This document shows positions 1 through 59,503 of a DNA stretch of 59,503 bases, piece after piece. Source of the stretch: a virus; IMG/VR virus record IMGVR_UViG_3300025430_000001, positions 1 through 59,503 of that record; one strand, given 5' to 3'. Position 1 is the stretch's first letter; each line of letters opens with the position of its first letter. The notes beneath the pieces were generated by a model that searched no databases, was not told the origin of the DNA, and worked only from the letters and a program-made list of their open reading frames with translations. The translations under genes and the position numbers were made by a program.

Positions 1-127
1 CATCTTGTCGATAGAGCCGGGGTCTTCGAGCTGGACGCCGAAATCCCTCCCTGCATACATCCTTCTTAGCTCTCTGGCAACTGGCATACCCACAGACTTG
101 TTTTCGATGAGAAGCTTGGACACCTTC
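1..127. repeat. 127-bp direct repeat at contig ends, copy 1 (circular overlap)
   Basis: These bases are identical to the last 127 bases of the window. The large terminase reading frame continues without a break from base 1 to base 59376, so one copy is redundant. A length of 127 matches a widely used largest k-mer, so an assembly overlap of a circular or circularly permuted genome is the simplest reading. A genuine short terminal repeat is possible but unsupported. Confidence 0.95.
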
Positions 128-1371
128 CACTTCTGGCAGCTTTCGCTGACCTTGGCTATCAGGTCGGGCATTTCGAGGTGTTCCTGCCAAGCATGGATCA
201 GCATGATCCGAGGCGGGACTTCCTTCTCGTCGTATGTACGTACAATGTGGTAGCCGTTCTTGCCCAGCATGCGGGTGGCATGGGTCTTGGGGTCATCCGT
301 CCAGATGCCCCAGACGGTCATGGCCGATGGATCGTTCTCGGTCTTCTGGGTGTAGGCGGTGTCCAGCGATCCGATGATGTAATCGAACGGCGGGAATTTG
401 GGGTCGTCCCACAACTGCCAGTGCTTGCGCTTGATGATACCGCCATCCTCCGGTGTCGGCTGCTGCTGGAACTGGCCGGACGCGGCGTAGGTGCCCATGA
501 TCTTCTTGTCGCGTTCCACCACGAACTTGGGGAACCGGTTCGGAAACATCAGCTCCCCTTTGACGGTGCGGGGGTCTTGCCATCCCAACATCGTGGGTGC
601 CGCACGGTCGGGGTCGTACTCCATCGGGATCATGATGTGGTCATAGCCCATCTGCTTCTCGATGATGATGCCGGACACGTCTTCTTCGTGCAGGCGCTGC
701 ATGATCACCACGATGGCCGACTTGTCGGGGTTGTTAAGTCGGGTGGGGATGGCGCGTTCGAAGGTCTCGGTGACCGTCTGGCGCTCGGCCTCGGAGTTGG
801 CGCTGTTGACTGAATGCGGGTCATCGATGATGACGCGGTCGCCGCGCGATCCGGTGATCGAGGTCATGGCGATGGCCTGCCGGAACCCGCTGGCCGTGGT
901 TTCGAACTTGGTCTTGGCGTTCTGGTCGCCGGTCAGCGTGACGCGGTCGCCCCAGCGTTCCTGATACCATTCGGACTGGATCAGGCGGCGCATCTTGGTG
1001 CTGTCACGGATGGCGAGGTCCACATTATGGGAGGCGCAGACATAGCGCAGGTAGGGCATGTCACGCGGCCCCCATTCCCACGAGGGCCACAGCACGTTGC
1101 AAAGCAGGGACTTCATCGCGCCCGGCGGGACGTTGATCAGTAAACGGGCGTAATATCGCTCATCGTCGATCATCATCTCGTTGGTGATGGCGGTCAGGTG
1201 ATCTGCAATGGCGTCGATGTGCCAGTTGTGCTTGTACTCTTGGCCGGGCTCGATGACGTGCCAAGCCTGCTTGATGTACTCGACGAACGAGAGTTCGCAC
1301 ATGCGCTTCTCGACCGCGAACCGCGAGGCGTCAAGGTTAATCTTCTGGCCGTCGAGCATCATGAAGGTCAC
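1..1371 (-). CDS. terL: Terminase large subunit (N-terminal 457 residues; continues at 59376)
   Basis: ATP-driven DNA packaging motor with nuclease, acting at the portal. Reading leftward, the frame shows a Walker A-type loop (LLINVPPGAMKS, about residue 90), a Walker B stretch (RVIIDDPHS), the MQRLHEEDVSG segment typical of terminase_6-type proteins, and the nuclease start (IIGSLDTAY). The frame runs off the left edge and continues from 59376 to 59119; the whole protein is 542 aa, normal for the family. The start is taken as GTG at 1371 because GGAGGT (1386-1381) sits 9 nt upstream; the ATG at 1362 would be 18 nt away. The GTG overlaps the stop of the upstream gene. Function is well supported by motifs and by position next to the portal. 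Confidence 0.95.
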   Translation of the reverse strand, partial: MTFMMLDGQKINLDASRFAVEKRMCELSFVEYIKQAWHVIEPGQEYKHNWHIDAIADHLTAITNEMMIDDERYYARLLINVPPGAMKSLLCNVLWPSWEWGPRDMPYLRYVCASHNVDLAIRDSTKMRRLIQSEWYQERWGDRVTLTGDQNAKTKFETTASGFRQAIAMTSITGSRGDRVIIDDPHSVNSANSEAERQTVTETFERAIPTRLNNPDKSAIVVIMQRLHEEDVSGIIIEKQMGYDHIMIPMEYDPDRAAPTMLGWQDPRTVKGELMFPNRFPKFVVERDKKIMGTYAASGQFQQQPTPEDGGIIKRKHWQLWDDPKFPPFDYIIGSLDTAYTQKTENDPSAMTVWGIWTDDPKTHATRMLGKNGYHIVRTYDEKEVPPRIMLIHAWQEHLEMPDLIAKVSESCQKWKVSKLLIENKSVGMPVARELRRMYAGRDFGVQLEDPGSIDKM

Positions 1372-1628
1372 CCGATCAATACCTCCGCACGGTTCATGAA
1401 CTCGACAAGCAGTTCGCGAAGTTCCTCTTCCTTTCGCGAAACGTCTTGAGCCCAGATCGCGTTTTCGCCCTCGACATGCTCCCATGCAGCATCGGCCACG
1501 GCAGACCAAATTCGTTTGTAAATAAGATCTCGCTCATCCCATTCAAGCAATGTAAAATCTCTCTCTCGTAATACCTGCGCCCGATAGGCCTCGTACAGTT
1601 TCTGGCTCAGTTCCTCGTGCGTAATCAT
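1368..1628 (-). CDS. Hypothetical protein between terS and terL
   Basis: An 86-aa, mostly helical and acidic protein with many Glu and Arg residues (DERDLIYKRIWSAVADAAW). I recognise no family. The start overlaps the stop of the preceding gene as TGATG and its end overlaps the GTG start of terL, so it is translationally coupled to packaging genes. A role near the packaging motor is only suggested by position. Confidence 0.8.
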   Translation of the reverse strand: MITHEELSQKLYEAYRAQVLRERDFTLLEWDERDLIYKRIWSAVADAAWEHVEGENAIWAQDVSRKEEELRELLVEFMNRAEVLIG

Positions 1629-1897
1629 CAGTAGCGATCCACTTCGATGTCAACGCCGAGCTGGTCGGCGCATTGCTGCATGATGGCCCACAGCCGGTCA
1701 CGGAGCGTGGTGTTGATGTCTTCCATCATTCCGATCTCGGTACGGTCAATGGCCATGAAATCGGCGACGGCTTCCCAGCCCCGCCTTTGCGCTCGTGTGA
1801 GAAGATGGTACGGGATCGCTGGGCTTTGGTGCTGGTTGAACACCGAATACAGCGTGATCGCACGGTCGATGGTTTGAGCGGTCAAGAGGCTGATCAT
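1628..1897 (-). CDS. Hypothetical protein, packaging operon
   Basis: An 89-aa helical protein (MISLLTAQTIDRAITLYSVF at the start). It looks unrelated to known enzymes. It overlaps both neighbours by 4 nt or less, as in a tightly coupled operon. Size and composition are like its 86-aa neighbour, with an 'AVADFMAIDRTE' segment loosely like that protein's 'AVADAAWEH'; a shared origin is conceivable but not shown. Confidence 0.8.
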   Translation of the reverse strand: MISLLTAQTIDRAITLYSVFNQHQSPAIPYHLLTRAQRRGWEAVADFMAIDRTEIGMMEDINTTLRDRLWAIMQQCADQLGVDIEVDRY

Positions 1898-2193
1898 GAT
1901 TTTCCATCCTCTAAGTGCTTTAGGATCCGCTTTAGCATCTCGTGATCCTGCTTCGAGCGCCGGTCGTTGTCTTTGCCTTCAAGCCGCTGGCCCACCATGA
2001 TCAAGGGTAATGCCACGAGCTGAATAACTCCCCCGCTGACATAGAAGACGATCTGCTCCCAGCCCTTGTCGAGCGTCGGCAACAGCGACCAGACGGTGAA
2101 CGCATAGACGCAAGCCATCGACGACATGGCTGTGACAGTATGTCGCGCCAGCCACTCGTTAAATGCGTTGATATACGAGATCGTCTTCCTCAT
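1894..2193 (-). CDS. Small inner-membrane protein with two TM segments
   Basis: A 99-aa protein with two hydrophobic stretches (about residues 20-40, SSMACVYAFTVWSLLPTL, and 48-68, FYVSGGVIQLVALPLIMVG) followed by a charged cytosolic-type tail (RRSKQDHEMLKRILKHLED). The ATG at 2193 is chosen because it forms an ATGA overlap with the preceding stop; an upstream in-frame extension is rich in Cys/Arg/Gln and looks non-coding. Similar 'LPLIMVGQ...DHE' membrane proteins occur in other phages. Possible roles include superinfection control or a holin accessory; none is shown. Confidence 0.75.
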   Translation of the reverse strand: MRKTISYINAFNEWLARHTVTAMSSMACVYAFTVWSLLPTLDKGWEQIVFYVSGGVIQLVALPLIMVGQRLEGKDNDRRSKQDHEMLKRILKHLEDGKS

Positions 2194-2795
2194 GGCTTGT
2201 AGTCCTTGCCGACAGCGCCGCCGACATTGTCCTTGGTCCACTTGTACCGTTCGCTGAATGATTGGGCTACTTTGTCTGCCATTTCCCAGCCGTCGCTATA
2301 GCTTGGCTCATCCTTCCACATTGCTGCCTGCACAACGGCGCGGCGCTTCTCCTCGGCAACACGATACTCGGCGTCACGCCTGTCCTGCTTGACCTTCTGA
2401 TCAGCCTTCCAGTCCTCAGTCTGCATGTCGGGGTTAAGCACGATCATGACTTCGATCAGGTCCATGACGATGGCCGCATCGTGTGCAATCGCGCTGTCAG
2501 GATCGTGCTTGCGAAGCTCCACAACCAGCGTCTCGATCTGCTGCTGGCAGGTTGCGAGGCTCTTGATCGCGTCGTTGTAATGCTTGCGCTTGACCATCGT
2601 GGCCATCTCGGTCTTCAGACGGTCAATTTCAACCTTCCAAACATCGGCCAAATGATCGGCCAACTTGGCTTCAGCTAAGGCGACTTCCCACCAAGCGCGT
2701 TTTGTCGCATCGGCTAGGTTGTCCCAGCCAATTTGCACATCTGGATGGGCTTTCTTCAAATAAATCTCAAATAGTTCTTCTGCGCGTTTATACAT
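2190..2795 (-). CDS. Hypothetical helical protein
   Basis: A 201-aa protein with high Lys/Asp/Glu and Trp content and long predicted helices. I recognise no domain. A good ribosome site (AAAAGGAG) lies just upstream of the ATG at 2795. It sits between the Trp-rich small gene and the membrane-protein gene in the packaging operon. Confidence 0.8.
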   Translation of the reverse strand: MYKRAEELFEIYLKKAHPDVQIGWDNLADATKRAWWEVALAEAKLADHLADVWKVEIDRLKTEMATMVKRKHYNDAIKSLATCQQQIETLVVELRKHDPDSAIAHDAAIVMDLIEVMIVLNPDMQTEDWKADQKVKQDRRDAEYRVAEEKRRAVVQAAMWKDEPSYSDGWEMADKVAQSFSERYKWTKDNVGGAVGKDYKP

Positions 2796-2943
2796 CGTTA
2801 TTCTCCTTTTCTATCCACTTTTCAATCCTGATTGGCCCGAAGCGCCAATATTGAATATCCTGCCAACAATCAGAGTATGCGTTCTTCCGCCACCATGTGC
2901 GCCAGCCGAAGCCGACCCACTTAATCTTCCATTTCGTCTTCAT
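2788..2943 (-). CDS. Trp-rich 51-aa protein downstream of terS
   Basis: A small frame reading MKTKWKIKWVGFGWRTWW and ending KWIEKENNDV. It has 8 tryptophans in 51 residues and is strongly basic. It overlaps the 3' end of terS by 23 nt and the next ATG by 8 nt, the packing seen throughout this operon, and a GAGGGG sequence lies just upstream of the ATG. No family recognised. The non-random composition and clean fit between two genes support coding. Confidence 0.6.
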   Translation of the reverse strand: MKTKWKIKWVGFGWRTWWRKNAYSDCWQDIQYWRFGPIRIEKWIEKENNDV

Positions 2944-3400
2944 CTGGCCCCTCGATTGCTGCTACCAGAGCTTCCCGCACCGCCAGAAGCTGATCCATGT
3001 CCAAAGCCTCCGCCTCGATCACGCGGCCTTCGACCACCTTGATGTTGGCGTTGACGTCGATCTTCTCGCCATACCGGAACCGGGCCAAGCGAATCGCCTG
3101 CCACCGGCGCTCGTTCACCAGTTCCTTGCGGATATCCCATGCAACGTCTTTCCACTCGCCAATGCCGCGCAGGATTGCCTCGTTTTCCTCAACGCGCGGC
3201 TCGATGCTTAATTCACGCGCACGGGCGTATTCTGACATAAAATAGGGGTCGCGATGCAATTCTCGGTTCATTGTGCGGTAATCAAGCCCCACTTCCGCAT
3301 CCGCGCAGATATCAGTCGCCGAACGCCCAATCGCGATCTGCTCACAGACATAAGCCTTCATGCCGTCGTTCATCAGCCGTGGTGGTCCGCGTTTCGCCAT
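2921..3400 (-). CDS. terS: Terminase small subunit
   Basis: DNA-recognition subunit of the packaging terminase. The 159-aa protein has an N-terminal helix-turn-helix region (about residues 15-50, KAYVCEQIAIGRSATDICAD) followed by the RDPYFMSEYARAREL and DIRKELVNERRWQAIRLA segments, ending in a basic patch RYGEKIDV and an acidic tail. This order matches Sf6-type small terminases. It is the first gene of the leftward late operon, 22 nt downstream of a strong promoter, with AGGAGA before the ATG. Confidence 0.88.
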   Translation of the reverse strand: MAKRGPPRLMNDGMKAYVCEQIAIGRSATDICADAEVGLDYRTMNRELHRDPYFMSEYARARELSIEPRVEENEAILRGIGEWKDVAWDIRKELVNERRWQAIRLARFRYGEKIDVNANIKVVEGRVIEAEALDMDQLLAVREALVAAIEGPDEDEMED

Positions 3401-3421
3401 TTATATCTCCTGTTCTGACAG

Positions 3422-3450
3422 GTTATACACACATCGCACCTACGTGACAA
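3422..3450 (-). promoter_or_regulatory. Sigma70-type promoter for the terS/late operon
   Basis: On the minus strand TTGTCA (3450-3445) is followed after 17 nt by TATAAC (3427-3422), 22 nt before the terS ATG. Both boxes match the consensus at five of six positions. Confidence 0.75.
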
Positions 3451-3466
3451 GTATGAGTTGACTTGT
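3447..3466. promoter_or_regulatory. Inverted repeat between divergent genes (candidate operator)
   Basis: ACAAGT-8 nt-ACTTGT overlaps the minus-strand -35 box of the terS promoter and a plus-strand TTGACT (3458-3463) that faces the 59-aa gene. The plus-strand -10 is weak (TAATGC near 3481). A regulator bound here could control both directions. Confidence 0.4.
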
Positions 3467-3517
3467 ATATTATTATTAATTAATGCATTTATTGTATTGC
3501 AATAAAGGAGACATGCA

Positions 3518-3697
3518 ATGGAAATCAACTTTGAACGTGCGTATCGACCATTCAAGGACATGAAGGTCGGTCAGATCATTTCGATTGGCCTCGACTACAA
3601 GCTCAGGGCATACGCTCATGTCTATGGCCACCAATCTGGTAGGAAGTTTCAAACCAAAACCGTGGGAGACAAGATTTACATCAAACGAACCCATTGA
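3518..3697 (+). CDS. Small basic phage protein (59 aa)
   Basis: The frame MEINFERAYRPFKDMKVGQ... ends in HQSGRKFQTKTVGDKIYIKR, a 'GRKFxT+xVG..I.I.R' ending seen in many short phage proteins of unknown role. An AAAGGAG box sits 7 nt before the ATG at 3518, a promoter-like TTGACT lies upstream and a textbook terminator starts 14 nt after the stop, so it is a monocistronic unit. It is transcribed away from terS, from the divergent region. A DNA-binding role is possible from its charge but unproven. Confidence 0.8.
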   Translation: MEINFERAYRPFKDMKVGQIISIGLDYKLRAYAHVYGHQSGRKFQTKTVGDKIYIKRTH

Positions 3698-3710
3698 AAA
3701 CAAACAATAA

Positions 3711-3738
3711 AAACCCGCTAGTAATGGCGGGTTTTTTT
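3711..3738 (+). terminator. Rho-independent terminator after the 59-aa gene
   Basis: CCCGC and GCGGG arms (3714-3718, 3727-3731), extended by two weak pairs around a GTAA tetraloop, followed by seven T residues and preceded by an A run. Confidence 0.9.
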
Positions 3739-4188
3739 ATGCCTAGTTTAGATATGCAATGACTATCCTTAAACCATTTTATCAACCGATTGTCGTAAGT
3801 CCTTGATTTTGCTCTTCTTCTTATTAATTAATTATTACTTATTATTATTATTTATAATTATTATTATAACTCTCTCTTATATCTCAGAGGGTGCTATAGT
3901 GTATCTTTATATCTCTAATTTATTTTGAGAGTGTCTATAGGGTGTATCCAATAACAGTATATCAGGAAGTGGCCATAAGTGACATTTCCAACAAGTAACT
4001 TGCATTTTTATAAGCAAATTCAATAACTTAGTTTTCATAGGTTTAAATAAATCCGTATAAGTTAAGACGTATCTATAAATCGTCACACGCCTATGGCATA
4101 TTTGGTCAGCTAACGGAGAAACCCCATGCTTACCTTCAGATTCAACTACCTTCTTACCCCAGCAGCCCCCATTAAGGAGACTAAACCC
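3739..4188. other. AT-rich non-coding stretch with repeats (candidate replication origin)
   Basis: No convincing gene lies here. Bases about 3825-3885 are almost only A and T (TTATTAATTA-type repeats). Next to them are two related segments, GGGTGCTATAGTGTATC (3890-3906) and GTGTCTATAGGGTGTATC (3931-3948), each beside a CTCTC/GAGAG element. The stretch is far more AT-rich than the rest of the genome and lies between divergently oriented blocks, as expected for an origin or a strong regulatory region. No initiator sites are recognised. Confidence 0.4.
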
Positions 4189-4467
4189 ATGACTTGGAAC
4201 TACCGCGTTATCATGATCCCAGCCGGAGAAGATGTCCTGTTCTCGTCCGACGTTTTCGTCATCCGTGAAGTCTTCTACGACAGCGAAGGCGACATCGAGT
4301 TCTGGTCAGAGGAAGACGCCAGCGCCATTGGCGACAGCTTCGAAGAGCTCTGCGAGGACTACGACAACATGACCGAGGCCTTCAACAAGCCTATTCTGGT
4401 GCTTGTAAAGGGCGAGGACGGCGAAGACGAGCTTGTCGAGCTTGACGATAGCGAAGACGAGGAATAA
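4189..4467 (+). CDS. Acidic phage protein, MTWNYRV family
   Basis: A 92-aa protein starting MTWNYRVIMIP, with the IREVFYDSEGDIEFWSEED pattern found in many small phage and bacterial proteins of unknown function, and a very acidic end (DDSEDEE). The start at 4189 is preferred because AAGGAG lies about 10 nt upstream and the family begins with this Met. A longer in-frame start at 4126 also has a ribosome site (ACGGAG) and would add 21 residues; it may be a leader peptide fused in frame. It is on the same strand as the tRNA genes that follow. Confidence 0.8.
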   Translation: MTWNYRVIMIPAGEDVLFSSDVFVIREVFYDSEGDIEFWSEEDASAIGDSFEELCEDYDNMTEAFNKPILVLVKGEDGEDELVELDDSEDEE

Positions 4468-4520
4468 GAACTCCCCGGCATGTTCCTGCAGACGCACACT
4501 GCTGGTGGGCATGAGTTTTT

Positions 4521-4597
<77 letters not shown>

Positions 4598-4604
4598 TCT
4601 ATTC

Positions 4605-4692
4605 GAAGAGGCTGCTCAGACGGCGGATGGGCACCGGACTGTAAATCCGGCACATAGAAACGGAGTTGGTTCGAATCCAACCCTCTTCACCA
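4605..4692 (+). tRNA. tRNA-Tyr (anticodon GTA)
   Basis: An 88-nt type II tRNA. Acceptor GAAGAGG/CCTCTTC, anticodon arm CCGGA-CTGTAAA-TCCGG (GTA at 4641-4643), long variable arm, T arm GTTGG-TTCGAAT-CCAAC, encoded CCA. The long variable arm fits bacterial tRNA-Tyr. Confidence 0.93.
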
Positions 4693-4698
4693 TCTATT

Positions 4699-4766
4699 CG
4701 GGGCATCGTCTAAGCAAGTTCCTGCACCTACTGGCAGGCGATGTGGGTTCAACCCCACTGCTCCGA
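4699..4766 (+). tRNA. Degenerate tRNA-like sequence
   Basis: A seven-pair acceptor stem (CGGGGCA/TGCTCCG) and a T stem (GTGGG/CCCAC) are present, as is the CATCGTCTAA block common after the acceptor stem of tRNA-Gln/Glu. The T loop has only 6 nt, the loop between CCTGC and GCAGG has 8 nt with no usable U33, the D arm is poor and there is no CCA. It is probably a decayed or truncated tRNA. Confidence 0.35.
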
Positions 4767-4975
4767 TACAAAGATGAGGGCCGCAACTTGTAAGGATTGT
4801 TTACAAGTTTGCCCTCGGACTAGTTGGCCCTGCTGCCTTGTGTTCGCGGCTTGGTCGAGCGGCTGATACGTCCGTTTGTTAGGACACAATGCTGCCATGC
4901 TGCACGGGGGGCATGGCTTAAGACAATGGATGCGCATGAGTGTGTGCTAGCCATAGCCCCTGCCCCATAAAGCTA

Positions 4976-5001
4976 AGGGGGCCGTCGTTAAACGGCCCCC
5001 T
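4976..5001. terminator. Strong GC hairpin at the end of the tRNA island
   Basis: A perfect 10-bp stem, AGGGGGCCGT/ACGGCCCCCT, with a 6-nt loop lies between the rightward tRNA island and the leftward genes ending at 5133. T runs are short on both strands, so a convergent terminator or RNA-stabilising hairpin are both possible. Apart from this hairpin, 4767-5132 shows no supported gene; a tRNA-Asn-like fragment near 4838-4890 does not fold properly. Confidence 0.5.
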
Positions 5002-5132
5002 AGACAGTTTGGTCGGTTTCACCAGTTACATAACAACACCCATTCCCAGTTCTGGAACCGACCCTTGTAGCGCCTTCAACGCTTGCCCGTTACTGTCGCG
5101 GCTGCAGGGAACACCACCGGGGTGGGTATCTC

Positions 5133-5387
5133 TTAAAGAACGTGCCCCGCATTCATTGCCCCACCAAGGGCATAAAGCGCATCCATCCTGACGCGGTTGC
5201 CTTCCTTGAGCCTGCCGTCGTAGCAGAAGGCGAACTGGCGTCCGCGCTCGTACTGCCACACCGTTTTGTAATCAAAGCCGTCAGCGGCCAGTGGTAAGCC
5301 TTTCTTGGCCTCCTCATAGCCTTTGCGGAACGCGGCATTAGTAATGATGCTGCGGAGGGTGACAGTACGTGTTTTTGCGTTTGCCAT
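5133..5387 (-). CDS. Hypothetical protein (84 aa)
   Basis: Begins MANAKTRTVTLR and contains FRKGYEEAKKGLPLA and YERGRQFAFCYDG, a composition typical of genuine small phage proteins; no family named. ATG 5387 is preferred over an upstream TTG. It is the last gene of a three-gene leftward unit that starts at the promoter near 5918. Confidence 0.75.
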   Translation of the reverse strand: MANAKTRTVTLRSIITNAAFRKGYEEAKKGLPLAADGFDYKTVWQYERGRQFAFCYDGRLKEGNRVRMDALYALGGAMNAGHVL

Positions 5388-5389
5388 GA

Positions 5390-5659
5390 TCAATACCCCA
5401 TCTCAATTGCGAATGCGTCATATTCGGCTTCTACCTGTTCCAACTTGGCCTGCAATTCGCGGCGCTCATTGACCATGTTGTCAAGAACGCGCCGGGTCAC
5501 CTTCAGCTCGGTATAGACCCGCTGTGCGCCGTCGATCCAGCCTGCGGCCCAGCAATCATGCAGCCAGTCGCCCCAGCGGTAAGGGTTGCTTTCATACAGT
5601 TCGCCGGTACGGGCGGCATAGGATCCTTCGGCGTAGCAAGTCTTTTTATCTTCGGTCAT
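5390..5659 (-). CDS. Hypothetical protein (89 aa)
   Basis: MTEDKKTCYAEGSYAARTGE... with DWLHDCWAAGWIDGAQRVY, then a C-terminal coiled coil (residues about 52-82). The ATG at 5659 is preferred because the upstream extension (TTG start) overlaps the previous gene. Its stop lies 2 nt before the next ATG. Function unknown. Confidence 0.75.
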   Translation of the reverse strand: MTEDKKTCYAEGSYAARTGELYESNPYRWGDWLHDCWAAGWIDGAQRVYTELKVTRRVLDNMVNERRELQAKLEQVEAEYDAFAIEMGY

Positions 5660-5661
5660 GA

Positions 5662-5847
5662 TCAACCCCAATCCTTGAAATCTTCTTGTTGCAGATAGCC
5701 TTCACGATATGCGGCGTATTCTGGTGTGCCTGCCTCGATAGGGATCCGTTTGGAACCCTCAAAATAATGCGGATTAAAATCCCGACGATAATAGGCGTCT
5801 GCCGATCCGCGATCATATGGTCCGCCGTGGCGCTCATCGTATTTCAT
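5662..5847 (-). CDS. Small 'DRGSADAYYRR' phage protein (61 aa)
   Basis: The sequence MKYDERHGGPYDRGSADAYY...PHYFEG...EYAAYREGY...DFKDWG matches a recurring type of short phage protein with conserved DRGSAD and a Tyr-rich repeat pattern; role unknown. GGAGA lies 7 nt before the ATG at 5847 and fixes the start; a longer frame from 5922 would run through the promoter. First gene of its unit. Confidence 0.8.
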   Translation of the reverse strand: MKYDERHGGPYDRGSADAYYRRDFNPHYFEGSKRIPIEAGTPEYAAYREGYLQQEDFKDWG

Positions 5848-5889
5848 ATCTAAATCTCCATCTTGGGGGACACCGTGTCCCGCCTGATC

Positions 5890-5918
5890 TTTATGGCATG
5901 CCGCCAAACTCATGTCAA
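5890..5918 (-). promoter_or_regulatory. Sigma70-type promoter for 5847-5133
   Basis: Minus-strand TTGACA (5918-5913) with a 17-nt spacer to CATAAA (5895-5890). It follows directly after the terminator of the upstream operon, so this unit is independently transcribed. Confidence 0.7.
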
Positions 5919-5940
5919 ACAAAAAAATACACGACCATGA

Positions 5941-5972
5941 TAAAAAAATAGGGCCACCCTTTCGAGCGGCCC
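5941..5972 (-). terminator. Rho-independent terminator of the small-gene operon
   Basis: On the minus strand GGGCCGC and GTGGCCC pair around TCGAAAGG and are followed by TATTTTTTTA. One pair is G-U only in this orientation, which favours leftward function. Confidence 0.85.
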
Positions 5973-5977
5973 CAAGT

Positions 5978-6103
5978 CTAGGAGGAAGCTGACGCTACCA
6001 TGCGCTTGATGATTTTATCAAGCTTCTTGACACGCGCCAGATATCCGCGCTGCTGGGCCAGAGCCTGCGCCCGTACCAGCTCCAGTAATGTTGGCTGTCT
6101 CAT
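5978..6103 (-). CDS. Very small basic protein (41 aa)
   Basis: MRQPTLLELVRAQALAQQRG... continuing to KKLDKIIKRMVASASS, an amphipathic basic helix. Its ATG overlaps the preceding TGA as ATGA and its TAG stop lies just before the operon terminator. The fit to the operon supports coding; function unknown. Confidence 0.65.
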   Translation of the reverse strand: MRQPTLLELVRAQALAQQRGYLARVKKLDKIIKRMVASASS

Positions 6104-6318
6104 TTATGGGTCTCCCGTACGCGAATCATTTCATGCTTTGTCTGCAGGGCTGAATTGAGCAACATAATTTTCTCCCTCTGGCGGTCGTTCTCTTCCTGCA
6201 GGCGGTTGATCCGATCCCGTAAAAGACCCGCATCGTAACCGCTAATCTCAAAATACAAATCCTTCTTGGCGTGGTCATCAAGCTCTTTTAGCCACTTGGC
6301 TAACGTCCAGTTTTTCAT
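6100..6318 (-). CDS. Small coiled-coil protein (72 aa)
   Basis: MKNWTLAKWLKELDDHAKKD... then a leucine-heptad stretch (LLRDRINRLQEENDRQREKI) predicted to be coiled coil. TGATG overlap with the preceding stop. It resembles the EIERLR family in architecture but lacks the MDIVERLR start. Confidence 0.75.
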   Translation of the reverse strand: MKNWTLAKWLKELDDHAKKDLYFEISGYDAGLLRDRINRLQEENDRQREKIMLLNSALQTKHEMIRVRETHK

Positions 6319-6572
6319 CATTTATCCTCCGATAAAACAAGGTTAGCCATAGCTGCCCATGCAGCATCCGGTGCTATGCAGGCCAGCCCAAGCGCGTTAC
6401 TTGCCACCATCCTGTTCGCCGCCCTGCCTGCCTCTAGCATAGCCGGTGTTGGCTTCTCAAGGCGATTGCGCAGCCGTTCAATTTCATCGGCGGCTTCAGC
6501 AACATCTGTCGGGATGCTCATGTCAACAAATTCTAGTGAGGTAATCTTTCGTAACCGTTCAACAATATCCAT
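6318..6572 (-). CDS. MDIVERLR-family small coiled-coil protein
   Basis: An 84-aa member of the array, beginning MDIVERLRKITSLEF and containing the diagnostic EAADEIERLRNRLEKP. The C-terminal half (PTPAMLEAGRAANRM...AAWAAMANLVL) differs from its paralogues and resembles an 'AA.RM..A...A.DAAWAAM' domain seen in other phage proteins. Start fixed by TGATG overlap at 6572. Function unknown. Confidence 0.8.
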   Translation of the reverse strand: MDIVERLRKITSLEFVDMSIPTDVAEAADEIERLRNRLEKPTPAMLEAGRAANRMVASNALGLACIAPDAAWAAMANLVLSEDK

Positions 6573-6826
6573 CACTTATCTCCCTGCACTTCAGGCTCAT
6601 AAGTCATTTCAAAAATATCGGGCTTGCATGGGTAAAACTCACCCTTGACACCTTTGATGATCCAATCACCCTCAGAAGCATACATGTCACCTTCCAGCGT
6701 TGGGATCACAAAAGAACCATTGAACTCCATAGTAGATGAGTGGCCCATGAAATCACCGATCTCATCGTAGTTACTCCCGTTCCATTGAACGGCTTCAATC
6801 ACAACGGGCTTTTTACGATACTTCAT
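6572..6826 (-). CDS. MKYRKKP-family phage protein
   Basis: MKYRKKPVVIEAVQWNGSN then IPTLEGDMYASEGDWIIKGV and GEFYPCKPDIFEMTYE. This is one of the most widespread small phage proteins, usually 80-100 aa and of unknown function; all characteristic blocks are present. Embedded among the MDIVERLR genes and coupled by TGATG overlap. Confidence 0.85.
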   Translation of the reverse strand: MKYRKKPVVIEAVQWNGSNYDEIGDFMGHSSTMEFNGSFVIPTLEGDMYASEGDWIIKGVKGEFYPCKPDIFEMTYEPEVQGDK

Positions 6827-7068
6827 CACTCACCCTCCTTCAGTGCCTTTTCAGCAAGACCAACCGCCATCGCCAGAACGGTCCATGTAACGCCTTCGTT
6901 AGAAGTTTGAGGCACTGGGATGTCTTCATGTTCAATGTCTGCGATCTGCTGCAATACACCGCGTAACCGTTCAATCGTATTGGCGGCTTCATCAAAGATG
7001 TCATTGTTGCCCCAACCAACAGATAACCAAGTGGCAGCACGTTTCCGTAACCGTTCTACAATATCCAT
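6826..7068 (-). CDS. MDIVERLR-family small coiled-coil protein
   Basis: An 80-aa paralogue: MDIVERLRKRAATWL, then FDEAANTIERLRGVLQQIAD, ending LAEKALKEGE. The ALKEGE end is shared with two other members. ATG at 7068 overlaps the preceding TGA. Confidence 0.8.
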   Translation of the reverse strand: MDIVERLRKRAATWLSVGWGNNDIFDEAANTIERLRGVLQQIADIEHEDIPVPQTSNEGVTWTVLAMAVGLAEKALKEGE

Positions 7069-7244
7069 CACAACACCGATTTAACCATTTTGTGCATTGC
7101 CTTTGCTAATCGCTCAACGTGATCATTTTTCCATTTTAATTCTTCCCGCAACCGCTCAATTTCATCCGCAGCTTTTTCGCACAGGTTTTCCGCCTCATGC
7201 GGGTTATAAATAGATGCACTTCGCAACCGTTCAACAATATCCAT
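7068..7244 (-). CDS. MDIVERLR-family small coiled-coil protein (58 aa)
   Basis: MDIVERLRSASIYNPHEA..., then EKAADEIERLREELKWKNDH and a short tail ending KMVKSVL. It has both signature blocks at the usual spacing and TGATG overlaps at both ends. Confidence 0.8.
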   Translation of the reverse strand: MDIVERLRSASIYNPHEAENLCEKAADEIERLREELKWKNDHVERLAKAMHKMVKSVL

Positions 7245-7555
7245 CACTCACTCCCTTTCGCTCTTTTCCATTTAGGAAGCCCAATTTCTTCTGGCGATAA
7301 CCCATAAATGTAACCTATGACATACCACTGCTTTCCGCCATCCAGCTCAGCCATTAATGTTACAAAATCATCGTAACCATGTTCCGCATACCAAGGATCA
7401 TAACTGGTGCTGAAACGATGAAATGCGTTTCCCCAGCGTTTGTCAGTCCATTGTTTAATGAACCCCACATTCATTAGGTCTTCAAGCGTTTCGAACTCCG
7501 CTTCTTTGGGGTCAATAGAGACGTAATTCGGAAGATGTTGTTTAATGATAGCCAT
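7244..7555 (-). CDS. Hypothetical protein within the coiled-coil array
   Basis: A 103-aa protein, MAIIKQHLPNYVSIDPKE..., with aromatic-rich WYAEHGYDDFVTLM and WYVIGYIYGLSPEEIGLP. It lacks the MDIVERLR and EIERLR blocks. No family recognised. TGATG overlaps on both sides. Confidence 0.75.
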   Translation of the reverse strand: MAIIKQHLPNYVSIDPKEAEFETLEDLMNVGFIKQWTDKRWGNAFHRFSTSYDPWYAEHGYDDFVTLMAELDGGKQWYVIGYIYGLSPEEIGLPKWKRAKGSE

Positions 7556-7887
7556 CACTCACCTTCCTTCAGTGCGGCACGGGCCTTGTCCACTAAAACG
7601 ATATAACGCTTGATCAGTCCATATCGCACGTTTTCCACATCGCCAAAAATGCCAGAAATTTGGGCATCAGCAATTTCCTTCAACGCTTCCCGCATATTGT
7701 CATTTTCTTTGCAAACCTGTTTCCAATTTGCCTTTCCTATAATATCTTTCATAAATCGGTCAGCATCCATTTCGGTTATCTTTTTCCGCAACCGCTCAAT
7801 CTCATTGGCGGCCTCTTTAGCAATTTCCCAATCGCCCCAATAATCTTTTACAGATTCAAATTCCCGCAACCGTTCAACAATGTCCAT
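7555..7887 (-). CDS. MDIVERLR-family small coiled-coil protein (110 aa)
   Basis: MDIVERLREFESVKDYWG, then KEAANEIERLRKKITEMDAD, a middle insertion containing NWKQVCKENDNMREALKEIAD, and the end ARAALKEGE. Start at 7887 set by TGATG; an upstream in-frame GTG/ATG region is inside the previous gene. Confidence 0.8.
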   Translation of the reverse strand: MDIVERLREFESVKDYWGDWEIAKEAANEIERLRKKITEMDADRFMKDIIGKANWKQVCKENDNMREALKEIADAQISGIFGDVENVRYGLIKRYIVLVDKARAALKEGE

Positions 7888-8066
7888 CACTTCACCTTTA
7901 CACAAACATGCCTCGTTATTTTAGTTGTATTGATCGTAAGCACTTCTGCTTCCTTACCTGCAATTTCGCAGACCTCCTGATTTTGCATTGGTATAGTTGC
8001 CAATGTCACTGAATCGCCTTTTGCAAAAGGGCCAGCATAAATATAAAGAACCAAAATCCATTCCAT
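7887..8066 (-). CDS. Small exported or membrane-anchored protein (59 aa)
   Basis: MEWILVLYIYAGPFAKGDSV at the N-terminus is hydrophobic, like a signal anchor, followed by a polar domain with two cysteines (EVCEIAGKEAEVL..., HVCVKV). Proteins with this 'C.iAg...' arrangement recur in phages and may be periplasmic. Coupled by TGATG. Confidence 0.7.
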   Translation of the reverse strand: MEWILVLYIYAGPFAKGDSVTLATIPMQNQEVCEIAGKEAEVLTINTTKITRHVCVKVK

Positions 8067-8296
8067 CACTTTTTCTCCACTAGTGCTTTACGGGCTAATT
8101 TAATTGTGTGTGTTGTTTCTGGATTACCAAGATGGTTAATGTGCATGTATTCACATTTTTCATTTACCATTTCCCGTAACGCCTCCCGCAGCCGTTCAAT
8201 CTCTTTCACCATGTTGGCGCAATCAGTCATCATTACATAATTGATGCCGCCAATATGATGCATGTTAGGTGGATTAAAACGATCTATATATGCCAT
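8066..8296 (-). CDS. EIERLR-containing small protein (76 aa)
   Basis: MAYIDRFNPPNMHHIGGIN then MVKEIERLREALREMVNEKC and the end IKLARKALVEKK. It keeps the EIERLR heptad and ARKAL-type end but has replaced the MDIVERLR start, suggesting a diverged member of the array. TGATG start overlap. Confidence 0.75.
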   Translation of the reverse strand: MAYIDRFNPPNMHHIGGINYVMMTDCANMVKEIERLREALREMVNEKCEYMHINHLGNPETTHTIKLARKALVEKK

Positions 8297-8580
8297 CACT
8301 CATCCTCCTTCAGTGCGGCACGGGCGTCGTCAAGCCAATAAGGCTCTTTGTCGTGCCTTTCGCACCATGCAACAGCATCTTCCACAACAACCCGCAACCG
8401 TTCAATCTCATCGGCGGCATCGGTAATTGTTTTTGGCATGAGCCGTAACGCTCCCCGCAACCGTTCAATTTCGTCTAACAGCCCCCCGACAAGCACATCT
8501 GGATGCAAAGCAAAAATTGTTTTGTTCTCCATAGGTGGTCGCAGGGACAGGTATTTTTTTGCGTCATCTACAGCACTCAT
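8296..8580 (-). CDS. EIERLR-containing small protein with two copies (94 aa)
   Basis: Two EIERLR blocks (LLDEIERLRGALRLM and AADEIERLRVVVEDA) in one protein, with the shared end DDARAALKEDE and a WCERHDKEPYWL segment. This looks like an internal duplication or fusion of two array members. TGATG overlaps both sides. Confidence 0.78.
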   Translation of the reverse strand: MSAVDDAKKYLSLRPPMENKTIFALHPDVLVGGLLDEIERLRGALRLMPKTITDAADEIERLRVVVEDAVAWCERHDKEPYWLDDARAALKEDE

Positions 8581-8798
8581 CACTCACCCTCCTTCAGTGC
8601 GTCAGCAATTATCTTCAACAACGACTTTTTAATCACGGATTCAGTGGGTAACCATTGATTGATGCCCCTATCTAAATCGGTTAATGCTTTACGCAGCCGT
8701 TCAATCTCAACGTCTTTTCGTTCAATTTCATGCACCGCCCAAGCGTAGCATTCTTCTTGATCGGCGCGATCTTTCAAAACGTCCATATAACTTTCCAT
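8580..8798 (-). CDS. EIERLR-like small coiled-coil protein (72 aa)
   Basis: MESYMDVLKDRADQEECYA, then HEIERKDVEIERLRKALTDL and the end IIADALKEGE. First clear member of the array in transcription order. ATG 8798 overlaps the stop of the 37-aa gene as TGATG. Confidence 0.75.
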   Translation of the reverse strand: MESYMDVLKDRADQEECYAWAVHEIERKDVEIERLRKALTDLDRGINQWLPTESVIKKSLLKIIADALKEGE

Positions 8799-8911
8799 CA
8801 CCAAATCACCTCCCCATTAACGACAATATGCTCGTACCACCGGTGCCCCGTATCGTCCTCCCATAAGGCCCACACGTTGTCCGGTTCATATTCATATCTG
8901 ATCAGTGTCAT
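8798..8911 (-). CDS. Very small acidic/aromatic protein (37 aa)
   Basis: MTLIRYEYEPDNVWALWEDD then HRWYEHIVVNGEVIW. It overlaps the upstream gene by 20 nt and its TGA forms TGATG with the next ATG. The Trp/Tyr-rich composition and exact fit to the coupled array argue for coding; no family known. Confidence 0.6.
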   Translation of the reverse strand: MTLIRYEYEPDNVWALWEDDTGHRWYEHIVVNGEVIW

Positions 8912-9092
8912 CTTTTTTATCCCAACTAAATTTTGGCAGGGTCACCTTCGGCTTAACGGAAGCCAGATCCCCTCGGATGCTGGCCTCTCGCTTGGCTTGG
9001 TTCGATGAAACCAAGCGCACCTTGCCGTTGGGGTCAATACCGCCGACGCTTGCGCCGCCATGGTTGCGCGGACCGCGCTTGCCAATGGCCAT
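8892..9092 (-). CDS. Small basic protein (66 aa)
   Basis: MAIGKRGPRNHGGASVGGID, continuing with KVRLVSSNQAKREASIRGDL and a KPKVTLPKFSWDKKDD tail. Basic, Gly-containing N-terminus; unknown function. TGATG overlap with the preceding gene. Confidence 0.72.
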   Translation of the reverse strand: MAIGKRGPRNHGGASVGGIDPNGKVRLVSSNQAKREASIRGDLASVKPKVTLPKFSWDKKDDTDQI

Positions 9093-9313
9093 CACATATA
9101 CAGGCTATGGTCGATAGCCTTCTCCGCTGGTCCGTCGTGAAGGGCCGTGTGGTCGTTGACGTTGTCGAATGGATAACGCCGCATCTCGACGATGTCGTGA
9201 TCCTCGTCGCGGGTCTTTTTCAAGAAATTGACGTGGAACCGAGCCGCCATAAACGATTCGGTCGTAGCCACGATGTGGTCGATGCTCTTGCCTGCTGGCA
9301 CGATGTAAAACAT
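9092..9313 (-). CDS. Hypothetical protein (73 aa)
   Basis: MFYIVPAGKSIDHIVATTES then HVNFLKKTRDEDHDIVEMRR. The start at 9313 is chosen over an ATG 12 nt upstream (9325), because GGAG lies 8 nt before 9313 and actually overlaps the upstream ATG. Function unknown. Confidence 0.7.
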   Translation of the reverse strand: MFYIVPAGKSIDHIVATTESFMAARFHVNFLKKTRDEDHDIVEMRRYPFDNVNDHTALHDGPAEKAIDHSLYM

Positions 9314-9346
9314 TGGTATCTCCATTTACTGAACAATGATGTTGTC

Positions 9347-9604
9347 TCACGAATCAAAAGACGTGTCAAACATATTTTTATACATCTCTTCGACGGTCCA
9401 CTCGTCCTCGAATTCGCCGATCCCGTCGGGGTCCACCAGAACGCCATCAGGGAACGTAAGCGCCAAGCGTTTATGCCTTTCCTTCCTATGCTGGCGGCGG
9501 AAGGCCTGATAGGCCTCCTGCTCTGTCAGACCGTATTCCTCACCAATCGAGCGGTACGTTCGGCCATCATAGACCCGCTCAATGTAAATTTGATGGTCGT
9601 TCAT
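9347..9604 (-). CDS. Small protein with possible helix-turn-helix
   Basis: An 85-aa protein. RTYRSIGEEYGLTEQEAYQAF (about residues 15-36) has the spacing of a helix-turn-helix and is followed by a very basic RRQHRKERHKR stretch, so nucleic-acid binding is likely. C-terminal half is acidic (GEFEDEWTVEEMYKNM). ATGA overlap with the preceding stop. Confidence 0.72.
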   Translation of the reverse strand: MNDHQIYIERVYDGRTYRSIGEEYGLTEQEAYQAFRRQHRKERHKRLALTFPDGVLVDPDGIGEFEDEWTVEEMYKNMFDTSFDS

Positions 9605-9837
9605 TGCTCTGGCCCCGCCTCGCTCTTGTCCTCGGCGATCTGGCCATAGAACGTCATTGCGGCCTGCATACGTGCCGGAGCATCGAGCTGTGACATGACA
9701 TTGGCGACAAAGGTAGACGTCAGGTGCAGCACGGTGCCCACCGTCAGGCCATCCATGGCCTTGGCCATCGCGTCATAGGCCTTGATATGCTTCTCTTGGG
9801 TCTTCTTCTTCATGTGCTCGTTTAGGTCGATTGTCAT
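9601..9837 (-). CDS. Hypothetical helical protein (78 aa)
   Basis: MTIDLNEHMKKKTQEKHIKA with GLTVGTVLHLTSTFVANVMS and an acidic end. Likely all-helical; no family recognised. ATGA overlaps at both ends. Confidence 0.72.
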   Translation of the reverse strand: MTIDLNEHMKKKTQEKHIKAYDAMAKAMDGLTVGTVLHLTSTFVANVMSQLDAPARMQAAMTFYGQIAEDKSEAGPEQ

Positions 9838-10193
9838 AATCCGTCTCCTTCTTCACAATCAATTTCAACTTTCACGCAGGCGATGCGGTGTTGAGAAGCA
9901 TATTCATCAGCACCTTCTTTTGTGTCAAAAAAATCATCTGTCTGTTTATCAATATTAACCCAAATTGTTTTTTTGATGCGTTGTTTGACTTCAACAAGGT
10001 CAGACGCAGATGAAGGTGAACCATCATAAACTCCACCGCATATAAATTTACCATCTTTTGCCCAACACATTGCCCACCAACCATCTTCCGTAAGTATGGC
10101 TCCATGAACTGCCCAAATACTATTCCCATCCGTTGCATAAATCCGAACCTCACGACCGTTGCGGGTGCGGTACTTCTTATTCTTGTCGATCAT
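9834..10193 (-). CDS. KYRTRNGREVRIYATDG-type phage protein (119 aa)
   Basis: Begins MIDKNKKYRTRNGREVRIYA and contains VHGAILTEDGWWAMCWAKDG and SDLVEVKQRI, the order seen in a common phage protein type of unknown function (a small beta-rich fold). The C-terminal part (IWVNIDKQTDDFFDTKEGAD...) is also typical. ATGA overlaps both sides. Confidence 0.8.
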   Translation of the reverse strand: MIDKNKKYRTRNGREVRIYATDGNSIWAVHGAILTEDGWWAMCWAKDGKFICGGVYDGSPSSASDLVEVKQRIKKTIWVNIDKQTDDFFDTKEGADEYASQHRIACVKVEIDCEEGDGL

Positions 10194-10444
10194 TTTAATA
10201 CCTCATAAAGTTTTGATGATTTTTTGCCAGACTGCGTGGGCATAAACTCGCCTGTCCACTTCAGCATCTCGTTATCGACGAAGAATTTAAACAACTTCGC
10301 CCACATATTAGCCTTTGGTGGTGGGCCCACAAATAACTGCAACATAATGCGGATTGATTCGCCTGTTGCAGCAACGCCCACCATTTCCCGTGCCCATTCG
10401 TCGTATTGTCTCTGGGCCTTCAAATACCAGCTATCATCGCTCAT
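10190..10444 (-). CDS. Hypothetical protein downstream of primase-helicase (84 aa)
   Basis: MSDDSWYLKAQRQYDEWARE... LQLFVGPPPKANMWAKLFKF. Start overlaps the primase stop as TAATG, so it is coupled to replication protein synthesis and may be an accessory factor. No family recognised. Confidence 0.75.
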   Translation of the reverse strand: MSDDSWYLKAQRQYDEWAREMVGVAATGESIRIMLQLFVGPPPKANMWAKLFKFFVDNEMLKWTGEFMPTQSGKKSSKLYEVLK

Positions 10445-12702
10445 TAAATTTTCCTATAGCGTTTGATTTTGATCTTTTTGCGTGGGTGTATGCTTTCTTC
10501 GACGACTAGATATCCTTTATCTGCAAGCTTCTTCAGCCCCTTTTCAATATCCTCCTTCTTGTATGTCCTAAGTTTATTAACCAAAACCCCGAAAGTTTCG
10601 CCCTCGTGGTCAATCAGGTTAACCAGCCGGGATAGCAACGCGTCCTCCGGCGCTTCTTTCTGGCGGTCGTTTCCGATCACCATACGGGCCTTGGTCTCGA
10701 TGTCATTCTTGATCATCGCATAGGCCCAACGAACGTGCTCAACCGTGCGCAGACCTTCCGGTGCCGCTAGGATGAACGATACCTTTGCCACAAGCTCCTT
10801 GCCGCGCAGATACAGCGCCTCCAGCCCATTACGCTCCGAGGCGTCCTCGGCCAGATTATGCAGCGCCTCGCTGGAGCGCTCCAGAAGGGCCACGGCGTCG
10901 TCTGTCGAGGGCACCGACACCTTGGAGCCATAGTTCTCGATGCGCCCCTCTGGCATCATGCTAAAGGATCCTGCAGATGCGATCTGCTGCAGGGTTGCCT
11001 TCATCTCATCTGGCATCGGGCGCTTCTTGAACCGCTTCTTCTCGTAGGGCACCGACTTGGTCTCGATGAACAGCAACGACCGACCGATGAAACCGTTTGT
11101 GGCATTTTCAAAGTTGACAGTCGAATCAAAGTTTGTGTTGGTCGTAAACCCGATCATCGACAGGAAGGGATTGCGAATGCCGTCCTCGATGAACTTCAAA
11201 GCCTGCTCCAACTGAACACGCCGGGCTTCCTTGAGTTTGTCGGGGCCGTCATCAAGCTGCCGGTCGATCTGGGTAATCTCGGCCAGCAACTGCTTGCGGA
11301 TTTCCTTGCGCACATCGCCGCTGACCATCAGCGAACTATTGCCCTTGGAATAGACAGACATCAGGATGCCGATAATGCCTTCGAGGTAGTTTGCGCCGCC
11401 CTTGGTCTGAGCCGACTTGATCTTGGTAAACAGGTAGCCGATCTCGTCGATCAGGTAATAGGTAGGCTGGTGCTCGACGAGGTTGCGGACCATTTCCTGC
11501 TCTGACTTGATCGCGCCGTAGCAGGCCTTCTTAAGGCCCACAGCCGTCATGATCTCGCCCACGCCATCGAGGACGCTGTCCTTGCCGGTGCCCGATCCCG
11601 CGACGCAGAACCCGATTAGGTTTGACGTCACGCTGCCGATTGGATCGTTATACTTTAGGCCAATAAGGTTGCCCATTGCGATCAAAGCACCGCCGACCGA
11701 TAGGTTCTCGCGCTTATAGCGAACCTGATCTTCGATCCATTCAGCTACCTCGCCGACGAAGCCTGGTGGGCGACGCAGGTCAATGCCGCTGATATCGATC
11801 TCGTCCTGCTCTACCTCTTCAATGACCTCATTCGTCGAGAACGTGACCGGCCACTTCCAGCCACCCTCTTCAGCGTAGTAGACGAGGGTTCCGAGGGTGA
11901 CGGGGTTGGCTGACTTTCCAAAGCTGTGCCACTTCTTGGCCATGTCTGAGGCATCGTGCTTGCTGGATGTGCTGGACCAAGCCTCCCAGAGGTCGTAGGC
12001 CGAACCAGCGGATGCGTGGTGTAGGGCCATGCCGATCTTGATCCAGACATCGTAGTCGAGATCGGCGTTGTTGATATACGAGAGCATATCCCCGAGTTGA
12101 TTATATGATACATCGACGGTCTTGCTTTCAAAGGTTGCGCGATAGCGCTCTGGCTTCTTTAGCAGTTCAAGCAGCGATGCTGGGGCGGTGTCAATATCAT
12201 TTGGCGATCCCACAGCGATTGTGTAGCGGTTGCCACTGGCATGCAGCGACCCCGGCCCGACGACGTAGCCGGATGACTTGAAATCAACACCTTTGTAGGC
12301 ATCAAGCTGCTGCACCAAGGCGACATTTTCGGGAGCTTTGAAGTACAGGTGCTTCGATCCGCCACCCGATCCCGTTTCCACGATCAGGCCTGCGCCGGTG
12401 ATTTCTGGAAAGTCCTTGATCAACTGCGCATATGATTCGACGCCGCCGTTACGGGCGTCAACATCGACGACGATCAACCCCTTCACCAGCACACCGTAGC
12501 CGGTGGCGAAGTGGTCCATTTTCTCGAAGCTTTCCAATTGCTCTTCGGACCATTCCGGCACCGAGGTCCAATTAGACATGATCGGGTGCTTCAAAACCGC
12601 TTTACAATTTTTATTGTGACAAGCGCAGCGACCATCCTTTGCAATGCCATGCAAGCCAAAGATGCGGTAACCCGCCTCCCAAAAGTCGCGATGATTTGAC
12701 AT
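10444..12702 (-). CDS. Primase/polymerase-helicase fusion
   Basis: A 752-aa replication protein. N-terminal Prim-Pol-type domain (about residues 1-190): CACHNKNC and KHP near residue 35, VVDVDARNGG (metal-binding acidic motif) near 93, and GGGSKHLYF near 120. Next comes a primase C-terminal (PriCT-2-like) region around YINNADLDYDVWIKIGMALH (about 210-270), then an ATPase with Walker A CVAGSGTGKDS (about 370) and Walker B YYLIDEIGYL (about 420). The C-terminus resembles a winged helix (LADKGYLVVEE). It would prime and unwind phage DNA. ATG 12702 is chosen; it lies just after the HTH-gene stop. No DNA polymerase gene is present, so synthesis probably relies on the host. Confidence 0.88.
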   Translation of the reverse strand: MSNHRDFWEAGYRIFGLHGIAKDGRCACHNKNCKAVLKHPIMSNWTSVPEWSEEQLESFEKMDHFATGYGVLVKGLIVVDVDARNGGVESYAQLIKDFPEITGAGLIVETGSGGGSKHLYFKAPENVALVQQLDAYKGVDFKSSGYVVGPGSLHASGNRYTIAVGSPNDIDTAPASLLELLKKPERYRATFESKTVDVSYNQLGDMLSYINNADLDYDVWIKIGMALHHASAGSAYDLWEAWSSTSSKHDASDMAKKWHSFGKSANPVTLGTLVYYAEEGGWKWPVTFSTNEVIEEVEQDEIDISGIDLRRPPGFVGEVAEWIEDQVRYKRENLSVGGALIAMGNLIGLKYNDPIGSVTSNLIGFCVAGSGTGKDSVLDGVGEIMTAVGLKKACYGAIKSEQEMVRNLVEHQPTYYLIDEIGYLFTKIKSAQTKGGANYLEGIIGILMSVYSKGNSSLMVSGDVRKEIRKQLLAEITQIDRQLDDGPDKLKEARRVQLEQALKFIEDGIRNPFLSMIGFTTNTNFDSTVNFENATNGFIGRSLLFIETKSVPYEKKRFKKRPMPDEMKATLQQIASAGSFSMMPEGRIENYGSKVSVPSTDDAVALLERSSEALHNLAEDASERNGLEALYLRGKELVAKVSFILAAPEGLRTVEHVRWAYAMIKNDIETKARMVIGNDRQKEAPEDALLSRLVNLIDHEGETFGVLVNKLRTYKKEDIEKGLKKLADKGYLVVEESIHPRKKIKIKRYRKI

Positions 12703-12703
12703 T

Positions 12704-12892
12704 TTATTCTTGGTTCCCAAACAAATATTTCACGAGCTTTTCATATGTCGTCATGTGCGGATTATTGTTTTTACCCGCAGCGATAGAGCGAATGGTATTC
12801 TCGTGTAGACCAGTAGAGACAGCAACCTTTGCGAGGTTGCGGTCATTGAGCGCCACCCTTATGCGCTCCATCGTGACATTGTTCAAATCCAT
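12704..12892 (-). CDS. HTH transcriptional regulator (62 aa)
   Basis: A Cro/XRE-type DNA-binding protein: VALNDRNLAKVAVSTGLHEN followed by TIRSIAAGKNNNPHMTTYEK is a classical helix-turn-helix with recognition helix. There is no dimerisation or cleavage domain, as in small Cro-like proteins. It is the first gene of the leftward early operon, beside an inverted repeat (12918-12956) that is its likely operator, so it probably controls both early directions and itself. Confidence 0.85.
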   Translation of the reverse strand: MDLNNVTMERIRVALNDRNLAKVAVSTGLHENTIRSIAAGKNNNPHMTTYEKLVKYLFGNQE

Positions 12893-12979
12893 TTTTTATG
12901 CCTCTTTCAATATTGTGGTGTTGACAATCACACAACCTGATGTCATTTGTCAACACGTTGAAACAGAGGAGATATGCCA
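12893..12979. promoter_or_regulatory. Divergent early control region with inverted repeat
   Basis: GTGTTGACAA (12918-12927) and TTGTCAACAC (12947-12956) form a perfect 10-bp inverted repeat separated by 19 nt; a smaller TGACA/TGTCA pair lies inside it. Each arm contains TTGACA on one strand, so two -35-like boxes point in opposite directions, but the matching -10 boxes are weak. The region separates the HTH gene from the Sak4-like gene and is the best candidate for the phage's early switch. Confidence 0.65.
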
Positions 12980-13765
12980 ATGGGCATTTTAGATACGATA
13001 AAAAAGCCGGGTGACAGGCCTGTAGTTGTCACGCTTTGCGGGGATAGTGGTATGGGTAAAACCACACTTGCTGCCTCGTTTCCCAAGCCGATCTTTATTC
13101 GTGCTGAAGATGGTGTTCAATCAATCCCCGAAAATCTAAAGCCAGATGTTTTCCCCGTCATTAATGACGTCGAAGACCTTTGGAACCAGCTTAAGGGTCT
13201 GATGGGCGAAGAGCATGGCTACAAGACTTTGGTCGTTGATAGCATCACGGCTCTGGAGCGCATGTTTATCGCGGACGTCATCGCGAAGGACAACAAGAAG
13301 GCCACAAACATCCAGCAGGCTGCTGGTGGCTATGGCGCTGGCCGCGAGGCTGTCGCGATCATGCATCAGCGTTTGCGAAAGGCTGCTGCAATCCTCGCTG
13401 AAAAGCGCGGCATGCATACTGTGTTCATTGCCCACGTTGAAATCGGCACTGAAAATCCACCGGATGATGATTCGTTTAGCAAGTACGGCCTGCGCCTGCA
13501 TGCCAAGTCGATGGCACCCTATGTCGATGACGTAGATGTCGTGGGCTTCTTGAAACTGGAAACTTTTACGAAAGGTGATGGCGACCGCAAGAAAGCCATC
13601 TCCGACGGAACTCGTGTGCTGATCACACACGCAGCGGCAGCCAATGTGTCTAAAAACCGCTACGGCATTACCGAGCCACTGATTGTCGAGCTGGGTAAGA
13701 ACCCCCTCGAAGCCTATATCCCATCACTTAGCGTTGTATTGAAGAAGGAAAAAGTAAATGGTTGA
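12980..13765 (+). CDS. Sak4-like recombinase ATPase
   Basis: A 261-aa P-loop ATPase of the RecA-like phage group often called Sak4 (AAA_24), used for single-strand annealing and recombination with an SSB partner. Walker A is TLCGDSGMGKTT (near residue 20), Walker B is YKTLVVDSITALE (near 78), followed by a GYGAGREAVAIMHQR segment and VFIAHVE. Size is typical. The ATG at 12980 is preferred over 12974, because AGGAG lies 8 nt before 12980 and only 2 nt before 12974. It overlaps the SSB-like gene by 8 nt, which fits the known pairing. Confidence 0.85.
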   Translation: MGILDTIKKPGDRPVVVTLCGDSGMGKTTLAASFPKPIFIRAEDGVQSIPENLKPDVFPVINDVEDLWNQLKGLMGEEHGYKTLVVDSITALERMFIADVIAKDNKKATNIQQAAGGYGAGREAVAIMHQRLRKAAAILAEKRGMHTVFIAHVEIGTENPPDDDSFSKYGLRLHAKSMAPYVDDVDVVGFLKLETFTKGDGDRKKAISDGTRVLITHAAAANVSKNRYGITEPLIVELGKNPLEAYIPSLSVVLKKEKVNG

Positions 13766-14297
13766 TTATTGGAACCTCTCGGATGGCGATGACATCCACA
13801 AGACCGGCGGCGAATTTGAAACCGGCGGCGGTAACTTTGCTCCGATCCCCGATGGCACCGGCCTGCTGGCTGCCATTGACGAGGCAAAAATCGATGAAGA
13901 CCGTGATGGCAACGAGTTCGTCTCGATCCGCTGGTCAGTCCTGACGCCTGCGGAATACAAGAACCGCAAGGTCTTCCAGAAGATTTGGTGCATTGACGAC
14001 AAGCCGCGCCAGAAAGACCCAGAGAAGGCCAAGGACAAGGCCAAGCGCATGCTTTTTGCTATCGACAAGAACGCCGGTGGCGCACTGGTGGCCAGCGGCA
14101 AGGCACCAAATGACAACAATCTGCAGAAGGCGCTTTCGGGCAAGCAGATGCAGATCACGGTCAACATCTGGGATATGGTCGGCGACGACGGCAAGAAGAT
14201 GACCGGCAATTGGATTGCGTCGGTATCGCCGAAGGCTAACGCGTCCAAGGCTGCACGGCCACGCCCTGCAGACGACGATGATGGAATTCCGTTCTAA
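13758..14297 (+). CDS. Single-stranded DNA-binding protein (DUF669-type)
   Basis: A 179-aa protein with an OB-fold-like core (FVSIRWSVLTPAEYKNRKVF, QMQITVNIWDMVGDDG) and the acidic C-terminal tip DDDDGIPF, the hallmark used by SSBs to recruit partner proteins. DUF669 proteins next to Sak4 genes act as phage SSBs. It would coat ssDNA in replication and recombination. A GC hairpin follows. Confidence 0.82.
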   Translation: MVDYWNLSDGDDIHKTGGEFETGGGNFAPIPDGTGLLAAIDEAKIDEDRDGNEFVSIRWSVLTPAEYKNRKVFQKIWCIDDKPRQKDPEKAKDKAKRMLFAIDKNAGGALVASGKAPNDNNLQKALSGKQMQITVNIWDMVGDDGKKMTGNWIASVSPKANASKAARPRPADDDDGIPF

Positions 14298-14309
14298 GGG
14301 GACTAGAAC

Positions 14310-14337
14310 GGGACGGGGGCGGCTTCGGGGCCGTCCC
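14310..14337 (+). terminator. GC hairpin after the SSB gene (possible attenuator)
   Basis: GGGACGG (14310-14316) pairs with CCGTCCC (14331-14337). No T run follows, so it may lower read-through or protect the upstream mRNA instead of terminating fully. Confidence 0.4.
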
Positions 14338-14363
14338 CACTTTAACAACATATGGAGATTAAA

Positions 14364-14753
14364 ATGGTTGAGATTAAGAAAAAACGCGGACGTCCTGCAA
14401 AGGTGACAGTAGAAAAGAAGACAGACACCCGAGATTGGGTTGAGTTGCTTCGTACCAGAGAGCCAAGCTTTGACGAAAAGCTTGGAAAGCTTACGGTTCG
14501 TATTACCAAGCTTGAACGCATCCTTGAAGATGCTGTAAACGCTGGTCGCGAACTGCATAAGAAGATGGAAAGCCTGTCTAAAATCCGAACTTTGGGATGG
14601 CAGGCGCACACTGCCGGTGAATGTCCGGTTCACGACGATACGTCTGTGGAAGTGCTTCTTCGCAGTGGCGAAAAAAACGGACCACATTTGGCTTGTCATT
14701 TCTTATGGCGTGAATGTGGTACAGGCACCATCGTAGCCTACAAGGTGCTTTGA
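14364..14753 (+). CDS. Hypothetical coiled-coil protein with AT-hook-like start
   Basis: A 129-aa protein starting MVEIKKKRGRPAKVT; KRGRP is an AT-hook-like DNA-binding motif. A leucine-rich helix follows (KLTVRITKLERILEDAVN), then a C-terminal part with HTAGECPVHDD and LACHFLWREC, possibly metal-binding. GGAG lies 7-8 nt before the ATG at 14364 and fixes the start. Confidence 0.75.
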   Translation: MVEIKKKRGRPAKVTVEKKTDTRDWVELLRTREPSFDEKLGKLTVRITKLERILEDAVNAGRELHKKMESLSKIRTLGWQAHTAGECPVHDDTSVEVLLRSGEKNGPHLACHFLWRECGTGTIVAYKVL

Positions 14754-15013
14754 TGGCCGATAGATTTTCTCGTGGTTGGGACGGAGATCGTCATAAAGGC
14801 AAGCGAATTGCTACATTATGGACGGATGGTTATATCGATGGTGATGTGACATTTTCATCTTATTTTGATGAACTTAGCACAACCGCTCAAATTGATCTGA
14901 TTGGCGATGTCATTGGTCTTTTGGAGCGAGAACGCAAAATTATAATGGACGAAGTAAACCCATCCGATGACCTTTGTAAGATATTGGGCTGGCCTTTAAA
15001 GGACGAAAGATAA
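14753..15013 (+). CDS. Hypothetical protein (86 aa)
   Basis: MADRFSRGWDGDRHKGKRIA... with FSSYFDELSTTAQIDLIGDV. Start at 14753 forms TGATG with the previous stop; stop overlaps the exonuclease start as TAATG. Unknown; position suggests a helper in the recombination module. Confidence 0.75.
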   Translation: MADRFSRGWDGDRHKGKRIATLWTDGYIDGDVTFSSYFDELSTTAQIDLIGDVIGLLERERKIIMDEVNPSDDLCKILGWPLKDER

Positions 15014-15612
15014 TGGAACAGCGATCCGAGGAATGGTTTAACATTCGAAAGGGCCGAGTGACCGGTTCAGCCGTTGGAGCAATCCTCGGTATCGCACCCT
15101 TTGCGAATCAAGCGGACATCTTGCGCCGCATGGTTCGTGATTGGCACAAGGCTCCCAGTGAGTTTACGGGAAACATAGCCACTAACTGGGGCGTACAGAA
15201 CGAGGCCGGTGCCCTTCTTGAATACGAGATGGTCACCGGCAACACGGTTGAACCGTGCGCCTTCTACCAATACGAGCACTGGCTCGGGGCCAGCCCCGAT
15301 GGACTGGTGGGCGATCGCGGACTGGTCGAGATCAAGTGCCCGTTTGGCATTCGGTATAAGAGACCGCCGGTATTCAAGACGGCAGCAATGCAGACCCACT
15401 ATTATGCGCAGATGCAGATACAGCTATTTGCCACGGACCGCGATTGGTGCGACTTCTACCAGTGGACGCCATACGGGGATGCGGTCGAGAGGATTGAGTT
15501 GGACAGGGCGTTTCTCAATACGATCCTGCCCGTTCTACGTAATTTTTATGAGAAATATTTGATCGAAAGAGAGCTTCCAAATGCAGAAAAATACCTTTCT
15601 GATCAAACGTGA
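15013..15612 (+). CDS. YqaJ/lambda-type exonuclease
   Basis: A 199-aa PD-(D/E)XK nuclease that would resect double-stranded ends to give ssDNA for the Sak4/SSB pair. Visible motifs: QRSEEWFNIRKGRVTGSAVG at the N-terminus, LGASPDGLVG (catalytic Asp), LVEIKCP (E-x-K) and YYAQMQIQL. Length is near that of YqaJ-type phage exonucleases. Translationally coupled to its upstream neighbour. Confidence 0.9.
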   Translation: MEQRSEEWFNIRKGRVTGSAVGAILGIAPFANQADILRRMVRDWHKAPSEFTGNIATNWGVQNEAGALLEYEMVTGNTVEPCAFYQYEHWLGASPDGLVGDRGLVEIKCPFGIRYKRPPVFKTAAMQTHYYAQMQIQLFATDRDWCDFYQWTPYGDAVERIELDRAFLNTILPVLRNFYEKYLIERELPNAEKYLSDQT

Positions 15613-15814
15613 ATTAAATGGTCTGACAAAATCACTAAATCCATGCCGTTTTTGTGGATCGGTAATGGGTCAATTGCATAATTCAACGCCACCGCATGGG
15701 CTTGCTGTTCGATGCGATGGGTGCGGTAAATTTTTAGGATGGCTTCAGAAAAACTATTCTGAACGGTTGAAGGCAGGGATGGGCATAGAAAATGGGCAAG
15801 CGAAGCAATTTTAA
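15581..15814 (+). CDS. Small zinc-ribbon protein
   Basis: A 77-aa protein with CRFCG and CDGCG pairs (about residues 22-25 and 45-48) flanking a GLAVR strand, a typical zinc ribbon followed by FLGWLQ. It overlaps the exonuclease gene by 32 nt and the methyltransferase gene by 23 nt. Similar short ribbons occur in many phage replication regions; function unknown. Confidence 0.75.
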   Translation: MQKNTFLIKRELNGLTKSLNPCRFCGSVMGQLHNSTPPHGLAVRCDGCGKFLGWLQKNYSERLKAGMGIENGQAKQF

Positions 15815-16310
15815 ACCGCACAAGCTTGATGCCTATGCGACACCGGAGGAAGCGGTTCTGCCGCTTCTTTCGCACCTACCAAAGGGTTCATATTATGCGG
15901 AGCCTTGCGCCGGTGATGGGGCTCTGATCCGCATCCTGCAAAAGCATGGCCACAAGTGCGTTGCCGCCTATGACGTTGAGCCTCGCCACAAGATCGTGAA
16001 ACAGGCAGATGCGTCATTTTTGACACGCGAAGACATGAACCGCGCCAACCTAGTGATTACAAACCCGCCTTGGGGCCGCGATGTGATGCACCAGATCATC
16101 GAGAGATCCTTGTTTTGGGGGCCGACATGGTTGCTGTTTGATGCGGATTGGATGCACACCAAGCAGGCCACGCCTTACCTGCCGCACTGCAAGAAGATTG
16201 TGTCGGTGGGGCGGGTGAAGTGGTTTGGGAATACGGCTGGCAAGGATAATTGCTGCTGGTACTTGTTTGATTTTAACGACCCGCAACCCACAATCTTCGT
16301 AGGACAGTGA
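15792..16310 (+). CDS. Phage DNA methyltransferase-like protein
   Basis: A 172-aa SAM-dependent methyltransferase-like fold. SAM-binding motif I is YYAEPCAGDGALI (near residue 36) and the catalytic NPPWG motif (near 92) is the kind used by N6-adenine enzymes. It is shorter than free-standing adenine methyltransferases and lacks an obvious target-recognition domain, so activity or specificity is uncertain. It may mark phage DNA against host nucleases. Confidence 0.78.
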   Translation: MGKRSNFKPHKLDAYATPEEAVLPLLSHLPKGSYYAEPCAGDGALIRILQKHGHKCVAAYDVEPRHKIVKQADASFLTREDMNRANLVITNPPWGRDVMHQIIERSLFWGPTWLLFDADWMHTKQATPYLPHCKKIVSVGRVKWFGNTAGKDNCCWYLFDFNDPQPTIFVGQ

Positions 16311-16726
16311 TGAGAGTTTTAATAGCATGTGAATACAGCGGCACCGTGCGCGATGCGTTTGTTGCCAAGGGGCATGATGCCATGTCGTGTGATCTGCTTC
16401 CGACCGACAAGGCTGGGCCGCATTATCAGGGTGATGTATTTGACATCATCGGCGACGGCTGGGATTTGATGATCGCGCACCCGCCATGCACGTATCTAAC
16501 CAATAGCGGCGTGACGTGGCTACACAAAGACCCTTCGAGATGGGCCAAGCTTGATGATGGCGCGGCATTCTTCAAAGCTTTGCTGAATGCTGACATCCCA
16601 ATGATCGCTGTCGAAAACCCCATTATGCACAAGTATGCCAAGGAACGCATTGGAGGGACCAGGCAGACGCAAGTTGTGCAGCCATGGATGTTTGGGCACT
16701 TAGAGCAGAAGGCGACCTGCCTGTAG
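16310..16726 (+). CDS. Cytosine-methyltransferase-like protein, truncated by amber codon
   Basis: MRVLIACEYSGTVRDAFVAK is the SAM-binding start, followed by DVFDIIGDGWDLMIAHPPCTYLT (PPC-type catalytic block) and IAVENPIMHKYA. This family resembles C5-cytosine methyltransferases without a target domain and is usually near 200 aa. Here TAG at 16724 replaces an expected Trp (the protein would read TCL-W-LKGLQPL) and leaves 138 aa. The same frame remains open to 16915. Start at 16310 by TGATG overlap. Confidence 0.8.
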   Translation: MRVLIACEYSGTVRDAFVAKGHDAMSCDLLPTDKAGPHYQGDVFDIIGDGWDLMIAHPPCTYLTNSGVTWLHKDPSRWAKLDDGAAFFKALLNADIPMIAVENPIMHKYAKERIGGTRQTQVVQPWMFGHLEQKATCL

Positions 16727-16915
16727 CTTAAGGGGCTGCAGCCATTGGTAGCGACAAACAACGTCAGGGATGAAATGATGGCGCTGCCTAAGAATCAGAG
16801 GGAGCGCTTACACTACCTGCCGCCATCAGCGGACCGGTGGAAGCTTCGCAGCACGACCTATCAAGGCATCGCTGATGCTATGGCAAAACAATGGGGCAAT
16901 AATGAATACCATTAA
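16727..16915 (+). pseudogene. 3' remainder of the methyltransferase-like gene after the amber stop
   Basis: In frame after TAG the sequence reads LKGLQPLVATNNVRDEMMAL, then RERLHYLPPSADRWKLRSTT and QGIADAMAKQWG, which are the C-terminal blocks expected of the family. No frameshift is present, so the only lesion is the stop. It may be a recent mutation, an assembly or population variant, or a read-through site. Confidence 0.75.
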
Positions 16916-17423
16916 ACTAACCAAGCCCGAACTCATGGTTGCCGGGCTTGTCGGCAACATGCGAAGCATATCGTCGCTTGGAAATCTCGTTCAAAACAAG
17001 CACTCGCCAACTGATTCGCAGTGGCAGATTGATGTCGATGGGGCAGCCGCCGAAATGGCCTTTGCGAAGTGGCTGGATGTCTACTACGAGCCATCGGTGA
17101 ATACATTCAAGGCACCGGATGTCGGGGTCATGCAGGTGCGATCCACCAAGCACGAGCATGGCAAGCTGATCATCCGGGCAAACGACAAGAAGGACGAGAT
17201 TGTCGTCCTTGTGATTAATCGCATGCCTACCTACACAATGGCCGGTTGGATACGAACCAACGAAGCCAAGCAGGACAAATACCTCTACGACCCCAATGGC
17301 AAGGGTGCACCGGCATGGATGGTGCCACAGATCAATCTAAATAAAATGGAAGATTTAAATGTTAAGACCCTATCAACAGACAGCGCACGACCAAATCATC
17401 CAGTGGGTGAAGAAAACGGCTGA
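16902..17423 (+). CDS. Phage protein, possible nuclease-like fold
   Basis: A 173-aa protein, MNTIKLTKPELMVAGLVGNM..., with WQIDVDGAAAEMAFAKWL, TFKAPDVGVMQVRSTKHEHG and IVVLVINRMPTYTMAGWI. The E-x(n)-D-V-G-x-x-V-R order hints at a PD-(D/E)XK-like core, but this is inference. ATG 16902 is chosen; the 5' end overlaps the broken methyltransferase frame by 14 nt. Its 3' end overlaps the helicase by 65 nt, and the last 20 residues look unlike the rest, as if an older stop was lost. Confidence 0.75.
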   Translation: MNTIKLTKPELMVAGLVGNMRSISSLGNLVQNKHSPTDSQWQIDVDGAAAEMAFAKWLDVYYEPSVNTFKAPDVGVMQVRSTKHEHGKLIIRANDKKDEIVVLVINRMPTYTMAGWIRTNEAKQDKYLYDPNGKGAPAWMVPQINLNKMEDLNVKTLSTDSARPNHPVGEENG

Positions 17424-19140
17424 ACCCTGCTGCATCGAGGCAGCGACGGGGGCAGGCAAGAGCCACATCATTGCGGCGATTGCTAACACCATCCACCGCA
17501 TATCTGGCGGCAAACACGTCCTATGCCTTGCGCCTAGCGCGGAGCTTGTCGTGCAGAATAGCGAAAAATACCGCGCGACCGGCAACCCCTGCTCAATCTT
17601 CTCGGCAAGCGCTGGGGCCAAGTCGCTAAAGCACCCAGTGGTATTTGGCACCCCTCTGACGGTAAAGAACCGCATCAGGCGCTTTGGCAGCCAATTCGGG
17701 ATGATCGTCATCGACGAGGCCCACGGGATCACGCCGACGATCCGCAACATCGTCAATGCCATTCGCGAACAGAATGCCAACATCCGCGTCGTGGGGATGA
17801 CTGCCACGCCCTATCGGATGGGGACTGGGTACATCTTCGGCCAGTGGCCAGATGGTAAGCCAGTCGGAGAACACGAAACCATCAATCCGTACTTCTCGGT
17901 CTGTGTGGACCGGATCACGGCTCAGGAGCTGATTGATCAGGGCTACCTGACAAAGCCGGTGATCGGGCAGATACACGCCGAATCATACCACACCCTCGAC
18001 ATGGAGCTGAATAGCCGCAATCAGTTCGACAGCGAGGACATCGACCGCGCCTTTATCGGCCAAGGCCGCAAGACGTCTGCAATCATCGCGGACGTGGTGG
18101 CGCAGGCCAGAGAACGCCAAGGGGTGATGGTCTTTGCCGCCACGGTGCAACATGCCCAAGAGTGCATGGAAAGCCTGCCACGGGGCTTGTCTGCCCTTGT
18201 GACGGGGAATACGCCCAGTCAGGAACGCGCCGCCATCATAGCGCGGTTCAAGGCCCAAGAGATCAAGTACCTTGTCAACGTGCAGGTGCTCACCACCGGC
18301 TTCGATGCCCCCCACGTCGATCTGATTGCAATCCTACGAGCGACAGAATCAGTTGGCCTGCTGCAGCAGATCATCGGTCGAGGCCTGCGCCTGTTCGAGG
18401 GTAAGGATGACTGCCTGATCCTAGATTATGCCGAGAACCTCGAGCGCCACTGCCCCGACGGTGACGTGTTTAACCCCTTGATCAAGACGGTAAAGGCAAA
18501 GGAAAACGCGCTTTACCTGAAGGTGCGCTGCCCATTATGCGAGGTGGAAAATGAATTTAAAGCCAGACCAAACCCATCGGGGTTCGAGATCAGCCCCTCT
18601 GGCTACTTTTGCGATCTCGATGGTATTACGATTGAAACCGAGCATGGCATGATTCCCGCCCATTACGGTCGGCGGTGCCAATCAAAGCAACTCGCAGCAG
18701 GACAATTGGTACAGTGCGGATCTCGTTGGACCACAAAGTCCTGCCCCCACTGTGAGGCGGACAACGACATCGCGGCAAGGTACTGCGCGGAGTGCAAGGG
18801 AGAGATTGTTGACCCTAACGAGAAGCTGATTGCTGAGTTTAACGCCATGAAGGCCGACCCCAACCGGCGGCAGACCGACGTCGTCGAGGAGTGGTCCGTA
18901 AACCACACGTTAAGCAAGGCCGGGCGCGAGATGTGGCGGGTCGATGTGCGGACATCCTATCGTAAATTCTCGTTCTGGGTGCCAAAAACACCAAACTGGT
19001 CGCAAGGCTTCAAAGATCGTGCTATGTTTACCGCATTGGGTGGCAAGCAACCCGACACCATTACCTATGAGAAGGATGGGCAGTGGTACAAGGTAACGGC
19101 CTACAATAGGAAGCCAGATGAAATTCCCGACCGGCATTGA
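17359..19140 (+). CDS. SF2 DEAD/DEAH helicase with zinc ribbons
   Basis: A 593-aa superfamily 2 helicase. Motif I EAATGAGKS (near 28), motif II VIDEAHG (near 116), motif III GMTATPYR (near 146), and motif VI QQIIGRGLR (near 340) are all present. After the helicase core come cysteine clusters, CPLCEVENEF and CPHCEADNDIAARYCAEC, likely zinc ribbons for DNA binding. It probably remodels replication forks or recombination intermediates. Followed directly by the VRR-NUC gene, a usual neighbour of such helicases in phages. Confidence 0.92.
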   Translation: MLRPYQQTAHDQIIQWVKKTAEPCCIEAATGAGKSHIIAAIANTIHRISGGKHVLCLAPSAELVVQNSEKYRATGNPCSIFSASAGAKSLKHPVVFGTPLTVKNRIRRFGSQFGMIVIDEAHGITPTIRNIVNAIREQNANIRVVGMTATPYRMGTGYIFGQWPDGKPVGEHETINPYFSVCVDRITAQELIDQGYLTKPVIGQIHAESYHTLDMELNSRNQFDSEDIDRAFIGQGRKTSAIIADVVAQARERQGVMVFAATVQHAQECMESLPRGLSALVTGNTPSQERAAIIARFKAQEIKYLVNVQVLTTGFDAPHVDLIAILRATESVGLLQQIIGRGLRLFEGKDDCLILDYAENLERHCPDGDVFNPLIKTVKAKENALYLKVRCPLCEVENEFKARPNPSGFEISPSGYFCDLDGITIETEHGMIPAHYGRRCQSKQLAAGQLVQCGSRWTTKSCPHCEADNDIAARYCAECKGEIVDPNEKLIAEFNAMKADPNRRQTDVVEEWSVNHTLSKAGREMWRVDVRTSYRKFSFWVPKTPNWSQGFKDRAMFTALGGKQPDTITYEKDGQWYKVTAYNRKPDEIPDRH

Positions 19141-19531
19141 CGTATATGGTGACAAATCATTTAGGGGAAAATGCGCCACCGAATCGCTAGAGCAGGTTAC
19201 ATTTTTTGCTAGGATGCGCCGTGATTATCCAAACTCATGGGGCAAAATTGCCTTCCATCCCCGCAACGAGGGTTTTAGGACGGCAATGAAGGTGAAGATT
19301 GAAAAGGCCGAAGGCATGGTGACCGGAACACCCGACATTATCATCCCCGGAAGCCCGACATTTGTATGCGAATTGAAGCGGCGGGACCACACCAAGTCCT
19401 CGCTACAAGATGGACAGAAGGATTACCTATATGCCGCCCAAGAAGCAGGGGGATTTGTTTGCATTGCCCTCGGCCACAAAGCGGCGCGGGAAGCATTCGG
19501 ACGATATCTGGAAATTCATTACGCGGCCTAG
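19118..19531 (+). CDS. VRR-NUC domain nuclease
   Basis: A 137-aa stand-alone VRR-NUC (PD-(D/E)XK) protein. The core GTPDIIIPG...FVCELKRRD gives the catalytic D and E-x-K residues, followed by Q..YLYAAQEAGGFVCIALG. Such proteins act on branched DNA or replication intermediates. It overlaps the helicase end by 23 nt. Confidence 0.87.
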   Translation: MKFPTGIDVYGDKSFRGKCATESLEQVTFFARMRRDYPNSWGKIAFHPRNEGFRTAMKVKIEKAEGMVTGTPDIIIPGSPTFVCELKRRDHTKSSLQDGQKDYLYAAQEAGGFVCIALGHKAAREAFGRYLEIHYAA

Positions 19532-19757
19532 CAAAATGATCGAAGATGTAATGATTGGTAAGGTCGCGTTGCAGGACCAGCCTGAAGGGATACAGTCCGC
19601 CTGCCGCTTGGCGATCTATGAACGTGCCTGCCGGATACTTAATCTGGAGACAAAGTTGGAACGCAGGGCCGAAATTGGTCGGACCCCTGATAAATTGCGG
19701 CCTCACATCGAGGCAGAGGTCATGAAGATATGGAGGACGAGAAGTGACGAATCATGA
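19431..19757 (+). CDS. Hypothetical protein overlapping VRR-NUC
   Basis: A 108-aa protein from ATG 19431 (MPPKKQGDLFALPSATKRRG...). The conserved-looking half is VALQDQPEGIQSACRLAIYE then RACRILNLETKLE, a pattern seen in other phage early proteins. AAGGA lies 8 nt before 19431, which supports this start and implies a 101-nt overlap with the nuclease gene. A start at 19536, just after the nuclease stop, lacks a ribosome site but cannot be excluded. Confidence 0.65.
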   Translation: MPPKKQGDLFALPSATKRRGKHSDDIWKFITRPSKMIEDVMIGKVALQDQPEGIQSACRLAIYERACRILNLETKLERRAEIGRTPDKLRPHIEAEVMKIWRTRSDES

Positions 19758-19851
19758 AATTGCAGAATGGATAGGATTGCTTTGGGCGCTTGGCATGCTA
19801 GGCTACATAATCCGTATCATCATGTGTGAGATAAAAAATGATCCGAATTGA
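19744..19851 (+). CDS. Single-TM micro-protein with GTG start (35 aa)
   Basis: MTNHEIAEWIGLLWALGMLG then YIIRIIMCEIKNDPN: one hydrophobic helix with a short charged tail. GGAGG sits 7 nt before the GTG, an unusually good site, and the frame overlaps both neighbours by 14 nt. Probably an inner-membrane peptide. Confidence 0.6.
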   Translation: MTNHEIAEWIGLLWALGMLGYIIRIIMCEIKNDPN

Positions 19852-20059
19852 CCCCCCATTGCCACTGGACACGCCAAAAGGCCCAGCGATGGCACATTTC
19901 CTAATCGATTACGGGTTCGAGCATCACCTCTCATGGGTTTGTTTCCAAGATGAAACAGGCGAGTGCTGGACTTGGACAAATCGGGATGTGCGGATGCAAG
20001 ATAATATTTCTGCAGGTCGTGCAAAAAAGTATTTGACACCTGAAAAGGACAGTGTATAA
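19838..20059 (+). CDS. 'LDTPKG..AHFLIDYG' phage protein (73 aa)
   Basis: MIRIDPPLPLDTPKGPAMAH with FLIDYGFEHHLSWVCFQDET and GECWTWTNRDVRMQDNISAG. This small protein type recurs in phages of several hosts; function unknown. Its 3' end carries a strong promoter for the next genes. Confidence 0.8.
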   Translation: MIRIDPPLPLDTPKGPAMAHFLIDYGFEHHLSWVCFQDETGECWTWTNRDVRMQDNISAGRAKKYLTPEKDSV

Positions 20060-20060
20060 C
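20033..20060 (+). promoter_or_regulatory. Sigma70-type promoter inside the early block
   Basis: TTGACA (20033-20038), a 16-nt spacer, then TATAAC (20055-20060). It overlaps the end of the preceding gene and lies 46 nt before the ATG at 20106. The -10 box is identical to that of the terS promoter. Confidence 0.75.
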
Positions 20061-20105
20061 AGGTTCATCAGCAACGAGCTGACGCAAATTTAAATGGAGA
20101 TGACC

Positions 20106-20393
20106 ATGACGAACCGCACCCTCGCCGACCGCTACTACGACATCGACGCACAGATCAAGGCTTTGGAAGTTGCCAAAGACGCCATCAAGGCTGAGATTAT
20201 CGCCCTTGGCACCGATCTTGTCGAAGGCGCAGAATACGACGTCAAGGTTTCACTTTCGCAGCGTTCCGTTCTCGATGAGGCTTTGCTTCTTGCAACCTAC
20301 GGTGTGACGCCAGAGCAGATGAAGCTCTATAATGCCTGCAAAAAAGATGGCAAGTGCTTCGAAGTTCTTAAAGTGGTTTCAAAGGGGGCATAA
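20106..20393 (+). CDS. Helical protein behind internal early promoter (95 aa)
   Basis: MTNRTLADRYYDIDAQIKAL then EVAKDAIKAEIIALG (a helical hairpin) and a C-terminal part with LLATYGVTPEQMKLYNACKK. The ATG at 20106 is chosen over 20094, since GGAG 5' of it is well spaced only for 20106. First gene after the promoter, so likely well expressed. No family named. Confidence 0.75.
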   Translation: MTNRTLADRYYDIDAQIKALEVAKDAIKAEIIALGTDLVEGAEYDVKVSLSQRSVLDEALLLATYGVTPEQMKLYNACKKDGKCFEVLKVVSKGA

Positions 20394-20399
20394 GCCCCC
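20384..20399 (+). terminator. Hairpin overlapping a stop codon (possible attenuator)
   Basis: GGGGGC-ATAA-GCCCCC, with the stop codon TAA of the 95-aa gene in the loop. There is no T run. It could limit transcription into the following genes or protect the upstream message. Confidence 0.4.
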
Positions 20400-20419
20400 A
20401 CCCTTGGGAGGATGAGTAA

Positions 20420-20764
20420 ATGGATAAGCAAGATATTATAGCCCTAGATGCCACCATGCTGATTGGAGAACTAGTCCAAGAGTATATCAACAATTTTAAA
20501 TTTGGGGATGAGCGAAAGAACGAAAAACTCATCAACGCTTCATATATTGAAGATCTTACAATGGATTGCATTAAAGATGCGATTTGGAAGATTATAAGTG
20601 TGATGAAAGATATTGAGTATGAAGCAACAAACTCAGTTGATGAATATGTTACCAGACGCAAAAGGATGGAACAGGTTAAATCTATTTTGTTAATTGGCCG
20701 ATCGCACCCAGATAGCGCAATCAAGCGTTTGAAGGGTTTAAAGCCAAAGTACGAGAAAGTATAA
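20420..20764 (+). CDS. Hypothetical helical protein (114 aa)
   Basis: MDKQDIIALDATMLIGELVQ... rich in Lys, Glu and Ile, likely all-helical; no motif. AT-rich codons compared with its neighbours. GGAGG precedes the ATG. Confidence 0.75.
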   Translation: MDKQDIIALDATMLIGELVQEYINNFKFGDERKNEKLINASYIEDLTMDCIKDAIWKIISVMKDIEYEATNSVDEYVTRRKRMEQVKSILLIGRSHPDSAIKRLKGLKPKYEKV

Positions 20765-20765
20765 A

Positions 20766-21038
20766 ATGCTAAAGACAATTATGGATGTCGTGTACCACTT
20801 GGGGCTTGGCTCATCAGCCAAGCTTCTTTGGATTCGGTTGTTTGATAGATATGGTTACGAGACATTCGCAGGCACCTATGAGGAAATGGCCGACGAAGTC
20901 CACAGCAAGCGTTATACCGTCCGCGCCCAGATCGCCGCGTTACGCGAGGTGGGTGCGATCGAGACCAGCAACCACTACGAGACTAGCAACGCAGGCAATG
21001 AGTTTCGCTTGCGCCCACCAAATGAATGGAAAAACTAA
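20766..21038 (+). CDS. Winged-helix DNA-binding protein (90 aa)
   Basis: LGSSAKLLWIRLFDRYGYET followed by GTYEEMADEVHSKRYTVRAQ and IAALREVGAIE is a helix-turn-helix with wing, like replication-initiator or helix-turn-helix domain proteins. It may bind an origin or promoter. Its stop overlaps the next start as TAATG. Confidence 0.78.
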   Translation: MLKTIMDVVYHLGLGSSAKLLWIRLFDRYGYETFAGTYEEMADEVHSKRYTVRAQIAALREVGAIETSNHYETSNAGNEFRLRPPNEWKN

Positions 21039-21424
21039 TGCCAAATATGTTGGATTATGAACGCCTTGTACGGCAAGTTGCCGACCTAAGCGTTGAGAAT
21101 GCTAGGCTTAAGGGCCACCATCGCAACGGGGAGGATGATCGTTGGAACACTATCGAGGAGCAAGCACTAGTTGGTACATTGGCGGAAGAACGCCGCCTTC
21201 GTCGAATTATTCGCGACTGGGAAGAGCGTTACGATATCTTGTGCGAATTGTTTATGCGCCGCGATCGGGACAGGGCCAACTTGAATTGGCACGACGCCAA
21301 GACGGACTTGGAGATACGTCGCCGGAAGCAAGCGGAAGCGCAAGCGAAGACCGAGAAGCGGCTTATGTGGCTGCGGATCGTTTATACGAAGATCATGAAT
21401 TTAATCACAAAGAGGGTAAAATGA
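21038..21424 (+). CDS. Coiled-coil protein (128 aa)
   Basis: MPNMLDYERLVRQVADLSVE... then long Arg/Glu-rich helices (LAEERRLRRIIRDWEERYDI, RRKQAEAQAKTEKRLM). Predicted coiled coil throughout; function unknown. TAATG at the start and ATGA at the end. Confidence 0.75.
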   Translation: MPNMLDYERLVRQVADLSVENARLKGHHRNGEDDRWNTIEEQALVGTLAEERRLRRIIRDWEERYDILCELFMRRDRDRANLNWHDAKTDLEIRRRKQAEAQAKTEKRLMWLRIVYTKIMNLITKRVK

Positions 21425-21717
21425 GTAATTTACTAAACACACGCGAGAAGACCCACGGGAACTACCGCGACAACGCCAACCTTAGCCAAGCCATTAAAGA
21501 CGTGCTGCGGAGCGGCAAGAACTGGGAACGCCTGAGCGATGGCCAGAAGGAGGCTTTGGAAATGATTTCAGTCAAGCTTTCCCGTCTTCTTAACGGCGAC
21601 AAGGACTTCCGCGATCATTGGGACGACATTGAGGGATATGCCAAACTGGGCGGCCAAGCCAGTCCCACCAATCTGCCAACCGTAACTTTAGATTTAACAA
21701 AGGCGATGGAAGGATGA
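21421..21717 (+). CDS. DUF6378-like protein (98 aa)
   Basis: MSNLLNTREKTHGNYRDNAN, then WERLSDGQKEALEMISVKLS and DFRDHWDDIEGYAKL. These blocks match the DUF6378 type, common in phage early regions and reminiscent of MazG-like folds; function unknown. ATG at 21421 by ATGA overlap; a longer frame upstream is the shadow of the coiled-coil gene. Confidence 0.82.
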   Translation: MSNLLNTREKTHGNYRDNANLSQAIKDVLRSGKNWERLSDGQKEALEMISVKLSRLLNGDKDFRDHWDDIEGYAKLGGQASPTNLPTVTLDLTKAMEG

Positions 21718-21911
21718 GCAAGTTTCGGATGTACGTGGCAACAACAATCTTTTTAGTATTAACCAGCTACTGGTGTGCTAATGCCCTAAATGATTCGGTT
21801 GCATCTAATGCCACAACCATATGGCTTGCAATGTGGTGTTTTTTCAGTGGTATCTTGGGTTTGTTTGCAGGCTTCAGTGCCATCATGGAGCTAGAAGACC
21901 ATGTGCGTTAG
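21714..21911 (+). CDS. Two-TM membrane protein (65 aa)
   Basis: Hydrophobic segments at about residues 5-25 (MYVATTIFLVLTSYWCANAL) and 36-57 (IWLAMWCFFSGILGLFAGFS), with a short acidic end. Likely inner membrane; role unknown. ATGA overlap with the preceding gene. Confidence 0.72.
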   Translation: MSKFRMYVATTIFLVLTSYWCANALNDSVASNATTIWLAMWCFFSGILGLFAGFSAIMELEDHVR

Positions 21912-21924
21912 GGGAGCGCCTGAG

Positions 21925-22332
21925 ATGACGGGATATCGCAGCAAGAAGATGATGTCAGATGTTCGTTGGTTGGGGCCGTACGCCCCAGCCGACCGCCATG
22001 CCGATGATATTACCATTGCCCATGTTGTGGAGCTTCGTAAGAAATTGGCAGATGCAGAACGCCACCGAGACAATGCTTTAGAAGGATTAATGGCCCTTAA
22101 AAAAGAAAGGGACCAATTTAGGGATGCTTTAATTAATATCCAATTTGAATATAATCGTTGGAAAACTAAGGCATCATCTCACTTTATTGGTTCTATTGCA
22201 AAAGAAGCATTAAAAGACATTCCAGATGGGAAACGCGCCCCAACTATTAAGGAGCATCGCCCAACGATAGAGGAAAGTTTTAGAATGCGCCAAATAGAAT
22301 TAGCAGAAAGAGCCGCCAATGCCCCGCGCTGA
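21925..22332 (+). CDS. Coiled-coil protein (135 aa)
   Basis: MTGYRSKKMMSDVRWLGPYA, then a long helix VVELRKKLADAERHRDNALE followed by LMALKKERDQFRDALINIQ. GGGGAG before ATG 21925 supports this start over the one at 21901. No family recognised; similar in style to the leftward coiled-coil proteins but without their signature. Confidence 0.72.
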   Translation: MTGYRSKKMMSDVRWLGPYAPADRHADDITIAHVVELRKKLADAERHRDNALEGLMALKKERDQFRDALINIQFEYNRWKTKASSHFIGSIAKEALKDIPDGKRAPTIKEHRPTIEESFRMRQIELAERAANAPR

Positions 22333-22603
22333 TCGTTTCCCGAAGCACTTCGACCATGCCTTGCGCTGCCGTGAGCAGAACCTTCCCGACACTGCGGACT
22401 TCATCCACAAGATTGGGAAGGCTTCCGACGAATATAAACGGGCATTGGTGTTTTGCATTAATGTTATGGAAGAGTATAAATCAGACCTAACACGTCCGAA
22501 AAGTGCGCGGCCAAAGGGTGATCTTACGCCATTCATGCTGGGTGCCTTGGACAAAGCCCGTGAGACTTTGAGGGATTATGATCATGACGTGGTTCCAGAT
22601 TAG
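22319..22603 (+). CDS. Hypothetical protein (94 aa)
   Basis: MPRADRFPKHFDHALRCREQ... with DEYKRALVFCINVMEEYKSD. Helical and basic; no family. Overlaps both neighbours, consistent with the operon. Confidence 0.72.
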   Translation: MPRADRFPKHFDHALRCREQNLPDTADFIHKIGKASDEYKRALVFCINVMEEYKSDLTRPKSARPKGDLTPFMLGALDKARETLRDYDHDVVPD

Positions 22604-22778
22604 AGGCGAACGCCGCGACTTTATGCGCCAGCCATCTATCATTATCGACAACGATATGACAAAAGAAGAAGCAGATCGTATGTTGATCGAGTTGAAATCC
22701 GAGATGCCCCTTTGGGACTTCTTTATGGAAGAGCAGGAATTCGTAGATGGAAAAATACAAGAGGGTCTTCGTACCTAA
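22584..22778 (+). CDS. Small hypothetical protein (64 aa)
   Basis: MTWFQIRGERRDFMRQPSII then MTKEEADRMLIELKSEMPLW. The start could also be 22578, two codons earlier. The IIIDNDMTKEEAD segment is like short phage proteins of unknown role. Confidence 0.68.
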   Translation: MTWFQIRGERRDFMRQPSIIIDNDMTKEEADRMLIELKSEMPLWDFFMEEQEFVDGKIQEGLRT

Positions 22779-23088
22779 CCCAAGCTTTCGGTTTGACCCA
22801 ACCGAGCTAAATACCCTCGCCGAATCGGTCGTCTATGTCAGCGACCTTCCCATGTTTGACAACCTGATTGGCGATGAAAACATTCATCGCTTCGAACACA
22901 AGGTTGCAGAACGGATGACCGACTTCGACCCGGCAGCCGATATCATCGCCTACTACGGCGACAGCATGATCTTTGCCATTATGGTGATGTACCTATGCGA
23001 CAACCACGATGGGTTCGACGTGGCGCGGTATTCGTCGAAGCTCGGCGGGTACGTCATCCGCGAACTGGCCTACGATAAATTCGTGTAA
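22747..23088 (+). CDS. Last gene of the rightward operon (113 aa)
   Basis: MEKYKRVFVPNPSFRFDPTE... containing YGDSMIFAIMVMYLCDNHDG and DVARYSSKLGGYVIRELAYD, a conserved-looking core seen in other phage early regions. Function unknown. The bidirectional terminator begins right after its stop. Confidence 0.78.
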   Translation: MEKYKRVFVPNPSFRFDPTELNTLAESVVYVSDLPMFDNLIGDENIHRFEHKVAERMTDFDPAADIIAYYGDSMIFAIMVMYLCDNHDGFDVARYSSKLGGYVIRELAYDKFV

Positions 23089-23123
23089 TAAAAAAGCCCG
23101 GCTTGCACCGGGCTTCTTTTTTA
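23089..23123. terminator. Bidirectional rho-independent terminator
   Basis: AGCCCGG (23095-23101) pairs with CCGGGCT (23108-23114) around a 6-nt loop, with A-rich flanks giving T runs on both strands. It ends both the rightward early operon and the leftward late operon, where they converge. Confidence 0.93.
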
Positions 23124-23291
23124 TTCTGCGACCTGTGCCGCTGTCGTTGCCGCCTCGACTTGCGGCTTGGCCTGCGAATGAAGCATCGCGATCACTTCTG
23201 AAACCTCTTCATAGGCACCCTTCGCAAGGTGCTTTAGGATGGCATTGACGTGCGCCACGGTGAGCTTCAGTTCTACTTCTAAATTGTCCAT
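23121..23291 (-). CDS. MDNLE-family small protein, copy 2 (56 aa)
   Basis: MDNLEVELKLTVAHVNAILK then HLAKGAYEEVSEVIAMLHSQ and AKPQVEAA. It is a clear paralogue of the 63-aa protein at 34400-34591. Its ATG overlaps the stop of the ejection protein as TAATG, and its stop lies in the flank of the terminator. Last gene of the late operon. Function unknown; the fold is probably a helical pair. Confidence 0.8.
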   Translation of the reverse strand: MDNLEVELKLTVAHVNAILKHLAKGAYEEVSEVIAMLHSQAKPQVEAATTAAQVAE

Positions 23292-25603
23292 TAGATACCC
23301 CTGTTTGCGATTTCCAGCGCCTTGGCGATGGTTGTATCATCCACGTTAAGCAGTGGCTTCGTGCCCTTGCCCTCGTCCTTCTTAATACGATCCACCATGG
23401 CAATCAACTGGTCAGCCTTGGCTTTTGCAGCGCCAGTTGTTCGACCGCCACTCTTGCGCCCAATGCGACCGCCAGAGGCCTGACCACTGGAAAATAAATA
23501 TGGTGGAACCTGCTGTAAGCCCTTCATAATGGCATATTGACCACCAGCCTTTACAGCTCCTGCTCCCAATGGATTAATGGCTTGCGCCCCAATGAGGGGT
23601 GCGCTTTTTTGAAGGGCTTGACCCACAATCTTTTGACCAGTCGTTGGTGTGTATTTTGACAATGGCTTGGCAATGTTACGGGCACTTAAATTGCCCAAAA
23701 CACTGGCCGCACCGGCTGTCCCAAGCGTCTTTATTGGAAGGCCGCCAAGGATCAATGATTCGGCAGCACCGGCACCCAATTCGCCTAAAAGGCCTTTTTT
23801 ATTACCAAGGCCTCCGCTTGATTTTTTTGCCAATTCGTCGATGTGATTGCCGACAACATTATTGCCGCTAGGCAAATTGCCAAAGGTTTCTACCTTGTTT
23901 AAAGTTTGGCGAAGATCATTCGATGCTCCACCACCAAACAGCAAACTTTTCCCTTGAGGATGAAGGTCTGTGCCGTATTTTCTGCTTAAATTGTTGAATG
24001 AAAAATTGCCATTTGGGGCAATATTTTTTGCAACATATGTCTGTCCGACCTTATCCCATGTGGACGGATCGTACTTGCTCAGTACGTTTTGCAGGTTTGC
24101 AGCATCGGTAAAGTTTGGCCCAGATGTGTTTTTTAAGGCTGCAGATTCGATGCCTTTATAAATTTGGTCACCGGTTTTTGCTCTAGCACCATTGACGTCT
24201 GGATTGCCAGTTATGCGAAGTACGCTTGACCGCAGCTTGTAGAGGTCGGCTGCATCGGCGTTTGCAGCGTTAAAAGCCGCAGTCCCCTCTTCGCCACCGA
24301 GAGAGCCTGCCGCGCCGCGCATGTCTTCTGTTACAGAACCATATAGCCTCTTAAGGATGCTTTCATCCAAATTTTGGCCGCTTGGTCCTCGATTAAAGTC
24401 AATGCCCTTTGCAATGAACCTGCGAAGATTATGCATGTCTTCAAATGACAGGCCGTTTGGAACCGATTCGGCCTTAGCAATAATTGCCAATGTAGGCTCT
24501 ACATCGGAAATTGCAGCCATCGATGAATTGCGGACTGCATCAGCAGCAGCCTGCATATTCGTCATATTAAACCTAGCTGGATTTGATCTAAATTCTTCAA
24601 CTGGCTTAAAAGCATTGTTTAAAGCAGATTCAAAGCCATGTGGGCTTTGGTCGTCCTTTGCCCAGTTTCCAATGGTATTTCGGATTGCTTCGCCTGTGTC
24701 ATTGGTGTTTGCATCGCCAGCGATATCCGCAAGCTTCCCGCCAATTTCGTTTACAGTCTTGTTTGAAGCGTTTGCCATAGAGCTACGCAAGTCAAGATTT
24801 GAAGCAAATGCAGATGGGTTGCTATCAGACGCAACGAATGCCGGAACACTAAAGCCCACATCATCGCCGATTGCACCTGCGATATGACCCTTTGAAATGC
24901 CATTATTAAGCGCCTGTGAGACCTGATCGGAAAATTCAGGTGCGATCTTAGCCCCGAGTGCGCCAATGCCCTTGCCTGCCGCTCCTAGAAGCATAGGGGC
25001 CACTTTTGCCCCTGCTGCCCCTGCGATGGCACCGCTAACCTTATCACCCAGCGTATCGCCTTCTGAAGAACCGTAAACAGCACCTTGGGCAAGTGGATTT
25101 TCCAATACGCTTGCGGCCTCGCCAGCCAGACCAGCCCCACCAGTTAGGGAGCGTAGGCCTGCACCAGCTAAACTTCCAATGTTGCCAGACTCTGCCAATA
25201 AGCCAGCACCGCCTGCTGCGGCGGCCTCCTCTGGGCCAGCAAGGACAGCGTTAGCAGCAGCCGGGATTGCCGCAGCAGCCATGCCTGTTCCATAAAGCCA
25301 TGGGTGTTGATTCCAAGCTTCCTCATTGGATGATTTTTGTTTGGCAAGCTCGTTCAGGTATTCTGGGTCATTGCTACCGGGCATGTGCCCCGACTCTATG
25401 GCTGCAATTAGTTGCGGAGAATACCCAAGCGCGAAAGCATTCGCCGCGCCGCGCCCGAATGATTCCAAGCTCCCAACATCAGGCTTTGCCTTTTGGGTTG
25501 GCTTAAAGTCAGCTCCAACTTCGCCGACAGGTTTAAAGCCTGTGGCCTCCTCATCAGCAGGGCCAATGGGGTTAAAATCATGCAGAACCTCAGGATCAGC
25601 CAT
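23291..25603 (-). CDS. DNA ejection (internal virion) protein, 770 aa
   Basis: MADPEVLHDFNPIGPADEEA..., Ala/Gly-rich hydrophobic stretches at about residues 110-200 (GMAAAAIPAAANAVLAGPEE) and long helices, the composition of podovirus proteins that enter the cell with the DNA and may form a membrane conduit. Near the end are ASGGRIGRKSGGRTTGAAK and then ADQLIAMVDRIKKDEGKG and PLLNVDDTTIAKALEIANR, a C-terminal module that I associate with alphaproteobacterial phage/prophage transfer proteins. ATG 25603 by TAATG overlap. Confidence 0.78.
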   Translation of the reverse strand: MADPEVLHDFNPIGPADEEATGFKPVGEVGADFKPTQKAKPDVGSLESFGRGAANAFALGYSPQLIAAIESGHMPGSNDPEYLNELAKQKSSNEEAWNQHPWLYGTGMAAAAIPAAANAVLAGPEEAAAAGGAGLLAESGNIGSLAGAGLRSLTGGAGLAGEAASVLENPLAQGAVYGSSEGDTLGDKVSGAIAGAAGAKVAPMLLGAAGKGIGALGAKIAPEFSDQVSQALNNGISKGHIAGAIGDDVGFSVPAFVASDSNPSAFASNLDLRSSMANASNKTVNEIGGKLADIAGDANTNDTGEAIRNTIGNWAKDDQSPHGFESALNNAFKPVEEFRSNPARFNMTNMQAAADAVRNSSMAAISDVEPTLAIIAKAESVPNGLSFEDMHNLRRFIAKGIDFNRGPSGQNLDESILKRLYGSVTEDMRGAAGSLGGEEGTAAFNAANADAADLYKLRSSVLRITGNPDVNGARAKTGDQIYKGIESAALKNTSGPNFTDAANLQNVLSKYDPSTWDKVGQTYVAKNIAPNGNFSFNNLSRKYGTDLHPQGKSLLFGGGASNDLRQTLNKVETFGNLPSGNNVVGNHIDELAKKSSGGLGNKKGLLGELGAGAAESLILGGLPIKTLGTAGAASVLGNLSARNIAKPLSKYTPTTGQKIVGQALQKSAPLIGAQAINPLGAGAVKAGGQYAIMKGLQQVPPYLFSSGQASGGRIGRKSGGRTTGAAKAKADQLIAMVDRIKKDEGKGTKPLLNVDDTTIAKALEIANRGI

Positions 25604-28600
25604 TATTGCACCTTTATGTACTTGGAGCCATCCCAACGGGCTTTATTGCCATTGGCGTCTTGGTAGACTTTACCCGCCTCTGGCGTGATATTTCCTGTCA
25701 TGCCAGCACCGGGCTTCATTGCAGCCTCAGTTTGGTTGACAAACTTTTCATAGTCGTTTTCAGGAGCCGACAAGAATTTATTTTGATATCCTTGGACATC
25801 ATAATTCTGCTCTTCGGGCTTGTAACCCATATTCATTTTGTCTTGATAATTGACCGATGCCTTTGCACGAGAAATAATATGATGGACAGCGCCGGGCTCC
25901 ATGTTTGGATTGGCAATTTGCCGCTGCAATGCTTCGAGTTCAGCCTTCGGCGCACCGGCAGGCAAGCCAGCCAATTGGGCCGTCATAAGAGATGCTGCAC
26001 CCTTCAGTGCGCTTTGATAGTTTGAAGCATCAGCATCATGAAGCGATGGGTAATTTCCTTGAGGATCAAGGGCCGTCATAAGCTGCTGGAATGATGCTCG
26101 TGCGGTGTCAGCACCAGACCTAAATTGGGAATAGACATTCTCCAAATCGGTCAGGTTTTGCTTAATGTTAGGTGCAGCCCGATTGAACGAGATCGCTTGA
26201 TTAACGAAGTCGCCAGATTGCGCCATACGTTGCCCAGCCAGTGTGGATTGTTGCCCAGCACTAATCGCACCGGGGGCGTTTACAGTTTCGCCAGCGACAT
26301 TCTGTGTCCTTTGATTGGCAACAATTTGATCAAGGTTATGCTGCGCTGATTCAACAGCACCCTTCATATAGAGTGACTGAATGCCTGCGTTTTTGGCAAT
26401 AAAGGCTCTAAGGTACCCTTGATCGTTCATGGCCGGAATATTTACGCCATTGCGGTTGATGCTAAGACTATTCATTTCTGGAATTGAATAGCTAAAGCCT
26501 TGCCCAGAAGGCTGCGCAGAACTCGTGTCTTGAATGCCTTCAGGCAATGCTCCCTTATACCCTGAAACCCGTGCGTATTCTTGCAGGGATACCGGAGGAA
26601 GGCCCGATGCAGAACGTGTGGCATTGTATTCGACAAGACCGCTTTGAAGCTGGTTGGCGACAGCAATGTTGCGGCTCTGTGCAATTGGCTGATCCAATTG
26701 GCGCTGCATCAAATTGTTTTGCACGTCTTCATAAGCCTTAGCGCCGCCACCAATGCCTTGAAGAATGGCAGCACCAAGATACCGGCTATTTGAGCCAGCC
26801 ATCGTACCAAGACCTGCCAAAAGCGGAATAAGGTACTGCTCACTGGTAAGCGCATCGCCGATACCCTTAAGCGGGGATGGCTTCTGCGCTGCACTATCTG
26901 GTGCTTGGAAGCCCGGCTGATCGCTAACTACTGCGGCTGGTGCGGCATTCGGCGCTGGACGATCCGCAAGGCCTGCCCATGTCGGGGAAAGCGCCGCCTT
27001 CATTTCTGGCGTAACACCGTTGCTTTGAAGGTCAGCATCCAGATCGCGTCCGGTACGCTTATTGTAATCTTGCGACGCAAGCTTAATTGCTGCTGCATCT
27101 TGATTTTTAGGGGTCATTGGCGCGTTGCCAGTTGTCCGATCCCATGTGTCCTTGACAAATTGGTAAGCGCCCGTAGCGGTGCTCGTGCCATCTGGCCCAA
27201 CAACTCCGGGATGTGGCGCATTAAGGTCAACTCGACCCTTGCCGCCATTTTGAATGTCGTATTGACCGCCGCTTTCTGGCTGCTTAATCGCAGAAAGTAA
27301 TGGCTTCCAATGCTGAGGAACCGCACTCGTGAAACCATCATTCGATGTGTCAAAACTATCATCTGCAGAAGCGACAACGCCACCTGCTGGAGCAGACCCA
27401 GCATCGCCACCATCAGCATGATGCTCACGACCGGCGACGCCGCCATCCTTCAGCGCAAGAGTAAAAGGCCCAAGTGATGAAAGGAAGCTGCCGATGCCAC
27501 TTGCTGCGGCTCCGACGCCAGAACCAATGGTAGAAGCCATCGTTCCGAGGCCAGAAATCTCGCCGGGGATAGCCGCAATCTTGCTAAGGTCACCCAACGT
27601 GCTTGATGGCTGCCCAGTAGGATTTTGAGCCGTCATAAGGCCATGCTGGCCTTTGTCTTTTTCGGTGTCCGAAACCACTTGCGACATTGGATCGTCGGTC
27701 TGGTAAGGCTCGACGCCGCCACCGTCTGCATAACCGACAACGCCGCCGTGGGCCTGCCCTTGTGGCAAATACTGCTTTAAAAGATCGCCAAAACCATACA
27801 TTCCGGTTGAAGGCTGCGCGGCAACTGCGGCCTGCGCTGGCGTATCCCCACTGGCCGGAACAGCGGCCTTGGCGGCTTGCGCAGGCTGACCAACGATGTC
27901 CTTGCGATATTCGTTTGCCTTTTTAATGGTATCGCCAATATTCATGGCACCCTGCACGTCACCCATAAGCGTGTCGCCCTGCTGCGCACGAGCAGGATTG
28001 GCAATGCCTAAATGAGCGACTGGGAGATTTGCCGCTGGAACAACGCCCTTGCCACCCGGCGTACCGGCTGGGGAGCCGCCATAAATTCCACTCTTTGTGA
28101 AGGGGGCATAGGACTGCTGCTGCGACGCCAGAATAGCCGATAGATCATATGGCGATACGACATCGCCGCCGTTAAAATAACCTTCTGCGGCATGCTGCGG
28201 GGATACGACACCACCCTCAGAGTTTGCGGCACCCCCAAACGCCCGATGCACCGGCTCCGAAGCTTGTTCATAATTAACGGTCTTAAAGCCATTCGATTCA
28301 CCAACTGCCTCTGGATGAACCTTTTCAACGTCCTGAGCCATATAACCGGTATGGGTCTGCTCAGTGTCATCTCCCTTGTACTTAAAGGTATAGATCGGCA
28401 GGCCGTTCTTGGCCGTGCCAACGCGCTTGATGTCTTCTTTAAGCCGTGCATCTGATGAGAACCATGACTGCGGTGCCGTCGTAGTCGTGGTCGAGCCAGA
28501 CAGAGCGCCGGTGCCTTCCGCGATGTTCGCGAGGAACTGCGATACTTGGAATGGATAGGCCTGCTGCTGCTGGAACTGATTGTACAGTGCCGACTGTCCA

Positions 28601-29259
28601 GCCTGCGTCGTTTGCTGACCAAGCGTACCCGCGCCAACCTGTGCCTGAGCTCCTTGAAGACCGGCAGTTTGAGCGGCACCAGCGAGATTTCCATACTGTT
28701 GAGCCAACGCACCCTGCTGACCAAGACCCGTCATATAATTTTGTGCCGCAGATTGATAGCCAGTATTAGCCATCTGACCAAGCGTTTGACCCATAGCAAG
28801 GTTCTGTTGGCCCATAAGAGCCGCCTGAGCCACATTGCCACGATCACCACCGAATGCGCCCTGCTGAATAGCACTTCCCTGTAGCTGCTGCTGCTGTTGT
28901 TGGTTCTGCTGGTTCATCATAGCAGCCGTCGAACCCATAGCATTCTGCAAGTAGGGGTTCATATAACCTTGGACATCCTGCTGATAATTTTGAGCATTAT
29001 AACCTTGGGAAGCTCCGGCTGTGCCAGCCATTGCAGCCTGATAACCGGGTTGAGCAGCATTAGCCTGTTGGTTGATATTGTTAATACCAGCCTGCTGCTG
29101 CTCGTTAAGAGGGGCAACAAACGCATTAGGATCAGTGCTATATTGCTGAAACGGCGTACTGGCTGTAGCTTGAGCTTGAGTATTGACAGCGTTGTACCGA
29201 GCCAATACCTCTGGTGGAATGGCTACGCTTGAAGTCGTTGTTCCAGTTTTACCACCCAT
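25603..29259 (-). CDS. Large ejection protein with S74-like and lysozyme-like domains (1218 aa)
   Basis: Residues 1-265 are Gln/Ala-rich with a poly-Gln run. Residues 268-334 (SSDARLKEDIKRVG, TGYMAQDVEKVHPEAVG, VNYEQAS) match the intramolecular chaperone/peptidase S74 pattern, normally found at the C-terminus of tail fibres. GG-containing segments follow (e.g. HADGGDAG). Residues 650-762 resemble a lysozyme/transglycosylase: AIKQPESGGQYD with candidate catalytic Glu 662, and GAYQFVKDTWDR. The rest is helical. It probably degrades peptidoglycan during DNA entry. The mid-protein S74-like module is odd and could release an N-terminal piece. Confidence 0.78.
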   Translation of the reverse strand: MGGKTGTTTSSVAIPPEVLARYNAVNTQAQATASTPFQQYSTDPNAFVAPLNEQQQAGINNINQQANAAQPGYQAAMAGTAGASQGYNAQNYQQDVQGYMNPYLQNAMGSTAAMMNQQNQQQQQQLQGSAIQQGAFGGDRGNVAQAALMGQQNLAMGQTLGQMANTGYQSAAQNYMTGLGQQGALAQQYGNLAGAAQTAGLQGAQAQVGAGTLGQQTTQAGQSALYNQFQQQQAYPFQVSQFLANIAEGTGALSGSTTTTTAPQSWFSSDARLKEDIKRVGTAKNGLPIYTFKYKGDDTEQTHTGYMAQDVEKVHPEAVGESNGFKTVNYEQASEPVHRAFGGAANSEGGVVSPQHAAEGYFNGGDVVSPYDLSAILASQQQSYAPFTKSGIYGGSPAGTPGGKGVVPAANLPVAHLGIANPARAQQGDTLMGDVQGAMNIGDTIKKANEYRKDIVGQPAQAAKAAVPASGDTPAQAAVAAQPSTGMYGFGDLLKQYLPQGQAHGGVVGYADGGGVEPYQTDDPMSQVVSDTEKDKGQHGLMTAQNPTGQPSSTLGDLSKIAAIPGEISGLGTMASTIGSGVGAAASGIGSFLSSLGPFTLALKDGGVAGREHHADGGDAGSAPAGGVVASADDSFDTSNDGFTSAVPQHWKPLLSAIKQPESGGQYDIQNGGKGRVDLNAPHPGVVGPDGTSTATGAYQFVKDTWDRTTGNAPMTPKNQDAAAIKLASQDYNKRTGRDLDADLQSNGVTPEMKAALSPTWAGLADRPAPNAAPAAVVSDQPGFQAPDSAAQKPSPLKGIGDALTSEQYLIPLLAGLGTMAGSNSRYLGAAILQGIGGGAKAYEDVQNNLMQRQLDQPIAQSRNIAVANQLQSGLVEYNATRSASGLPPVSLQEYARVSGYKGALPEGIQDTSSAQPSGQGFSYSIPEMNSLSINRNGVNIPAMNDQGYLRAFIAKNAGIQSLYMKGAVESAQHNLDQIVANQRTQNVAGETVNAPGAISAGQQSTLAGQRMAQSGDFVNQAISFNRAAPNIKQNLTDLENVYSQFRSGADTARASFQQLMTALDPQGNYPSLHDADASNYQSALKGAASLMTAQLAGLPAGAPKAELEALQRQIANPNMEPGAVHHIISRAKASVNYQDKMNMGYKPEEQNYDVQGYQNKFLSAPENDYEKFVNQTEAAMKPGAGMTGNITPEAGKVYQDANGNKARWDGSKYIKVQ

Positions 29260-29260
29260 A

Positions 29261-29737
29261 TCAGTGCTCCGTATGTCCGGTCTGGACGTTGTATAAGAAG
29301 AAAGCGCCAGCTGGTGGGCCGAATGAACGCTCGTATAGTTTTACTTTGGCTTCTGTGCGATGATTTGACAGAACGCCAATAATTAGTGGAAGGTTAAGGT
29401 CGTCAGCAACCTTCTTTGAAAAATCACAAAGGCGACGCGCCCTACCGCCCTTTGCGCTTCGGAACTCAGGATCGACAAAAATTGCCTTCTCTTCGAGCAT
29501 CCAAGCATCAGAATACCACATCTGCGTCATCCGTAAAAGGACTGCGCCTTCAATCTTTTCGCCCGGTTCGCCGATGATGCCGACCAGCCCCTGCCACAAA
29601 TAAAGAGCAGGCTTGATCATGCCTAGCATTTTCTGCGGGTTAACGTCCTTAATGCCATTTTCTTCCCACGCATCTAGCGCCAGCTTTAGCATGGCGGTTT
29701 CGTCGGCGGGTGTTCCTAATCTAATCGTTGGTTCCAT
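29261..29737 (-). CDS. GNAT-like acetyltransferase in virion region
   Basis: A 158-aa protein with the GNAT layout: IRLGTPADETAMLKLA at the start, EGAVLLRMTQMW and EKAIFVDPEFRSAKGGRARR (acetyl-CoA-binding loop), then LPLIIGVLSNHRTEAK and LYERSFGPPAGAFFLY. GNAT-like genes beside ejection proteins are common in podoviruses; the substrate is unknown. Confidence 0.8.
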   Translation of the reverse strand: MEPTIRLGTPADETAMLKLALDAWEENGIKDVNPQKMLGMIKPALYLWQGLVGIIGEPGEKIEGAVLLRMTQMWYSDAWMLEEKAIFVDPEFRSAKGGRARRLCDFSKKVADDLNLPLIIGVLSNHRTEAKVKLYERSFGPPAGAFFLYNVQTGHTEH

Positions 29738-29738
29738 T

Positions 29739-30404
29739 TTAATCTCTCTTTGGGCCGGGAAGTTTCTTCAATGTATCAATCGTTTTCTTGCGGTATCCGG
29801 TCACGAAGTGGTCGAGGATTTCGTGGCCATGGTCAATGTCCCCACCACCAATGCGGGTGACGTCGTCTGGTTCAATAACATATTCGCCACCGGCTGCAAC
29901 GATCTCGACCGGCGCTGTGCCACCCGACGCCAAATGAGAACCGTATGGGCCAGCGCTGCCTTTATACGGTGCGCCGGAAGCATTATACGGAGCTTTGGAG
30001 CCATTGTAGGGCGCATTGCCAGCCCCGTAGGGAGTGGCACCATGTTCCATGTATGGCTTTGACGAAAACATGCGCTTGGCGATCTTGAAGCCTGCCATCG
30101 TGTTGCCTTCGCCCATTGCGCCGATGATGTCGGCTGGGATCACGTAAGACCCCGACGGCACGTTCATTGGAAGGTGATCGGTGCGGCCAGCCACGGGGCT
30201 GTGGATCGGTCCCACATGCAACTGGTGCTTAGGTGCTCCCAGACCCAAGGCAATCTGCTCACCCATGCCACCACCAGCGAGACGCGAATGCCGAGCCGTA
30301 TTCAGCGCAGCGGCAACGGCCTGATCCTGCGGGTGCCCAGCGCTGATCATTTCGCCGATGTTGTGGCTGATTGTTTTCTGGGACTTGCCCTTCGATAGCG
30401 GCAT
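29739..30404 (-). CDS. Structural-type protein with APY repeats (221 aa)
   Basis: Starts MPLSKGKSQKTISHNIGEMI then GHPQDQAVAAALNTAR, a module common in phage late regions. Residues about 115-150 hold five APY/GPY-centred repeats. The C-terminal half (IVAAGGEYVIEPDDVTRIGG then HGHEILDHFVTGYRKKT) is also a recurring module in phages that lack an assigned role. Confidence 0.75.
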   Translation of the reverse strand: MPLSKGKSQKTISHNIGEMISAGHPQDQAVAAALNTARHSRLAGGGMGEQIALGLGAPKHQLHVGPIHSPVAGRTDHLPMNVPSGSYVIPADIIGAMGEGNTMAGFKIAKRMFSSKPYMEHGATPYGAGNAPYNGSKAPYNASGAPYKGSAGPYGSHLASGGTAPVEIVAAGGEYVIEPDDVTRIGGGDIDHGHEILDHFVTGYRKKTIDTLKKLPGPKRD

Positions 30405-30411
30405 AGCAACC

Positions 30412-30759
30412 TCAACTATAGGAGACGGCGACGATCATGCCGGAACCGGGGGTGATGACGATGCCTTTATTGACAGGCATATTGATGGTGTAGATGCCGA
30501 CGGTATTGGGAATGACGGCCAATCGAACACCGGTTACCGCCGTGGCAACCGAGTTGGCGTCATAGATGGTGCCGGTGGTTGTCCCGGCCACGATAACGCT
30601 GACCTTAGCAACCCAGCCAATCGGCGTGGCAAAGTACGTCGCGGCGCTTATCTCGTAGGTGTTGATAGTACCGGCGAGATTTTGCGTCGTGTGATTCAGA
30701 GCGTTGATGCCTTGAACGCCGTTCTTTTGAGCAGTCAGAAAGTCGTCTGGTGACGCCAT
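30412..30759 (-). CDS. Small virion protein (115 aa)
   Basis: MASPDDFLTAQKNGVQGINA... NQNLAGT-like start and a beta-rich core with TGVRLAVIPNTVGIYTINMP and VITPGSGMIVAVSYS. Position after the nozzle protein suggests a tail or capsid accessory protein. TAATG start overlap. Confidence 0.75.
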   Translation of the reverse strand: MASPDDFLTAQKNGVQGINALNHTTQNLAGTINTYEISAATYFATPIGWVAKVSVIVAGTTTGTIYDANSVATAVTGVRLAVIPNTVGIYTINMPVNKGIVITPGSGMIVAVSYS

Positions 30760-32801
30760 TAGAATTTCCCATCCGGTTGGAACCGATACCTGATAGCACC
30801 CAGACGCCAGAAGGTGCCCACGTCGCTAGAAGACACAGCGATGGACATCAGACGGGCGCGAATGCGGACGGAGATGTACTCCGTTGCCTGTGTCATGTTG
30901 TAGGGGCCATAGGCCGTCACCGCGTCGCCGGGGTAGTTGGTCACGTAGAATGTAATCTGCACCGTGGCATTCTGCGAACCGCTGTATGTACCCCACTTCA
31001 TGTCCGGCCAAATTTGGTCGATGAAGATCAGATCATCGGCTTCGTTGAGCTGGAAGAAGCCGGTCTGGAACGAAGACAGCATGGCCGTGGTCGATGTACC
31101 GCTGGCCGCGTCGTTTCCTATTTCGTGCTGATATAGGTAATTATCGGAACCAGCACCAATAGGAGGCCCAAGCACAGATTGATCAATCCAAGCAGTACGA
31201 CCAAGAGAGCCATAGTCCCACTGCTGGAGAACCGTATTGTACTTAACATAGGAATCATTCTCCGTCGAACTCGCCGATGGATAGTACCAAGTCACTTCGT
31301 TAAACTGCGAGTTAACGCCGCAGGCAACCTTGTAAAGGTACGAGGTGTTGATGTTTTGGAAGACGACGTCCCAAATAGGGCAGGGAATGCTTTGCGGCCC
31401 CGAACCCATCGACATAAAAAACTGCTTCTGGCTCATCCAGAAAATTGCGCCGTTGAGCTGGCCGGTGCAGTGGCGGGAAATCGCGCCGCAGTTTGAGCCA
31501 ATTTTGTTGAACCCATAGACGAATGGCGCACCAATATACTGCATTGCCCACAAATCAAGATCGGTCCAGATCAAGCCCTGCTGCGGACCCTGAACGGCGG
31601 CGACAATCTTGGAACCGGTAGGGATGCGGTACGAACCAGCCTGATTGGTAGGCGTGGCATTCCACTGGGTGAAGTCGTCGATGTCTGACCAGCGGATAAG
31701 GAGGGGGTCAGGCGCAAGTGTAAACGACGAGCCAAATGCAATGATCTGGCGCTCCGGCATGGCGACGAAGATGCCGCTGTTTACCAGTGGGCCATTGCCG
31801 CCGACGATTTGCGCATTTTGCAACTGGCCGCCGGGCTGCCAGTAATAGACAGCGCCACCTGCAGGACACGCGATTAGGTCTTGGCCGAAGTTGTCAAGCG
31901 TCCAATCGGTAGCTGTGATAGGCGTTCCGGGCACCGAAGGCTGGGTCGTTCCGACACCGAAGCCACCCGTGCCGAAGCCGCCGACGCCGAAACCGCTGCC
32001 GGTAGGCTGTGGGCCAAGGGCCACATAAAATGTGGACTGGATGTTGCCGGAATTGATTGAAACGGGGCCAGCCGTCGATGTGGCTGTATTCGCAGCAGAG
32101 AAGGTAAACGTATTTACCGTTGGAACGGTAAGAACGGTATACAGGCCGGACAAAGTAAGGCCACCAAGTGTTGTCGCAACGCCAACATAAAATTGATCAC
32201 CAACATTATAACCGTGATTATTTAATGTTGCCGATATGATTGATGAACCGCTAGTCGTTGAAAACGCATAGGATGCACCACCGTTTGATACCGTAGATGT
32301 TGCCAGCCCTGATGCAATGATTGTGTAAGTTGTCCCGGACGCCGTGAAGAGGGCATATGGACCCGACAGGATTAACCCACCGACTGAAACGGGGGTCACA
32401 AATTCCACGAAGTCCAATGTAGACGCAGTGATGCCAGCATCGACAATGGTTACCGTGTTGGAACCGGATGTCGTCGAAAAATTAGGCGCTGGGTTTGTAG
32501 TCGTTATTTGGGGCGTGATATCGACGAGGTTATTTCTCGTCAGCACCGTTAAAGACGCCTCGGCACCAATGCCAAGATGGTTTGTGGCGTTGAGGTCAGC
32601 CCAGCCTTTTAGAGCGCGAATTTTAGATGACAGGGCAGAATTGTAATATGATACCCAGCCGCCGAGCTTTTGAGCCAGACCGTAGCCGTTGCGCTCTGGA
32701 AGAAACCGGATCAGGGCCGATGACGAGTAAGCAGCCTCGTTGAGCGCCAACGTGGTGTTGGTCTCGACGCCGGGATTAAGCTTAATCGTGTTATGCGGCA
32801 T
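30759..32801 (-). CDS. Tail nozzle protein (P22 gp10-like)
   Basis: A 680-aa protein with N-terminal LNPGVETNTTLALNEAAYSS and ALIRFLPERNGYGLAQKLGG, the standard start of podovirus nozzle/stabilisation proteins, and later VYYWQPGG, RQIIAFGSS, LLIRWSDIDDFTQWNATPTN and WTDLDLWAMQYIG beta-propeller-like strands. Residues about 105-285 are a Thr/Ser-rich Ig-like insertion. It would close the tail below the adaptor ring and retain packaged DNA. Confidence 0.82.
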   Translation of the reverse strand: MPHNTIKLNPGVETNTTLALNEAAYSSSALIRFLPERNGYGLAQKLGGWVSYYNSALSSKIRALKGWADLNATNHLGIGAEASLTVLTRNNLVDITPQITTTNPAPNFSTTSGSNTVTIVDAGITASTLDFVEFVTPVSVGGLILSGPYALFTASGTTYTIIASGLATSTVSNGGASYAFSTTSGSSIISATLNNHGYNVGDQFYVGVATTLGGLTLSGLYTVLTVPTVNTFTFSAANTATSTAGPVSINSGNIQSTFYVALGPQPTGSGFGVGGFGTGGFGVGTTQPSVPGTPITATDWTLDNFGQDLIACPAGGAVYYWQPGGQLQNAQIVGGNGPLVNSGIFVAMPERQIIAFGSSFTLAPDPLLIRWSDIDDFTQWNATPTNQAGSYRIPTGSKIVAAVQGPQQGLIWTDLDLWAMQYIGAPFVYGFNKIGSNCGAISRHCTGQLNGAIFWMSQKQFFMSMGSGPQSIPCPIWDVVFQNINTSYLYKVACGVNSQFNEVTWYYPSASSTENDSYVKYNTVLQQWDYGSLGRTAWIDQSVLGPPIGAGSDNYLYQHEIGNDAASGTSTTAMLSSFQTGFFQLNEADDLIFIDQIWPDMKWGTYSGSQNATVQITFYVTNYPGDAVTAYGPYNMTQATEYISVRIRARLMSIAVSSSDVGTFWRLGAIRYRFQPDGKF

Positions 32802-32804
32802 GTA

Positions 32805-33515
32805 TTATACCCTGATCGGGGTTGCGGCAGGGGCAGGGGAGTAGGACGACCAAGCGGAGGCTTCGTACTTCTTGCGGTTTTCTTCGACCATGGCCGAGCG
32901 CAGAAGGGCTTGATACTGGTTCTCGTAGCTTTGGGCCATCTGCGGATCATCCGACTGACGGCCAAAATTGCGCTGGTATGCCGAGATGTAGATCATGGAT
33001 GCCATGATCATCATGTCCGGTAGATTGGTCGAGATGTATGTCATCGTATTCGTGGCCGAAAGCGGCGCAGAGCGCACGGTGCCCGTCAGGCGCACCTGAT
33101 ACGCCGAATCAGGAATAGGGCCGACAATCATGATCTGGGAAGTGTAGCCAGTGGTAGCTGAATCGCCGCCATATTCGGCGTAATAGGTGGGAAGGCCAGC
33201 GGTCGATCCGCTGCCATATACGTTCTGCAAAAATTCCTTCGTGACCGGCAGGAGCGGTGATGAATTTCCGCTATTATCGATTACTTCCAGTGTTTCGGTC
33301 GTCACGAACTGCGACTGCGGGATCGTCAGCGTGTTGTTGTTTGCCGTGAACGAGTACGCGGTCGTGCTAATCTGGGTTGACAGAAAGTCGATGTCGCGCT
33401 GCATTCGCAACTCGGCATACGAGATCATCTGTGGCAAAATGATCTGATAGTTGGTGTCCGTCACCGGAACCACCGCCATCGTAGCGATTTGTTGCACAAA
33501 AGTGTTGTAATCCAT
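32805..33515 (-). CDS. Podovirus adaptor protein (SU10-like)
   Basis: A 236-aa protein: MDYNTFVQQIATMAVV, then ISYAELRMQRDIDFLSTQIS and a C-terminal helix with MIYISAYQRNFGRQSDDPQM. The organisation (helix, beta sandwich, helix with 'SAYQRNFG') matches adaptor proteins that link portal/nozzle in SU10-type phages. Next to the nozzle gene, as usual. Confidence 0.75.
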   Translation of the reverse strand: MDYNTFVQQIATMAVVPVTDTNYQIILPQMISYAELRMQRDIDFLSTQISTTAYSFTANNNTLTIPQSQFVTTETLEVIDNSGNSSPLLPVTKEFLQNVYGSGSTAGLPTYYAEYGGDSATTGYTSQIMIVGPIPDSAYQVRLTGTVRSAPLSATNTMTYISTNLPDMMIMASMIYISAYQRNFGRQSDDPQMAQSYENQYQALLRSAMVEENRKKYEASAWSSYSPAPAATPIRV

Positions 33516-33517
33516 GA

Positions 33518-34030
33518 CTACCTAGCCAAGTTAAAAGCAATTCGCTCGACTTCCGAAACGCGTTTAGACCAGCCTTTGCCAAAGGTATCATAGGTGGCAA
33601 GACTTTGCAAAAAAGCTAATCGAGCTTCGCAGACGGACGTAACAACATCACGAGGGTTTGCCGCTTCAAGAGCACTAATTGTAGCTGACCCGATTTTTCC
33701 GTCCGCATTAACACCGATAACCGTTTGAAGGGTTTTCGCTGCGCGGGACGGCCCCGAATTGATGGCAAAATCGAAGACGGCATAATCCACCCCTACAGGA
33801 AGATTGTCACCGTTTATAGCATCCCAATACCTTGTGCGATAGAGCGGTTCGACATCTTCCGGCGTTAACGCCTTGATATCGTCTTTGGTTACCGAATGTC
33901 CAACATACTGTTCCCAAACTGCTTTAGTGCATCCTAAGTTGGTTGCACCACCGGGGTCTTTGGGGTTGTCAACATATCCGCCCTCGTTTTGAAGGACGAG
34001 CACGAAGCAGGGCTGCCAGTTACTTTGCAT
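33518..34030 (-). CDS. Endolysin, GH108 muramidase
   Basis: A 170-aa peptidoglycan hydrolase. VLQNEGGYVDNPKDPGGATN carries the catalytic Glu and the conserved DPGGATN loop of glycoside hydrolase family 108; RYWDAINGDNLPVGVDYAVF and DFAINSGPSRAAK follow, then a peptidoglycan-binding-like end (GVNADGKIGSATI). There is no signal peptide, so it needs the holin. ATG 34030 overlaps the holin gene by 11 nt. Confidence 0.93.
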   Translation of the reverse strand: MQSNWQPCFVLVLQNEGGYVDNPKDPGGATNLGCTKAVWEQYVGHSVTKDDIKALTPEDVEPLYRTRYWDAINGDNLPVGVDYAVFDFAINSGPSRAAKTLQTVIGVNADGKIGSATISALEAANPRDVVTSVCEARLAFLQSLATYDTFGKGWSKRVSEVERIAFNLAR

Positions 34031-34394
34031 GGACACCCAACGTCTTTTCATAGGTACGCAAACCAGCCATACCAAGCATGGCGGTTACTAATTCCATAAG
34101 GGACTGATCCAGAGTAGGCAAATCATGCCACCCCGCCCCAACGGCGATTGGACGCAGAAGGTATTGGTATGCGAGGCCAAGTGCGCCAACCCACCCAATA
34201 GCAGGCCGCCAGCCACTAACAAAAATAGAAGACGATTGTGCTTCATTTGCATTCACCTGATTTTGTTGTTCGTCCCAGCCCTGCAGGGAGGTCCGTAGGG
34301 CTGCCTCGGCTTCCGCCCGTTGATTTGGGTCGGGAATGAATTTGTTGACGATCTGCAGGCCTGCGCTGATTGCGTCGTCTATACCAAATGCCAT
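34020..34394 (-). CDS. Holin, 3-TM type
   Basis: A 124-aa protein of the Holin_3TMs type: GWDEQQNQVNANEAQSSSIF then VSGWRPAIGWVGALGLAYQY and LMELVTAMLGMAGLRTYEKT. Hydrophobic segments span about residues 58-80 and 95-115. It would form the pores that release the endolysin encoded directly downstream. Confidence 0.9.
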   Translation of the reverse strand: MAFGIDDAISAGLQIVNKFIPDPNQRAEAEAALRTSLQGWDEQQNQVNANEAQSSSIFVSGWRPAIGWVGALGLAYQYLLRPIAVGAGWHDLPTLDQSLMELVTAMLGMAGLRTYEKTLGVHAK

Positions 34395-34399
34395 AATAT

Positions 34400-34591
34400 T
34401 TACTCTGCTGGAGTTTCGGCTGGAGCTTCTGTTGCGGCAGTAGACGCTGCTAATTCTACTTGTGGCTTAGCTTGCCCATGAAGTGCTGCAATAACATCCG
34501 CAACTTCAGCGTAAATGCCGTTAGCCAGATGCTTAAGAATTGCATTAACGTGAGCAACAGTGAGTTTTAGATCAAGTTCTAGATTATCCAT
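34400..34591 (-). CDS. MDNLE-family small protein, copy 1 (63 aa)
   Basis: MDNLELDLKLTVAHVNAILK then HLANGIYAEVADVIAALHGQ and an Ala/Thr/Pro/Glu-rich tail. About 70% of aligned residues match the 56-aa gene at 23121-23291. Placement beside the holin suggests a late function, but none is known. Confidence 0.8.
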   Translation of the reverse strand: MDNLELDLKLTVAHVNAILKHLANGIYAEVADVIAALHGQAKPQVELAASTAATEAPAETPAE

Positions 34592-34600
34592 TGTGTCCTC

Positions 34601-34909
34601 TTAAAATGGTGGCGATTGCGGTTGTGATACAGGGTGAGATAACTGCGCTATTTGCGCCGATATCCCCATTTCTACGGCTGGCATACTAATGCAATCCGCC
34701 ACCCACTTATAAGCCATTTCTTGGGTGATGTCAGCATATGGAACAAATTCTGCTGGGCTAGGCGTACTTAACTTTGCAGTACCAGATGCTGATGACGAGA
34801 TAGTTCCATCAGTTCCAGTGCATACCCAATTAATAGCCGTAACCACATTGGCTAAACCATCATATACTGGCGTCACTATAAACTGAGGGAATGTCCAAGT
34901 AAATTGCAT
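34601..34909 (-). CDS. Small tail-region protein (102 aa)
   Basis: MQFTWTFPQFIVTPVYDGLA then NVVTAINWVCTG, FVPYADITQEMAYKWVADCI. This layout is shared by small phage proteins found next to tail fibres (DUF7936-like in style). TAATG overlap with the fibre gene fixes the start. Confidence 0.78.
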   Translation of the reverse strand: MQFTWTFPQFIVTPVYDGLANVVTAINWVCTGTDGTISSSASGTAKLSTPSPAEFVPYADITQEMAYKWVADCISMPAVEMGISAQIAQLSHPVSQPQSPPF

Positions 34910-36165
34910 TACGTGTATTCCCAAATGCGAATCATGCCTTGGTAACCATTGCCGCCGGGTTCAGTTGGCGCACCACTATAAGCGTTGTTATAAGCGCCTG
35001 ACCCGCCAGCACCCCAACCAAAACCATTATATCCACCACGGATTTGTTGATAAATAGGGTTTGAGTATCCTCCCCCCATAGTAATTCCATAAGGAGTATC
35101 TACGCAGCCACCGTACCCAGAACCACCAGCAGGAATTATTGGGGTAATTGAATAATCCATATTCGTAGCGGTTCCGGTTGACCCGTTAGTTCCAGCCCCG
35201 CTTCCACTGTAAAGACCGCCGCCACCGCCAGAAACAGAATATGTTGTCCCAGAAATTGTTATGGACGACGTTCCACCTGCACCACCATTGTAAGAGCCGC
35301 CATTTCCACCTGATCCCGCAGCACCAACGGCGTAAGTATATCCTGTAGATGGGGCGACTGTAGCGTATTTAACAGCAAAGAGTGAACCGCCACCTCCACC
35401 GCCATAACTTGTTCCGCCAGTCGACCCCGCAACACCGCCACCGCCACCGCCACCGCCAATCATTTCAATAAGAATGTGATTACAGCCAGCCGGAGTTGTG
35501 TAAGTTCCGCCGCCTGTGCTTGTTAAAACTTGCGGGGCGCGAATTAATGTTCCACCGGATGCCAAGGATGAGGACGTCCATGTAGTCCCGTTAGATGTAA
35601 GTACGTTACCGCTTGTGCCGGGGGCCACAAATTGAACTGCACTGGTTCCGTTACCAAGAATGACATTATTGGCTGTAAGCGTTGAAGCGCCCGTACCACC
35701 GCTTGAAACCGCTAAAGCTGACGAAATTAATCCATCATCTGCCTTTTTTACGTTTGTCCCGTCGCAATAGACAAGAATGCTATAACCCTGTGGGCAAGAT
35801 ACAGTAGTTCCAGCGGCTGCATTACTGCCGTTATTTGATCCCAATAGGACGGTATACGCGCCAGACGTACTATTGGTAACAACCCACATACCTGCCACGC
35901 TTTGAGGCAATAGAACGGTCTGGTTAGCGGCCAATGTTCCGGTCAGATTGAAACGCATGGCTTGCGACGTAGAACCCGCCGCGACAGCACTTGGGGCTGC
36001 AATATTGGTATATGTTGGCGTTGAACTAGTGCTTACTGAAACACCGGTCGTATTGCCAAAAATCTGATCAAGAATGGTGGAGTTATAATTGAGCGGCTGA
36101 TCCCAAGTCGGGGATGTGCTGTTATATGCTGGCTCGTTAAGCGCAAGATTAGTCGTTGTTGACAT
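34909..36165 (-). CDS. Tail fibre/tip protein with Gly-rich domain (418 aa)
   Basis: N-terminal MSTTTNLALNEPAYNSTSPT and WDQPLNYNSTILDQIFGN, the anchor module of podovirus fibres, a beta-structured middle (GGTGASTLTANNVILGNG) and a C-terminal Gly-rich domain (about residues 230-410) with poly-Gly runs, likely a polyglycine-II sandwich as in some phage adhesins. Probable receptor-binding protein. Confidence 0.78.
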   Translation of the reverse strand: MSTTTNLALNEPAYNSTSPTWDQPLNYNSTILDQIFGNTTGVSVSTSSTPTYTNIAAPSAVAAGSTSQAMRFNLTGTLAANQTVLLPQSVAGMWVVTNSTSGAYTVLLGSNNGSNAAAGTTVSCPQGYSILVYCDGTNVKKADDGLISSALAVSSGGTGASTLTANNVILGNGTSAVQFVAPGTSGNVLTSNGTTWTSSSLASGGTLIRAPQVLTSTGGGTYTTPAGCNHILIEMIGGGGGGGGVAGSTGGTSYGGGGGGSLFAVKYATVAPSTGYTYAVGAAGSGGNGGSYNGGAGGTSSITISGTTYSVSGGGGGLYSGSGAGTNGSTGTATNMDYSITPIIPAGGSGYGGCVDTPYGITMGGGYSNPIYQQIRGGYNGFGWGAGGSGAYNNAYSGAPTEPGGNGYQGMIRIWEYT

Positions 36166-36355
36166 CTGATTTGCCTTTCTTGCCTAACAAACTTTGAACT
36201 GTATCGGTCTCGTAAATTTTAATTCCGTACCAAATAATAGGGAAAAACGCGCCAACTTCCGGTATCCAACCCATAAGAGTACCCAATGCAGCGGACAGCG
36301 AAAGCCAATCCATGAAATGTTTAACGCCTGTATCAATGTGATCAGTCAGGGTCAT
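36149..36355 (-). CDS. Small membrane protein, second holin candidate (68 aa)
   Basis: MTLTDHIDTGVKHFMDWLSL, then two short hydrophobic segments (SAALGTLMGWIPEVGAFFPI, IIWYGIKIYE) and a charged tail. Size and topology fit small holins or spanin-related proteins. ATG 36355 is preferred; the longer frame upstream covers another small gene. Confidence 0.65.
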   Translation of the reverse strand: MTLTDHIDTGVKHFMDWLSLSAALGTLMGWIPEVGAFFPIIWYGIKIYETDTVQSLLGKKGKSDVNND

Positions 36356-36461
36356 GGTTGAAAATCCCGAATAATGGCCGCAAAAATGTTCCGGTTGATT
36401 GATAGTACACCAAAGCAACGGATATTCCAATCCCCGCAGTTTTTTGAGTTTCTAATTGCAT
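36342..36461 (-). CDS. Micro-protein between tail genes (39 aa)
   Basis: MQLETQKTAGIGISVALVYY then QSTGTFLRPLFGIFNHDPD. It starts 2 nt after the previous stop and overlaps the next start by 14 nt. The central stretch is mildly hydrophobic. Coding is suggested by context only. Confidence 0.5.
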   Translation of the reverse strand: MQLETQKTAGIGISVALVYYQSTGTFLRPLFGIFNHDPD

Positions 36462-36463
36462 TT

Positions 36464-36826
36464 TTATAATTCCACCCAATTTTTACTGTTTTCGTCCCAA
36501 ATGTATGATTTACCATCATTTGGGCGTTGAACCGGAGATTCCCATAACCAAGTTGTTTGGTTTAAAGTCCAAGAAGAAAACGGTTGAGGCGCATAAAATA
36601 CATCATGCGTTGCATCATAAATATATCCAATACCTGCATGATTACCGCGCAATGCCACACCACCATCAGGCTGTCCATCTTGGCCGTAATGAATACCGCC
36701 ACGGGTGTTATAAGATGTTTGAACCCATTCAGAAGGCGACCCAAAAAGGCCAGAGTCAATAACATCTTGTTCCGCAACAATGATTTGCGTGACAAACCCA
36801 TTTTCTATTTTTGCAAAATGGCTCAT
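36464..36826 (-). CDS. MSHFAKI-type phage protein (120 aa)
   Basis: MSHFAKIENGFVTQIIVAEQ then DVIDSGLFGSPSEWVQTSYN, GIGYIYDATHDVFYAPQPFS and YIWDENSKNWVEL. This protein type is frequent in phages with T4-like or marine relatives, placed near tail fibres; it may assist fibre assembly. ATGA overlap at the start. Confidence 0.82.
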   Translation of the reverse strand: MSHFAKIENGFVTQIIVAEQDVIDSGLFGSPSEWVQTSYNTRGGIHYGQDGQPDGGVALRGNHAGIGYIYDATHDVFYAPQPFSSWTLNQTTWLWESPVQRPNDGKSYIWDENSKNWVEL

Positions 36827-37794
36827 GCTTTGTAAGACCCAGAAGATGTAAACTTAATAATTGTATTACTACCAGATGTAGTAATAGTAGGAGAACCTGT
36901 TGTTACGCCACTATAATTTGCCGTTGGAACGGAAATAATAACCACACCAGAACCACCAGCCGCACCCGTTCCAGCGCCGCCGCCGCCGCCGCCTGTATTT
37001 ACTGTACCAGCAGTTGCGCTTGTGGTTCCACCCGCTCCACCACCACCTGAACCACCCGTTGTAGAACCAGCTGTAAATCCGCCGCCGCCGCCGCCTGCGT
37101 AATAAATTGCTGTTCCAGTAATAGAAGATTGCAATCCATTACCGCCATTGCCACCATTATTTCCACTACCAGCACCACCAACAGCACCAGCGCCACCGCC
37201 GCCACCAGCGCCATAAAAACCGATTACGCCATAACCAGAACCACCAGAATTACCCTGACCAGATGTTCCAGAACCACCTGTTCCACCGGCATAGTACGCA
37301 ATTCCACCACCACCTGAACCGCCCAAACCACCCGCTGGAACAACCCCACTTGGACCGCCGCCGCCATACCCGCCACCAACTGCTGTGGTTAATCCTGTTA
37401 TAGATGAATTGGTTCCAGAGTTACCAACCGTGGAACTGGCGGGGGTAGCGCCACCGCCGCCTACAGTAACGGTGTAAACAGTGCCACCCGTTAGAGTTGT
37501 TGACCCAGTAACAAAACCACCAGCACCGCCGCCGCCGCCACGGCCACCATCACCACCACCAGAGCCGCCACCCGCAACAATTAAATATGATGCTGCATAA
37601 GATGGACTTGTTCCTGTCGTGCTATAAAAAGCAGACATACTTAAATTAGTAGATGGAAATGTTCCAGAAGAGCCATTGGAATAATAATATGTTACCCCTC
37701 TATACGAACTAAGGCTATACGATGCGACATTTGGGAATGCCGCATATATATTTGCCATAGAAATCGCACCTGATGAGGGACAGTATGTTGGCAT
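36823..37794 (-). CDS. Glycine-rich tail adhesin (323 aa)
   Basis: MPTYCPSSGAISMANIYAAF then a short N-terminal domain and a long Gly-rich region (about residues 75-290) with repeated poly-Gly stretches, ending VVIISVPTANYSGV and SNTIIKFTSSGSYKA. The layout matches Gly-rich adhesins that form polyglycine-II packs at fibre tips. Coupled by TAATG to the large fibre gene, so it likely caps it or serves as an alternative tip. Confidence 0.82.
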   Translation of the reverse strand: MPTYCPSSGAISMANIYAAFPNVASYSLSSYRGVTYYYSNGSSGTFPSTNLSMSAFYSTTGTSPSYAASYLIVAGGGSGGGDGGRGGGGGAGGFVTGSTTLTGGTVYTVTVGGGGATPASSTVGNSGTNSSITGLTTAVGGGYGGGGPSGVVPAGGLGGSGGGGIAYYAGGTGGSGTSGQGNSGGSGYGVIGFYGAGGGGGAGAVGGAGSGNNGGNGGNGLQSSITGTAIYYAGGGGGGFTAGSTTGGSGGGGAGGTTSATAGTVNTGGGGGGAGTGAAGGSGVVIISVPTANYSGVTTGSPTITTSGSNTIIKFTSSGSYKA

Positions 37795-40700
37795 TACATC
37801 TTGCTCCGTAAATCAACAACTTCTGCGCGTAGCTCTTTGATAGCTTCGATCAAAACGCCCACAATGTTACCATATGCAACAGAAAGATTTTCACCTTCCA
37901 TAACAACTTCTGGCAATACTTCTCGCATCTCCTGAGCGATAACACCCACACCCTTAGCCTCACTATCAATACGGGTATAACGAACACCTCGCATTTTATC
38001 GACCAGATCAAGGGCATTATCTATGGTAGACACGTCTTTCTTTAAACGGGCATCAGAATATGCCGTAACGTTGCCAGTGGCGACTAAATTTCCAGCATCA
38101 TCCAATGAAAGAATTACAGCAGAATAGGCGCTATTAACCCATTGCATAATTCCGCTATTAACACGAATCCATTTATATGGAGTTGTCGCTCCATTACCAT
38201 TAAATCTTATACTCGCGCCATTTGCTCCCGTATCAGCAACGATTAACGTATTTGAAGAACCGCTTGTTGTAAAAGAACCCGCTGCTCCAGAAGTTAAAAT
38301 TGAAGCAGTGATTAATGCAGCAGAACTCGTCGTCCCCACTAGCAGATTGCCGGAGGAGTCGATACGCATACGTTCGGTAGCCGATGAACCGTTGCCAAAT
38401 GCCAAATAACTTGGATCACCAATAATACGCGCTACTTCTACACCGTTAATTGTATAAAAATCGTACGTTTGAGAACCAGTAGGAGCAAGCCGTTGAAACC
38501 CTGCATAACCACCAGTGCTTCGTGACGCGATAATATTAGCGGCAGAAGATGATACGTCTAACTTAGTTCCCGGCGAACTTGTTCCAATACCTACGTTGCC
38601 AGACGTATCAATACGCATACGTTCTGTATAAGTTCCAGCGCCAGTGCCAAAACCTAATGCAGTCGTTGTCCACATTGTTGACAAACCAGATGCCGTGGAA
38701 AGAATACCAGTTGAATTGGTATTATCTGTCCAACGCACAGCGTCTGTTAACGCGGCAGTTTGAACGGTAAATTTAGTGCTAGGCGAACTCGTCCCAATAC
38801 CTACGTTGCCAGCATTGGTAATACGCATCGCAGATGCAAGCGTATTGGCTGTAGTGCCTGTTGATCCAACTGGCGCAACTTGGAAGTCAATATAACCAGA
38901 GCCGCCCGTGCCTGTGCCGTTACCTGCATAAAGCGATAAATTGCCGCCAGTGATGTTGGTTCCCGTGCCGTTTGGCGAACGGATAATAGAAGCACTTGGC
39001 GTAGCACCCGCATCGCCACGGCCCAAGATGAGGACAGGATTGGTTGAAATATCAAGTTGGGCGGCTTGCGTACCGTTTGTGTAGAACGATAGCGGCAAAT
39101 ACGTACCCGTGCCGTTAATGCCCGACACCAACTGAACGTCCGTGGAGCCGTTCGTCGCAATCAAAATCTTGGATGCGTTGGTAGGATCAGCGGCATTGGT
39201 TGCTTGCCAAGAAGCAGCCGTAGATGTGCCGTTAGGCAGAGCATAAATGCCCGTTGTGCCGTTGGCCGTACTTGTTTGAAAAGCCAAACGGTTGGTAACA
39301 GTAGCGTTAGTAAAGTCGCCAAGAACACGAGCGCCAGTGCCTGTAAAAGTTTCGTTACCGCTATTGCTGATGCTGCCCGTTGTTAAAGCCGTAACCGTAG
39401 GCGAATTAGACCATGCAGGAGCAACACCAACACCACCCGACACAAGAACTGATCCGGTAGCAACGTCAGACAGTTTTGACAGAGTTGTAGAGGCAGAAGC
39501 GTACAAAAGATCGCCCACTGTGTAAGACGTAATGTTTGTGCCGCCAGAGGCCACAGGAACCACGCCGCCAAGCGTTGCAAGCGTAACCGTTGTCCACGAT
39601 GGAGCGGCAGACGCGCCACCAGATGTTAAGAACTGGCCAGACGTACCGTATGTAGCGCCGCCAATACCCAACTGACCCGCAGGGCCAAAACGGAAGACTT
39701 CAGTCGCAGAGTTGCCGCCTGTAGCAGTCGTGAAGATAGACGCGTATGTTCCTTGCGCCGTATCCGTGAAGTTTTCAGCAGCAGTAATCGCAAGATAACC
39801 TGTAGATGCTGTAGCAAATCCAGTCGCGCCATAACCACGGGCAGTAAACTGCGCTAAGAAGTCGCCTGATTGCGATGCCGTTGGAGAAGCCGCCGTACCA
39901 CGGGCTTGGCGGCCTGTATAAACAGGATAGTTGCCCGTGCCGTAAGCATCTTGCGTAATACGGGTATTGGCGGCATTTGCGCCAACAATATACAAATCAG
40001 TACCGGCAGGAAGCGAACCTGTTGGCGTGGTCGTTTGCGTATTGGAAACAACAGTCAACTGCGTCTGCGGCGTAGCGGTATTAATGCCCAAACGGTTATT
40101 GGTGTTATCCCAAAAGAACTTGGCGTTGTTCTGGCTGTAAACGCCTGATGCACCCGCGAATACAACCGATCCGGTGGTAAACGCCGTTGCAGTACCTGTA
40201 CCGCCATTTGTAACACCCAGTGTGCCAGTGACACCTGCGCCGCCAAGAGCCAACTGACCAAACGAAGGGGCCGTTGAAGCGCCCGTGGATAATAAAGGAT
40301 AACCCGTAGTAGATGGCGATATTTGGCCAACAGAAGACGTGCTTGCGGCGTATAATACCCCATACGCAGTCAGCGCAGTCAGCCCCGTGCCTCCGTTTGC
40401 AACGCCGACCGTGCCAAGGCCGATGGTATTACCCGTCTTGGTAATTGGAGCGGATACGGTGATATTACCGGAAGATGATGTCTGAACCCACACAAGGGCC
40501 GTTGAACCAACCGTAATTGTGCCAGTTGTGTTCATGACCCATGAGGTTGAACCCCATGTCGTGCCGCCGCTGACAAATGTAGATGCGCCCGTTTCAATGT
40601 AATTAGGGCCGCTGCCAGTCGTATTAAAGTCAGTTGCGCGGGTAAGCACCCAATTGGTTGAGCCAGAACCAAGCGTTGTGACGGTGTAAATACCGTTTTG

Positions 40701-42182
40701 TGCGCCCGTGCTTTGGTCTTTAACAAGGATGCGGTCACTTAATGATGCAGTATAACCATCAACAACAAAAGCGGCCTGTGCGCCACTATTGGTAAGCGTA
40801 GCACCAACACCCGCCGTTCCGTTGTTATATGTGGCGGTCAAATTGGCAGTAGTAGCCGCCGCAGAAGCCGTATGGAAGGTTGTATTACTAACCGTAGCAA
40901 CTTGGTTATCAACATACTGTTTGGTGGACAATTGCAACGATGCGGTTGGGTCTTGCGTAACCGTTACTGTTGTCAAACCTGACAACGTGGACGTTGAAGC
41001 GCCCAAAGCAATAGACGTTGAGCCAATTGTAATGGATGAATTGGTTAACCCGGCATTAGGAATTGTAGCGACAGCCGTGAATGCGCTTGTGCCATTGCCG
41101 ACAAGATATCCCGTCAGTGTGGTTGCGCCTGTACCGCCGTTTGCAACAGGCAATGTGCCGCTTACGTGCGTAGAAAGACCAATTTTACCCCAAGACGGAG
41201 CAACACCGACCCCTCCAGAAATAAGAGCATTGCCAGTAGCCACGTCATTAAGACGGGCCAAGGTGGAAGATGACGAAGCATAAAGAATGTCGCCTGTCGT
41301 ATACGATCCATAACCCGTTCCGCCTTGCGTTTCCGATAATGGCGTGGTCAGACCAGAAAGTGACGTAATATCGCTGTTTGCCCCTGAAGCTGCTGCACCA
41401 AGGTTAGTACGAGCGCCAGATGCCGTTGTAGCTCCGGTGCCACCATAGGCGACAGCCACAGGAGACCCCTGCCACGTTCCAGATGAAATGGTATTAAAGC
41501 CAACCGTTCCAGTCGCCGAAAGATTCGTAAATGCGCCGGTTGACGGAGTTGTCCCACCAATTGCTGTTTGGTTAATCGTTCCGCCAGTTATTGCAACGGC
41601 ATTGGCATTTTGCGTTGCCATCGTTCCAAGGCCAGTAACTTGACCTGATGGAATTGAAATTGTTGTGTTTAAAGCAGAAGTAATCTGACCTTGAGCATTA
41701 ATAGCAATAGAAGGAACAGAAGATGCTGTTCCATAATTTCCGGCTGCAACACTCGTGTTAGCCAATGAAATCGTGCCAGATGTAGTAATTGGATTGGTGC
41801 CAGATGTAGTAAGCCCAGTTCCAGCCGTAATTGAAGAAACAGTACCGCCACCAATCATAGCTAAGACTTGAGCAGCAGTTAAATCTTTAACAGCAGCCAC
41901 ACCCGCCGCATTATTACCCTTAATGGTATTGGCTGGCATAGTTGAAAGATATTGGTTTGTAATGCTCGAATCAGTAACGCCAATAGTTCCGGTCGTCGTA
42001 ATCGTTCCGCCCGAAAGTGGAGATTGAGCAGTAACTGATGTTACCGTACCTCCATTGGCATTGAGATTGGCAATTTGTTGCGCGGTGGCGCTATAAGATA
42101 CGCCATTCTGCACAACCATGACTTCAGATGATCCGCTAAGGGTCGTAAGAACCGGAAGATTCGTGACAGTCGTATTGCTCAT
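37794..42182 (-). CDS. Large tail fibre with C-terminal peptidase S74 chaperone (1462 aa)
   Basis: Repeated fibre modules of about 50 residues (VANGGTG..., GDLLYASASTTLSKLSDVAT, VSGGVGVAPAWSN and variants) fill the middle. The C-terminus (about 1370-1462) is an S74 domain: YSDARLKKDVSTIDNALDL, VGVIAQEMREVLPEVV and AYGNIVGVLIEAIKELRAEV. This chaperone trimerises the fibre and cuts itself off before the SDARLK motif. Likely the main receptor-binding fibre. ATGA overlap at the start. Confidence 0.9.
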   Translation of the reverse strand: MSNTTVTNLPVLTTLSGSSEVMVVQNGVSYSATAQQIANLNANGGTVTSVTAQSPLSGGTITTTGTIGVTDSSITNQYLSTMPANTIKGNNAAGVAAVKDLTAAQVLAMIGGGTVSSITAGTGLTTSGTNPITTSGTISLANTSVAAGNYGTASSVPSIAINAQGQITSALNTTISIPSGQVTGLGTMATQNANAVAITGGTINQTAIGGTTPSTGAFTNLSATGTVGFNTISSGTWQGSPVAVAYGGTGATTASGARTNLGAAASGANSDITSLSGLTTPLSETQGGTGYGSYTTGDILYASSSSTLARLNDVATGNALISGGVGVAPSWGKIGLSTHVSGTLPVANGGTGATTLTGYLVGNGTSAFTAVATIPNAGLTNSSITIGSTSIALGASTSTLSGLTTVTVTQDPTASLQLSTKQYVDNQVATVSNTTFHTASAAATTANLTATYNNGTAGVGATLTNSGAQAAFVVDGYTASLSDRILVKDQSTGAQNGIYTVTTLGSGSTNWVLTRATDFNTTGSGPNYIETGASTFVSGGTTWGSTSWVMNTTGTITVGSTALVWVQTSSSGNITVSAPITKTGNTIGLGTVGVANGGTGLTALTAYGVLYAASTSSVGQISPSTTGYPLLSTGASTAPSFGQLALGGAGVTGTLGVTNGGTGTATAFTTGSVVFAGASGVYSQNNAKFFWDNTNNRLGINTATPQTQLTVVSNTQTTTPTGSLPAGTDLYIVGANAANTRITQDAYGTGNYPVYTGRQARGTAASPTASQSGDFLAQFTARGYGATGFATASTGYLAITAAENFTDTAQGTYASIFTTATGGNSATEVFRFGPAGQLGIGGATYGTSGQFLTSGGASAAPSWTTVTLATLGGVVPVASGGTNITSYTVGDLLYASASTTLSKLSDVATGSVLVSGGVGVAPAWSNSPTVTALTTGSISNSGNETFTGTGARVLGDFTNATVTNRLAFQTSTANGTTGIYALPNGTSTAASWQATNAADPTNASKILIATNGSTDVQLVSGINGTGTYLPLSFYTNGTQAAQLDISTNPVLILGRGDAGATPSASIIRSPNGTGTNITGGNLSLYAGNGTGTGGSGYIDFQVAPVGSTGTTANTLASAMRITNAGNVGIGTSSPSTKFTVQTAALTDAVRWTDNTNSTGILSTASGLSTMWTTTALGFGTGAGTYTERMRIDTSGNVGIGTSSPGTKLDVSSSAANIIASRSTGGYAGFQRLAPTGSQTYDFYTINGVEVARIIGDPSYLAFGNGSSATERMRIDSSGNLLVGTTSSAALITASILTSGAAGSFTTSGSSNTLIVADTGANGASIRFNGNGATTPYKWIRVNSGIMQWVNSAYSAVILSLDDAGNLVATGNVTAYSDARLKKDVSTIDNALDLVDKMRGVRYTRIDSEAKGVGVIAQEMREVLPEVVMEGENLSVAYGNIVGVLIEAIKELRAEVVDLRSKM

Positions 42183-42913
42183 GTCGTGGGTCCAGTCAGC
42201 GGTATCTGGTTGTAGTTGTATGGCAAGCCAACCAAGGCCGTAACCATCAAGGTGGTGCCTTGGATAAGGTTCCCCGCTGGTATAGCATTGTTTGTCTGAT
42301 AAGTGAATGCTGTCGCAGTAGTAACCGTCACGCTATAAATGCCATCTGCATTGTTGTTTGTCAGACCTTCAACCGCAATTTGGTCGTTGGTGCTAAGGCC
42401 ATGCGCCGACGAAAACGTCACTGTGATTGTGCTTGTGCCGGTCTGCGACGTCACAGACAGCGGGGAAAGCACCACACGGTAGTTTTTCTGGTTGAGCAAT
42501 GGCATCACGGCGTTCTGGTCGAGGCCGGTTGGCTTACCCAAAACTTGGGTCGTCACATTGACCCCGTCCTGCGTGACGATGTCTGTCGTCGATGGGATAG
42601 GAATGCCAGTCCAGAAGTCTTTAACAGTCGGCGCATTAATCGCGATGCTGTCTGTTTCCGCCGCCGCGTAATCTTGAACGCGTGGGTTCTCGATTGGCAC
42701 TGGGTCAGCAGGAAGAATAATCGACCTTAATTGAGCCTGAGGAGTGTCCAAGCACGGGCTGCACACCAGAATGCGCTTGTTGATAAGGCCAGCACCTGCA
42801 TAGTCAAACTGCCATTGGAGCTTGTCGTGATTGTATAAAAACCCGCAACGGTCACATATGCCGAAAGCGCGAGGATTTCTACTTGATACGGATGCACGGC
42901 CTGTTGCCCTCAC
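42179..42913 (-). CDS. Zinc-ribbon virion protein (244 aa)
   Basis: N-terminal FGICDRCGFLYNHDKLQWQF and ILVCSPCLDTPQ give a four-cysteine ribbon, followed by PADPVPIENPRVQDY and a beta-rich C-terminal Ig-like part. This protein type sits between the adaptor and fibre genes of many podoviruses. GTG start at 42913 overlaps the previous TGA (GTGA). Confidence 0.8.
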   Translation of the reverse strand: MRATGRASVSSRNPRAFGICDRCGFLYNHDKLQWQFDYAGAGLINKRILVCSPCLDTPQAQLRSIILPADPVPIENPRVQDYAAAETDSIAINAPTVKDFWTGIPIPSTTDIVTQDGVNVTTQVLGKPTGLDQNAVMPLLNQKNYRVVLSPLSVTSQTGTSTITVTFSSAHGLSTNDQIAVEGLTNNNADGIYSVTVTTATAFTYQTNNAIPAGNLIQGTTLMVTALVGLPYNYNQIPLTGPTT

Positions 42914-43821
42914 CTGAAGTATCCTTGGATTTGCGGCGAAATGTATTGCTGCGCCGTTTCCACGTTCTGCTCGGCGGCAACGGAATAGGCTTCATCAGCC
43001 AGCGGCTTCAGCAATTGCACCTTTGCGGCATTCCAGATGATGGCGAGGCGCAGAGCCAGATTGTAGGCAAACGCTTCCAGCCAGAGGTACGGGATTTCGA
43101 CCGTCTGCCCACCGGTGTAGGCCGCGTCTTGGATTTGGCGGACGCGGTAATACTTCAGGGTCTGCGATGACGTGCCATCCGGCACCGGCCACAGTGTCAC
43201 CTGCGGTGCAATGAGGCGGTCCATCCAGAACACAGTGGGAAAGCCTACCTGCTGCTTATTGGGATAGGACGCGTACTCGGTGCGCGAGACCGGCAGGATG
43301 ATGCGGTCGATGGGCTGCGACCCATTCGTGGTGTTTTCCACGTATGCGTCGAGCATCACGACGGTGTTTGGGTCAATCGAGTACGTGGCCGCTGGCGTCG
43401 AGGTCGAGATCGTGCCGCTGGTGGAAGTTCCAACAACGGAGGATGAAAAGGACACCGAACCGTTGGAACTCGCCGTAACCGTCTGCAAACCGTCTACAAT
43501 GCCGGTGCCTGCCACGGTGATCTGTGTACCTATTGTGTATACAGGGGTGTTGGGCGTGGCATAGGTCAGCGTGGCCGTTGAACCGTTGCCGGTAGCCTTG
43601 GTAATCGTTGGGGTCTGGTTGAAGTTTACCGTCACGAGATCGACGGCCCACAGGTTTACGCCCCGGTTGGCCCAATTGGCCAGCAGCAGGTTTGTGGACA
43701 TCCGTGCGGCTTCCATGTGCTCTTGGGCAATAGCCGTATTGCGCACTTCGCAGAGGTTGTACGCATAGAGTACAATCTCGCCGAGCGACGGATTAAACGT
43801 GTAGGTGCCGCTCGTGGCCAT
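42910..43821 (-). CDS. Head-tail adaptor, P22 gp4-like (303 aa)
   Basis: MATSGTYTFNPSLGEIVLYA then YNLCEVRNTAIAQEHMEAAR and NLLLANWANRGVNLWAVDLV are the helical start of podovirus adaptor proteins; LKYYRVRQIQDAAYTGGQTV and PYLWLEAFAYNLALRLAIIW follow at the end. Residues about 70-145 are a Thr/Ser-rich Ig-like insertion. It would form the ring under the portal. Confidence 0.8.
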   Translation of the reverse strand: MATSGTYTFNPSLGEIVLYAYNLCEVRNTAIAQEHMEAARMSTNLLLANWANRGVNLWAVDLVTVNFNQTPTITKATGNGSTATLTYATPNTPVYTIGTQITVAGTGIVDGLQTVTASSNGSVSFSSSVVGTSTSGTISTSTPAATYSIDPNTVVMLDAYVENTTNGSQPIDRIILPVSRTEYASYPNKQQVGFPTVFWMDRLIAPQVTLWPVPDGTSSQTLKYYRVRQIQDAAYTGGQTVEIPYLWLEAFAYNLALRLAIIWNAAKVQLLKPLADEAYSVAAEQNVETAQQYISPQIQGYFR

Positions 43822-44594
43822 TAGAGAGTTCCGTCATTCGCAACCAGAACGCCCTCACCAAATGCGCCAACAGCATATGTTCCTGCGTTTGTATTAACGC
43901 GAAACTGGATGTCTGTTTTTTCCGTATAAATCAGCGGATATTGCCGATGAATGTCCAAGATGCTGGTAAATGGCGACTGCGCTACGTTGAGCGCGACCTT
44001 GGAATTGGCATTTTGCTGCCAGTTAGTAAAAGTCAGGTTGTTAGAAGATGTGTATGGGTTAGATGCAAACACGTCGATGCGGTTCAAGAAGAACGAGTAA
44101 CCCGCTGGCACCGTATAAATTGCCATCTGTGTCTTACCGACACCAATAGCAATCTGTGCATAGGTCGTTCCGCCGTTCTTAGCCGTAATCGTGCCAACAT
44201 TTGAATTGCCAAGCGTTGCAACGCTGGTGACAATCATGCTGTTGATGCGGAAGAATGCCGTGCCGTTGGTGGCCGTACCGGAAGTGCCGCCGGAGAATGT
44301 CACCGTATCGGTCACGACAGCGTAGTTCGCATCCAAACCAGTAACCGTCATGGTCAAGGTTTCAGATGCCGAGCTGGCATATGTCATCGTTAAGGCAGAG
44401 GTTGGGTAGGTATAAGTAGATGCATTTTCCCAGACTGGGATGCTGGTAGTCGTTACAGAGGCCTGATAGCCAAAAATGTTGACCACGTTGTGAAGCGTAA
44501 TCTGGCTACGAGCTACCTGTAGTTCAAACGGTTCATTGCGACCCGTGCGAGTGATGGACTGGTTAACAGCGCCCGTTGATGTAAAGGTGGTCAT
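43821..44594 (-). CDS. Beta-rich virion protein (257 aa)
   Basis: MTTFTSTGAVNQSITRTGRN then FELQVARSQITLHNVVNIFG and AIYTVPAGYSFFLNRIDVFA; threonine- and serine-rich. Such proteins occur between coat and adaptor genes and are probably capsid or tail decoration. Function assigned only by position. Confidence 0.78.
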   Translation of the reverse strand: MTTFTSTGAVNQSITRTGRNEPFELQVARSQITLHNVVNIFGYQASVTTTSIPVWENASTYTYPTSALTMTYASSASETLTMTVTGLDANYAVVTDTVTFSGGTSGTATNGTAFFRINSMIVTSVATLGNSNVGTITAKNGGTTYAQIAIGVGKTQMAIYTVPAGYSFFLNRIDVFASNPYTSSNNLTFTNWQQNANSKVALNVAQSPFTSILDIHRQYPLIYTEKTDIQFRVNTNAGTYAVGAFGEGVLVANDGTL

Positions 44595-44596
44595 GA

Positions 44597-44761
44597 TTAT
44601 TTGCCTTTTTTACGCGCAACTGCCACATTATCGACAGCGTTAGGATATGGCCGACCTGCGGCCCTTGCACTAGCCTTAGCACTTTGCTCTTGCTTGTGCG
44701 ACAAATGCTTTGTGTGATGGCCCTTGGGAAGCTGTTTGTCCCAGAATGGTTTGGTTGTCAT
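44597..44761 (-). CDS. Small basic virion-region protein (54 aa)
   Basis: MTTKPFWDKQLPKGHHTKHL then SHKQEQSAKASARAAGRPYP and NAVDNVAVARKKGK. Nearly identical layouts (FWDK..PKG...H.s..q...A.A...GRPYPN.VDN..) recur in other phage late regions. ATGA overlap with the endonuclease gene. Possibly DNA-binding; function unknown. Confidence 0.75.
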   Translation of the reverse strand: MTTKPFWDKQLPKGHHTKHLSHKQEQSAKASARAAGRPYPNAVDNVAVARKKGK

Positions 44762-45186
44762 TGATAAGCCTCAAATAGGTTCAATCCGCTATGGATTTTA
44801 ACATAATCCGCAGCTTCCTGTTTGTTTTTTGCTGCCAAAAGGTAAATTCTGGCATATTCTAATAGGTCTGGGTCGTCTCTAAAATGGCCCAAACCTCTAT
44901 TGCACCTATCACATAACATGCCCCTAATCTCGCTTGTTACATGATCATGATCAACGACAAGTTTATCACGTTCTCCGCAAATAGTGCATTCAATTGTTGT
45001 CGCTATAAGTGATTTCAATTCGTGATCAGAGATCATGCCGCGATAGTTTCCACGGCGTATTTCAGACCTATACGAATTACGACAATCCCTGCACCAACTA
45101 TCCAACCCGTTGCGCTTCTTATTATGAAGAGGAAAAAACTCAGAAGTTTCTGGTTTTTCGCATTTGCAACGAGTGCAAATTAGCAT
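44758..45186 (-). CDS. HNH endonuclease, endonuclease VII type
   Basis: A 142-aa protein. N-terminal CTRCKCEKPETSEFF and CRDCRNSYR form a zinc ribbon; CTICGERDKLVVDHDHVTSE and IRGMLCDRCNRGLGHFRDD carry the DHDH and zinc ligands of the recombination endonuclease VII fold. It may resolve branched DNA before packaging, or be a homing nuclease. ATG 45186 lies inside the previous gene's end. Confidence 0.88.
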   Translation of the reverse strand: MLICTRCKCEKPETSEFFPLHNKKRNGLDSWCRDCRNSYRSEIRRGNYRGMISDHELKSLIATTIECTICGERDKLVVDHDHVTSEIRGMLCDRCNRGLGHFRDDPDLLEYARIYLLAAKNKQEAADYVKIHSGLNLFEAYQ

Positions 45187-45428
45187 GTCACGCCCCATTT
45201 TTTTAAAGCAAGATTGATTCTGCTGTTGGGGTCGTGGGCAGTTTTAGAGGATGTAAGTTTTTCCTTCATCCCACACATTCTTGCCCTAAAATTCTCGTGG
45301 CGCGGATTATCGGAATCTTTGGTTGGAGCCTTGAGGTGATGACCTTCCGCACGAGCAGATTGCCTACCGCGTTCGTTAAGCCCACCAGATGGCGATTTAC
45401 CTTCGGAACGCGTCCATGCAGCGGTCAT
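45180..45428 (-). CDS. DUF6321-like small protein (82 aa)
   Basis: MTAAWTRSEGKSPSGGLNER then HLKAPTKDSDNPRHENFRAR and MCGMKEKLTSSKTAHDPNSR, ending INLALKKWGVTC. This pattern matches the DUF6321 type, frequent in marine and freshwater phages near the virion genes; function unknown. First gene after the terminator at 45447. Confidence 0.82.
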   Translation of the reverse strand: MTAAWTRSEGKSPSGGLNERGRQSARAEGHHLKAPTKDSDNPRHENFRARMCGMKEKLTSSKTAHDPNSRINLALKKWGVTC

Positions 45429-45446
45429 ATGAGGCTCCCTATAGAG

Positions 45447-45468
45447 AAAAGGGGGGCCGAAGCCCCCC
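45447..45468 (-). terminator. Terminator with UUCG loop between coat and tail modules
   Basis: On the minus strand GGGGGGC-TTCG-GCCCCCC (45468-45451) is followed by TTTTCTCT. It lies downstream of the His/Lys-rich gene and upstream of the tail module. Confidence 0.8.
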
Positions 45469-45476
45469 TCGACTTT

Positions 45477-45866
45477 TTACTTGCCGTGCTCTTCTGACTC
45501 GTAAGAGTGGTGGCCCTTAGGCTCCATACCCTTGTGAGCAGACGACAGTGGGTTCATGTTTGAACCTGAAGCGCGGCCACCCGACTTGCGTGGGGCGCGG
45601 TCTGCACGATGCTCGGCCTTGTGGCCTTCGTGGTGACCGACGTGCTTCTTGGCCTTGTGGATTTTGCCGCCGTGCTTACGCTTGTCGGCTTCCTTGACGA
45701 CGTTAGAATTGCCGCCTTCATAGACGTCATGTGGAGCTTCGTCAGAAGCCCAGTGACCTTCCATAGGCGATTCTACCTTGCCACCCTTCTTGTGCTCTGC
45801 ACGAGGATGCTTGTGATGCACACCGGCTTCCATATGGCCGTGGTGATGTCCTTTGTGACCCTTCAT
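45477..45866 (-). CDS. His/Lys-rich protein with GG[R/K] motifs (129 aa)
   Basis: An extremely basic, histidine-rich protein (MKGHKGHHHGHMEAGVHH) with few hydrophobic residues, so it is probably disordered. It carries three copies of the GG[R/K] motif found in other late proteins: HKKGGKV, KHGGKI and APRKSGGRA. It lies just downstream of the coat cluster and could bind DNA or metals, or bind other GG-motif proteins. Confidence 0.75.
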   Translation of the reverse strand: MKGHKGHHHGHMEAGVHHKHPRAEHKKGGKVESPMEGHWASDEAPHDVYEGGNSNVVKEADKRKHGGKIHKAKKHVGHHEGHKAEHRADRAPRKSGGRASGSNMNPLSSAHKGMEPKGHHSYESEEHGK

Positions 45867-45876
45867 GGCTCACTCC

Positions 45877-47076
45877 TTAGAAGTTGTAGTATTGGGTTGA
45901 GCCAAACAGACCCGTGGTATACGGAGCCATGTAGGCCTGCGGGGACTGACGAACGATCAGCTTGTTGGCACCGCTGCTTGAGGTAGCGGCGTAGGTTCCA
46001 CGAACGTCTGCCGTCGTTGCCGATGGCGTGGTACGGTCAGCGGGGAGATAGCCCGTTGCAGCAGTGACCAAGGTCGAGGCAACCAAAGAGGTTGCATAGT
46101 TGACAATGATGTCGCCGAACGTATCCGAACGAAGTGGAAGACCAAACACGTCAGCAGTACCGACCGAATAGGCGTGGGTCGTATCAGCCGTGCCGCCCGA
46201 AAGCACCACAGACTTGATGTACTTGAACGCTTTTCTGCCGTTAACCGTGCTACCTGCAGTGATCGTAATGGCTTCAGACATTGGATACCCGTAGATATCA
46301 TAGCCGTTAACCGTTGCGGTTGCGTAAGTAGCACTTGCTGCTGCCGTAATGCTCACTGCGCGACCAAGAAGAGCTTGTGGGCTCCAGTTGGCCATGCTTA
46401 ACGTCTGAGCATTGTTTGGAACGGCACACTGAGCAGGCGTCTGGTAAGCCAAAGTAACTGTACCAGAAGTTGCCGTCAGGTTGCCCGTAAGCTGGTATGT
46501 ACCGGTTGTACCTTGCGAAACCGAAGAATAGGTGCCGGTTGTCGTAAGCTGCGCGATAATCTGTGAACCAAGGGCAGTTCCTTGCGAAACCGTACCAGTG
46601 GTTGCCAAAATTACCATGCCGGGGCCAATTGGCATCTGGTTGGTCGAAGTCGTGACCGTCAAAATGCCGTTTGAAACCGTACCAGTTACCGATGCATAAG
46701 CATCAAGAGCAAGAACCGTGTCAGTTGCGCCCGTATCCGCACGAACAAAATTCGTGGAATAATAAACGCCAGTTGTGGAGGAGTTAGAAGTGACCAACGA
46801 GAGCGTTGCACTTGTAGGGTTAGCCGAAGCAACAATTGCTGCCGAAGCCGCCGTATAAGGCACCGCACTCAAGGTCGTGATGTTATCGAACCCAAGCCAG
46901 CCAAAATCAATGGCCGCCTGTGCTTCACCCGGAAGATAGGTGTAAGGCAAGCGTGGGTCGAGGAAGCCTGCACCTGCATAAAACAGGGACGAGCCGCCGA
47001 TATCGGGGTTGTAATCAGCACTTGTGGCAGCTTGGCCAAAAGCGATGAAAGGACCAGTGAATGCGTCTACAGCCAT
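45877..47076 (-). CDS. Beta-rich capsid-region protein with Ig-like repeats (399 aa)
   Basis: MAVDAFTGPFIAFGQAATSA then IGGSSLFYAGAGFLDPRLPY, a Thr/Ser-rich middle (about residues 75-235, Ig-like) and SEAITITAGSTVNGRKAFKY towards the end. Directly follows the coat gene, so a head-decoration protein is likely. Confidence 0.78.
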   Translation of the reverse strand: MAVDAFTGPFIAFGQAATSADYNPDIGGSSLFYAGAGFLDPRLPYTYLPGEAQAAIDFGWLGFDNITTLSAVPYTAASAAIVASANPTSATLSLVTSNSSTTGVYYSTNFVRADTGATDTVLALDAYASVTGTVSNGILTVTTSTNQMPIGPGMVILATTGTVSQGTALGSQIIAQLTTTGTYSSVSQGTTGTYQLTGNLTATSGTVTLAYQTPAQCAVPNNAQTLSMANWSPQALLGRAVSITAAASATYATATVNGYDIYGYPMSEAITITAGSTVNGRKAFKYIKSVVLSGGTADTTHAYSVGTADVFGLPLRSDTFGDIIVNYATSLVASTLVTAATGYLPADRTTPSATTADVRGTYAATSSSGANKLIVRQSPQAYMAPYTTGLFGSTQYYNF

Positions 47077-47088
47077 AGTAACTTCTCC

Positions 47089-48000
47089 TTACGAAGTTGG
47101 GAACGAACCGTAGATCGAACGCCAGTTGTAATAGCCAAACGAGTAACGCTCATAACCCTTTACAAGTAGATTATCAGTAACAAAATCCACTTGCATGTCA
47201 GTTTCGAACTTTACGCGCTCCATATAGGCTAAACCGTCGATGTTGGTAAGTAAGAACCAAGCATATGGCGAGGTCAAGAAGTCGTTGACCATGTAACCTT
47301 CTGGAAGACCACCGGCAGTCGTCATGAGCGCGTTGACATCGTTGTCAGCAGTACCCGGACGCAATTCAGTCTTCAGAAGACGGATTGCAACTGGCTCCAA
47401 CTGAGGAGGGATAATCAACTTGCGACCACGAGCAAACACCTTCAGACCGGCCTGATCCTTGAAGTTCGTGCGGATTGCGATCATCGCATTCAGCAAGGTG
47501 GCTTCGTTAAGATCAACCTGCGTGGTTGGGGTGTTGGCAACCGTACCGCCGTCGATAGGATGCGCCGTGGAGCAGAGTGCCACACCGTCGCCGCCGACCG
47601 CTGCATTGTAGGTCGTTGCCGTATTCAAGAGGTTCGCGCCGTAGATTTCCTTGGTCTGCTGGAAAGATTCCATCAAGCCGAGGTTCGAAGGGGTGAACTG
47701 GGTCTTGTAGAGGTTGTCGTCGATTGCCTTACGGGTAATCGCGTAGCCGAGAGCAATTTCAGTGTGCTCTTGGTTGTACACAAAACGCTCACCCGAGCCC
47801 GAATCGAAAGCCGTCTGGCCACCTTCGCTCTTAAGCTGAGCGAGGCCGAGGTAGCGCATTTCTGCGGTACGTTCGAGAGCCATCTTCGAATCGTGCTTAG
47901 TGAAAATCTTGTCGTACTGAGATGGGATCATCTCATACTTGCCTTCAATGCCACGGAGACCGGGGAGCAAAAGGTCTTTAATCTGTGATAGAATAACCAT
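47089..48000 (-). CDS. Major capsid protein
   Basis: A 303-aa protein located after the scaffold and decoration genes, as usual for the coat. Features fitting a phage coat: MRYLGLAQLKSEGGQTAFDS, RFVYNQEHTEIALGYAITRK, GLKVFARGRKLIIPPQLEPV and DFLTSPYAWFLLTNIDG. The HK97 fold is assumed from the family. AAGGAG lies upstream of the ATG. Confidence 0.87.
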   Translation of the reverse strand: MVILSQIKDLLLPGLRGIEGKYEMIPSQYDKIFTKHDSKMALERTAEMRYLGLAQLKSEGGQTAFDSGSGERFVYNQEHTEIALGYAITRKAIDDNLYKTQFTPSNLGLMESFQQTKEIYGANLLNTATTYNAAVGGDGVALCSTAHPIDGGTVANTPTTQVDLNEATLLNAMIAIRTNFKDQAGLKVFARGRKLIIPPQLEPVAIRLLKTELRPGTADNDVNALMTTAGGLPEGYMVNDFLTSPYAWFLLTNIDGLAYMERVKFETDMQVDFVTDNLLVKGYERYSFGYYNWRSIYGSFPTS

Positions 48001-48013
48001 GACAAATTACTCC

Positions 48014-48637
48014 TTACGAGATGCCAGTTGGGCCAGCGCCATTCGTGCGCCAGACTTCGTTGTTGAAGCCGACAATCAAATTGCAATACTGGGTTGTTGG
48101 ATCGCCGCCGTTACCAAACGAAGTGGCATAGTCTACGACGATGAATGGGAAGGTGACCGTGGTGCCGACCGAGGAGATGTAAGCGCCAGAACGACCGGTC
48201 GAGGTGTTACCCGTGCCGATGGTGAACTGGGCATACTGGCCTTGGACGCCAGAAGTCTGGGCGGTAGCCGTGCCCGTGATCGGGAAACCCGAACCGGAAG
48301 ACTGGACAACGAAACGAGCGTTTGGATCATCGATCACATATGCTTCGACGTCGTAAGAGCAATCCGAACCCGGCCAATAAGACGACCAAACGGTGCGCTT
48401 CTGGGAGGTCGAGAGATACTTACAACCAACAAAAATACCGGCGAGAACCGTGGTTCCGGCTGCGGCCTGCGTGATGTAACCGTTAGCTGTGCTAACGACG
48501 GGCATTACCGGATCGCCAGTGAAAACTGCCGTGGTATTACCTGAAGCGATTTTGCGGGGGGATTGTGCGAACGTCGGTGCGCCGCCTGCTCCGCCCTGAT
48601 ACTGCAAGAAACCGTAGGGCGCAAAGGTATTGGCCAT
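48014..48637 (-). CDS. Capsid decoration-type protein (207 aa)
   Basis: MANTFAPYGFLQYQGGAGGA then KIASGNTTAVFTGDPVMPVV, GTTVLAGIFVGCKYLSTSQK and RTVWSSYWPGSDCSYDVEAY. This exact type precedes the coat gene in many podoviruses. First gene after the internal promoter and terminator at 48.7 kb, so strongly expressed with the coat. Confidence 0.82.
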   Translation of the reverse strand: MANTFAPYGFLQYQGGAGGAPTFAQSPRKIASGNTTAVFTGDPVMPVVSTANGYITQAAAGTTVLAGIFVGCKYLSTSQKRTVWSSYWPGSDCSYDVEAYVIDDPNARFVVQSSGSGFPITGTATAQTSGVQGQYAQFTIGTGNTSTGRSGAYISSVGTTVTFPFIVVDYATSFGNGGDPTTQYCNLIVGFNNEVWRTNGAGPTGIS

Positions 48638-48739
48638 GACGGGATTCTCCTTTCAGAGAGTTTCCATCATCGCGCACCGAGCCGACTATGAAACGGACAT
48701 TGTTTTAATCTCCCACACCGGGGGGAGAGCGAGGATGGC

Positions 48740-48769
48740 AATATAGACACACTTGCATCTATAAGTAAA
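48740..48769 (-). promoter_or_regulatory. Candidate promoter for the coat module
   Basis: Minus-strand TTTACT (48769-48764), an 18-nt spacer and TATATT (48745-48740). It follows a terminator hairpin and lies about 100 nt before the first capsid gene. Apart from this promoter, 48638-48739 contains no gene. Confidence 0.55.
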
Positions 48770-48791
48770 GGGGGCCGAAGCCCCCTTTTTT
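48770..48791. terminator. Hairpin with TTCG/CGAA loop upstream of the coat module
   Basis: GGGGGC and GCCCCC arms around CGAA (TTCG on the minus strand). The minus-strand T run is short (TTTACTT), so leftward termination may be partial; the plus strand has six T. Same core as the hairpin at 45451-45468. Confidence 0.7.
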
Positions 48792-48792
48792 A

Positions 48793-49308
48793 TTATTGCT
48801 CTGGAACGTACAGATTGTGGTCCTTGGTGATCTTTGGAGCCACCTGAGCGTCCTCGCGGCTGATCAAGCCACCCTTGCCCTTCGGGTCAAGCTGGCCTTC
48901 CTTCATGCGGACCTGAGCCCGTGCATTGCGAAGGTCACGAGCCTTGATGTCGTTCGTGATTTCTGCAGGGCGCTCACAGAGCACCATGCCGTCACGCTCG
49001 ATAGCGCCGACAGCGCCACGGGGCATCATGTCTGGGTGCCGCGAAGTATCGACCGGCTCCCAGCCCGAACGGGCCATCTTCTGCAGATATGCAGCGTCAA
49101 CATAGCCCATGACCGACTTGACTTTCCACTCATACGACCAGCCATCCGGTGGGATCGGCGTGGCAAACTTATCGGAACCTTCGTCAACCGTGGCGTTGTT
49201 GTGGTCGCGAAGTTCCGCGACACGACGTGCCGCGCGTTCAGCGGAAGTTTCTTCATGCAGCGCTGCCGGGCGCAATGACAAACGGCCTTCGTCTTTAATC
49301 GTCTTCAT
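48793..49308 (-). CDS. Head protein, 'GWSYEWKVKSVMG' type (171 aa)
   Basis: MKTIKDEGRLSLRPAALHEE then PDGWSYEWKVKSVMGYVDAA, LQKMARSGWEPV and GAIERDGMVLCERP. A widespread protein type located between scaffold and coat genes. ATG 49308 preferred over 49314 because AAGGA is 8 nt away only from the former. Role in capsid assembly inferred from position. Confidence 0.8.
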   Translation of the reverse strand: MKTIKDEGRLSLRPAALHEETSAERAARRVAELRDHNNATVDEGSDKFATPIPPDGWSYEWKVKSVMGYVDAAYLQKMARSGWEPVDTSRHPDMMPRGAVGAIERDGMVLCERPAEITNDIKARDLRNARAQVRMKEGQLDPKGKGGLISREDAQVAPKITKDHNLYVPEQ

Positions 49309-49323
49309 ATCCATATTCCTTTC

Positions 49324-50175
49324 TTAACCAGCCATCCGACCGGATTTTACGAGTGCGACTTTATTTTGGGCGTATTCTTTCGGCGTCATGCCCATGTCTT
49401 TTGCAGCTTCCTGCTCGGCACGGGACAGAGTGACGACGTTTGGACGACCCCCGGTGCCCGTTCCAGAACGGGACACAGGTGCGGCAGGCGGTGCAGATGC
49501 CCGACGGCCCGAGGTTGATTCCGAGGCTTCTGACATGGCTGCTTCCTGACGCACGGGCGTTTTATTGATGTTGAGGCGATTTTCGAGGAAGTTGAAGTAG
49601 TCTGGACTATCCGGCTGGATGCCATCATCGAGCGCGTCGAAGTGCGCCCTCTGCAAACGAGCTGCACGGCGCTCGTCATTGACCACATCTGGGTTGTTGC
49701 GAACCCATTCAGCCGACTTTGGCGTCAATTGTGATGCCAATGCCTCTACTTTGTTGGCTACGGGGGCTTTAATCTGCGCCTCGTAGTGCTTTTTTCCTTC
49801 AGTAATCTGCCGAAGGTTGTTTTCCGTCTGGTTGATGGCCATCAGGATGTCGGCTTGGGCGTCAGTGTCGCCGTTTGCCACCGCTTCGCGAAGATTTTCC
49901 TTTAAAATCTCCTTATTGCGGCCTTCCGTCTCAATTGCGGTGTTTAACATCCGCAAATCGCTGTCTGCCTTGTCGTTTGTAGCTACACGAGCCTGCTGTT
50001 CGGCACGTTGACGGGCAGCTTTCTCGGCTTCAAGCTCACGGCGAAGGGCTTCAATGCCATCATCGACCGTAATTTCGGGTTTTGTCTTGATAACAGGCTC
50101 TTCTGGAGCCTCCACGATGACAATGTCGTCCTCTGGGGCTGTTTCCAGCTCCAATTCTACCTGATTGTCTTCCAT
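49324..50175 (-). CDS. Scaffolding protein
   Basis: A 283-aa acidic, helical protein, MEDNQVELELETAPEDDIVI..., with a coiled-coil centre (EALRRELEAEKAARQRAEQQ), a flexible Ser/Ala/Pro-rich stretch and the C-terminal KDMGMTPKEYAQNKVALVKS motif, the usual coat-binding end of podovirus scaffolds. Acts inside the procapsid. GGAGA precedes the ATG. Confidence 0.85.
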   Translation of the reverse strand: MEDNQVELELETAPEDDIVIVEAPEEPVIKTKPEITVDDGIEALRRELEAEKAARQRAEQQARVATNDKADSDLRMLNTAIETEGRNKEILKENLREAVANGDTDAQADILMAINQTENNLRQITEGKKHYEAQIKAPVANKVEALASQLTPKSAEWVRNNPDVVNDERRAARLQRAHFDALDDGIQPDSPDYFNFLENRLNINKTPVRQEAAMSEASESTSGRRASAPPAAPVSRSGTGTGGRPNVVTLSRAEQEAAKDMGMTPKEYAQNKVALVKSGRMAG

Positions 50176-50185
50176 TTTTATCTCC

Positions 50186-50578
50186 TTACCACACTGAATC
50201 TGGGTGCTTTACGCGTCCACGGATCACAACATCGTCCATGAGACGGCAAGGCTGGCCATTAATGGCAACAGACCAACCATCAGATGGGCGAAACACAACC
50301 CAATCGCCTACATTGACGTCCGCATCCTTAAACCAACGACCGGTTTCGTCTTCAAAGGCAGACGGCCCCTTCTTCACAACAAGGCCAACCTTGCCCTGAT
50401 ACTTGTCTTGCTCAGTCGTTTCGTCCGCCAAAATGATGCCGGACTTGGTTTTGTTGGGACGAATGTAGATTGCGACGAGGATGTTGTTGTTAAACACTTC
50501 GACTTCGTTGAGATCGCCGAGGCTGGCCAACAAATCTTCCTTAAAATTGTCAGCATGTGTCATCTTCATAGGAGGCAT
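50186..50578 (-). CDS. GroES-like co-chaperonin
   Basis: A 130-aa protein: VFNNNILVAIYIRPNKTKSG then IILADETTEQDKYQGKVGLV and VNVGDWVVFRPSDGW. The mobile-loop motif SGIILADE and the beta-barrel strands match Cpn10/GroES. No GroEL gene is present, so it would pair with the host GroEL, probably to fold the coat, as T4 gp31 does. Coupled by TAATG to the next upstream gene. Confidence 0.88.
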   Translation of the reverse strand: MPPMKMTHADNFKEDLLASLGDLNEVEVFNNNILVAIYIRPNKTKSGIILADETTEQDKYQGKVGLVVKKGPSAFEDETGRWFKDADVNVGDWVVFRPSDGWSVAINGQPCRLMDDVVIRGRVKHPDSVW

Positions 50579-50775
50579 TAGAATTTCTCCGCACTGGTTT
50601 GAGCGATATCAAACATTTCCTGAACCGCGTGGAAGGCCTGAACCATGCCCACGTATTTTTGGTATGTTGCATAATCGGCCACGTACCCCGTGGAGATGTA
50701 GCTAACGATCTTCTTCTCTTCTTCGTCGATTAACTTTCGCAATTCGTTTGCGAATTTCGCTGCTGTAGTTTGCAT
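50578..50775 (-). CDS. Small helical head protein (65 aa)
   Basis: MQTTAAKFANELRKLIDEEE then KKIVSYISTGYVADYATYQK and VGMVQAFHAVQEMFDIA. Short helical proteins of this type lie beside GroES-like or portal genes in other phages. AGAGGG lies just upstream of ATG 50775; the longer frame runs through the hairpin region. Confidence 0.75.
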   Translation of the reverse strand: MQTTAAKFANELRKLIDEEEKKIVSYISTGYVADYATYQKYVGMVQAFHAVQEMFDIAQTSAEKF

Positions 50776-50804
50776 ATTGCCCTCTTTAACCCCTTGTAAT
50801 GATA

Positions 50805-50841
50805 GACCGGACGCCCCAAGGGGCTGGAAAGGCGTCCGGTC
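50805..50841. repeat. Long hairpins upstream of the head operon segment
   Basis: GACCGGACGCC (50805-50815) pairs perfectly with GGCGTCCGGTC (50831-50841); a second smaller hairpin, GGGCGG/CCGCCC, lies at 50853-50873. No T run follows on the minus strand. They sit in the only gap (50776-50881) between the GGR-rich gene and the 65-aa gene, so they may act as a partial terminator, an mRNA stabiliser or a processing site. Confidence 0.6.
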
Positions 50842-50881
50842 CTCTCTCATCCGGGCGGTTGCGAACCCCGCCCAGAGAAAC

Positions 50882-52534
50882 TTATTTGCCGCGTGGCTTT
50901 AGGCCGTAGGCTTCGATCTTTTCGAGCCGTGCATTCCCGCCGCCTGCGCCGCTATCAATCGGATAGCCGGTACGGCCACCAGACTTGCGAGGCATTGGGT
51001 AACCCATAGGCTGCTGCATAGGCTGGCCCATCATTGGCTGCTGCTGCATCATTGGCTGCATGCCACCGGCATTACCCAACGAACCACCGACCATCTTGCC
51101 GGTACGACCACCGGTAGCACGGGGCATCTGCGGAGGCATCTGCGGAGGCATCTGAGGAGCGCCGCCTGCCATCTGCGGAGGTGGAACAGGAACGCCCATA
51201 GGAGGCTTTGGTGGCATCACAGGAGCATTAGGCATGTTGGCTTGATCCTGACCGCCGCGAGGTGCCATCACGATGTTGATCGTGGTGGTGCCCTTGGTAC
51301 GGCCACCCTTGGCATGCTGAGCGCGGCCACCCTTTGCATAGATCATGTTAGGATCGGTGTTGCCGTAATAATCGCCGATATCGCTCAAAGCGGCACCCAA
51401 AGCTTTTTCACGGCGATCTGGGGAGAACACACTTTGCGTTGGAGCAGCGCCTGTATTAGGTGTCCCACCGACACGAACAGGGGCATTCATTGCCGCACGT
51501 TGCGCGGGGTCCATCATGCCTTGGCTCATCATCCCCGTATCTGGAGTGCTGCGCATGATAGATGGCGAGGCTGCCGAACGGAGAGGAACGGCGGCTGGCA
51601 TAACGCCACGGCTTGGACCCTGCGCTGCCAATGCAGCCTGACGATCCTGCGGTTTCATTGCAGCAATTTGATCAGGAGTTGCCTTATCAAGATCACTCCA
51701 ACCCGTCAGAAAGTTATAGTTTGCCATTGGCATTACGGTATCGCTGACATCGCGGCCACCACCGGCACGAGCCTTGCGACCGCCGACAGCTCCGGGGTTC
51801 TTCTGTTTGGAGTTGCCAGAGAAGATGCCACCGCCGGAATACTTGCCGGTACGGGCCTCAGGCTTGACCATGCGCTTGATCAGCGCCTTGTCTTCGGCGA
51901 CGTCTGGGTGCTTGATCTTGCCGCCCTTCTTTTTGCCCTGCGTGGTAAGGTTTGTGTCGGGCATAAAGTTGTGCTTGTCTTCAGCGCCGTGATAGATCGG
52001 TGCGCCTGTTGCTGGTAGGCCACGACCCGGCATGCCACGAGGCTGCTCTGGGTTTTTGTTTAGATAGTCAGCAATTGCATCACCGCCATCGGCCCTCTTG
52101 GTCCGGCCACCCTTCTTCATAGCGCCAGAAGCCTTGCCCATGGCCTTGTTTTGATCGGAAACAGGATTGTTGCCAATCATGCCGCCGCCAAACTTATTGG
52201 TGCGACCGCCCTTCTTGAACGCGCCCTCATGCTTGATGCCTTCACGGACATCATTAGCCATGCGCACGTCGCGGTTGATCAGGTTGTCGGGGGTCAGCGC
52301 ACGGCCACCGGCCTTGCGGGGCTTGCGGTCGGCGCGTTTCATGGCGTCTGCGCCGATGACTTTGCCACCCTTCTTGTACAGGCGCTTTGTAAGCGGACGT
52401 GCGCCGGTCTTCACACCTGCATTTTCAGGAGCCGATGGCGTCCACGTCGAGCTATCGACCTTTTGCTGTGGGTCGTTCTTGGTAAGGCGCTGGGCCTTCG
52501 ACCGGCCACGGTCGTCTTTCTTGTATTCTTCCAT
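50882..52534 (-). CDS. GGR-repeat basic virion protein (550 aa)
   Basis: A low-complexity basic protein with about ten copies of a [K/R]xGG[R/K] motif, including LYKKGGKV, PRKAGGRA, FKKGGRT, MKKGGRT, KKKGGKI, YAKGGRA, HAKGGRT, PRATGGRT and PRKSGGRT, separated by Pro/Met/Gln-rich linkers (e.g. PPQMPPQMPPQMP near residue 455). It lies between the 1335-aa protein and the head genes. No known domain is visible. It might be a DNA-binding or scaffolding linker, or a substrate for Gly-Gly processing. GGAG 9 nt before ATG 52534 fixes the start. Confidence 0.75.
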   Translation of the reverse strand: MEEYKKDDRGRSKAQRLTKNDPQQKVDSSTWTPSAPENAGVKTGARPLTKRLYKKGGKVIGADAMKRADRKPRKAGGRALTPDNLINRDVRMANDVREGIKHEGAFKKGGRTNKFGGGMIGNNPVSDQNKAMGKASGAMKKGGRTKRADGGDAIADYLNKNPEQPRGMPGRGLPATGAPIYHGAEDKHNFMPDTNLTTQGKKKGGKIKHPDVAEDKALIKRMVKPEARTGKYSGGGIFSGNSKQKNPGAVGGRKARAGGGRDVSDTVMPMANYNFLTGWSDLDKATPDQIAAMKPQDRQAALAAQGPSRGVMPAAVPLRSAASPSIMRSTPDTGMMSQGMMDPAQRAAMNAPVRVGGTPNTGAAPTQSVFSPDRREKALGAALSDIGDYYGNTDPNMIYAKGGRAQHAKGGRTKGTTTINIVMAPRGGQDQANMPNAPVMPPKPPMGVPVPPPQMAGGAPQMPPQMPPQMPRATGGRTGKMVGGSLGNAGGMQPMMQQQPMMGQPMQQPMGYPMPRKSGGRTGYPIDSGAGGGNARLEKIEAYGLKPRGK

Positions 52535-52554
52535 AGTAACGTACTCCAAAGTTG

Positions 52555-55500
52555 TTAGCGGCGTCCCGCTTTGCTGCCAGTGGGTTGATAGTTTGACGCA
52601 GGCAACTTTGCGCCAAATTTCGAGATCACATGATCTGTCATCTGAGAGCCGACTGTGCGTCGGTAAACCTTGCCACCTTTCTTGAATGGCTGTTCAACCC
52701 ATTGAAATGTACCATCTGGCATCTGCTTCTGTACCATATGTGTCTTACCACCGCCGTTGCCATTGGTGGGCCTAGTTTGGTTCTGCATTCCCATTAAATC
52801 ATATTGAGCATGAGTAAACGCATCGGAAGGCGACATACCTTGATCGACATACTGCTTTTGTTGCCGATCAAGAATTTGCTGCTGGCTCTGGCCAAAGATG
52901 CCTGCAACATTATTCACAAGGCCCGATATAGGGTTGCTTGGCTCGTATGTCGATGGATTGATCGGCGGCAATGGCACGTTGGCAGGCGGTGCTGCTGCTA
53001 TCGGGGTAGTAGTTGGGGTAGGCGCAGGGGGGTTAACCGCTACCGGGGTAGCAGTTGCGGTCGCAGGCGTCGGCGTATACGGGGCGGCAGGCTGCACCAT
53101 TGGCACAGCTCCAGTTGCGGGTGTTCCGCCAAGATGTGTTGCGTCATCCGCAGTGGGCGTTGGCGTGTGCGGGAATGCTGGCTGGGTGATATCTTTTGGC
53201 TGTGCGGCAGCCAAAATCGATTCAAGGGGCGTTCCTGTTGCGGATGTAATAGGATTATTGTTGTCTGCCGTCGAAGGCGTTGGCGTATGCGGTGCCATTG
53301 GTTGCGTCGAAGAATCACCGCCGTAAAACGCGCCAGCTTGTGGCGGTTGCTGTCCAAAAGTTGTTGTCGCGCCAGTAGGACCAAACGCATTGATCAGAGC
53401 CGCCGTAGCGGCGCTTGCAGCACTTGGAGGCGCTTCGGCAGCAGTTGCCTGCGCGTTGGTCACGCCATTGTTGAGCACCGACATACGTTCGGCTTGAGCT
53501 TGCCGAGTTGCGGCGACATCGGCAGCGGACTTGTTAACCGCAGCCTCGTTTTCGCCTGAATGGAACCCAGCCCAGCTTGGGATCGGGCCTTGGCTGGCAA
53601 GCTTTTCAGCTTCGGACGGTGGAGCGCCCCGATCTTCAACGCTTGCTTCGGGAGCCGACTGCTCTGATTCGCCGCGACCGACAGCGTTTAGTGATTCGTG
53701 CTCGGTTGGGCCGCCATCATCAAACGCGTCACGGTGATGCCAAATACTGCCCTCTACCTTGCCACCCTTTTTATATGCACGGCGCACCGACCCGCCAGTG
53801 GATTCATGTTCTGGTTTTTTACCGTATCTTTGAATAGCAGGGGTATCAGCAGTAATATTTACTGGTCGAACATAAGACCCAGAGCGGACATCACCTAATC
53901 CAGATGCACCTTGCTGAGTTCCATGCCAAGAAGCGGCACGTTCATCGCCTTTTCCTGCCATTTTAAAAATTTCATCAACTGCTTGCGAATGATTTAATTC
54001 GCCTTGTGCATAGCGTTGCCAAATATCACGAGCCGCTTTTTGCATTTTTGGGCCTTTGTCACTAAACAAAGTACGGACACGCTCCCACGTTACAGATTGC
54101 ATTTCAGAAGGATGAACGCCTCGTGCCCAAGCTGCCTTGCGAACTGATTCTGCATGAATAGGATAATCGCCAATTGCTCCTGTAGAACCTGTTTTCTTTG
54201 GCGAATCTTCTTTAACCCAAGGCTCGTTTACACGTTCAAGATAAGCCTTGCCTTTTTTATCAGGGGACGTGCCAAAATTACGATGTACAGCTTTAGCCGC
54301 TGATCCATGAGGCAACAAATCACCTGCGGCAACAGCATGCGTATCAATAACGACGCCATTTGGATCATGTGGATTGGTAATCACATTGTAAAATTCACGA
54401 ACTTTGTGATTGTTACCAATTTGTTGATTAATGTTTTCAAGGCTTGGATTATGCCAAATGCTGATAGCTTTTTGAATTGGAAGATAAGAATTCCACGAGG
54501 ATGTATCGGGGGCCGACCCAGATTTGTTCATCATAGTCCCAATAAACTGACCGGTAGGGCTTACAGCATTATATTCAGTTGGGTTATGCGCCTCATCAAA
54601 CGCACGGGACCACATTGCAGCACGAGCCTCGCCATGCGGTCCTGCAAGAACTTCACGCAAAGTTTTTCCTTGGATGTCCGACCACTTGTGCGGCCCTGTT
54701 TCCTTTGTTCCCTTCATCTGTGGCAAACCTTTGCCGCCAGATCCGCCATTTTTAATCACATCTGACATGCCGTTTGTCCACGGCGTATCAAGATGGTGGT
54801 GCAAAATATCCATTAACCGTTCGGCCTGCGTAACATTTTTGTCCCAAGGGTTTTGGGGCGACAATACAGCCATAATTCCATGCGCTGCACGAGGCATAAT
54901 GTCGTGTTCATCTGCGTATGCATTACCAAGAGCGTGTGCCGCACGATACCAAAACCGACTTGTTTGCCGTTGTGCAGGTGGCGTTCGATCCCAAATTTCT
55001 AAAAGATTTTTGGTTTGGAAATCTGTTGCTCTTTTAATGGCTTCTTCGCCATCAACAACATTATATCCAGAAGCGGGATGATTGCGCCACATGCGAAGTG
55101 CGCTTGCTTCAAGGTTTTTCCTTGAATGCTGCTCTGGAGATATGTCTTGTCGTGCCTCACCCTCTTTAGGTGGGCCTTTATAGGCGGAGACGGTCTTCGG
55201 CATAAGAGCGGAAACCGTATTGGGGTTAGGTTGCCCCGGCGCTAACGTATCGCCAAAGTTTACTTCGCCTTTGTATCCGCCGCCTTGGCGGTGTGCTTCT
55301 TCGAGGAGTTCTCCAAGTCGAGCTTCCGCTTTGGTACGAAGAGAATCGTAGGCTTCCGATGTGGATGCTCGGGATGGTTCGCTGGTCGATGACCCAGATA
55401 TGCCATAATTTGTCCCATGTTCTGGAAATGAAATATTGGTAGGATAAGAGGACACATCATATTGCCCCTTAAGGTGTTTGTCTATGGCTTTTGCATGTTC

Positions 55501-56562
55501 AACGGTATCATCACCACCAGACCCGGCCATGATGTCCATGGTTCCACGGCCTAGATCGGTCGAATGGCCTTGGGCAAGACCTTGCGCATGCAAGCTCTTA
55601 TAAACCTCGTGGGCATGCTCCGGCGAAACATCAGCAGGCATGTGAACGCGCACCACACCAGCAGGGAAACTGCCTTCAAATGGATGCGCATGGGCACCCA
55701 TCATGGAATCCTGACGGAATAGGTGGCCCAAGCTATTTAAAGCTGGCCCAATGTGATCGGGATTATAGGGGTGAAAAGTGTAATTTGGGTTGCTGTCGCC
55801 TTCAAACCCGCCAAGGCCGGGGCGCACTTCGCCGGTATAGCCGGTTGCGCGTTGCCAAGGACTGATAAACTCGCCGATCATCTTGTTGGAAACAGCCTGT
55901 TTGGCCTGAGGATGCAACTGCTCCCATGACGCCTTTTGCTTGGGGTCATATGTCTTGCCGGGCGCAACCTCGAAGAAGCCGGACGGTGCCTGCTGCTGGG
56001 TTGCGGGTGCTGGCTTTACAGGGGCAACCATTGCGGGGTCTGTTACTGCCCCCTTTGTGGCGTATCCTTCTACGTCGCCGCCCTCGGCCTTGGTGATGTC
56101 TAAGTTTGATAACCCACGTTCAATTTTATCAGACATGGCTTTTAAAGCATTTAGCTTATGACCCATTGCATTACGGGCATGAAGCATAACTGGCAAATGT
56201 GGCTTACCCGTTTGCTTTGCAGCAGCCAAGCGATGATGACCATTTGAAAGCATAACACTAGGATCATGCTCATCATTATTTCTGTTATAGCGAAATGCTG
56301 TGGCTTCAACAGGTTCGGAAAAATCCATATTACGAGCAACATCGTCACTTACACGATGCGTTTCACCCGCCATACCAGAATGATCTATGGCATGAGTCGG
56401 AAGGTATTTTATCTGAGGAATTGACCCATTGTATTTTTGATTTGGTTCAAACTCATCCCGCCTTGGATCACCGACAGGGATCGCATCCCGCCCACCTGCC
56501 GCACGGTGTAACCCACGGATTACATGTACTGACTGTACCAGCTTGCGGAGCGCGTCATCCAT
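52555..56562 (-). CDS. Giant multidomain protein with ParB-like and HhH/DUF7178-like regions (1335 aa)
   Basis: Residues about 50-130 resemble a ParB/sulfiredoxin-type domain (VMLSNGHHRLAAAKQTGKPH). Residues about 290-380 are a separate globular region (HAHPFEGSFPAGVVRVHMPA). Residues about 500-850 carry AVLSPQNPWDKNV, NNHKVREFYNVITNP, VIDTHAVAAG and MQSVTWERVRTLF; this order resembles the HhH/DUF7178-like phage proteins, possibly a DNA-glycosylase-like fold. The C-terminal third is Pro/Thr-rich and holds the motifs AYKKGGKV and PFKKGGKV. Position between portal and head genes suggests a protein delivered with the DNA. Overlaps the portal gene by 8 nt. Confidence 0.75.
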   Translation of the reverse strand: MDDALRKLVQSVHVIRGLHRAAGGRDAIPVGDPRRDEFEPNQKYNGSIPQIKYLPTHAIDHSGMAGETHRVSDDVARNMDFSEPVEATAFRYNRNNDEHDPSVMLSNGHHRLAAAKQTGKPHLPVMLHARNAMGHKLNALKAMSDKIERGLSNLDITKAEGGDVEGYATKGAVTDPAMVAPVKPAPATQQQAPSGFFEVAPGKTYDPKQKASWEQLHPQAKQAVSNKMIGEFISPWQRATGYTGEVRPGLGGFEGDSNPNYTFHPYNPDHIGPALNSLGHLFRQDSMMGAHAHPFEGSFPAGVVRVHMPADVSPEHAHEVYKSLHAQGLAQGHSTDLGRGTMDIMAGSGGDDTVEHAKAIDKHLKGQYDVSSYPTNISFPEHGTNYGISGSSTSEPSRASTSEAYDSLRTKAEARLGELLEEAHRQGGGYKGEVNFGDTLAPGQPNPNTVSALMPKTVSAYKGPPKEGEARQDISPEQHSRKNLEASALRMWRNHPASGYNVVDGEEAIKRATDFQTKNLLEIWDRTPPAQRQTSRFWYRAAHALGNAYADEHDIMPRAAHGIMAVLSPQNPWDKNVTQAERLMDILHHHLDTPWTNGMSDVIKNGGSGGKGLPQMKGTKETGPHKWSDIQGKTLREVLAGPHGEARAAMWSRAFDEAHNPTEYNAVSPTGQFIGTMMNKSGSAPDTSSWNSYLPIQKAISIWHNPSLENINQQIGNNHKVREFYNVITNPHDPNGVVIDTHAVAAGDLLPHGSAAKAVHRNFGTSPDKKGKAYLERVNEPWVKEDSPKKTGSTGAIGDYPIHAESVRKAAWARGVHPSEMQSVTWERVRTLFSDKGPKMQKAARDIWQRYAQGELNHSQAVDEIFKMAGKGDERAASWHGTQQGASGLGDVRSGSYVRPVNITADTPAIQRYGKKPEHESTGGSVRRAYKKGGKVEGSIWHHRDAFDDGGPTEHESLNAVGRGESEQSAPEASVEDRGAPPSEAEKLASQGPIPSWAGFHSGENEAAVNKSAADVAATRQAQAERMSVLNNGVTNAQATAAEAPPSAASAATAALINAFGPTGATTTFGQQPPQAGAFYGGDSSTQPMAPHTPTPSTADNNNPITSATGTPLESILAAAQPKDITQPAFPHTPTPTADDATHLGGTPATGAVPMVQPAAPYTPTPATATATPVAVNPPAPTPTTTPIAAAPPANVPLPPINPSTYEPSNPISGLVNNVAGIFGQSQQQILDRQQKQYVDQGMSPSDAFTHAQYDLMGMQNQTRPTNGNGGGKTHMVQKQMPDGTFQWVEQPFKKGGKVYRRTVGSQMTDHVISKFGAKLPASNYQPTGSKAGRR

Positions 56563-58858
56563 TTTGCTTGCCCTGTGTAATTGATGGGATCACGTTGCCC
56601 AGTAGCTGGTGGACGGCGGGGTCGCTCTCGGGATGCACAGCGATATTCTGCGCCAGATCGATCATCTGGATGCGTTCTTTTGCCAGCATGTCTTCCTGCT
56701 TCAGCGCTGCAGTAATCTTGTCGTTCTGTGCCTTCTGGGCCAGCTCGGCAGCCTTGATCTTGACTTCCGCCATCTTAGCATCGGCCAACTTTTCCTTGAT
56801 GATCAGGTCGATGCCATCGACTTGTTTTTCGTGGTCAGACGGAGCCACAACGCCACCCTGCGTGAACGTCTTATGCGCCTCAAGGCCTGCCTTGTTGTTG
56901 TCCATGTGAAGCTGAGCGCCGTCAAGGGCAACTTTGCCCTTTGCAAGCATGAGGCGCGTATCAGCATCCTGCTTCTTGATTTGGATCTCAGCCATCTTGG
57001 CCTGCGCCTCTGGATTGCTTTGCTGGCCCATAGCCTCTGGGGGCACCATGAACTGCTCTGGATTAGACCAGCCGATGGCCTGCAGAGCCATGCGGTCTAC
57101 AGCAATCGGGTCGTATAGAGCCGGATTGGCACCCTGCAACTGCTTCAGGGCCATAACTTTCATCAGACGCTGGGTCTGGCTGGCCGTGTTGGGGTCGGCC
57201 TGCGGTACGAGGTCCACCTGATTGATGGCGCGGAGGAAAGTTTCCTCGTCCCACTGACGGGCCGGGCGCTTGTTTTGCTGCCAAAACGAATCAGGGTTCT
57301 CGCGGAAGCAGCGGACCAGCAGCTCGAACTCTTCCGACTGCGCGGTATGCATGCGCTTGTGAACGGCGTTCAAAACCTTGGTTGCCTGATCGATCAGCGC
57401 AATCGTGGTGCCCACCGGCGCATCTTGCTTGCCCTCGCCGACAGCCTGCTCGGCGGTGCCGCCGACACGCATACCAGTCTGGTTGATATTCTCGACGAGC
57501 GACATCAGGCCGGGGCCGACATCCTTGTAGGGAAGCGGCATAACGGCGTCCGAGATCGGAGCGCCGCCGGTCTTGATCAGGGCACCACCGCCGGGAGGGA
57601 TGCGGAAGATGTTGGTATTCTGCCGCGCACCTGCATCGGAATACAGGAAGCCGGGGAAGTTGGCGTACATGCCAGCATCGAGCATTTCGCGCCATGCTGC
57701 GGTCAAAGCATTGGTCGTGTTGCCTAGGATGTGCAGGAGACCCAGATCATAAAACCCCAGCCCCGGTATGAAGGTATACTTAACAAACGTCTGCCGAGGC
57801 TCCGGCAAATCCTTCGTATCTTCATCATAATTCCTGACAATGCTTAAAATTTCACGCGACGAGACGTCAATGGTCACGCGGTAAGGTATCTCCAGACCGG
57901 TTTGCTTGCCGTTGCGGCGATGCTCAAAGGCTGCGATTTCCAATTCGCAATAGCACTCGTAGATTTCGCGGTCACGATCCTCGGGATCGTTCTCGTTCTC
58001 GCTGATGCCCTGCTGCGCCTTCTTCTCGCGCTGCGCCGCGTCGAGCTTGGCCTGCTTTGCGTTCGACAGTTCCACATCGCTATAAACGCCAAGGATTTGC
58101 ATCCGCTTGACGGTCGATGGCTTCATGTAGATGCGGTGGGTTACGCGTGTCGAGTTGTAGAGGTCGGTGGCGCTGTTGTTGACGATGAGGTCGTCGGCGT
58201 CGATGCTTTCGCTAACTGGACGGTTGCGAAGGGGACAGAAATATACCTTCTTGAACGCCGTCCCGCCAAAGCCCAACATGAGGAGCATTCGGTCGGTATC
58301 AGGGTAATACTCTCGGGCAGTGGCCGTGAGGTAATGGTTGAGGTCGTTCTCAAGGTCATTGGCCAACTCGTCGGAAGAATCGTTCGCGTTGTTGTTGTCC
58401 TCACGGATTTTTACGGGGCCATCCGTAGGCAATAGCTCCGACCGGGCATTGGCTTGAAAGCGTAGCACCGCCTCGAGCAGGAGCGGGTGCCGAACGCGGG
58501 ACATACCCTCAACGGGCGCTCCGTCAGCGGCTCCGGCGAGGCCCGGAATTTCAACCTTAAGGCCCAGAAGCTTAATGCCCTGAGCGCGGTCCTCGATCCA
58601 TTCTTGACGCGACTTAAGATCACCCTCGATACCCTTCATCAGTTCTTCGGCGATGCGGGTCAGCTCGTCCTTCGAGATATCCTCGACGATGTTATCGAAC
58701 CAGCCTTCTCGCGTTGGCTTCTCAGCCTTCTCTAGCGGCGACCCGTCCATCGTAAACTCAATCGATCCGTCGGGAAGCTGGATGGACATGATGTTGCCAT
58801 GCTCGTCCATCTCCGTGGTCGGCGCGTCTTCCTGAATTTCAATCTCAAAGTCTTCCAT
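56555..58858 (-). CDS. Portal protein (767 aa)
   Basis: Dodecameric DNA channel of the capsid. Typical podovirus portal features: RHPLLLEAVLRFQANARSEL near residue 125, DADDLIVNNSATDLYNSTRV near 225, PGLGFYDLGLLHILGNTTNA near 370, and DAPVGTTIALIDQATKVLNA near 480. The C-terminal 180 residues are a long coiled coil (barrel-like). Position directly after terL supports the call. Confidence 0.9.
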   Translation of the reverse strand: MEDFEIEIQEDAPTTEMDEHGNIMSIQLPDGSIEFTMDGSPLEKAEKPTREGWFDNIVEDISKDELTRIAEELMKGIEGDLKSRQEWIEDRAQGIKLLGLKVEIPGLAGAADGAPVEGMSRVRHPLLLEAVLRFQANARSELLPTDGPVKIREDNNNANDSSDELANDLENDLNHYLTATAREYYPDTDRMLLMLGFGGTAFKKVYFCPLRNRPVSESIDADDLIVNNSATDLYNSTRVTHRIYMKPSTVKRMQILGVYSDVELSNAKQAKLDAAQREKKAQQGISENENDPEDRDREIYECYCELEIAAFEHRRNGKQTGLEIPYRVTIDVSSREILSIVRNYDEDTKDLPEPRQTFVKYTFIPGLGFYDLGLLHILGNTTNALTAAWREMLDAGMYANFPGFLYSDAGARQNTNIFRIPPGGGALIKTGGAPISDAVMPLPYKDVGPGLMSLVENINQTGMRVGGTAEQAVGEGKQDAPVGTTIALIDQATKVLNAVHKRMHTAQSEEFELLVRCFRENPDSFWQQNKRPARQWDEETFLRAINQVDLVPQADPNTASQTQRLMKVMALKQLQGANPALYDPIAVDRMALQAIGWSNPEQFMVPPEAMGQQSNPEAQAKMAEIQIKKQDADTRLMLAKGKVALDGAQLHMDNNKAGLEAHKTFTQGGVVAPSDHEKQVDGIDLIIKEKLADAKMAEVKIKAAELAQKAQNDKITAALKQEDMLAKERIQMIDLAQNIAVHPESDPAVHQLLGNVIPSITQGKQNG

Positions 58859-58865
58859 GTTCGTC

Positions 58866-59117
58866 CTATGCCGCGATGGCTACTGGAGTGCCGCCTTCGG
58901 GGGCGGTGGGCAGGTTTGATGGTGGAATGACGGCAGGATGGCAGCCCATCAGCTTATACATTTCCATGTATGAGGAGGCTGTGTCCGCGCTGTTGAACTT
59001 CTCGGCGTCAATAGTTTGACAGGTCCACCGGTGAGACTTCATGCCTTCGCCCTTGATCTCGCGGTTTCTGGCAATCCAGACATCCTTTTGCACCTTCAGC
59101 CCGTAACAAACGTCCAT
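58866..59117 (-). CDS. Small protein between terL and portal (83 aa)
   Basis: MDVCYGLKVQKDVWIARNRE... then YMEMYKLMGCHPAVIPPSNL and a Pro/Gly-rich end. No family recognised. ATG 59117 lies just after the terL stop; the longer frame upstream lies inside terL. Position suggests a packaging or portal accessory role. Confidence 0.65.
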   Translation of the reverse strand: MDVCYGLKVQKDVWIARNREIKGEGMKSHRWTCQTIDAEKFNSADTASSYMEMYKLMGCHPAVIPPSNLPTAPEGGTPVAIAA

Positions 59118-59118
59118 G

Positions 59119-59503
59119 TCACACCCCGTAAAGCGGTTCCGGTGGACGACCGTCGTGCTGACGGGCATCATCGTATGCCTGTACCACCTCGTCTGTCCTG
59201 AGGATGAACCCAGAACGGCGCAAGTAGCGCATAGCCATCGAAACTGTATCTACTAAATCGTCGTGCTTGGCTTTCGGGAAGCGCATGCACTGGCTGATCA
59301 CCTCATCCGCCCATGCCTTGTCGGGGCAGTAGACCAACCCTTCCTCGAACAGATGCTGCACCGAATAGAGACGGGCCATCTTGTCGATAGAGCCGGGGTC
59401 TTCGAGCTGGACGCCGAAATCCCTCCCTGCATACATCCTTCTTAGCTCTCTGGCAACTGGCATACCCACAGACTTGTTTTCGATGAGAAGCTTGGACACC
59501 TTC
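59119..59503 (-). CDS. terL: Terminase large subunit, C-terminal part
   Basis: Completes the gene that begins at 1371. It carries the rest of the RNase H-like nuclease: an acidic residue in LLIENKSVG and the closing aspartates in KHDDLVDTVSMAMRYL, the usual last motif of terminase nucleases. Bases 59377-59503 duplicate 1-127, so only 59376-59119 adds new sequence (85 residues plus stop). The next gene starts 2 nt after the stop. Confidence 0.95.
   Translation of the reverse strand, partial: KVSKLLIENKSVGMPVARELRRMYAGRDFGVQLEDPGSIDKMARLYSVQHLFEEGLVYCPDKAWADEVISQCMRFPKAKHDDLVDTVSMAMRYLRRSGFILRTDEVVQAYDDARQHDGRPPEPLYGV
59377..59503. repeat. 127-bp direct repeat at contig ends, copy 2
   Basis: Exact second copy of bases 1-127. 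It lies inside the terminase gene, so it cannot be an intergenic packaging end. Removing it gives a 59,376-bp circular map. Confidence 0.95.

Follow-up and report, generated by a model that had tools for sequence, protein, structure and literature searches.

In a freshwater phage, a row of small early genes is very probably a combinatorial set, in which head and tail modules, and sometimes a middle module, are shuffled at a DNA joint inside the reading frames. Part-shuffling at this fixed joint appears to be how new small proteins arise here. The window analysed, that is, the whole stretch of 59,503 nucleotides of IMG/VR record IMGVR_UViG_3300025430_000001, also carries genes for a candidate recombination system (Table 1).

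Organization of the array

Ten open reading frames coupled by TGATG run on the minus strand from 8798 down to 6318, and another coupled gene, g0, comes directly after them. Seven of the ten, all small, bear a joint and have only short blocks in common; the stretches separating these blocks are mostly unrelated. Four (g1, g3, g4 and g6) begin with an MDIVERLR start block and contain an internal I-ERLR block, the joint AADEIERLR, which is also present in g8, g10 and, in two copies, g9, whereas g2, g5 and g7 lack both motifs. A sequence-only reading of this DNA had described MDIVERLR/EIERLR blocks across seven TGATG-coupled genes, four start regions alike in DNA and two EIERLR units in g9, and all of this was recovered on the minus-strand frames. 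The four start regions have 0–2 mismatches per 25 bases to one consensus, and five internal blocks match a 24-nt joint consensus with at most 3 mismatches; shuffled sequences give zero matches to either. The blocks are related at the DNA level, which upholds shared ancestry over generic coiled-coil composition.

The ALKE[GD]E end, also claimed as a common protein feature, is found in only 4 of the 7 genes (g3, g6, g9 and g10), and encodes the Shine–Dalgarno sequence of the next gene. Sequences of this type lie in the last codons of 185 of 202 coupled family genes, compared with 10% of random in-frame windows, and the end is mainly a translation signal. The argument for the terminator-like hairpin is its position, because sigma-70 promoter-like and terminator-like sites in the array region are no commoner than in shuffles.

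Table 1 Coordinates of the array genes, shared blocks and recombination genes in the window
Feature	Position	Strand	Description
g11	8798–8911	-	conserved, upstream edge of array; with neighbour g12 (8892–9095) in relatives
g10	8580–8798	-	first array gene; head MESYMDVLKD..., joint, tail KALTDLDRGINQW...; end ALKEGE
g9	8296–8580	-	head MSAVDDAKKY..., two joints, tail VVVEDAVAW...; end ALKEDE
g8	8066–8296	-	head MAYIDRFN..., joint, tail EALREMVNEKCEYMHINHLG...
g7	7887–8066	-	coupled array gene without joint
g6	7555–7887	-	head MDIVERLREFESVKDYWGDWEIAKEAANEIERLR, tail KKITEMD...; end ALKEGE
g5	7244–7555	-	coupled, without joint; at other array positions in relatives
g4	7068–7244	-	MDIVERLRSASIYNP..., joint, short tail
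g3	6826–7068	-	head MDIVERLRKRAATWLSVGWGNND..., joint, tail GVLQQIADIEHED...; end ALKEGE
g2	6572–6826	-	unrelated coupled gene; phrog_419 family, E 3.6e-39 (family of unknown function)
g1	6318–6572	-	head MDIVERLRKITSLEF..., joint, tail NRLEKPTPAMLEAGRAANR...
g0	6100–6318	-	conserved, closes array
Start block, g1 (TGATGGATATTGTTGAACGGTTACG)	6550–6574	-	consensus match
Start block, g3	7046–7070	-	consensus match
Start block, g4	7222–7246	-	consensus match
Start block, g6	7865–7889	-	consensus match
Joint, g1	6468–6491	-	consensus match; alignments to four relatives end at 6497
Joint, g3 (AANTIERLR)	6961–6987	-	similarity ends 6991, starts 6962–6980
Joint, g4	7146–7169	-	consensus match
Joint, g6	7786–7809	-	consensus match; similarity starts 7787–7796
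Joint, g8	8186–8212	-	similarity ends 8202–8203
Second joint, g9	8392–8415	-	consensus match; similarity starts 8391–8399
First joint, g9	8455–8478	-	consensus match; similarity ends 8469–8475
Joint, g10	8691–8711	-	similarity ends 8705–8709
Terminator-like hairpin with T-run	5949–5974	-	11-pair stem, just downstream of array operon
Prim-Pol DNA primase/polymerase	10444–12720	-	upstream of array, same strand
Sak4-like single-strand annealing protein, candidate recombinase	12974–13765	+	phrog_124 E 9e-44, AAA_24 E 1.5e-32
Phage SSB	13758–14297	+	phrog_9002 E 5e-49; acidic C-terminus DDDDGIPF
YqaJ / RecE-like recombination exonuclease	15013–15612	+	PF09588 E 1e-22; phrog_434 E 2.6e-27

Reassortment of heads and tails

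The array was compared with approximately 160 related viral loci, the part of each protein before the joint being defined as the head and the part after it as the tail. The 345 joint-bearing frames (one of which, a window frame unlike the family, was later set aside) gave 192 head clusters and 215 tail clusters, counts that are not a random sample, as the loci were collected with family queries. Thirty-six head clusters occur with 2–10 tails each and 40 tail clusters with 2–5 heads each, the maxima being 10 tails for a single head and 5 heads for a single tail; four pairs of heads have two or more tails in common. Chimera-like pairs make up 66% for the family versus 18% for control frames from the same loci, and 88% of family genes with a homologue belong to such pairs, versus 24% of control frames.

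Heads and tails reassort both among related phages and inside single genomes. The g6 head sits on the g1 tail in four contigs, each from a different metagenome; in a single contig a 99-nt tail, 100% identical, is found on two different heads, a sign of recent exchange; and in another contig a head, 97% identical, is found on two tails. These cases have the form of domain mosaicism, in which a fragment is highly similar and the remainder is not. Relatives are 90–98% identical in most flanking blocks, and their arrays differ between conserved edges, with alignments picking up again at 8794, near g11; related phages also carry arrays of different copy number.

Parts of the window array recur in other combinations. 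The g1 tail is found on five different heads, the head cluster of g3 has four tails and its tail cluster several heads, and the g10 tail occurs on other heads and its head with other tails. In loci L009 and L198 the g8 tail follows the head MDIVERLMLPIIPEY, and in L276 and L105 the g9 head precedes a different tail; the small middle module between the g9 joints, GALRLMPKTITDAADEIERLR, is inserted in other genes too. Even g0 contributes, its C-terminal half (EENDRQREKIMLLNS...) serving as a tail on other heads, and g4 is also present in L102 in a different neighbourhood. The proposal that different C-terminal halves follow a shared N-terminal piece was partly right: the C-terminal halves do vary, but exchange affects the N-terminal halves as well, and several heads have no MDIVERLR at all. 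The shared element acts like a recombination joint, with interchangeable heads on one side and interchangeable tails on the other.

Breakpoints and conservation of the joint

Breakpoints were counted from unselected alignments, replacing an earlier analysis conditioned on where similarity must end. Right alignment ends fall within 9 nt of a joint in 372 of 535 cases (expected 104) and left ends in 309 of 412 (expected 107), so that similarity begins or breaks off at the joint roughly threefold more often than expected, although individual ends are not independent; about 30% of right ends lie elsewhere. In the window array, joints or gene junctions account for 59 of 67 alignment ends (expected 24.7). 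Exchanges fall in or beside the joint, or at gene junctions.

At the DNA level, conservation of the joint goes beyond what its amino acids require. Its synonymous codons depart strongly from background: the first arginine is CGG in 86% (23% in background), isoleucine is ATT in 88% (55%) and alanine is GCC in 74% (30%). Both kinds of module are under purifying selection, with dN/dS of 0.14 for heads and 0.21 for tails.

Alternative explanations

A conventional paralogue family, produced by tandem duplication with halves diverging at unequal speeds, would account for the tandem order, the common start and joint, and the copy number that differs among relatives. It is already contradicted by single tails on unrelated heads (and the converse) at high DNA identity, by identity that is down to background only a few bases from the joint and by the contig in which two heads carry an identical tail, and divergence alone leaves the head pairs with two common tails unexplained. 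Judged by these comparisons the array is not an ordinary paralogue family, an origin that we consider highly improbable. Mis-assembly, in which phage strains were merged at common k-mers, is if anything slightly less credible. The relatives are uncultured contigs throughout, with only one weak match among cultured phages, as this explanation would have it, but the block common to members spans only about 24–30 nt and is seldom identical past 20 nt, the identical chimera recurs in four metagenomes, modules are duplicated within one contig, and purifying selection acts on the fused frames, which are intact.

The strongest competitor, to which we give substantial though minority weight, is that the joint is kept solely for a protein role, as a helix or coiled-coil oligomerization handle, with recombination occurring incidentally at the last similar stretch. 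IERLR is helix-forming and is placed within a helix by the g3 model, and homology-driven exchange requires no dedicated signal; protein selection does not explain synonymous conservation so far above background, yet homogenization through repeated exchange could alone yield it, with no dedicated function. It is unlikely, by comparison, that illegitimate recombination strikes anywhere and selection retains only fusions at a flexible, helix-compatible joint. Exact joint matches are often short and part of the breakpoints are located elsewhere, as this would predict, whereas the DNA-level conservation of the joint points to homology-guided exchange, breakpoints are spread over the block with identity raised on both sides, and random fusion would seldom preserve frame and motif.

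Proposed mechanism of exchange

In the shuffling model that we prefer, modules are joined at a near-identical DNA block of about 24–30 nt coding for AADEIERLR. Because the joints are without exception direct repeats in the same frame, we infer, with good support, that crossing-over between any pair of them, homologous or unequal, would fuse a head in frame to another tail; the same event would delete or duplicate the genes lying between. With the joint inside a predicted helix, new fusions would also retain the helical register.

Genes for an annealase, an SSB and an exonuclease, the set associated with annealase-driven homologous recombination, are all present in the window. Sak4 together with its SSB anneals DNA (PMC5928155), and 23–27 bp of identity suffices for Red-beta (PMC3945230). 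The chances seem evenly balanced that exchange is driven by the phage's own Sak4, SSB and RecE-like exonuclease. When two unrelated members are compared, the exactly identical stretch at the joint has a median of 9 nt, below the Red-beta requirement, and reaches at least 20 nt in 4%, so most present-day pairs would be poor recombination substrates; exchange events may be rare, or take place between closer joints. We suggest only tentatively that the joint serves as a dedicated recombination handle in the DNA, conserved beyond its protein role, which the phage would use with its own annealase system to keep generating new small early proteins in the manner of exon shuffling.

Comparison with known systems

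In type I restriction, the target-recognition domains of HsdS, a large specificity subunit of known function, are shuffled, the variable modules being joined through conserved helical segments that are points of recombination. The array likewise has variable modules separated by conserved exchange segments, but its members are not restriction specificity subunits, no HsdS match in Pfam or NCBIfam being reported for any of them. Invertible shufflons and phase-variable invertons have inverted repeats flanking the exchanged segments, whereas the start blocks and joints here are all direct repeats on a single strand; as for integron gene cassettes, the block shared here is coding and sits inside the reading frame.

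Ongoing shuffling of fragments among otherwise unrelated phage proteins, with recent exchange, was described by Smug et al. 2023 (PMC10684548), who expected a reservoir of mosaicism in accessory proteins and those of unknown function. The array shares these properties; their examples are chiefly large known proteins (receptor-binding proteins, endolysins and polymerases), whereas the exchange of halves here involves very small array genes and a single repeated DNA joint. Relaxed homologous recombination, by recombinases that use short or diverged homology, underlies phage mosaics (De Paepe et al. 2014, PMC3945230) and is likely the same class of mechanism, given the Sak4, SSB and RecE-like exonuclease in the window, but it joins whole genome segments, whereas repeated in-gene joints would give new protein fusions. 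In ICP1, homing-nuclease domain shuffling produced Odn (Barth et al. 2021, PMC8263062), a phage early gene that acquired an antagonistic function through chimera formation; Odn is one chimeric nuclease built from known domains, whereas no nuclease family is reported among the array members. Our literature search found no account of this head–joint–tail system.

It has long been asked how the countless small phage genes of no known function arise. In this natural system the heads, joints and tails are directly legible, in dozens of combinations in nearly identical phages, which renders small-gene birth, and the part of phage recombinases in it, testable. A dedicated joint handle, if real, would be a direct source of phage orphan genes. 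For genes built like those of the array, sorting into families by whole-protein similarity will yield misleading trees.

Predicted structure, function and distribution

The model of g3 (mean pLDDT 77) consists of three helices, the second of which contains the joint; that of g1 (mean pLDDT 58) was too poor for use. The single usable model lends no support to the suggestion of one dimerization handle forming hetero-oligomers. The g3 model, which is of moderate confidence, had no fold match in the PDB or BFVD at E 0.001 or better. In Pfam, PHROGs and NCBIfam, no known family matched significantly by the curated cut-offs: the window members gave only PHROG matches that were sub-threshold or coiled-coil-like (best, phrog_722 with g9, E 2.9e-5), and 108 relatives gave only scattered weak matches of one or two members each. 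A role in host takeover or counter-defence is plausible because of the early-operon position and fast turnover of the array. With somewhat less than an even chance, in our estimate, the products would be small proteins of helical structure whose targets belong to the host or to defence, with selection for novelty keeping the array diverse.

A search of 50,697 phage records gave a single weak match, in Rhizobium phage RHph_X2_24. Two artificial family-like queries, absent as such from every locus, found no match in the same records, nor did another artificial query in a genome scan. A genome scan with the start-block pattern identified two MAG contigs, one of which bears a small array.

Organization of the array

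The open reading frames (ORFs) of the array, carried on a viral contig of 59.5 kb, are linked by 1-nt TGATG overlaps. Between 8798 and 6318, 7 of the 10 ORFs contain an internal I-ERLR block, part of a shared DNA segment of approximately 24–30 nt that encodes AADEIERLR (the 'joint'), and MDIVERLR (the 'start block') forms the N terminus of four. These counts bear out the gene set proposed in the sequence-only reading, including the two EIERLR units of ORF 8296–8580, in which two I-ERLR copies were found. The DNA-level likeness claimed for the start-codon regions also held: four copies of the 25-base start block carry 0–2 mismatches each and five copies of the 24-base joint at most three, and neither element appeared in dinucleotide-preserving shuffles of the window. 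The hairpin directly downstream of the array is argued for solely by its position, because terminator-like sites are no more frequent in this region than in shuffles. The phrog_419/phrog_1810 gene between two joint-bearing genes has a close copy in just 1 of the 159 family loci. To the left of the array, several alignments of the window to its relatives break beside the tRNA genes.

Features of the array and its genome setting
Feature	Position	Strand	Remark
Small-ORF run	8798 down to 6318, then 6318–6100	minus	downstream of primase
Array gene g6	7555–7887	minus	
Array gene g3	6826–7068	minus	
Array gene g1	6318–6572	minus	
phrog_419/phrog_1810 family ORF	6572–6826		unrelated small gene
Terminator-like hairpin	5974–5949		
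tRNA genes Pro-tgg and Tyr-gta	4521–4692	plus	
SU10-like portal, small terminase			encoded in window
Prim-Pol primase, Sak4-like annealase, SSB, YqaJ/RecE-like exonuclease			encoded in window

Heads and tails reassort at the joint

A search with g6 returned four contigs in which its head (the part before the joint) was approximately 89% identical and its tail (the part after it) was missing; in all four, the g6 head was joined to the g1 tail exactly at the joint. Further scans of viral loci yielded 345 distinct joint-bearing ORFs (one window ORF, unlike the family, was excluded from later counts), which at 60% identity formed 192 head clusters and 215 tail clusters. At least two tails were found for 36 heads, and at least two heads for 40 tails. 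The earlier picture of the same start with different C-terminal halves is right in that the tails differ, but incomplete, as one head carries as many as ten tails and tails also occur on up to five heads. Small middle modules flanked by joints at both ends, such as AAKDRPKDRPNEAADEIERLR and ALRLMPKTITDAADEIERLR, are inserted in various genes.

Of 535 right ends of gene-versus-gene DNA alignments, taken without selection on end position, 372 fell no more than 9 nt from the joint, where 104 were expected; for left ends the figures were 309 of 412, against 107 expected. Because an alignment reaching a shared joint runs on through it, breakpoints are placed in the block and not at a base. Comparison of the window array with every locus gave 67 distinct alignment ends, not all independent; 59 of them fell on a joint or a gene junction, against an expectation of 24.7. 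Homologous pairs were chimera-like in 66% of cases in the family versus 18% for control ORFs (by gene, 88% versus 24%), the controls being mechanically picked ORFs, comparable in size and drawn from the loci that hold the family, some of them presumably spurious. As a sign of recent exchange, one contig has two genes with an identical 99-nt tail (100%) on different heads, and another a single head, 97% identical, on two tails. Phages that are 90–98% identical across most flanking blocks retain the edge genes and differ in which array genes lie between, their order and their combination.

An ordinary paralogue family is argued against by this reassortment and by four head pairs sharing at least two tails, a pattern that divergence alone cannot yield. 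Mis-assembly of the ordinary kind is disfavoured: joints are short and seldom identical enough to cause it, and the g6–g1 chimera turned up in four metagenomes. Pairwise dN/dS, for pairs at least 80% identical within modules and hence with older change outside its range, was 0.14 (0.10–0.18) for heads and 0.21 (0.17–0.27) for tails; it follows that each half is selected as a protein. Selection on the protein would by itself leave unexplained the codons of the joint, which are common even to modules differing beyond recognition: GCC for Ala (74%, 30% elsewhere), GAG for Glu (84%, 38%), ATT for Ile (88%, 55%), CGG for the first Arg (86%, 23%) and TTG for Leu (67%, 31%). Such sharing would be expected if repeated exchange spreads one version of the joint or if the DNA itself has a role.

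The shared ALKE[GD]E end noted earlier is present at four gene ends but is mostly the Shine–Dalgarno sequence of the following gene. Shine–Dalgarno-like sequences occur in the last six codons of 185 of 202 coupled family genes, compared with 10% of random in-frame windows, and a typical junction reads GCACTGAAGGAGGGTGAGTGATG.

Probable route of exchange

All joints are direct repeats on one strand and in one frame. Crossing-over between two joints on one genome would delete the intervening DNA and fuse a head in frame to a later tail, and between joints of two genomes would trade tails; gene junctions (Shine–Dalgarno, TGATG, MDIVERLR) serve as a second type of boundary. In the g3 model (helices 3–16, 23–47 and 58–77; pLDDT 77) the joint lies within the second helix, so the helix should stay unbroken in a fusion. 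The phage annealase, SSB (acidic tip DDDDGIPF) and exonuclease are plausible candidate machinery: Sak4 with its own SSB anneals and recombines (PMC5928155), and Red-beta acts on 23–27 bp of identity (PMC3945230). Exchange may be rare or limited to the closest joint pairs, because exact runs at most present-day joints are shorter than this (median 9 nt).

Host interaction or counter-defence is tentatively the likeliest role of the array proteins, given their early-operon position and high turnover. The nearest known working analogue is the type I restriction specificity subunit, in which recognition domains are swapped through conserved helical segments. Searches of Pfam, PHROG and NCBIfam gave no family claiming the array genes beyond scattered weak matches, and a literature search found no report of a head–joint–tail array system. 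What has been described as domain mosaicism of phage proteins comes closest, and the authors of that work expected more of it among accessory proteins and those of unknown function (PMC10684548).

Relatives and other differences

Relatives align uninterrupted from 16313 to 16894, and the window therefore has an insertion of approximately 580 bp at 16314–16893, including ORF 16307–16726. A segment of approximately 200 bp (15594–15791) is nearly missing in close relatives, whose alignments end at 15593 and restart at 15792 with 6 bp between. At the array edge of one close relative (L102, 2700–3440), a short ORF, presumably resembling the front of a putative adenine methyltransferase, lies next to the head fragment VYLQVPVNPDGPEAADEIERLR, which elsewhere comes after MDIVERLRHTEE. 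In the cultured Rhizobium phage RHph_X2_24, ORF 3258–3887 has a DIVDRLR...AAAEIERLREAV segment attached to another, longer N-terminal portion; the module is thus not restricted to freshwater contigs. A contig with four family genes in a metagenome-assembled betaproteobacterium bin, labelled Ferrovum sp., may point weakly to the host range or may simply reflect chance binning of a phage contig.

Follow-up and report, generated by a model that had tools for sequence, protein, structure and literature searches.

Why does a methyltransferase-like gene of a phage carry an amber codon within its reading frame? The question arises from a phage whose genome (59,503 bases, hereafter the window) makes up the whole virus record and has an exact repeat of 127 bases at both ends, as in a circularised assembly. 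A sequence-only reading had pointed to a TAG in place of an expected tryptophan codon at 16724–16726, had ascribed it to a single G to A change (TGG to TAG) and had suggested either a fresh loss of a DNA-modification gene or a strain variant.

The interrupted gene

Starting with an ATG at 16310, the gene with its interrupting TAG spans 16310–16915 (Table 1). Past the stop the frame remains open for 62 sense codons (16727–16912), not for the 63 counted before, and is closed by a TAA at 16913–16915. The 5′ half matches the family phrog_757, labelled as DNA methyltransferase in PHROGs v4, at profile positions 14–163 of 247 (E 1.3e-39) and the 3′ half at positions 176–221 of 247 (E 1.3e-10), in agreement with the earlier description of the residues behind the stop as typical of the family. 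Because both halves match at consecutive profile positions, the region is best read as one split gene and not as a chance open frame. Another PHROG family, phrog_27471, covers the C-terminal part alone, and searches with the gene against Pfam and NCBIfam yielded no family. The members of phrog_757 (e.g. Arthrobacter phage Anjali gene 1, Burkholderia phage Bcep1-12) share a sequence family with the window over the whole gene. However, the window copy ends at codon 139, a position at which none of the other 79 viral loci compared has a stop.

Table 1 Features of the window around the interrupted gene and its tRNA genes
Feature	Position	Strand	Remarks
tRNA-Pro(TGG) and tRNA-Tyr(GTA)	4521..4692	+	Neither an amber suppressor by anticodon
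MT1, phrog_799 methyltransferase	15792..16310	+	Left flank of the slot
Optional cassette holding the methyltransferase gene	16310..16901	+	Missing, with clean junctions, from 11 of the 13 relatives spanning the slot
phrog_757 cytosine-5 methyltransferase-like gene, N-terminal 138 codons	16310..16723	+	Profile match; contains HPPC and ENP
In-frame TAG, codon 139	16724..16726	+	TGG in 79 of 80 viral relatives
C-terminal 62 codons and TAA, cut off	16727..16915	+	Still matches phrog_757 and phrog_27471
phrog_18407, function unknown	16902..17423	+	Flanks the slot on the right; its ATG lies in the 3′ end of the broken gene

Codon 139 in the relatives

A comparison with relatives had been proposed for this site by the sequence-only reading. 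For this comparison the viral loci (the best 80 of 597 matches) were retrieved with the part of the gene before the stop only, so that codon 139 was unable to bias the choice; the cellular set consists of the best 80 of 337 matches. TGG at codon 139, followed by the rest of the gene in frame, is present in 79 of these 80 viral loci, and the sole TAG is that of a second virus record (L003). The cellular loci have tryptophan (74), tyrosine (3) or phenylalanine (3) at the site, and no stop occurs in any of their 80 aligned stretches. Both counts include duplicate contigs; after removal of identical gene sequences, 122 TGG and one TAG are found among 123 viral sequences, and 73 TGG, three TTT, two TAT and one TAC among 79 cellular ones. 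One further set of loci was chosen by a pattern in which codon 139 had to read TRG; the unbiased counts are those of the 80-locus sets. Furthermore, the alignment column at the site is tryptophan in 58 of 58 proteins. The amber codon thus stands in place of a tryptophan codon, and the proposed change of a single G to A fits the TGG carried by the near relatives.

The genetic code and the tRNAs

That the phage reads TAG as sense is hardly conceivable, even though TAG ends only two of the 62 called genes. The TAG stops cited before at 19529, 21909 and 22601 are all present. The frame past the first of them contains many stops, both in the window and in relatives, and the endolysin gene (33518–34075, minus strand) ends in TAG, as had been noted, with the endolysin match ending close to it. 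Moreover, the genes are open without reading TAG, and across the genome an in-frame TAG within a conserved gene was found in this gene only. A tRNA with the anticodon CTA was searched for in the window and none was found, the only tRNAs being those for proline (TGG) and tyrosine (GTA); the earlier remark that no such tRNA is convincing agrees with this. A hint of recoding to glutamine, namely that three relatives at a greater distance carry CAG or GAG where the window has the TAG at 19529, was considered and rejected, as the frame ends within a few codons there and the downstream frame of the window is full of stops. For the same reasons the TAG at 19529 is a true stop. TAG acts as a normal stop in this phage, which shows no sign of recoding, in line with the earlier statement, and the amber at codon 139 is an isolated event. 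An in-frame TAG inside a conserved gene is a feature shared with TAG-recoded phages, of which phAss-1 (PMC10607447) is an example. In contrast to recoding of that type, the window has one such gene, TAG stops elsewhere and no suppressor tRNA.

Read-through or suppression of the stop in the host, for example by the near-cognate tRNA-Tyr(GTA) encoded by the phage, would yield some full-length enzyme. Since tyrosine or phenylalanine occupies the site in 6 of the 80 cellular homologues (best 80 of 337), suppression of the stop could yield a working full-length enzyme that has a different aromatic residue there. However, the anticodon of the phage tRNA-Tyr is GTA and not CTA, and no read-through amber is found in other genes. 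In addition, the sister genome L257, which is devoid of the methyltransferase gene, carries the same pair of tRNAs, so that the pair is not kept for this stop. Read-through is thus very unlikely to explain the TAG. There is likewise a very slim chance that the amber is leaky in the natural host, where a near-cognate tRNA, perhaps the phage tRNA-Tyr, would insert a tolerated aromatic residue; the dose of methyltransferase would then be low, and the DNA mark would be tuned down rather than lost outright.

Fold of the intact protein and probable effect of the truncation

Natural unbroken proteins were aligned (58 sequences), and the first of them, a protein of 196 residues from the contig L004, was modelled (pLDDT 94.5). 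The closest solved fold is the catalytic domain of DNMT3B (Z 12.8, rmsd 3.6, 185 aligned residues). The model matches also the catalytic domain of DNMT3A, M.HhaI (Z 12.3, rmsd 3.5, 187 residues aligned over M.HhaI 12–319) and M.HaeIII (Z 11.8). Searching the PDB sequences with the alignment brought up no useful match (best E 1.8). Cys60 of the HPPC motif and Glu102-Asn103 of the ENP motif are invariant in all 58 proteins, and both motifs lie within the 138-codon part of the window. We take PPC/PCQ to be the motif of the catalytic cysteine and the ENV-like sequence to be the glutamate motif of cytosine-5 enzymes. The intact relative thus shares with DNMT3A/3B, M.HhaI and M.HaeIII the cysteine in PPC, the glutamate in ENP and, as judged from the model (Z 12.8–11.8), a class I methyltransferase fold of the cytosine-5 DNA type.

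The relative differs from these enzymes in size, as its 196 residues compare with 277 in the DNMT3B chain and 327 in M.HhaI. About 120 residues of the aligned span of M.HhaI are without counterpart in the L004 protein; these probably correspond to its target recognition domain. The phage protein would thus probably be without most of such a domain. Literature searches for phage methyltransferases without a recognition domain and for orphan methyltransferase pseudogenes, as well as on methyltransferase gain in phage populations and on recoded phages, found no matching case among the papers listed.

In the model, the tryptophan of the site lies in a strand formed by residues 136–141, which is followed by five helices. 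The TAG would accordingly cut the last strand of the core, and everything downstream, the C-terminal helices included, would be lost. Because of the position of the stop in the last core strand and the loss of these helices, the product of 138 residues is probably inactive.

Split cytosine-5 enzymes exist, e.g. M.AquI, and the two halves might in the same way form a two-subunit methyltransferase, the second subunit being made by re-initiation past the stop. In-frame ATG codons are present 3′ of the TAG, and a PHROG family that spans the C-terminal part only would suit such an arrangement. On the other hand, the stop lies inside a core strand of the model and not at a domain boundary, and the gene is split at this site in none of the other 79 viral loci. 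A tradition of split genes was suspected from two phage records that listed two proteins under the match; it was discarded, as both records and that of Arthrobacter phage Anjali, the three named records inspected, have one unsplit gene, which overlaps its upstream neighbour by a few bases. A split enzyme is therefore highly improbable.

The optional slot

The place of the gene between its neighbours was compared in 81 loci, 80 of which were found with the neighbouring Sak4-like annealing protein (the contig L002 included), the remaining one being L003. Both flanking genes are present in 13 of the 81 loci. In 11 of these 13 there is no gene between the flanks, which meet in a stop/start overlap or within 1–2 bases of it. 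One of the empty slots is that of L257, whose sequence on either side agrees with the window to 98–99% over long stretches. The slot of the close relative L264 (3495–4448) holds a gene of 318 codons that matches Pfam N6_N4_Mtase (E 3.2e-51) and marks a site of methyltransferase exchange, with an N6/N4 type replacing the cytosine-5 type. L003 has the broken gene as in the window, and L002 has the intact gene up to the end of its contig.

As 11 of 13 slots are empty and one holds an unrelated methyltransferase, the gene is best described as an optional cassette that is absent, present or swapped for another methyltransferase. In that it is cleanly present or absent between two conserved neighbours and replaced in L264, it resembles the optional, moron-like cassettes of other phages. 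Unlike in these, the gene carried by the window is broken by a nonsense mutation. In the 20 kb compared of the 29.9-kb contig L004, the methyltransferase gene (88% over 588 bases) is the sole stretch that matches the window; a horizontal movement of the gene is suggested by this sharing of one gene alone. The family, the swap with another methyltransferase and the general knowledge of phage methyltransferases suggest that the intact enzyme may protect the phage DNA from restriction.

Two observations concern the surroundings of the slot. The protein of the right flank (phrog_18407, 16902–17423) shows a D...VRSTK pattern that resembles, by eye, a PD-(D/E)xK nuclease. In addition, a segment of 198 bases (15594–15791) is present in the window and missing from L002, L257 and others; it adds an ORF of 77 aa (15581–15814) with four cysteines spaced like those of a zinc finger.

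Age of the stop codon

L003 (IMGVR_UViG_3300025648_000218) is identical to the window over 16204–28722 (12,519 of 12,519 bases), the TAG included; both records may stem from related samples and hence may be non-independent. The sister contig L002 (IMGVR_UViG_3300032579_001078) has TGG at codon 139. Over 597 bases of the gene, L002 and the window differ in two codons, which are the stop and codon 118 (Lys in L002, Arg in the window), and in zero synonymous changes, whereas 27 of 172 codons differ in the adjoining upstream gene, 25 of the 27 synonymously. Since 28 differences fall in 15792–16263 and 2 in 16264–16906, the methyltransferase gene evidently lies in a stretch that was recently exchanged and is common to the window and L002. 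The TAG would have arisen after this exchange. With TGG in L002 and one other differing site in 597 comparable bases, the stop appears to be very young, and presumably too recent for any selection test on the second half of the gene. The proposal of the sequence-only reading, namely that a DNA-modification gene has been freshly lost or varies between strains, fits these data best.

The main rival is that the stop is a consensus error of assembly or sequencing and that the gene is intact in the phage. A sister contig has TGG, and one base separates the TAG from a sense codon; nevertheless, the TAG recurs in the second record, whose 12,519 bases all agree with the window. An assembly that is error-prone in general was considered as well and rejected, as the comparison with L257 revealed no further broken gene among those listed. 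The search for stop-free matches in L257 took 44 genes, i.e. 43 of the 62 called genes (one with a different start) and 19118–19531; a stop-free match was found for 43 of the 44 and none for 6572–6829. In the reverse direction, with a gene list compiled by hand, 28 ORFs of L257 showed a stop or were covered only in part in the window. Of these, 22 are confined to shadow frames of listed genes. Two share the frame of a listed gene and are stop-free (the gene that wraps around the record end and a diverged gene at 23291), and the remaining four have no overlap with listed genes; among the latter is an ORF of 80 aa (12707–12946) with a stop in the window. An error of the consensus is thus unlikely.

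Some other regions of the window deserve mention. The fibre-like protein (25603–29259, minus strand) is only 49% identical to that of L257, whereas the replication genes of L257 are 94 to 100% identical; this divergence possibly reflects host-range mosaicism. On the same strand, a run of small overlapping ORFs (6318–8804) constitutes a tandem family of small proteins, several of which begin with MDIVERLR and contain the motif EAADEIERLR. A protein of 1335 aa (52555–56562, minus strand) matches with its residues 37–151 a stretch of Tunturiibacter phage Tunturi_5 (53.8%) that is annotated as ADP-ribosyltransferase.

Meaning of the broken gene

The TAG is very probably explained by a nonsense mutation that recently arose in a phage methyltransferase gene which is dispensable, mobile and swappable. 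The strain would have recently acquired this optional gene, which encodes a compact cytosine-5 DNA methyltransferase, and a single G to A change would then have turned its conserved tryptophan codon into an amber stop. Ribosomes would release a fragment of 138 residues, which breaks off within the last strand of the catalytic core and is without the C-terminal helices. As this fragment is probably unstable or inactive, the strain would make no such DNA mark, and the activity may be regarded as lost in the window strain. Such a loss would be tolerated because the gene is dispensable, the slot being empty in most close relatives and filled with a different methyltransferase in one.

The stop itself is ordinary, and the locus should be annotated as a disrupted gene and not as a case of recoding. 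The phage population is seen with the slot in three states, namely empty, filled with the cytosine-5 methyltransferase in intact or broken form, or occupied by an N6/N4 methyltransferase unrelated to it. These three states would fit a short-lived selection by host restriction, under which DNA marks may be quickly gained and dropped.
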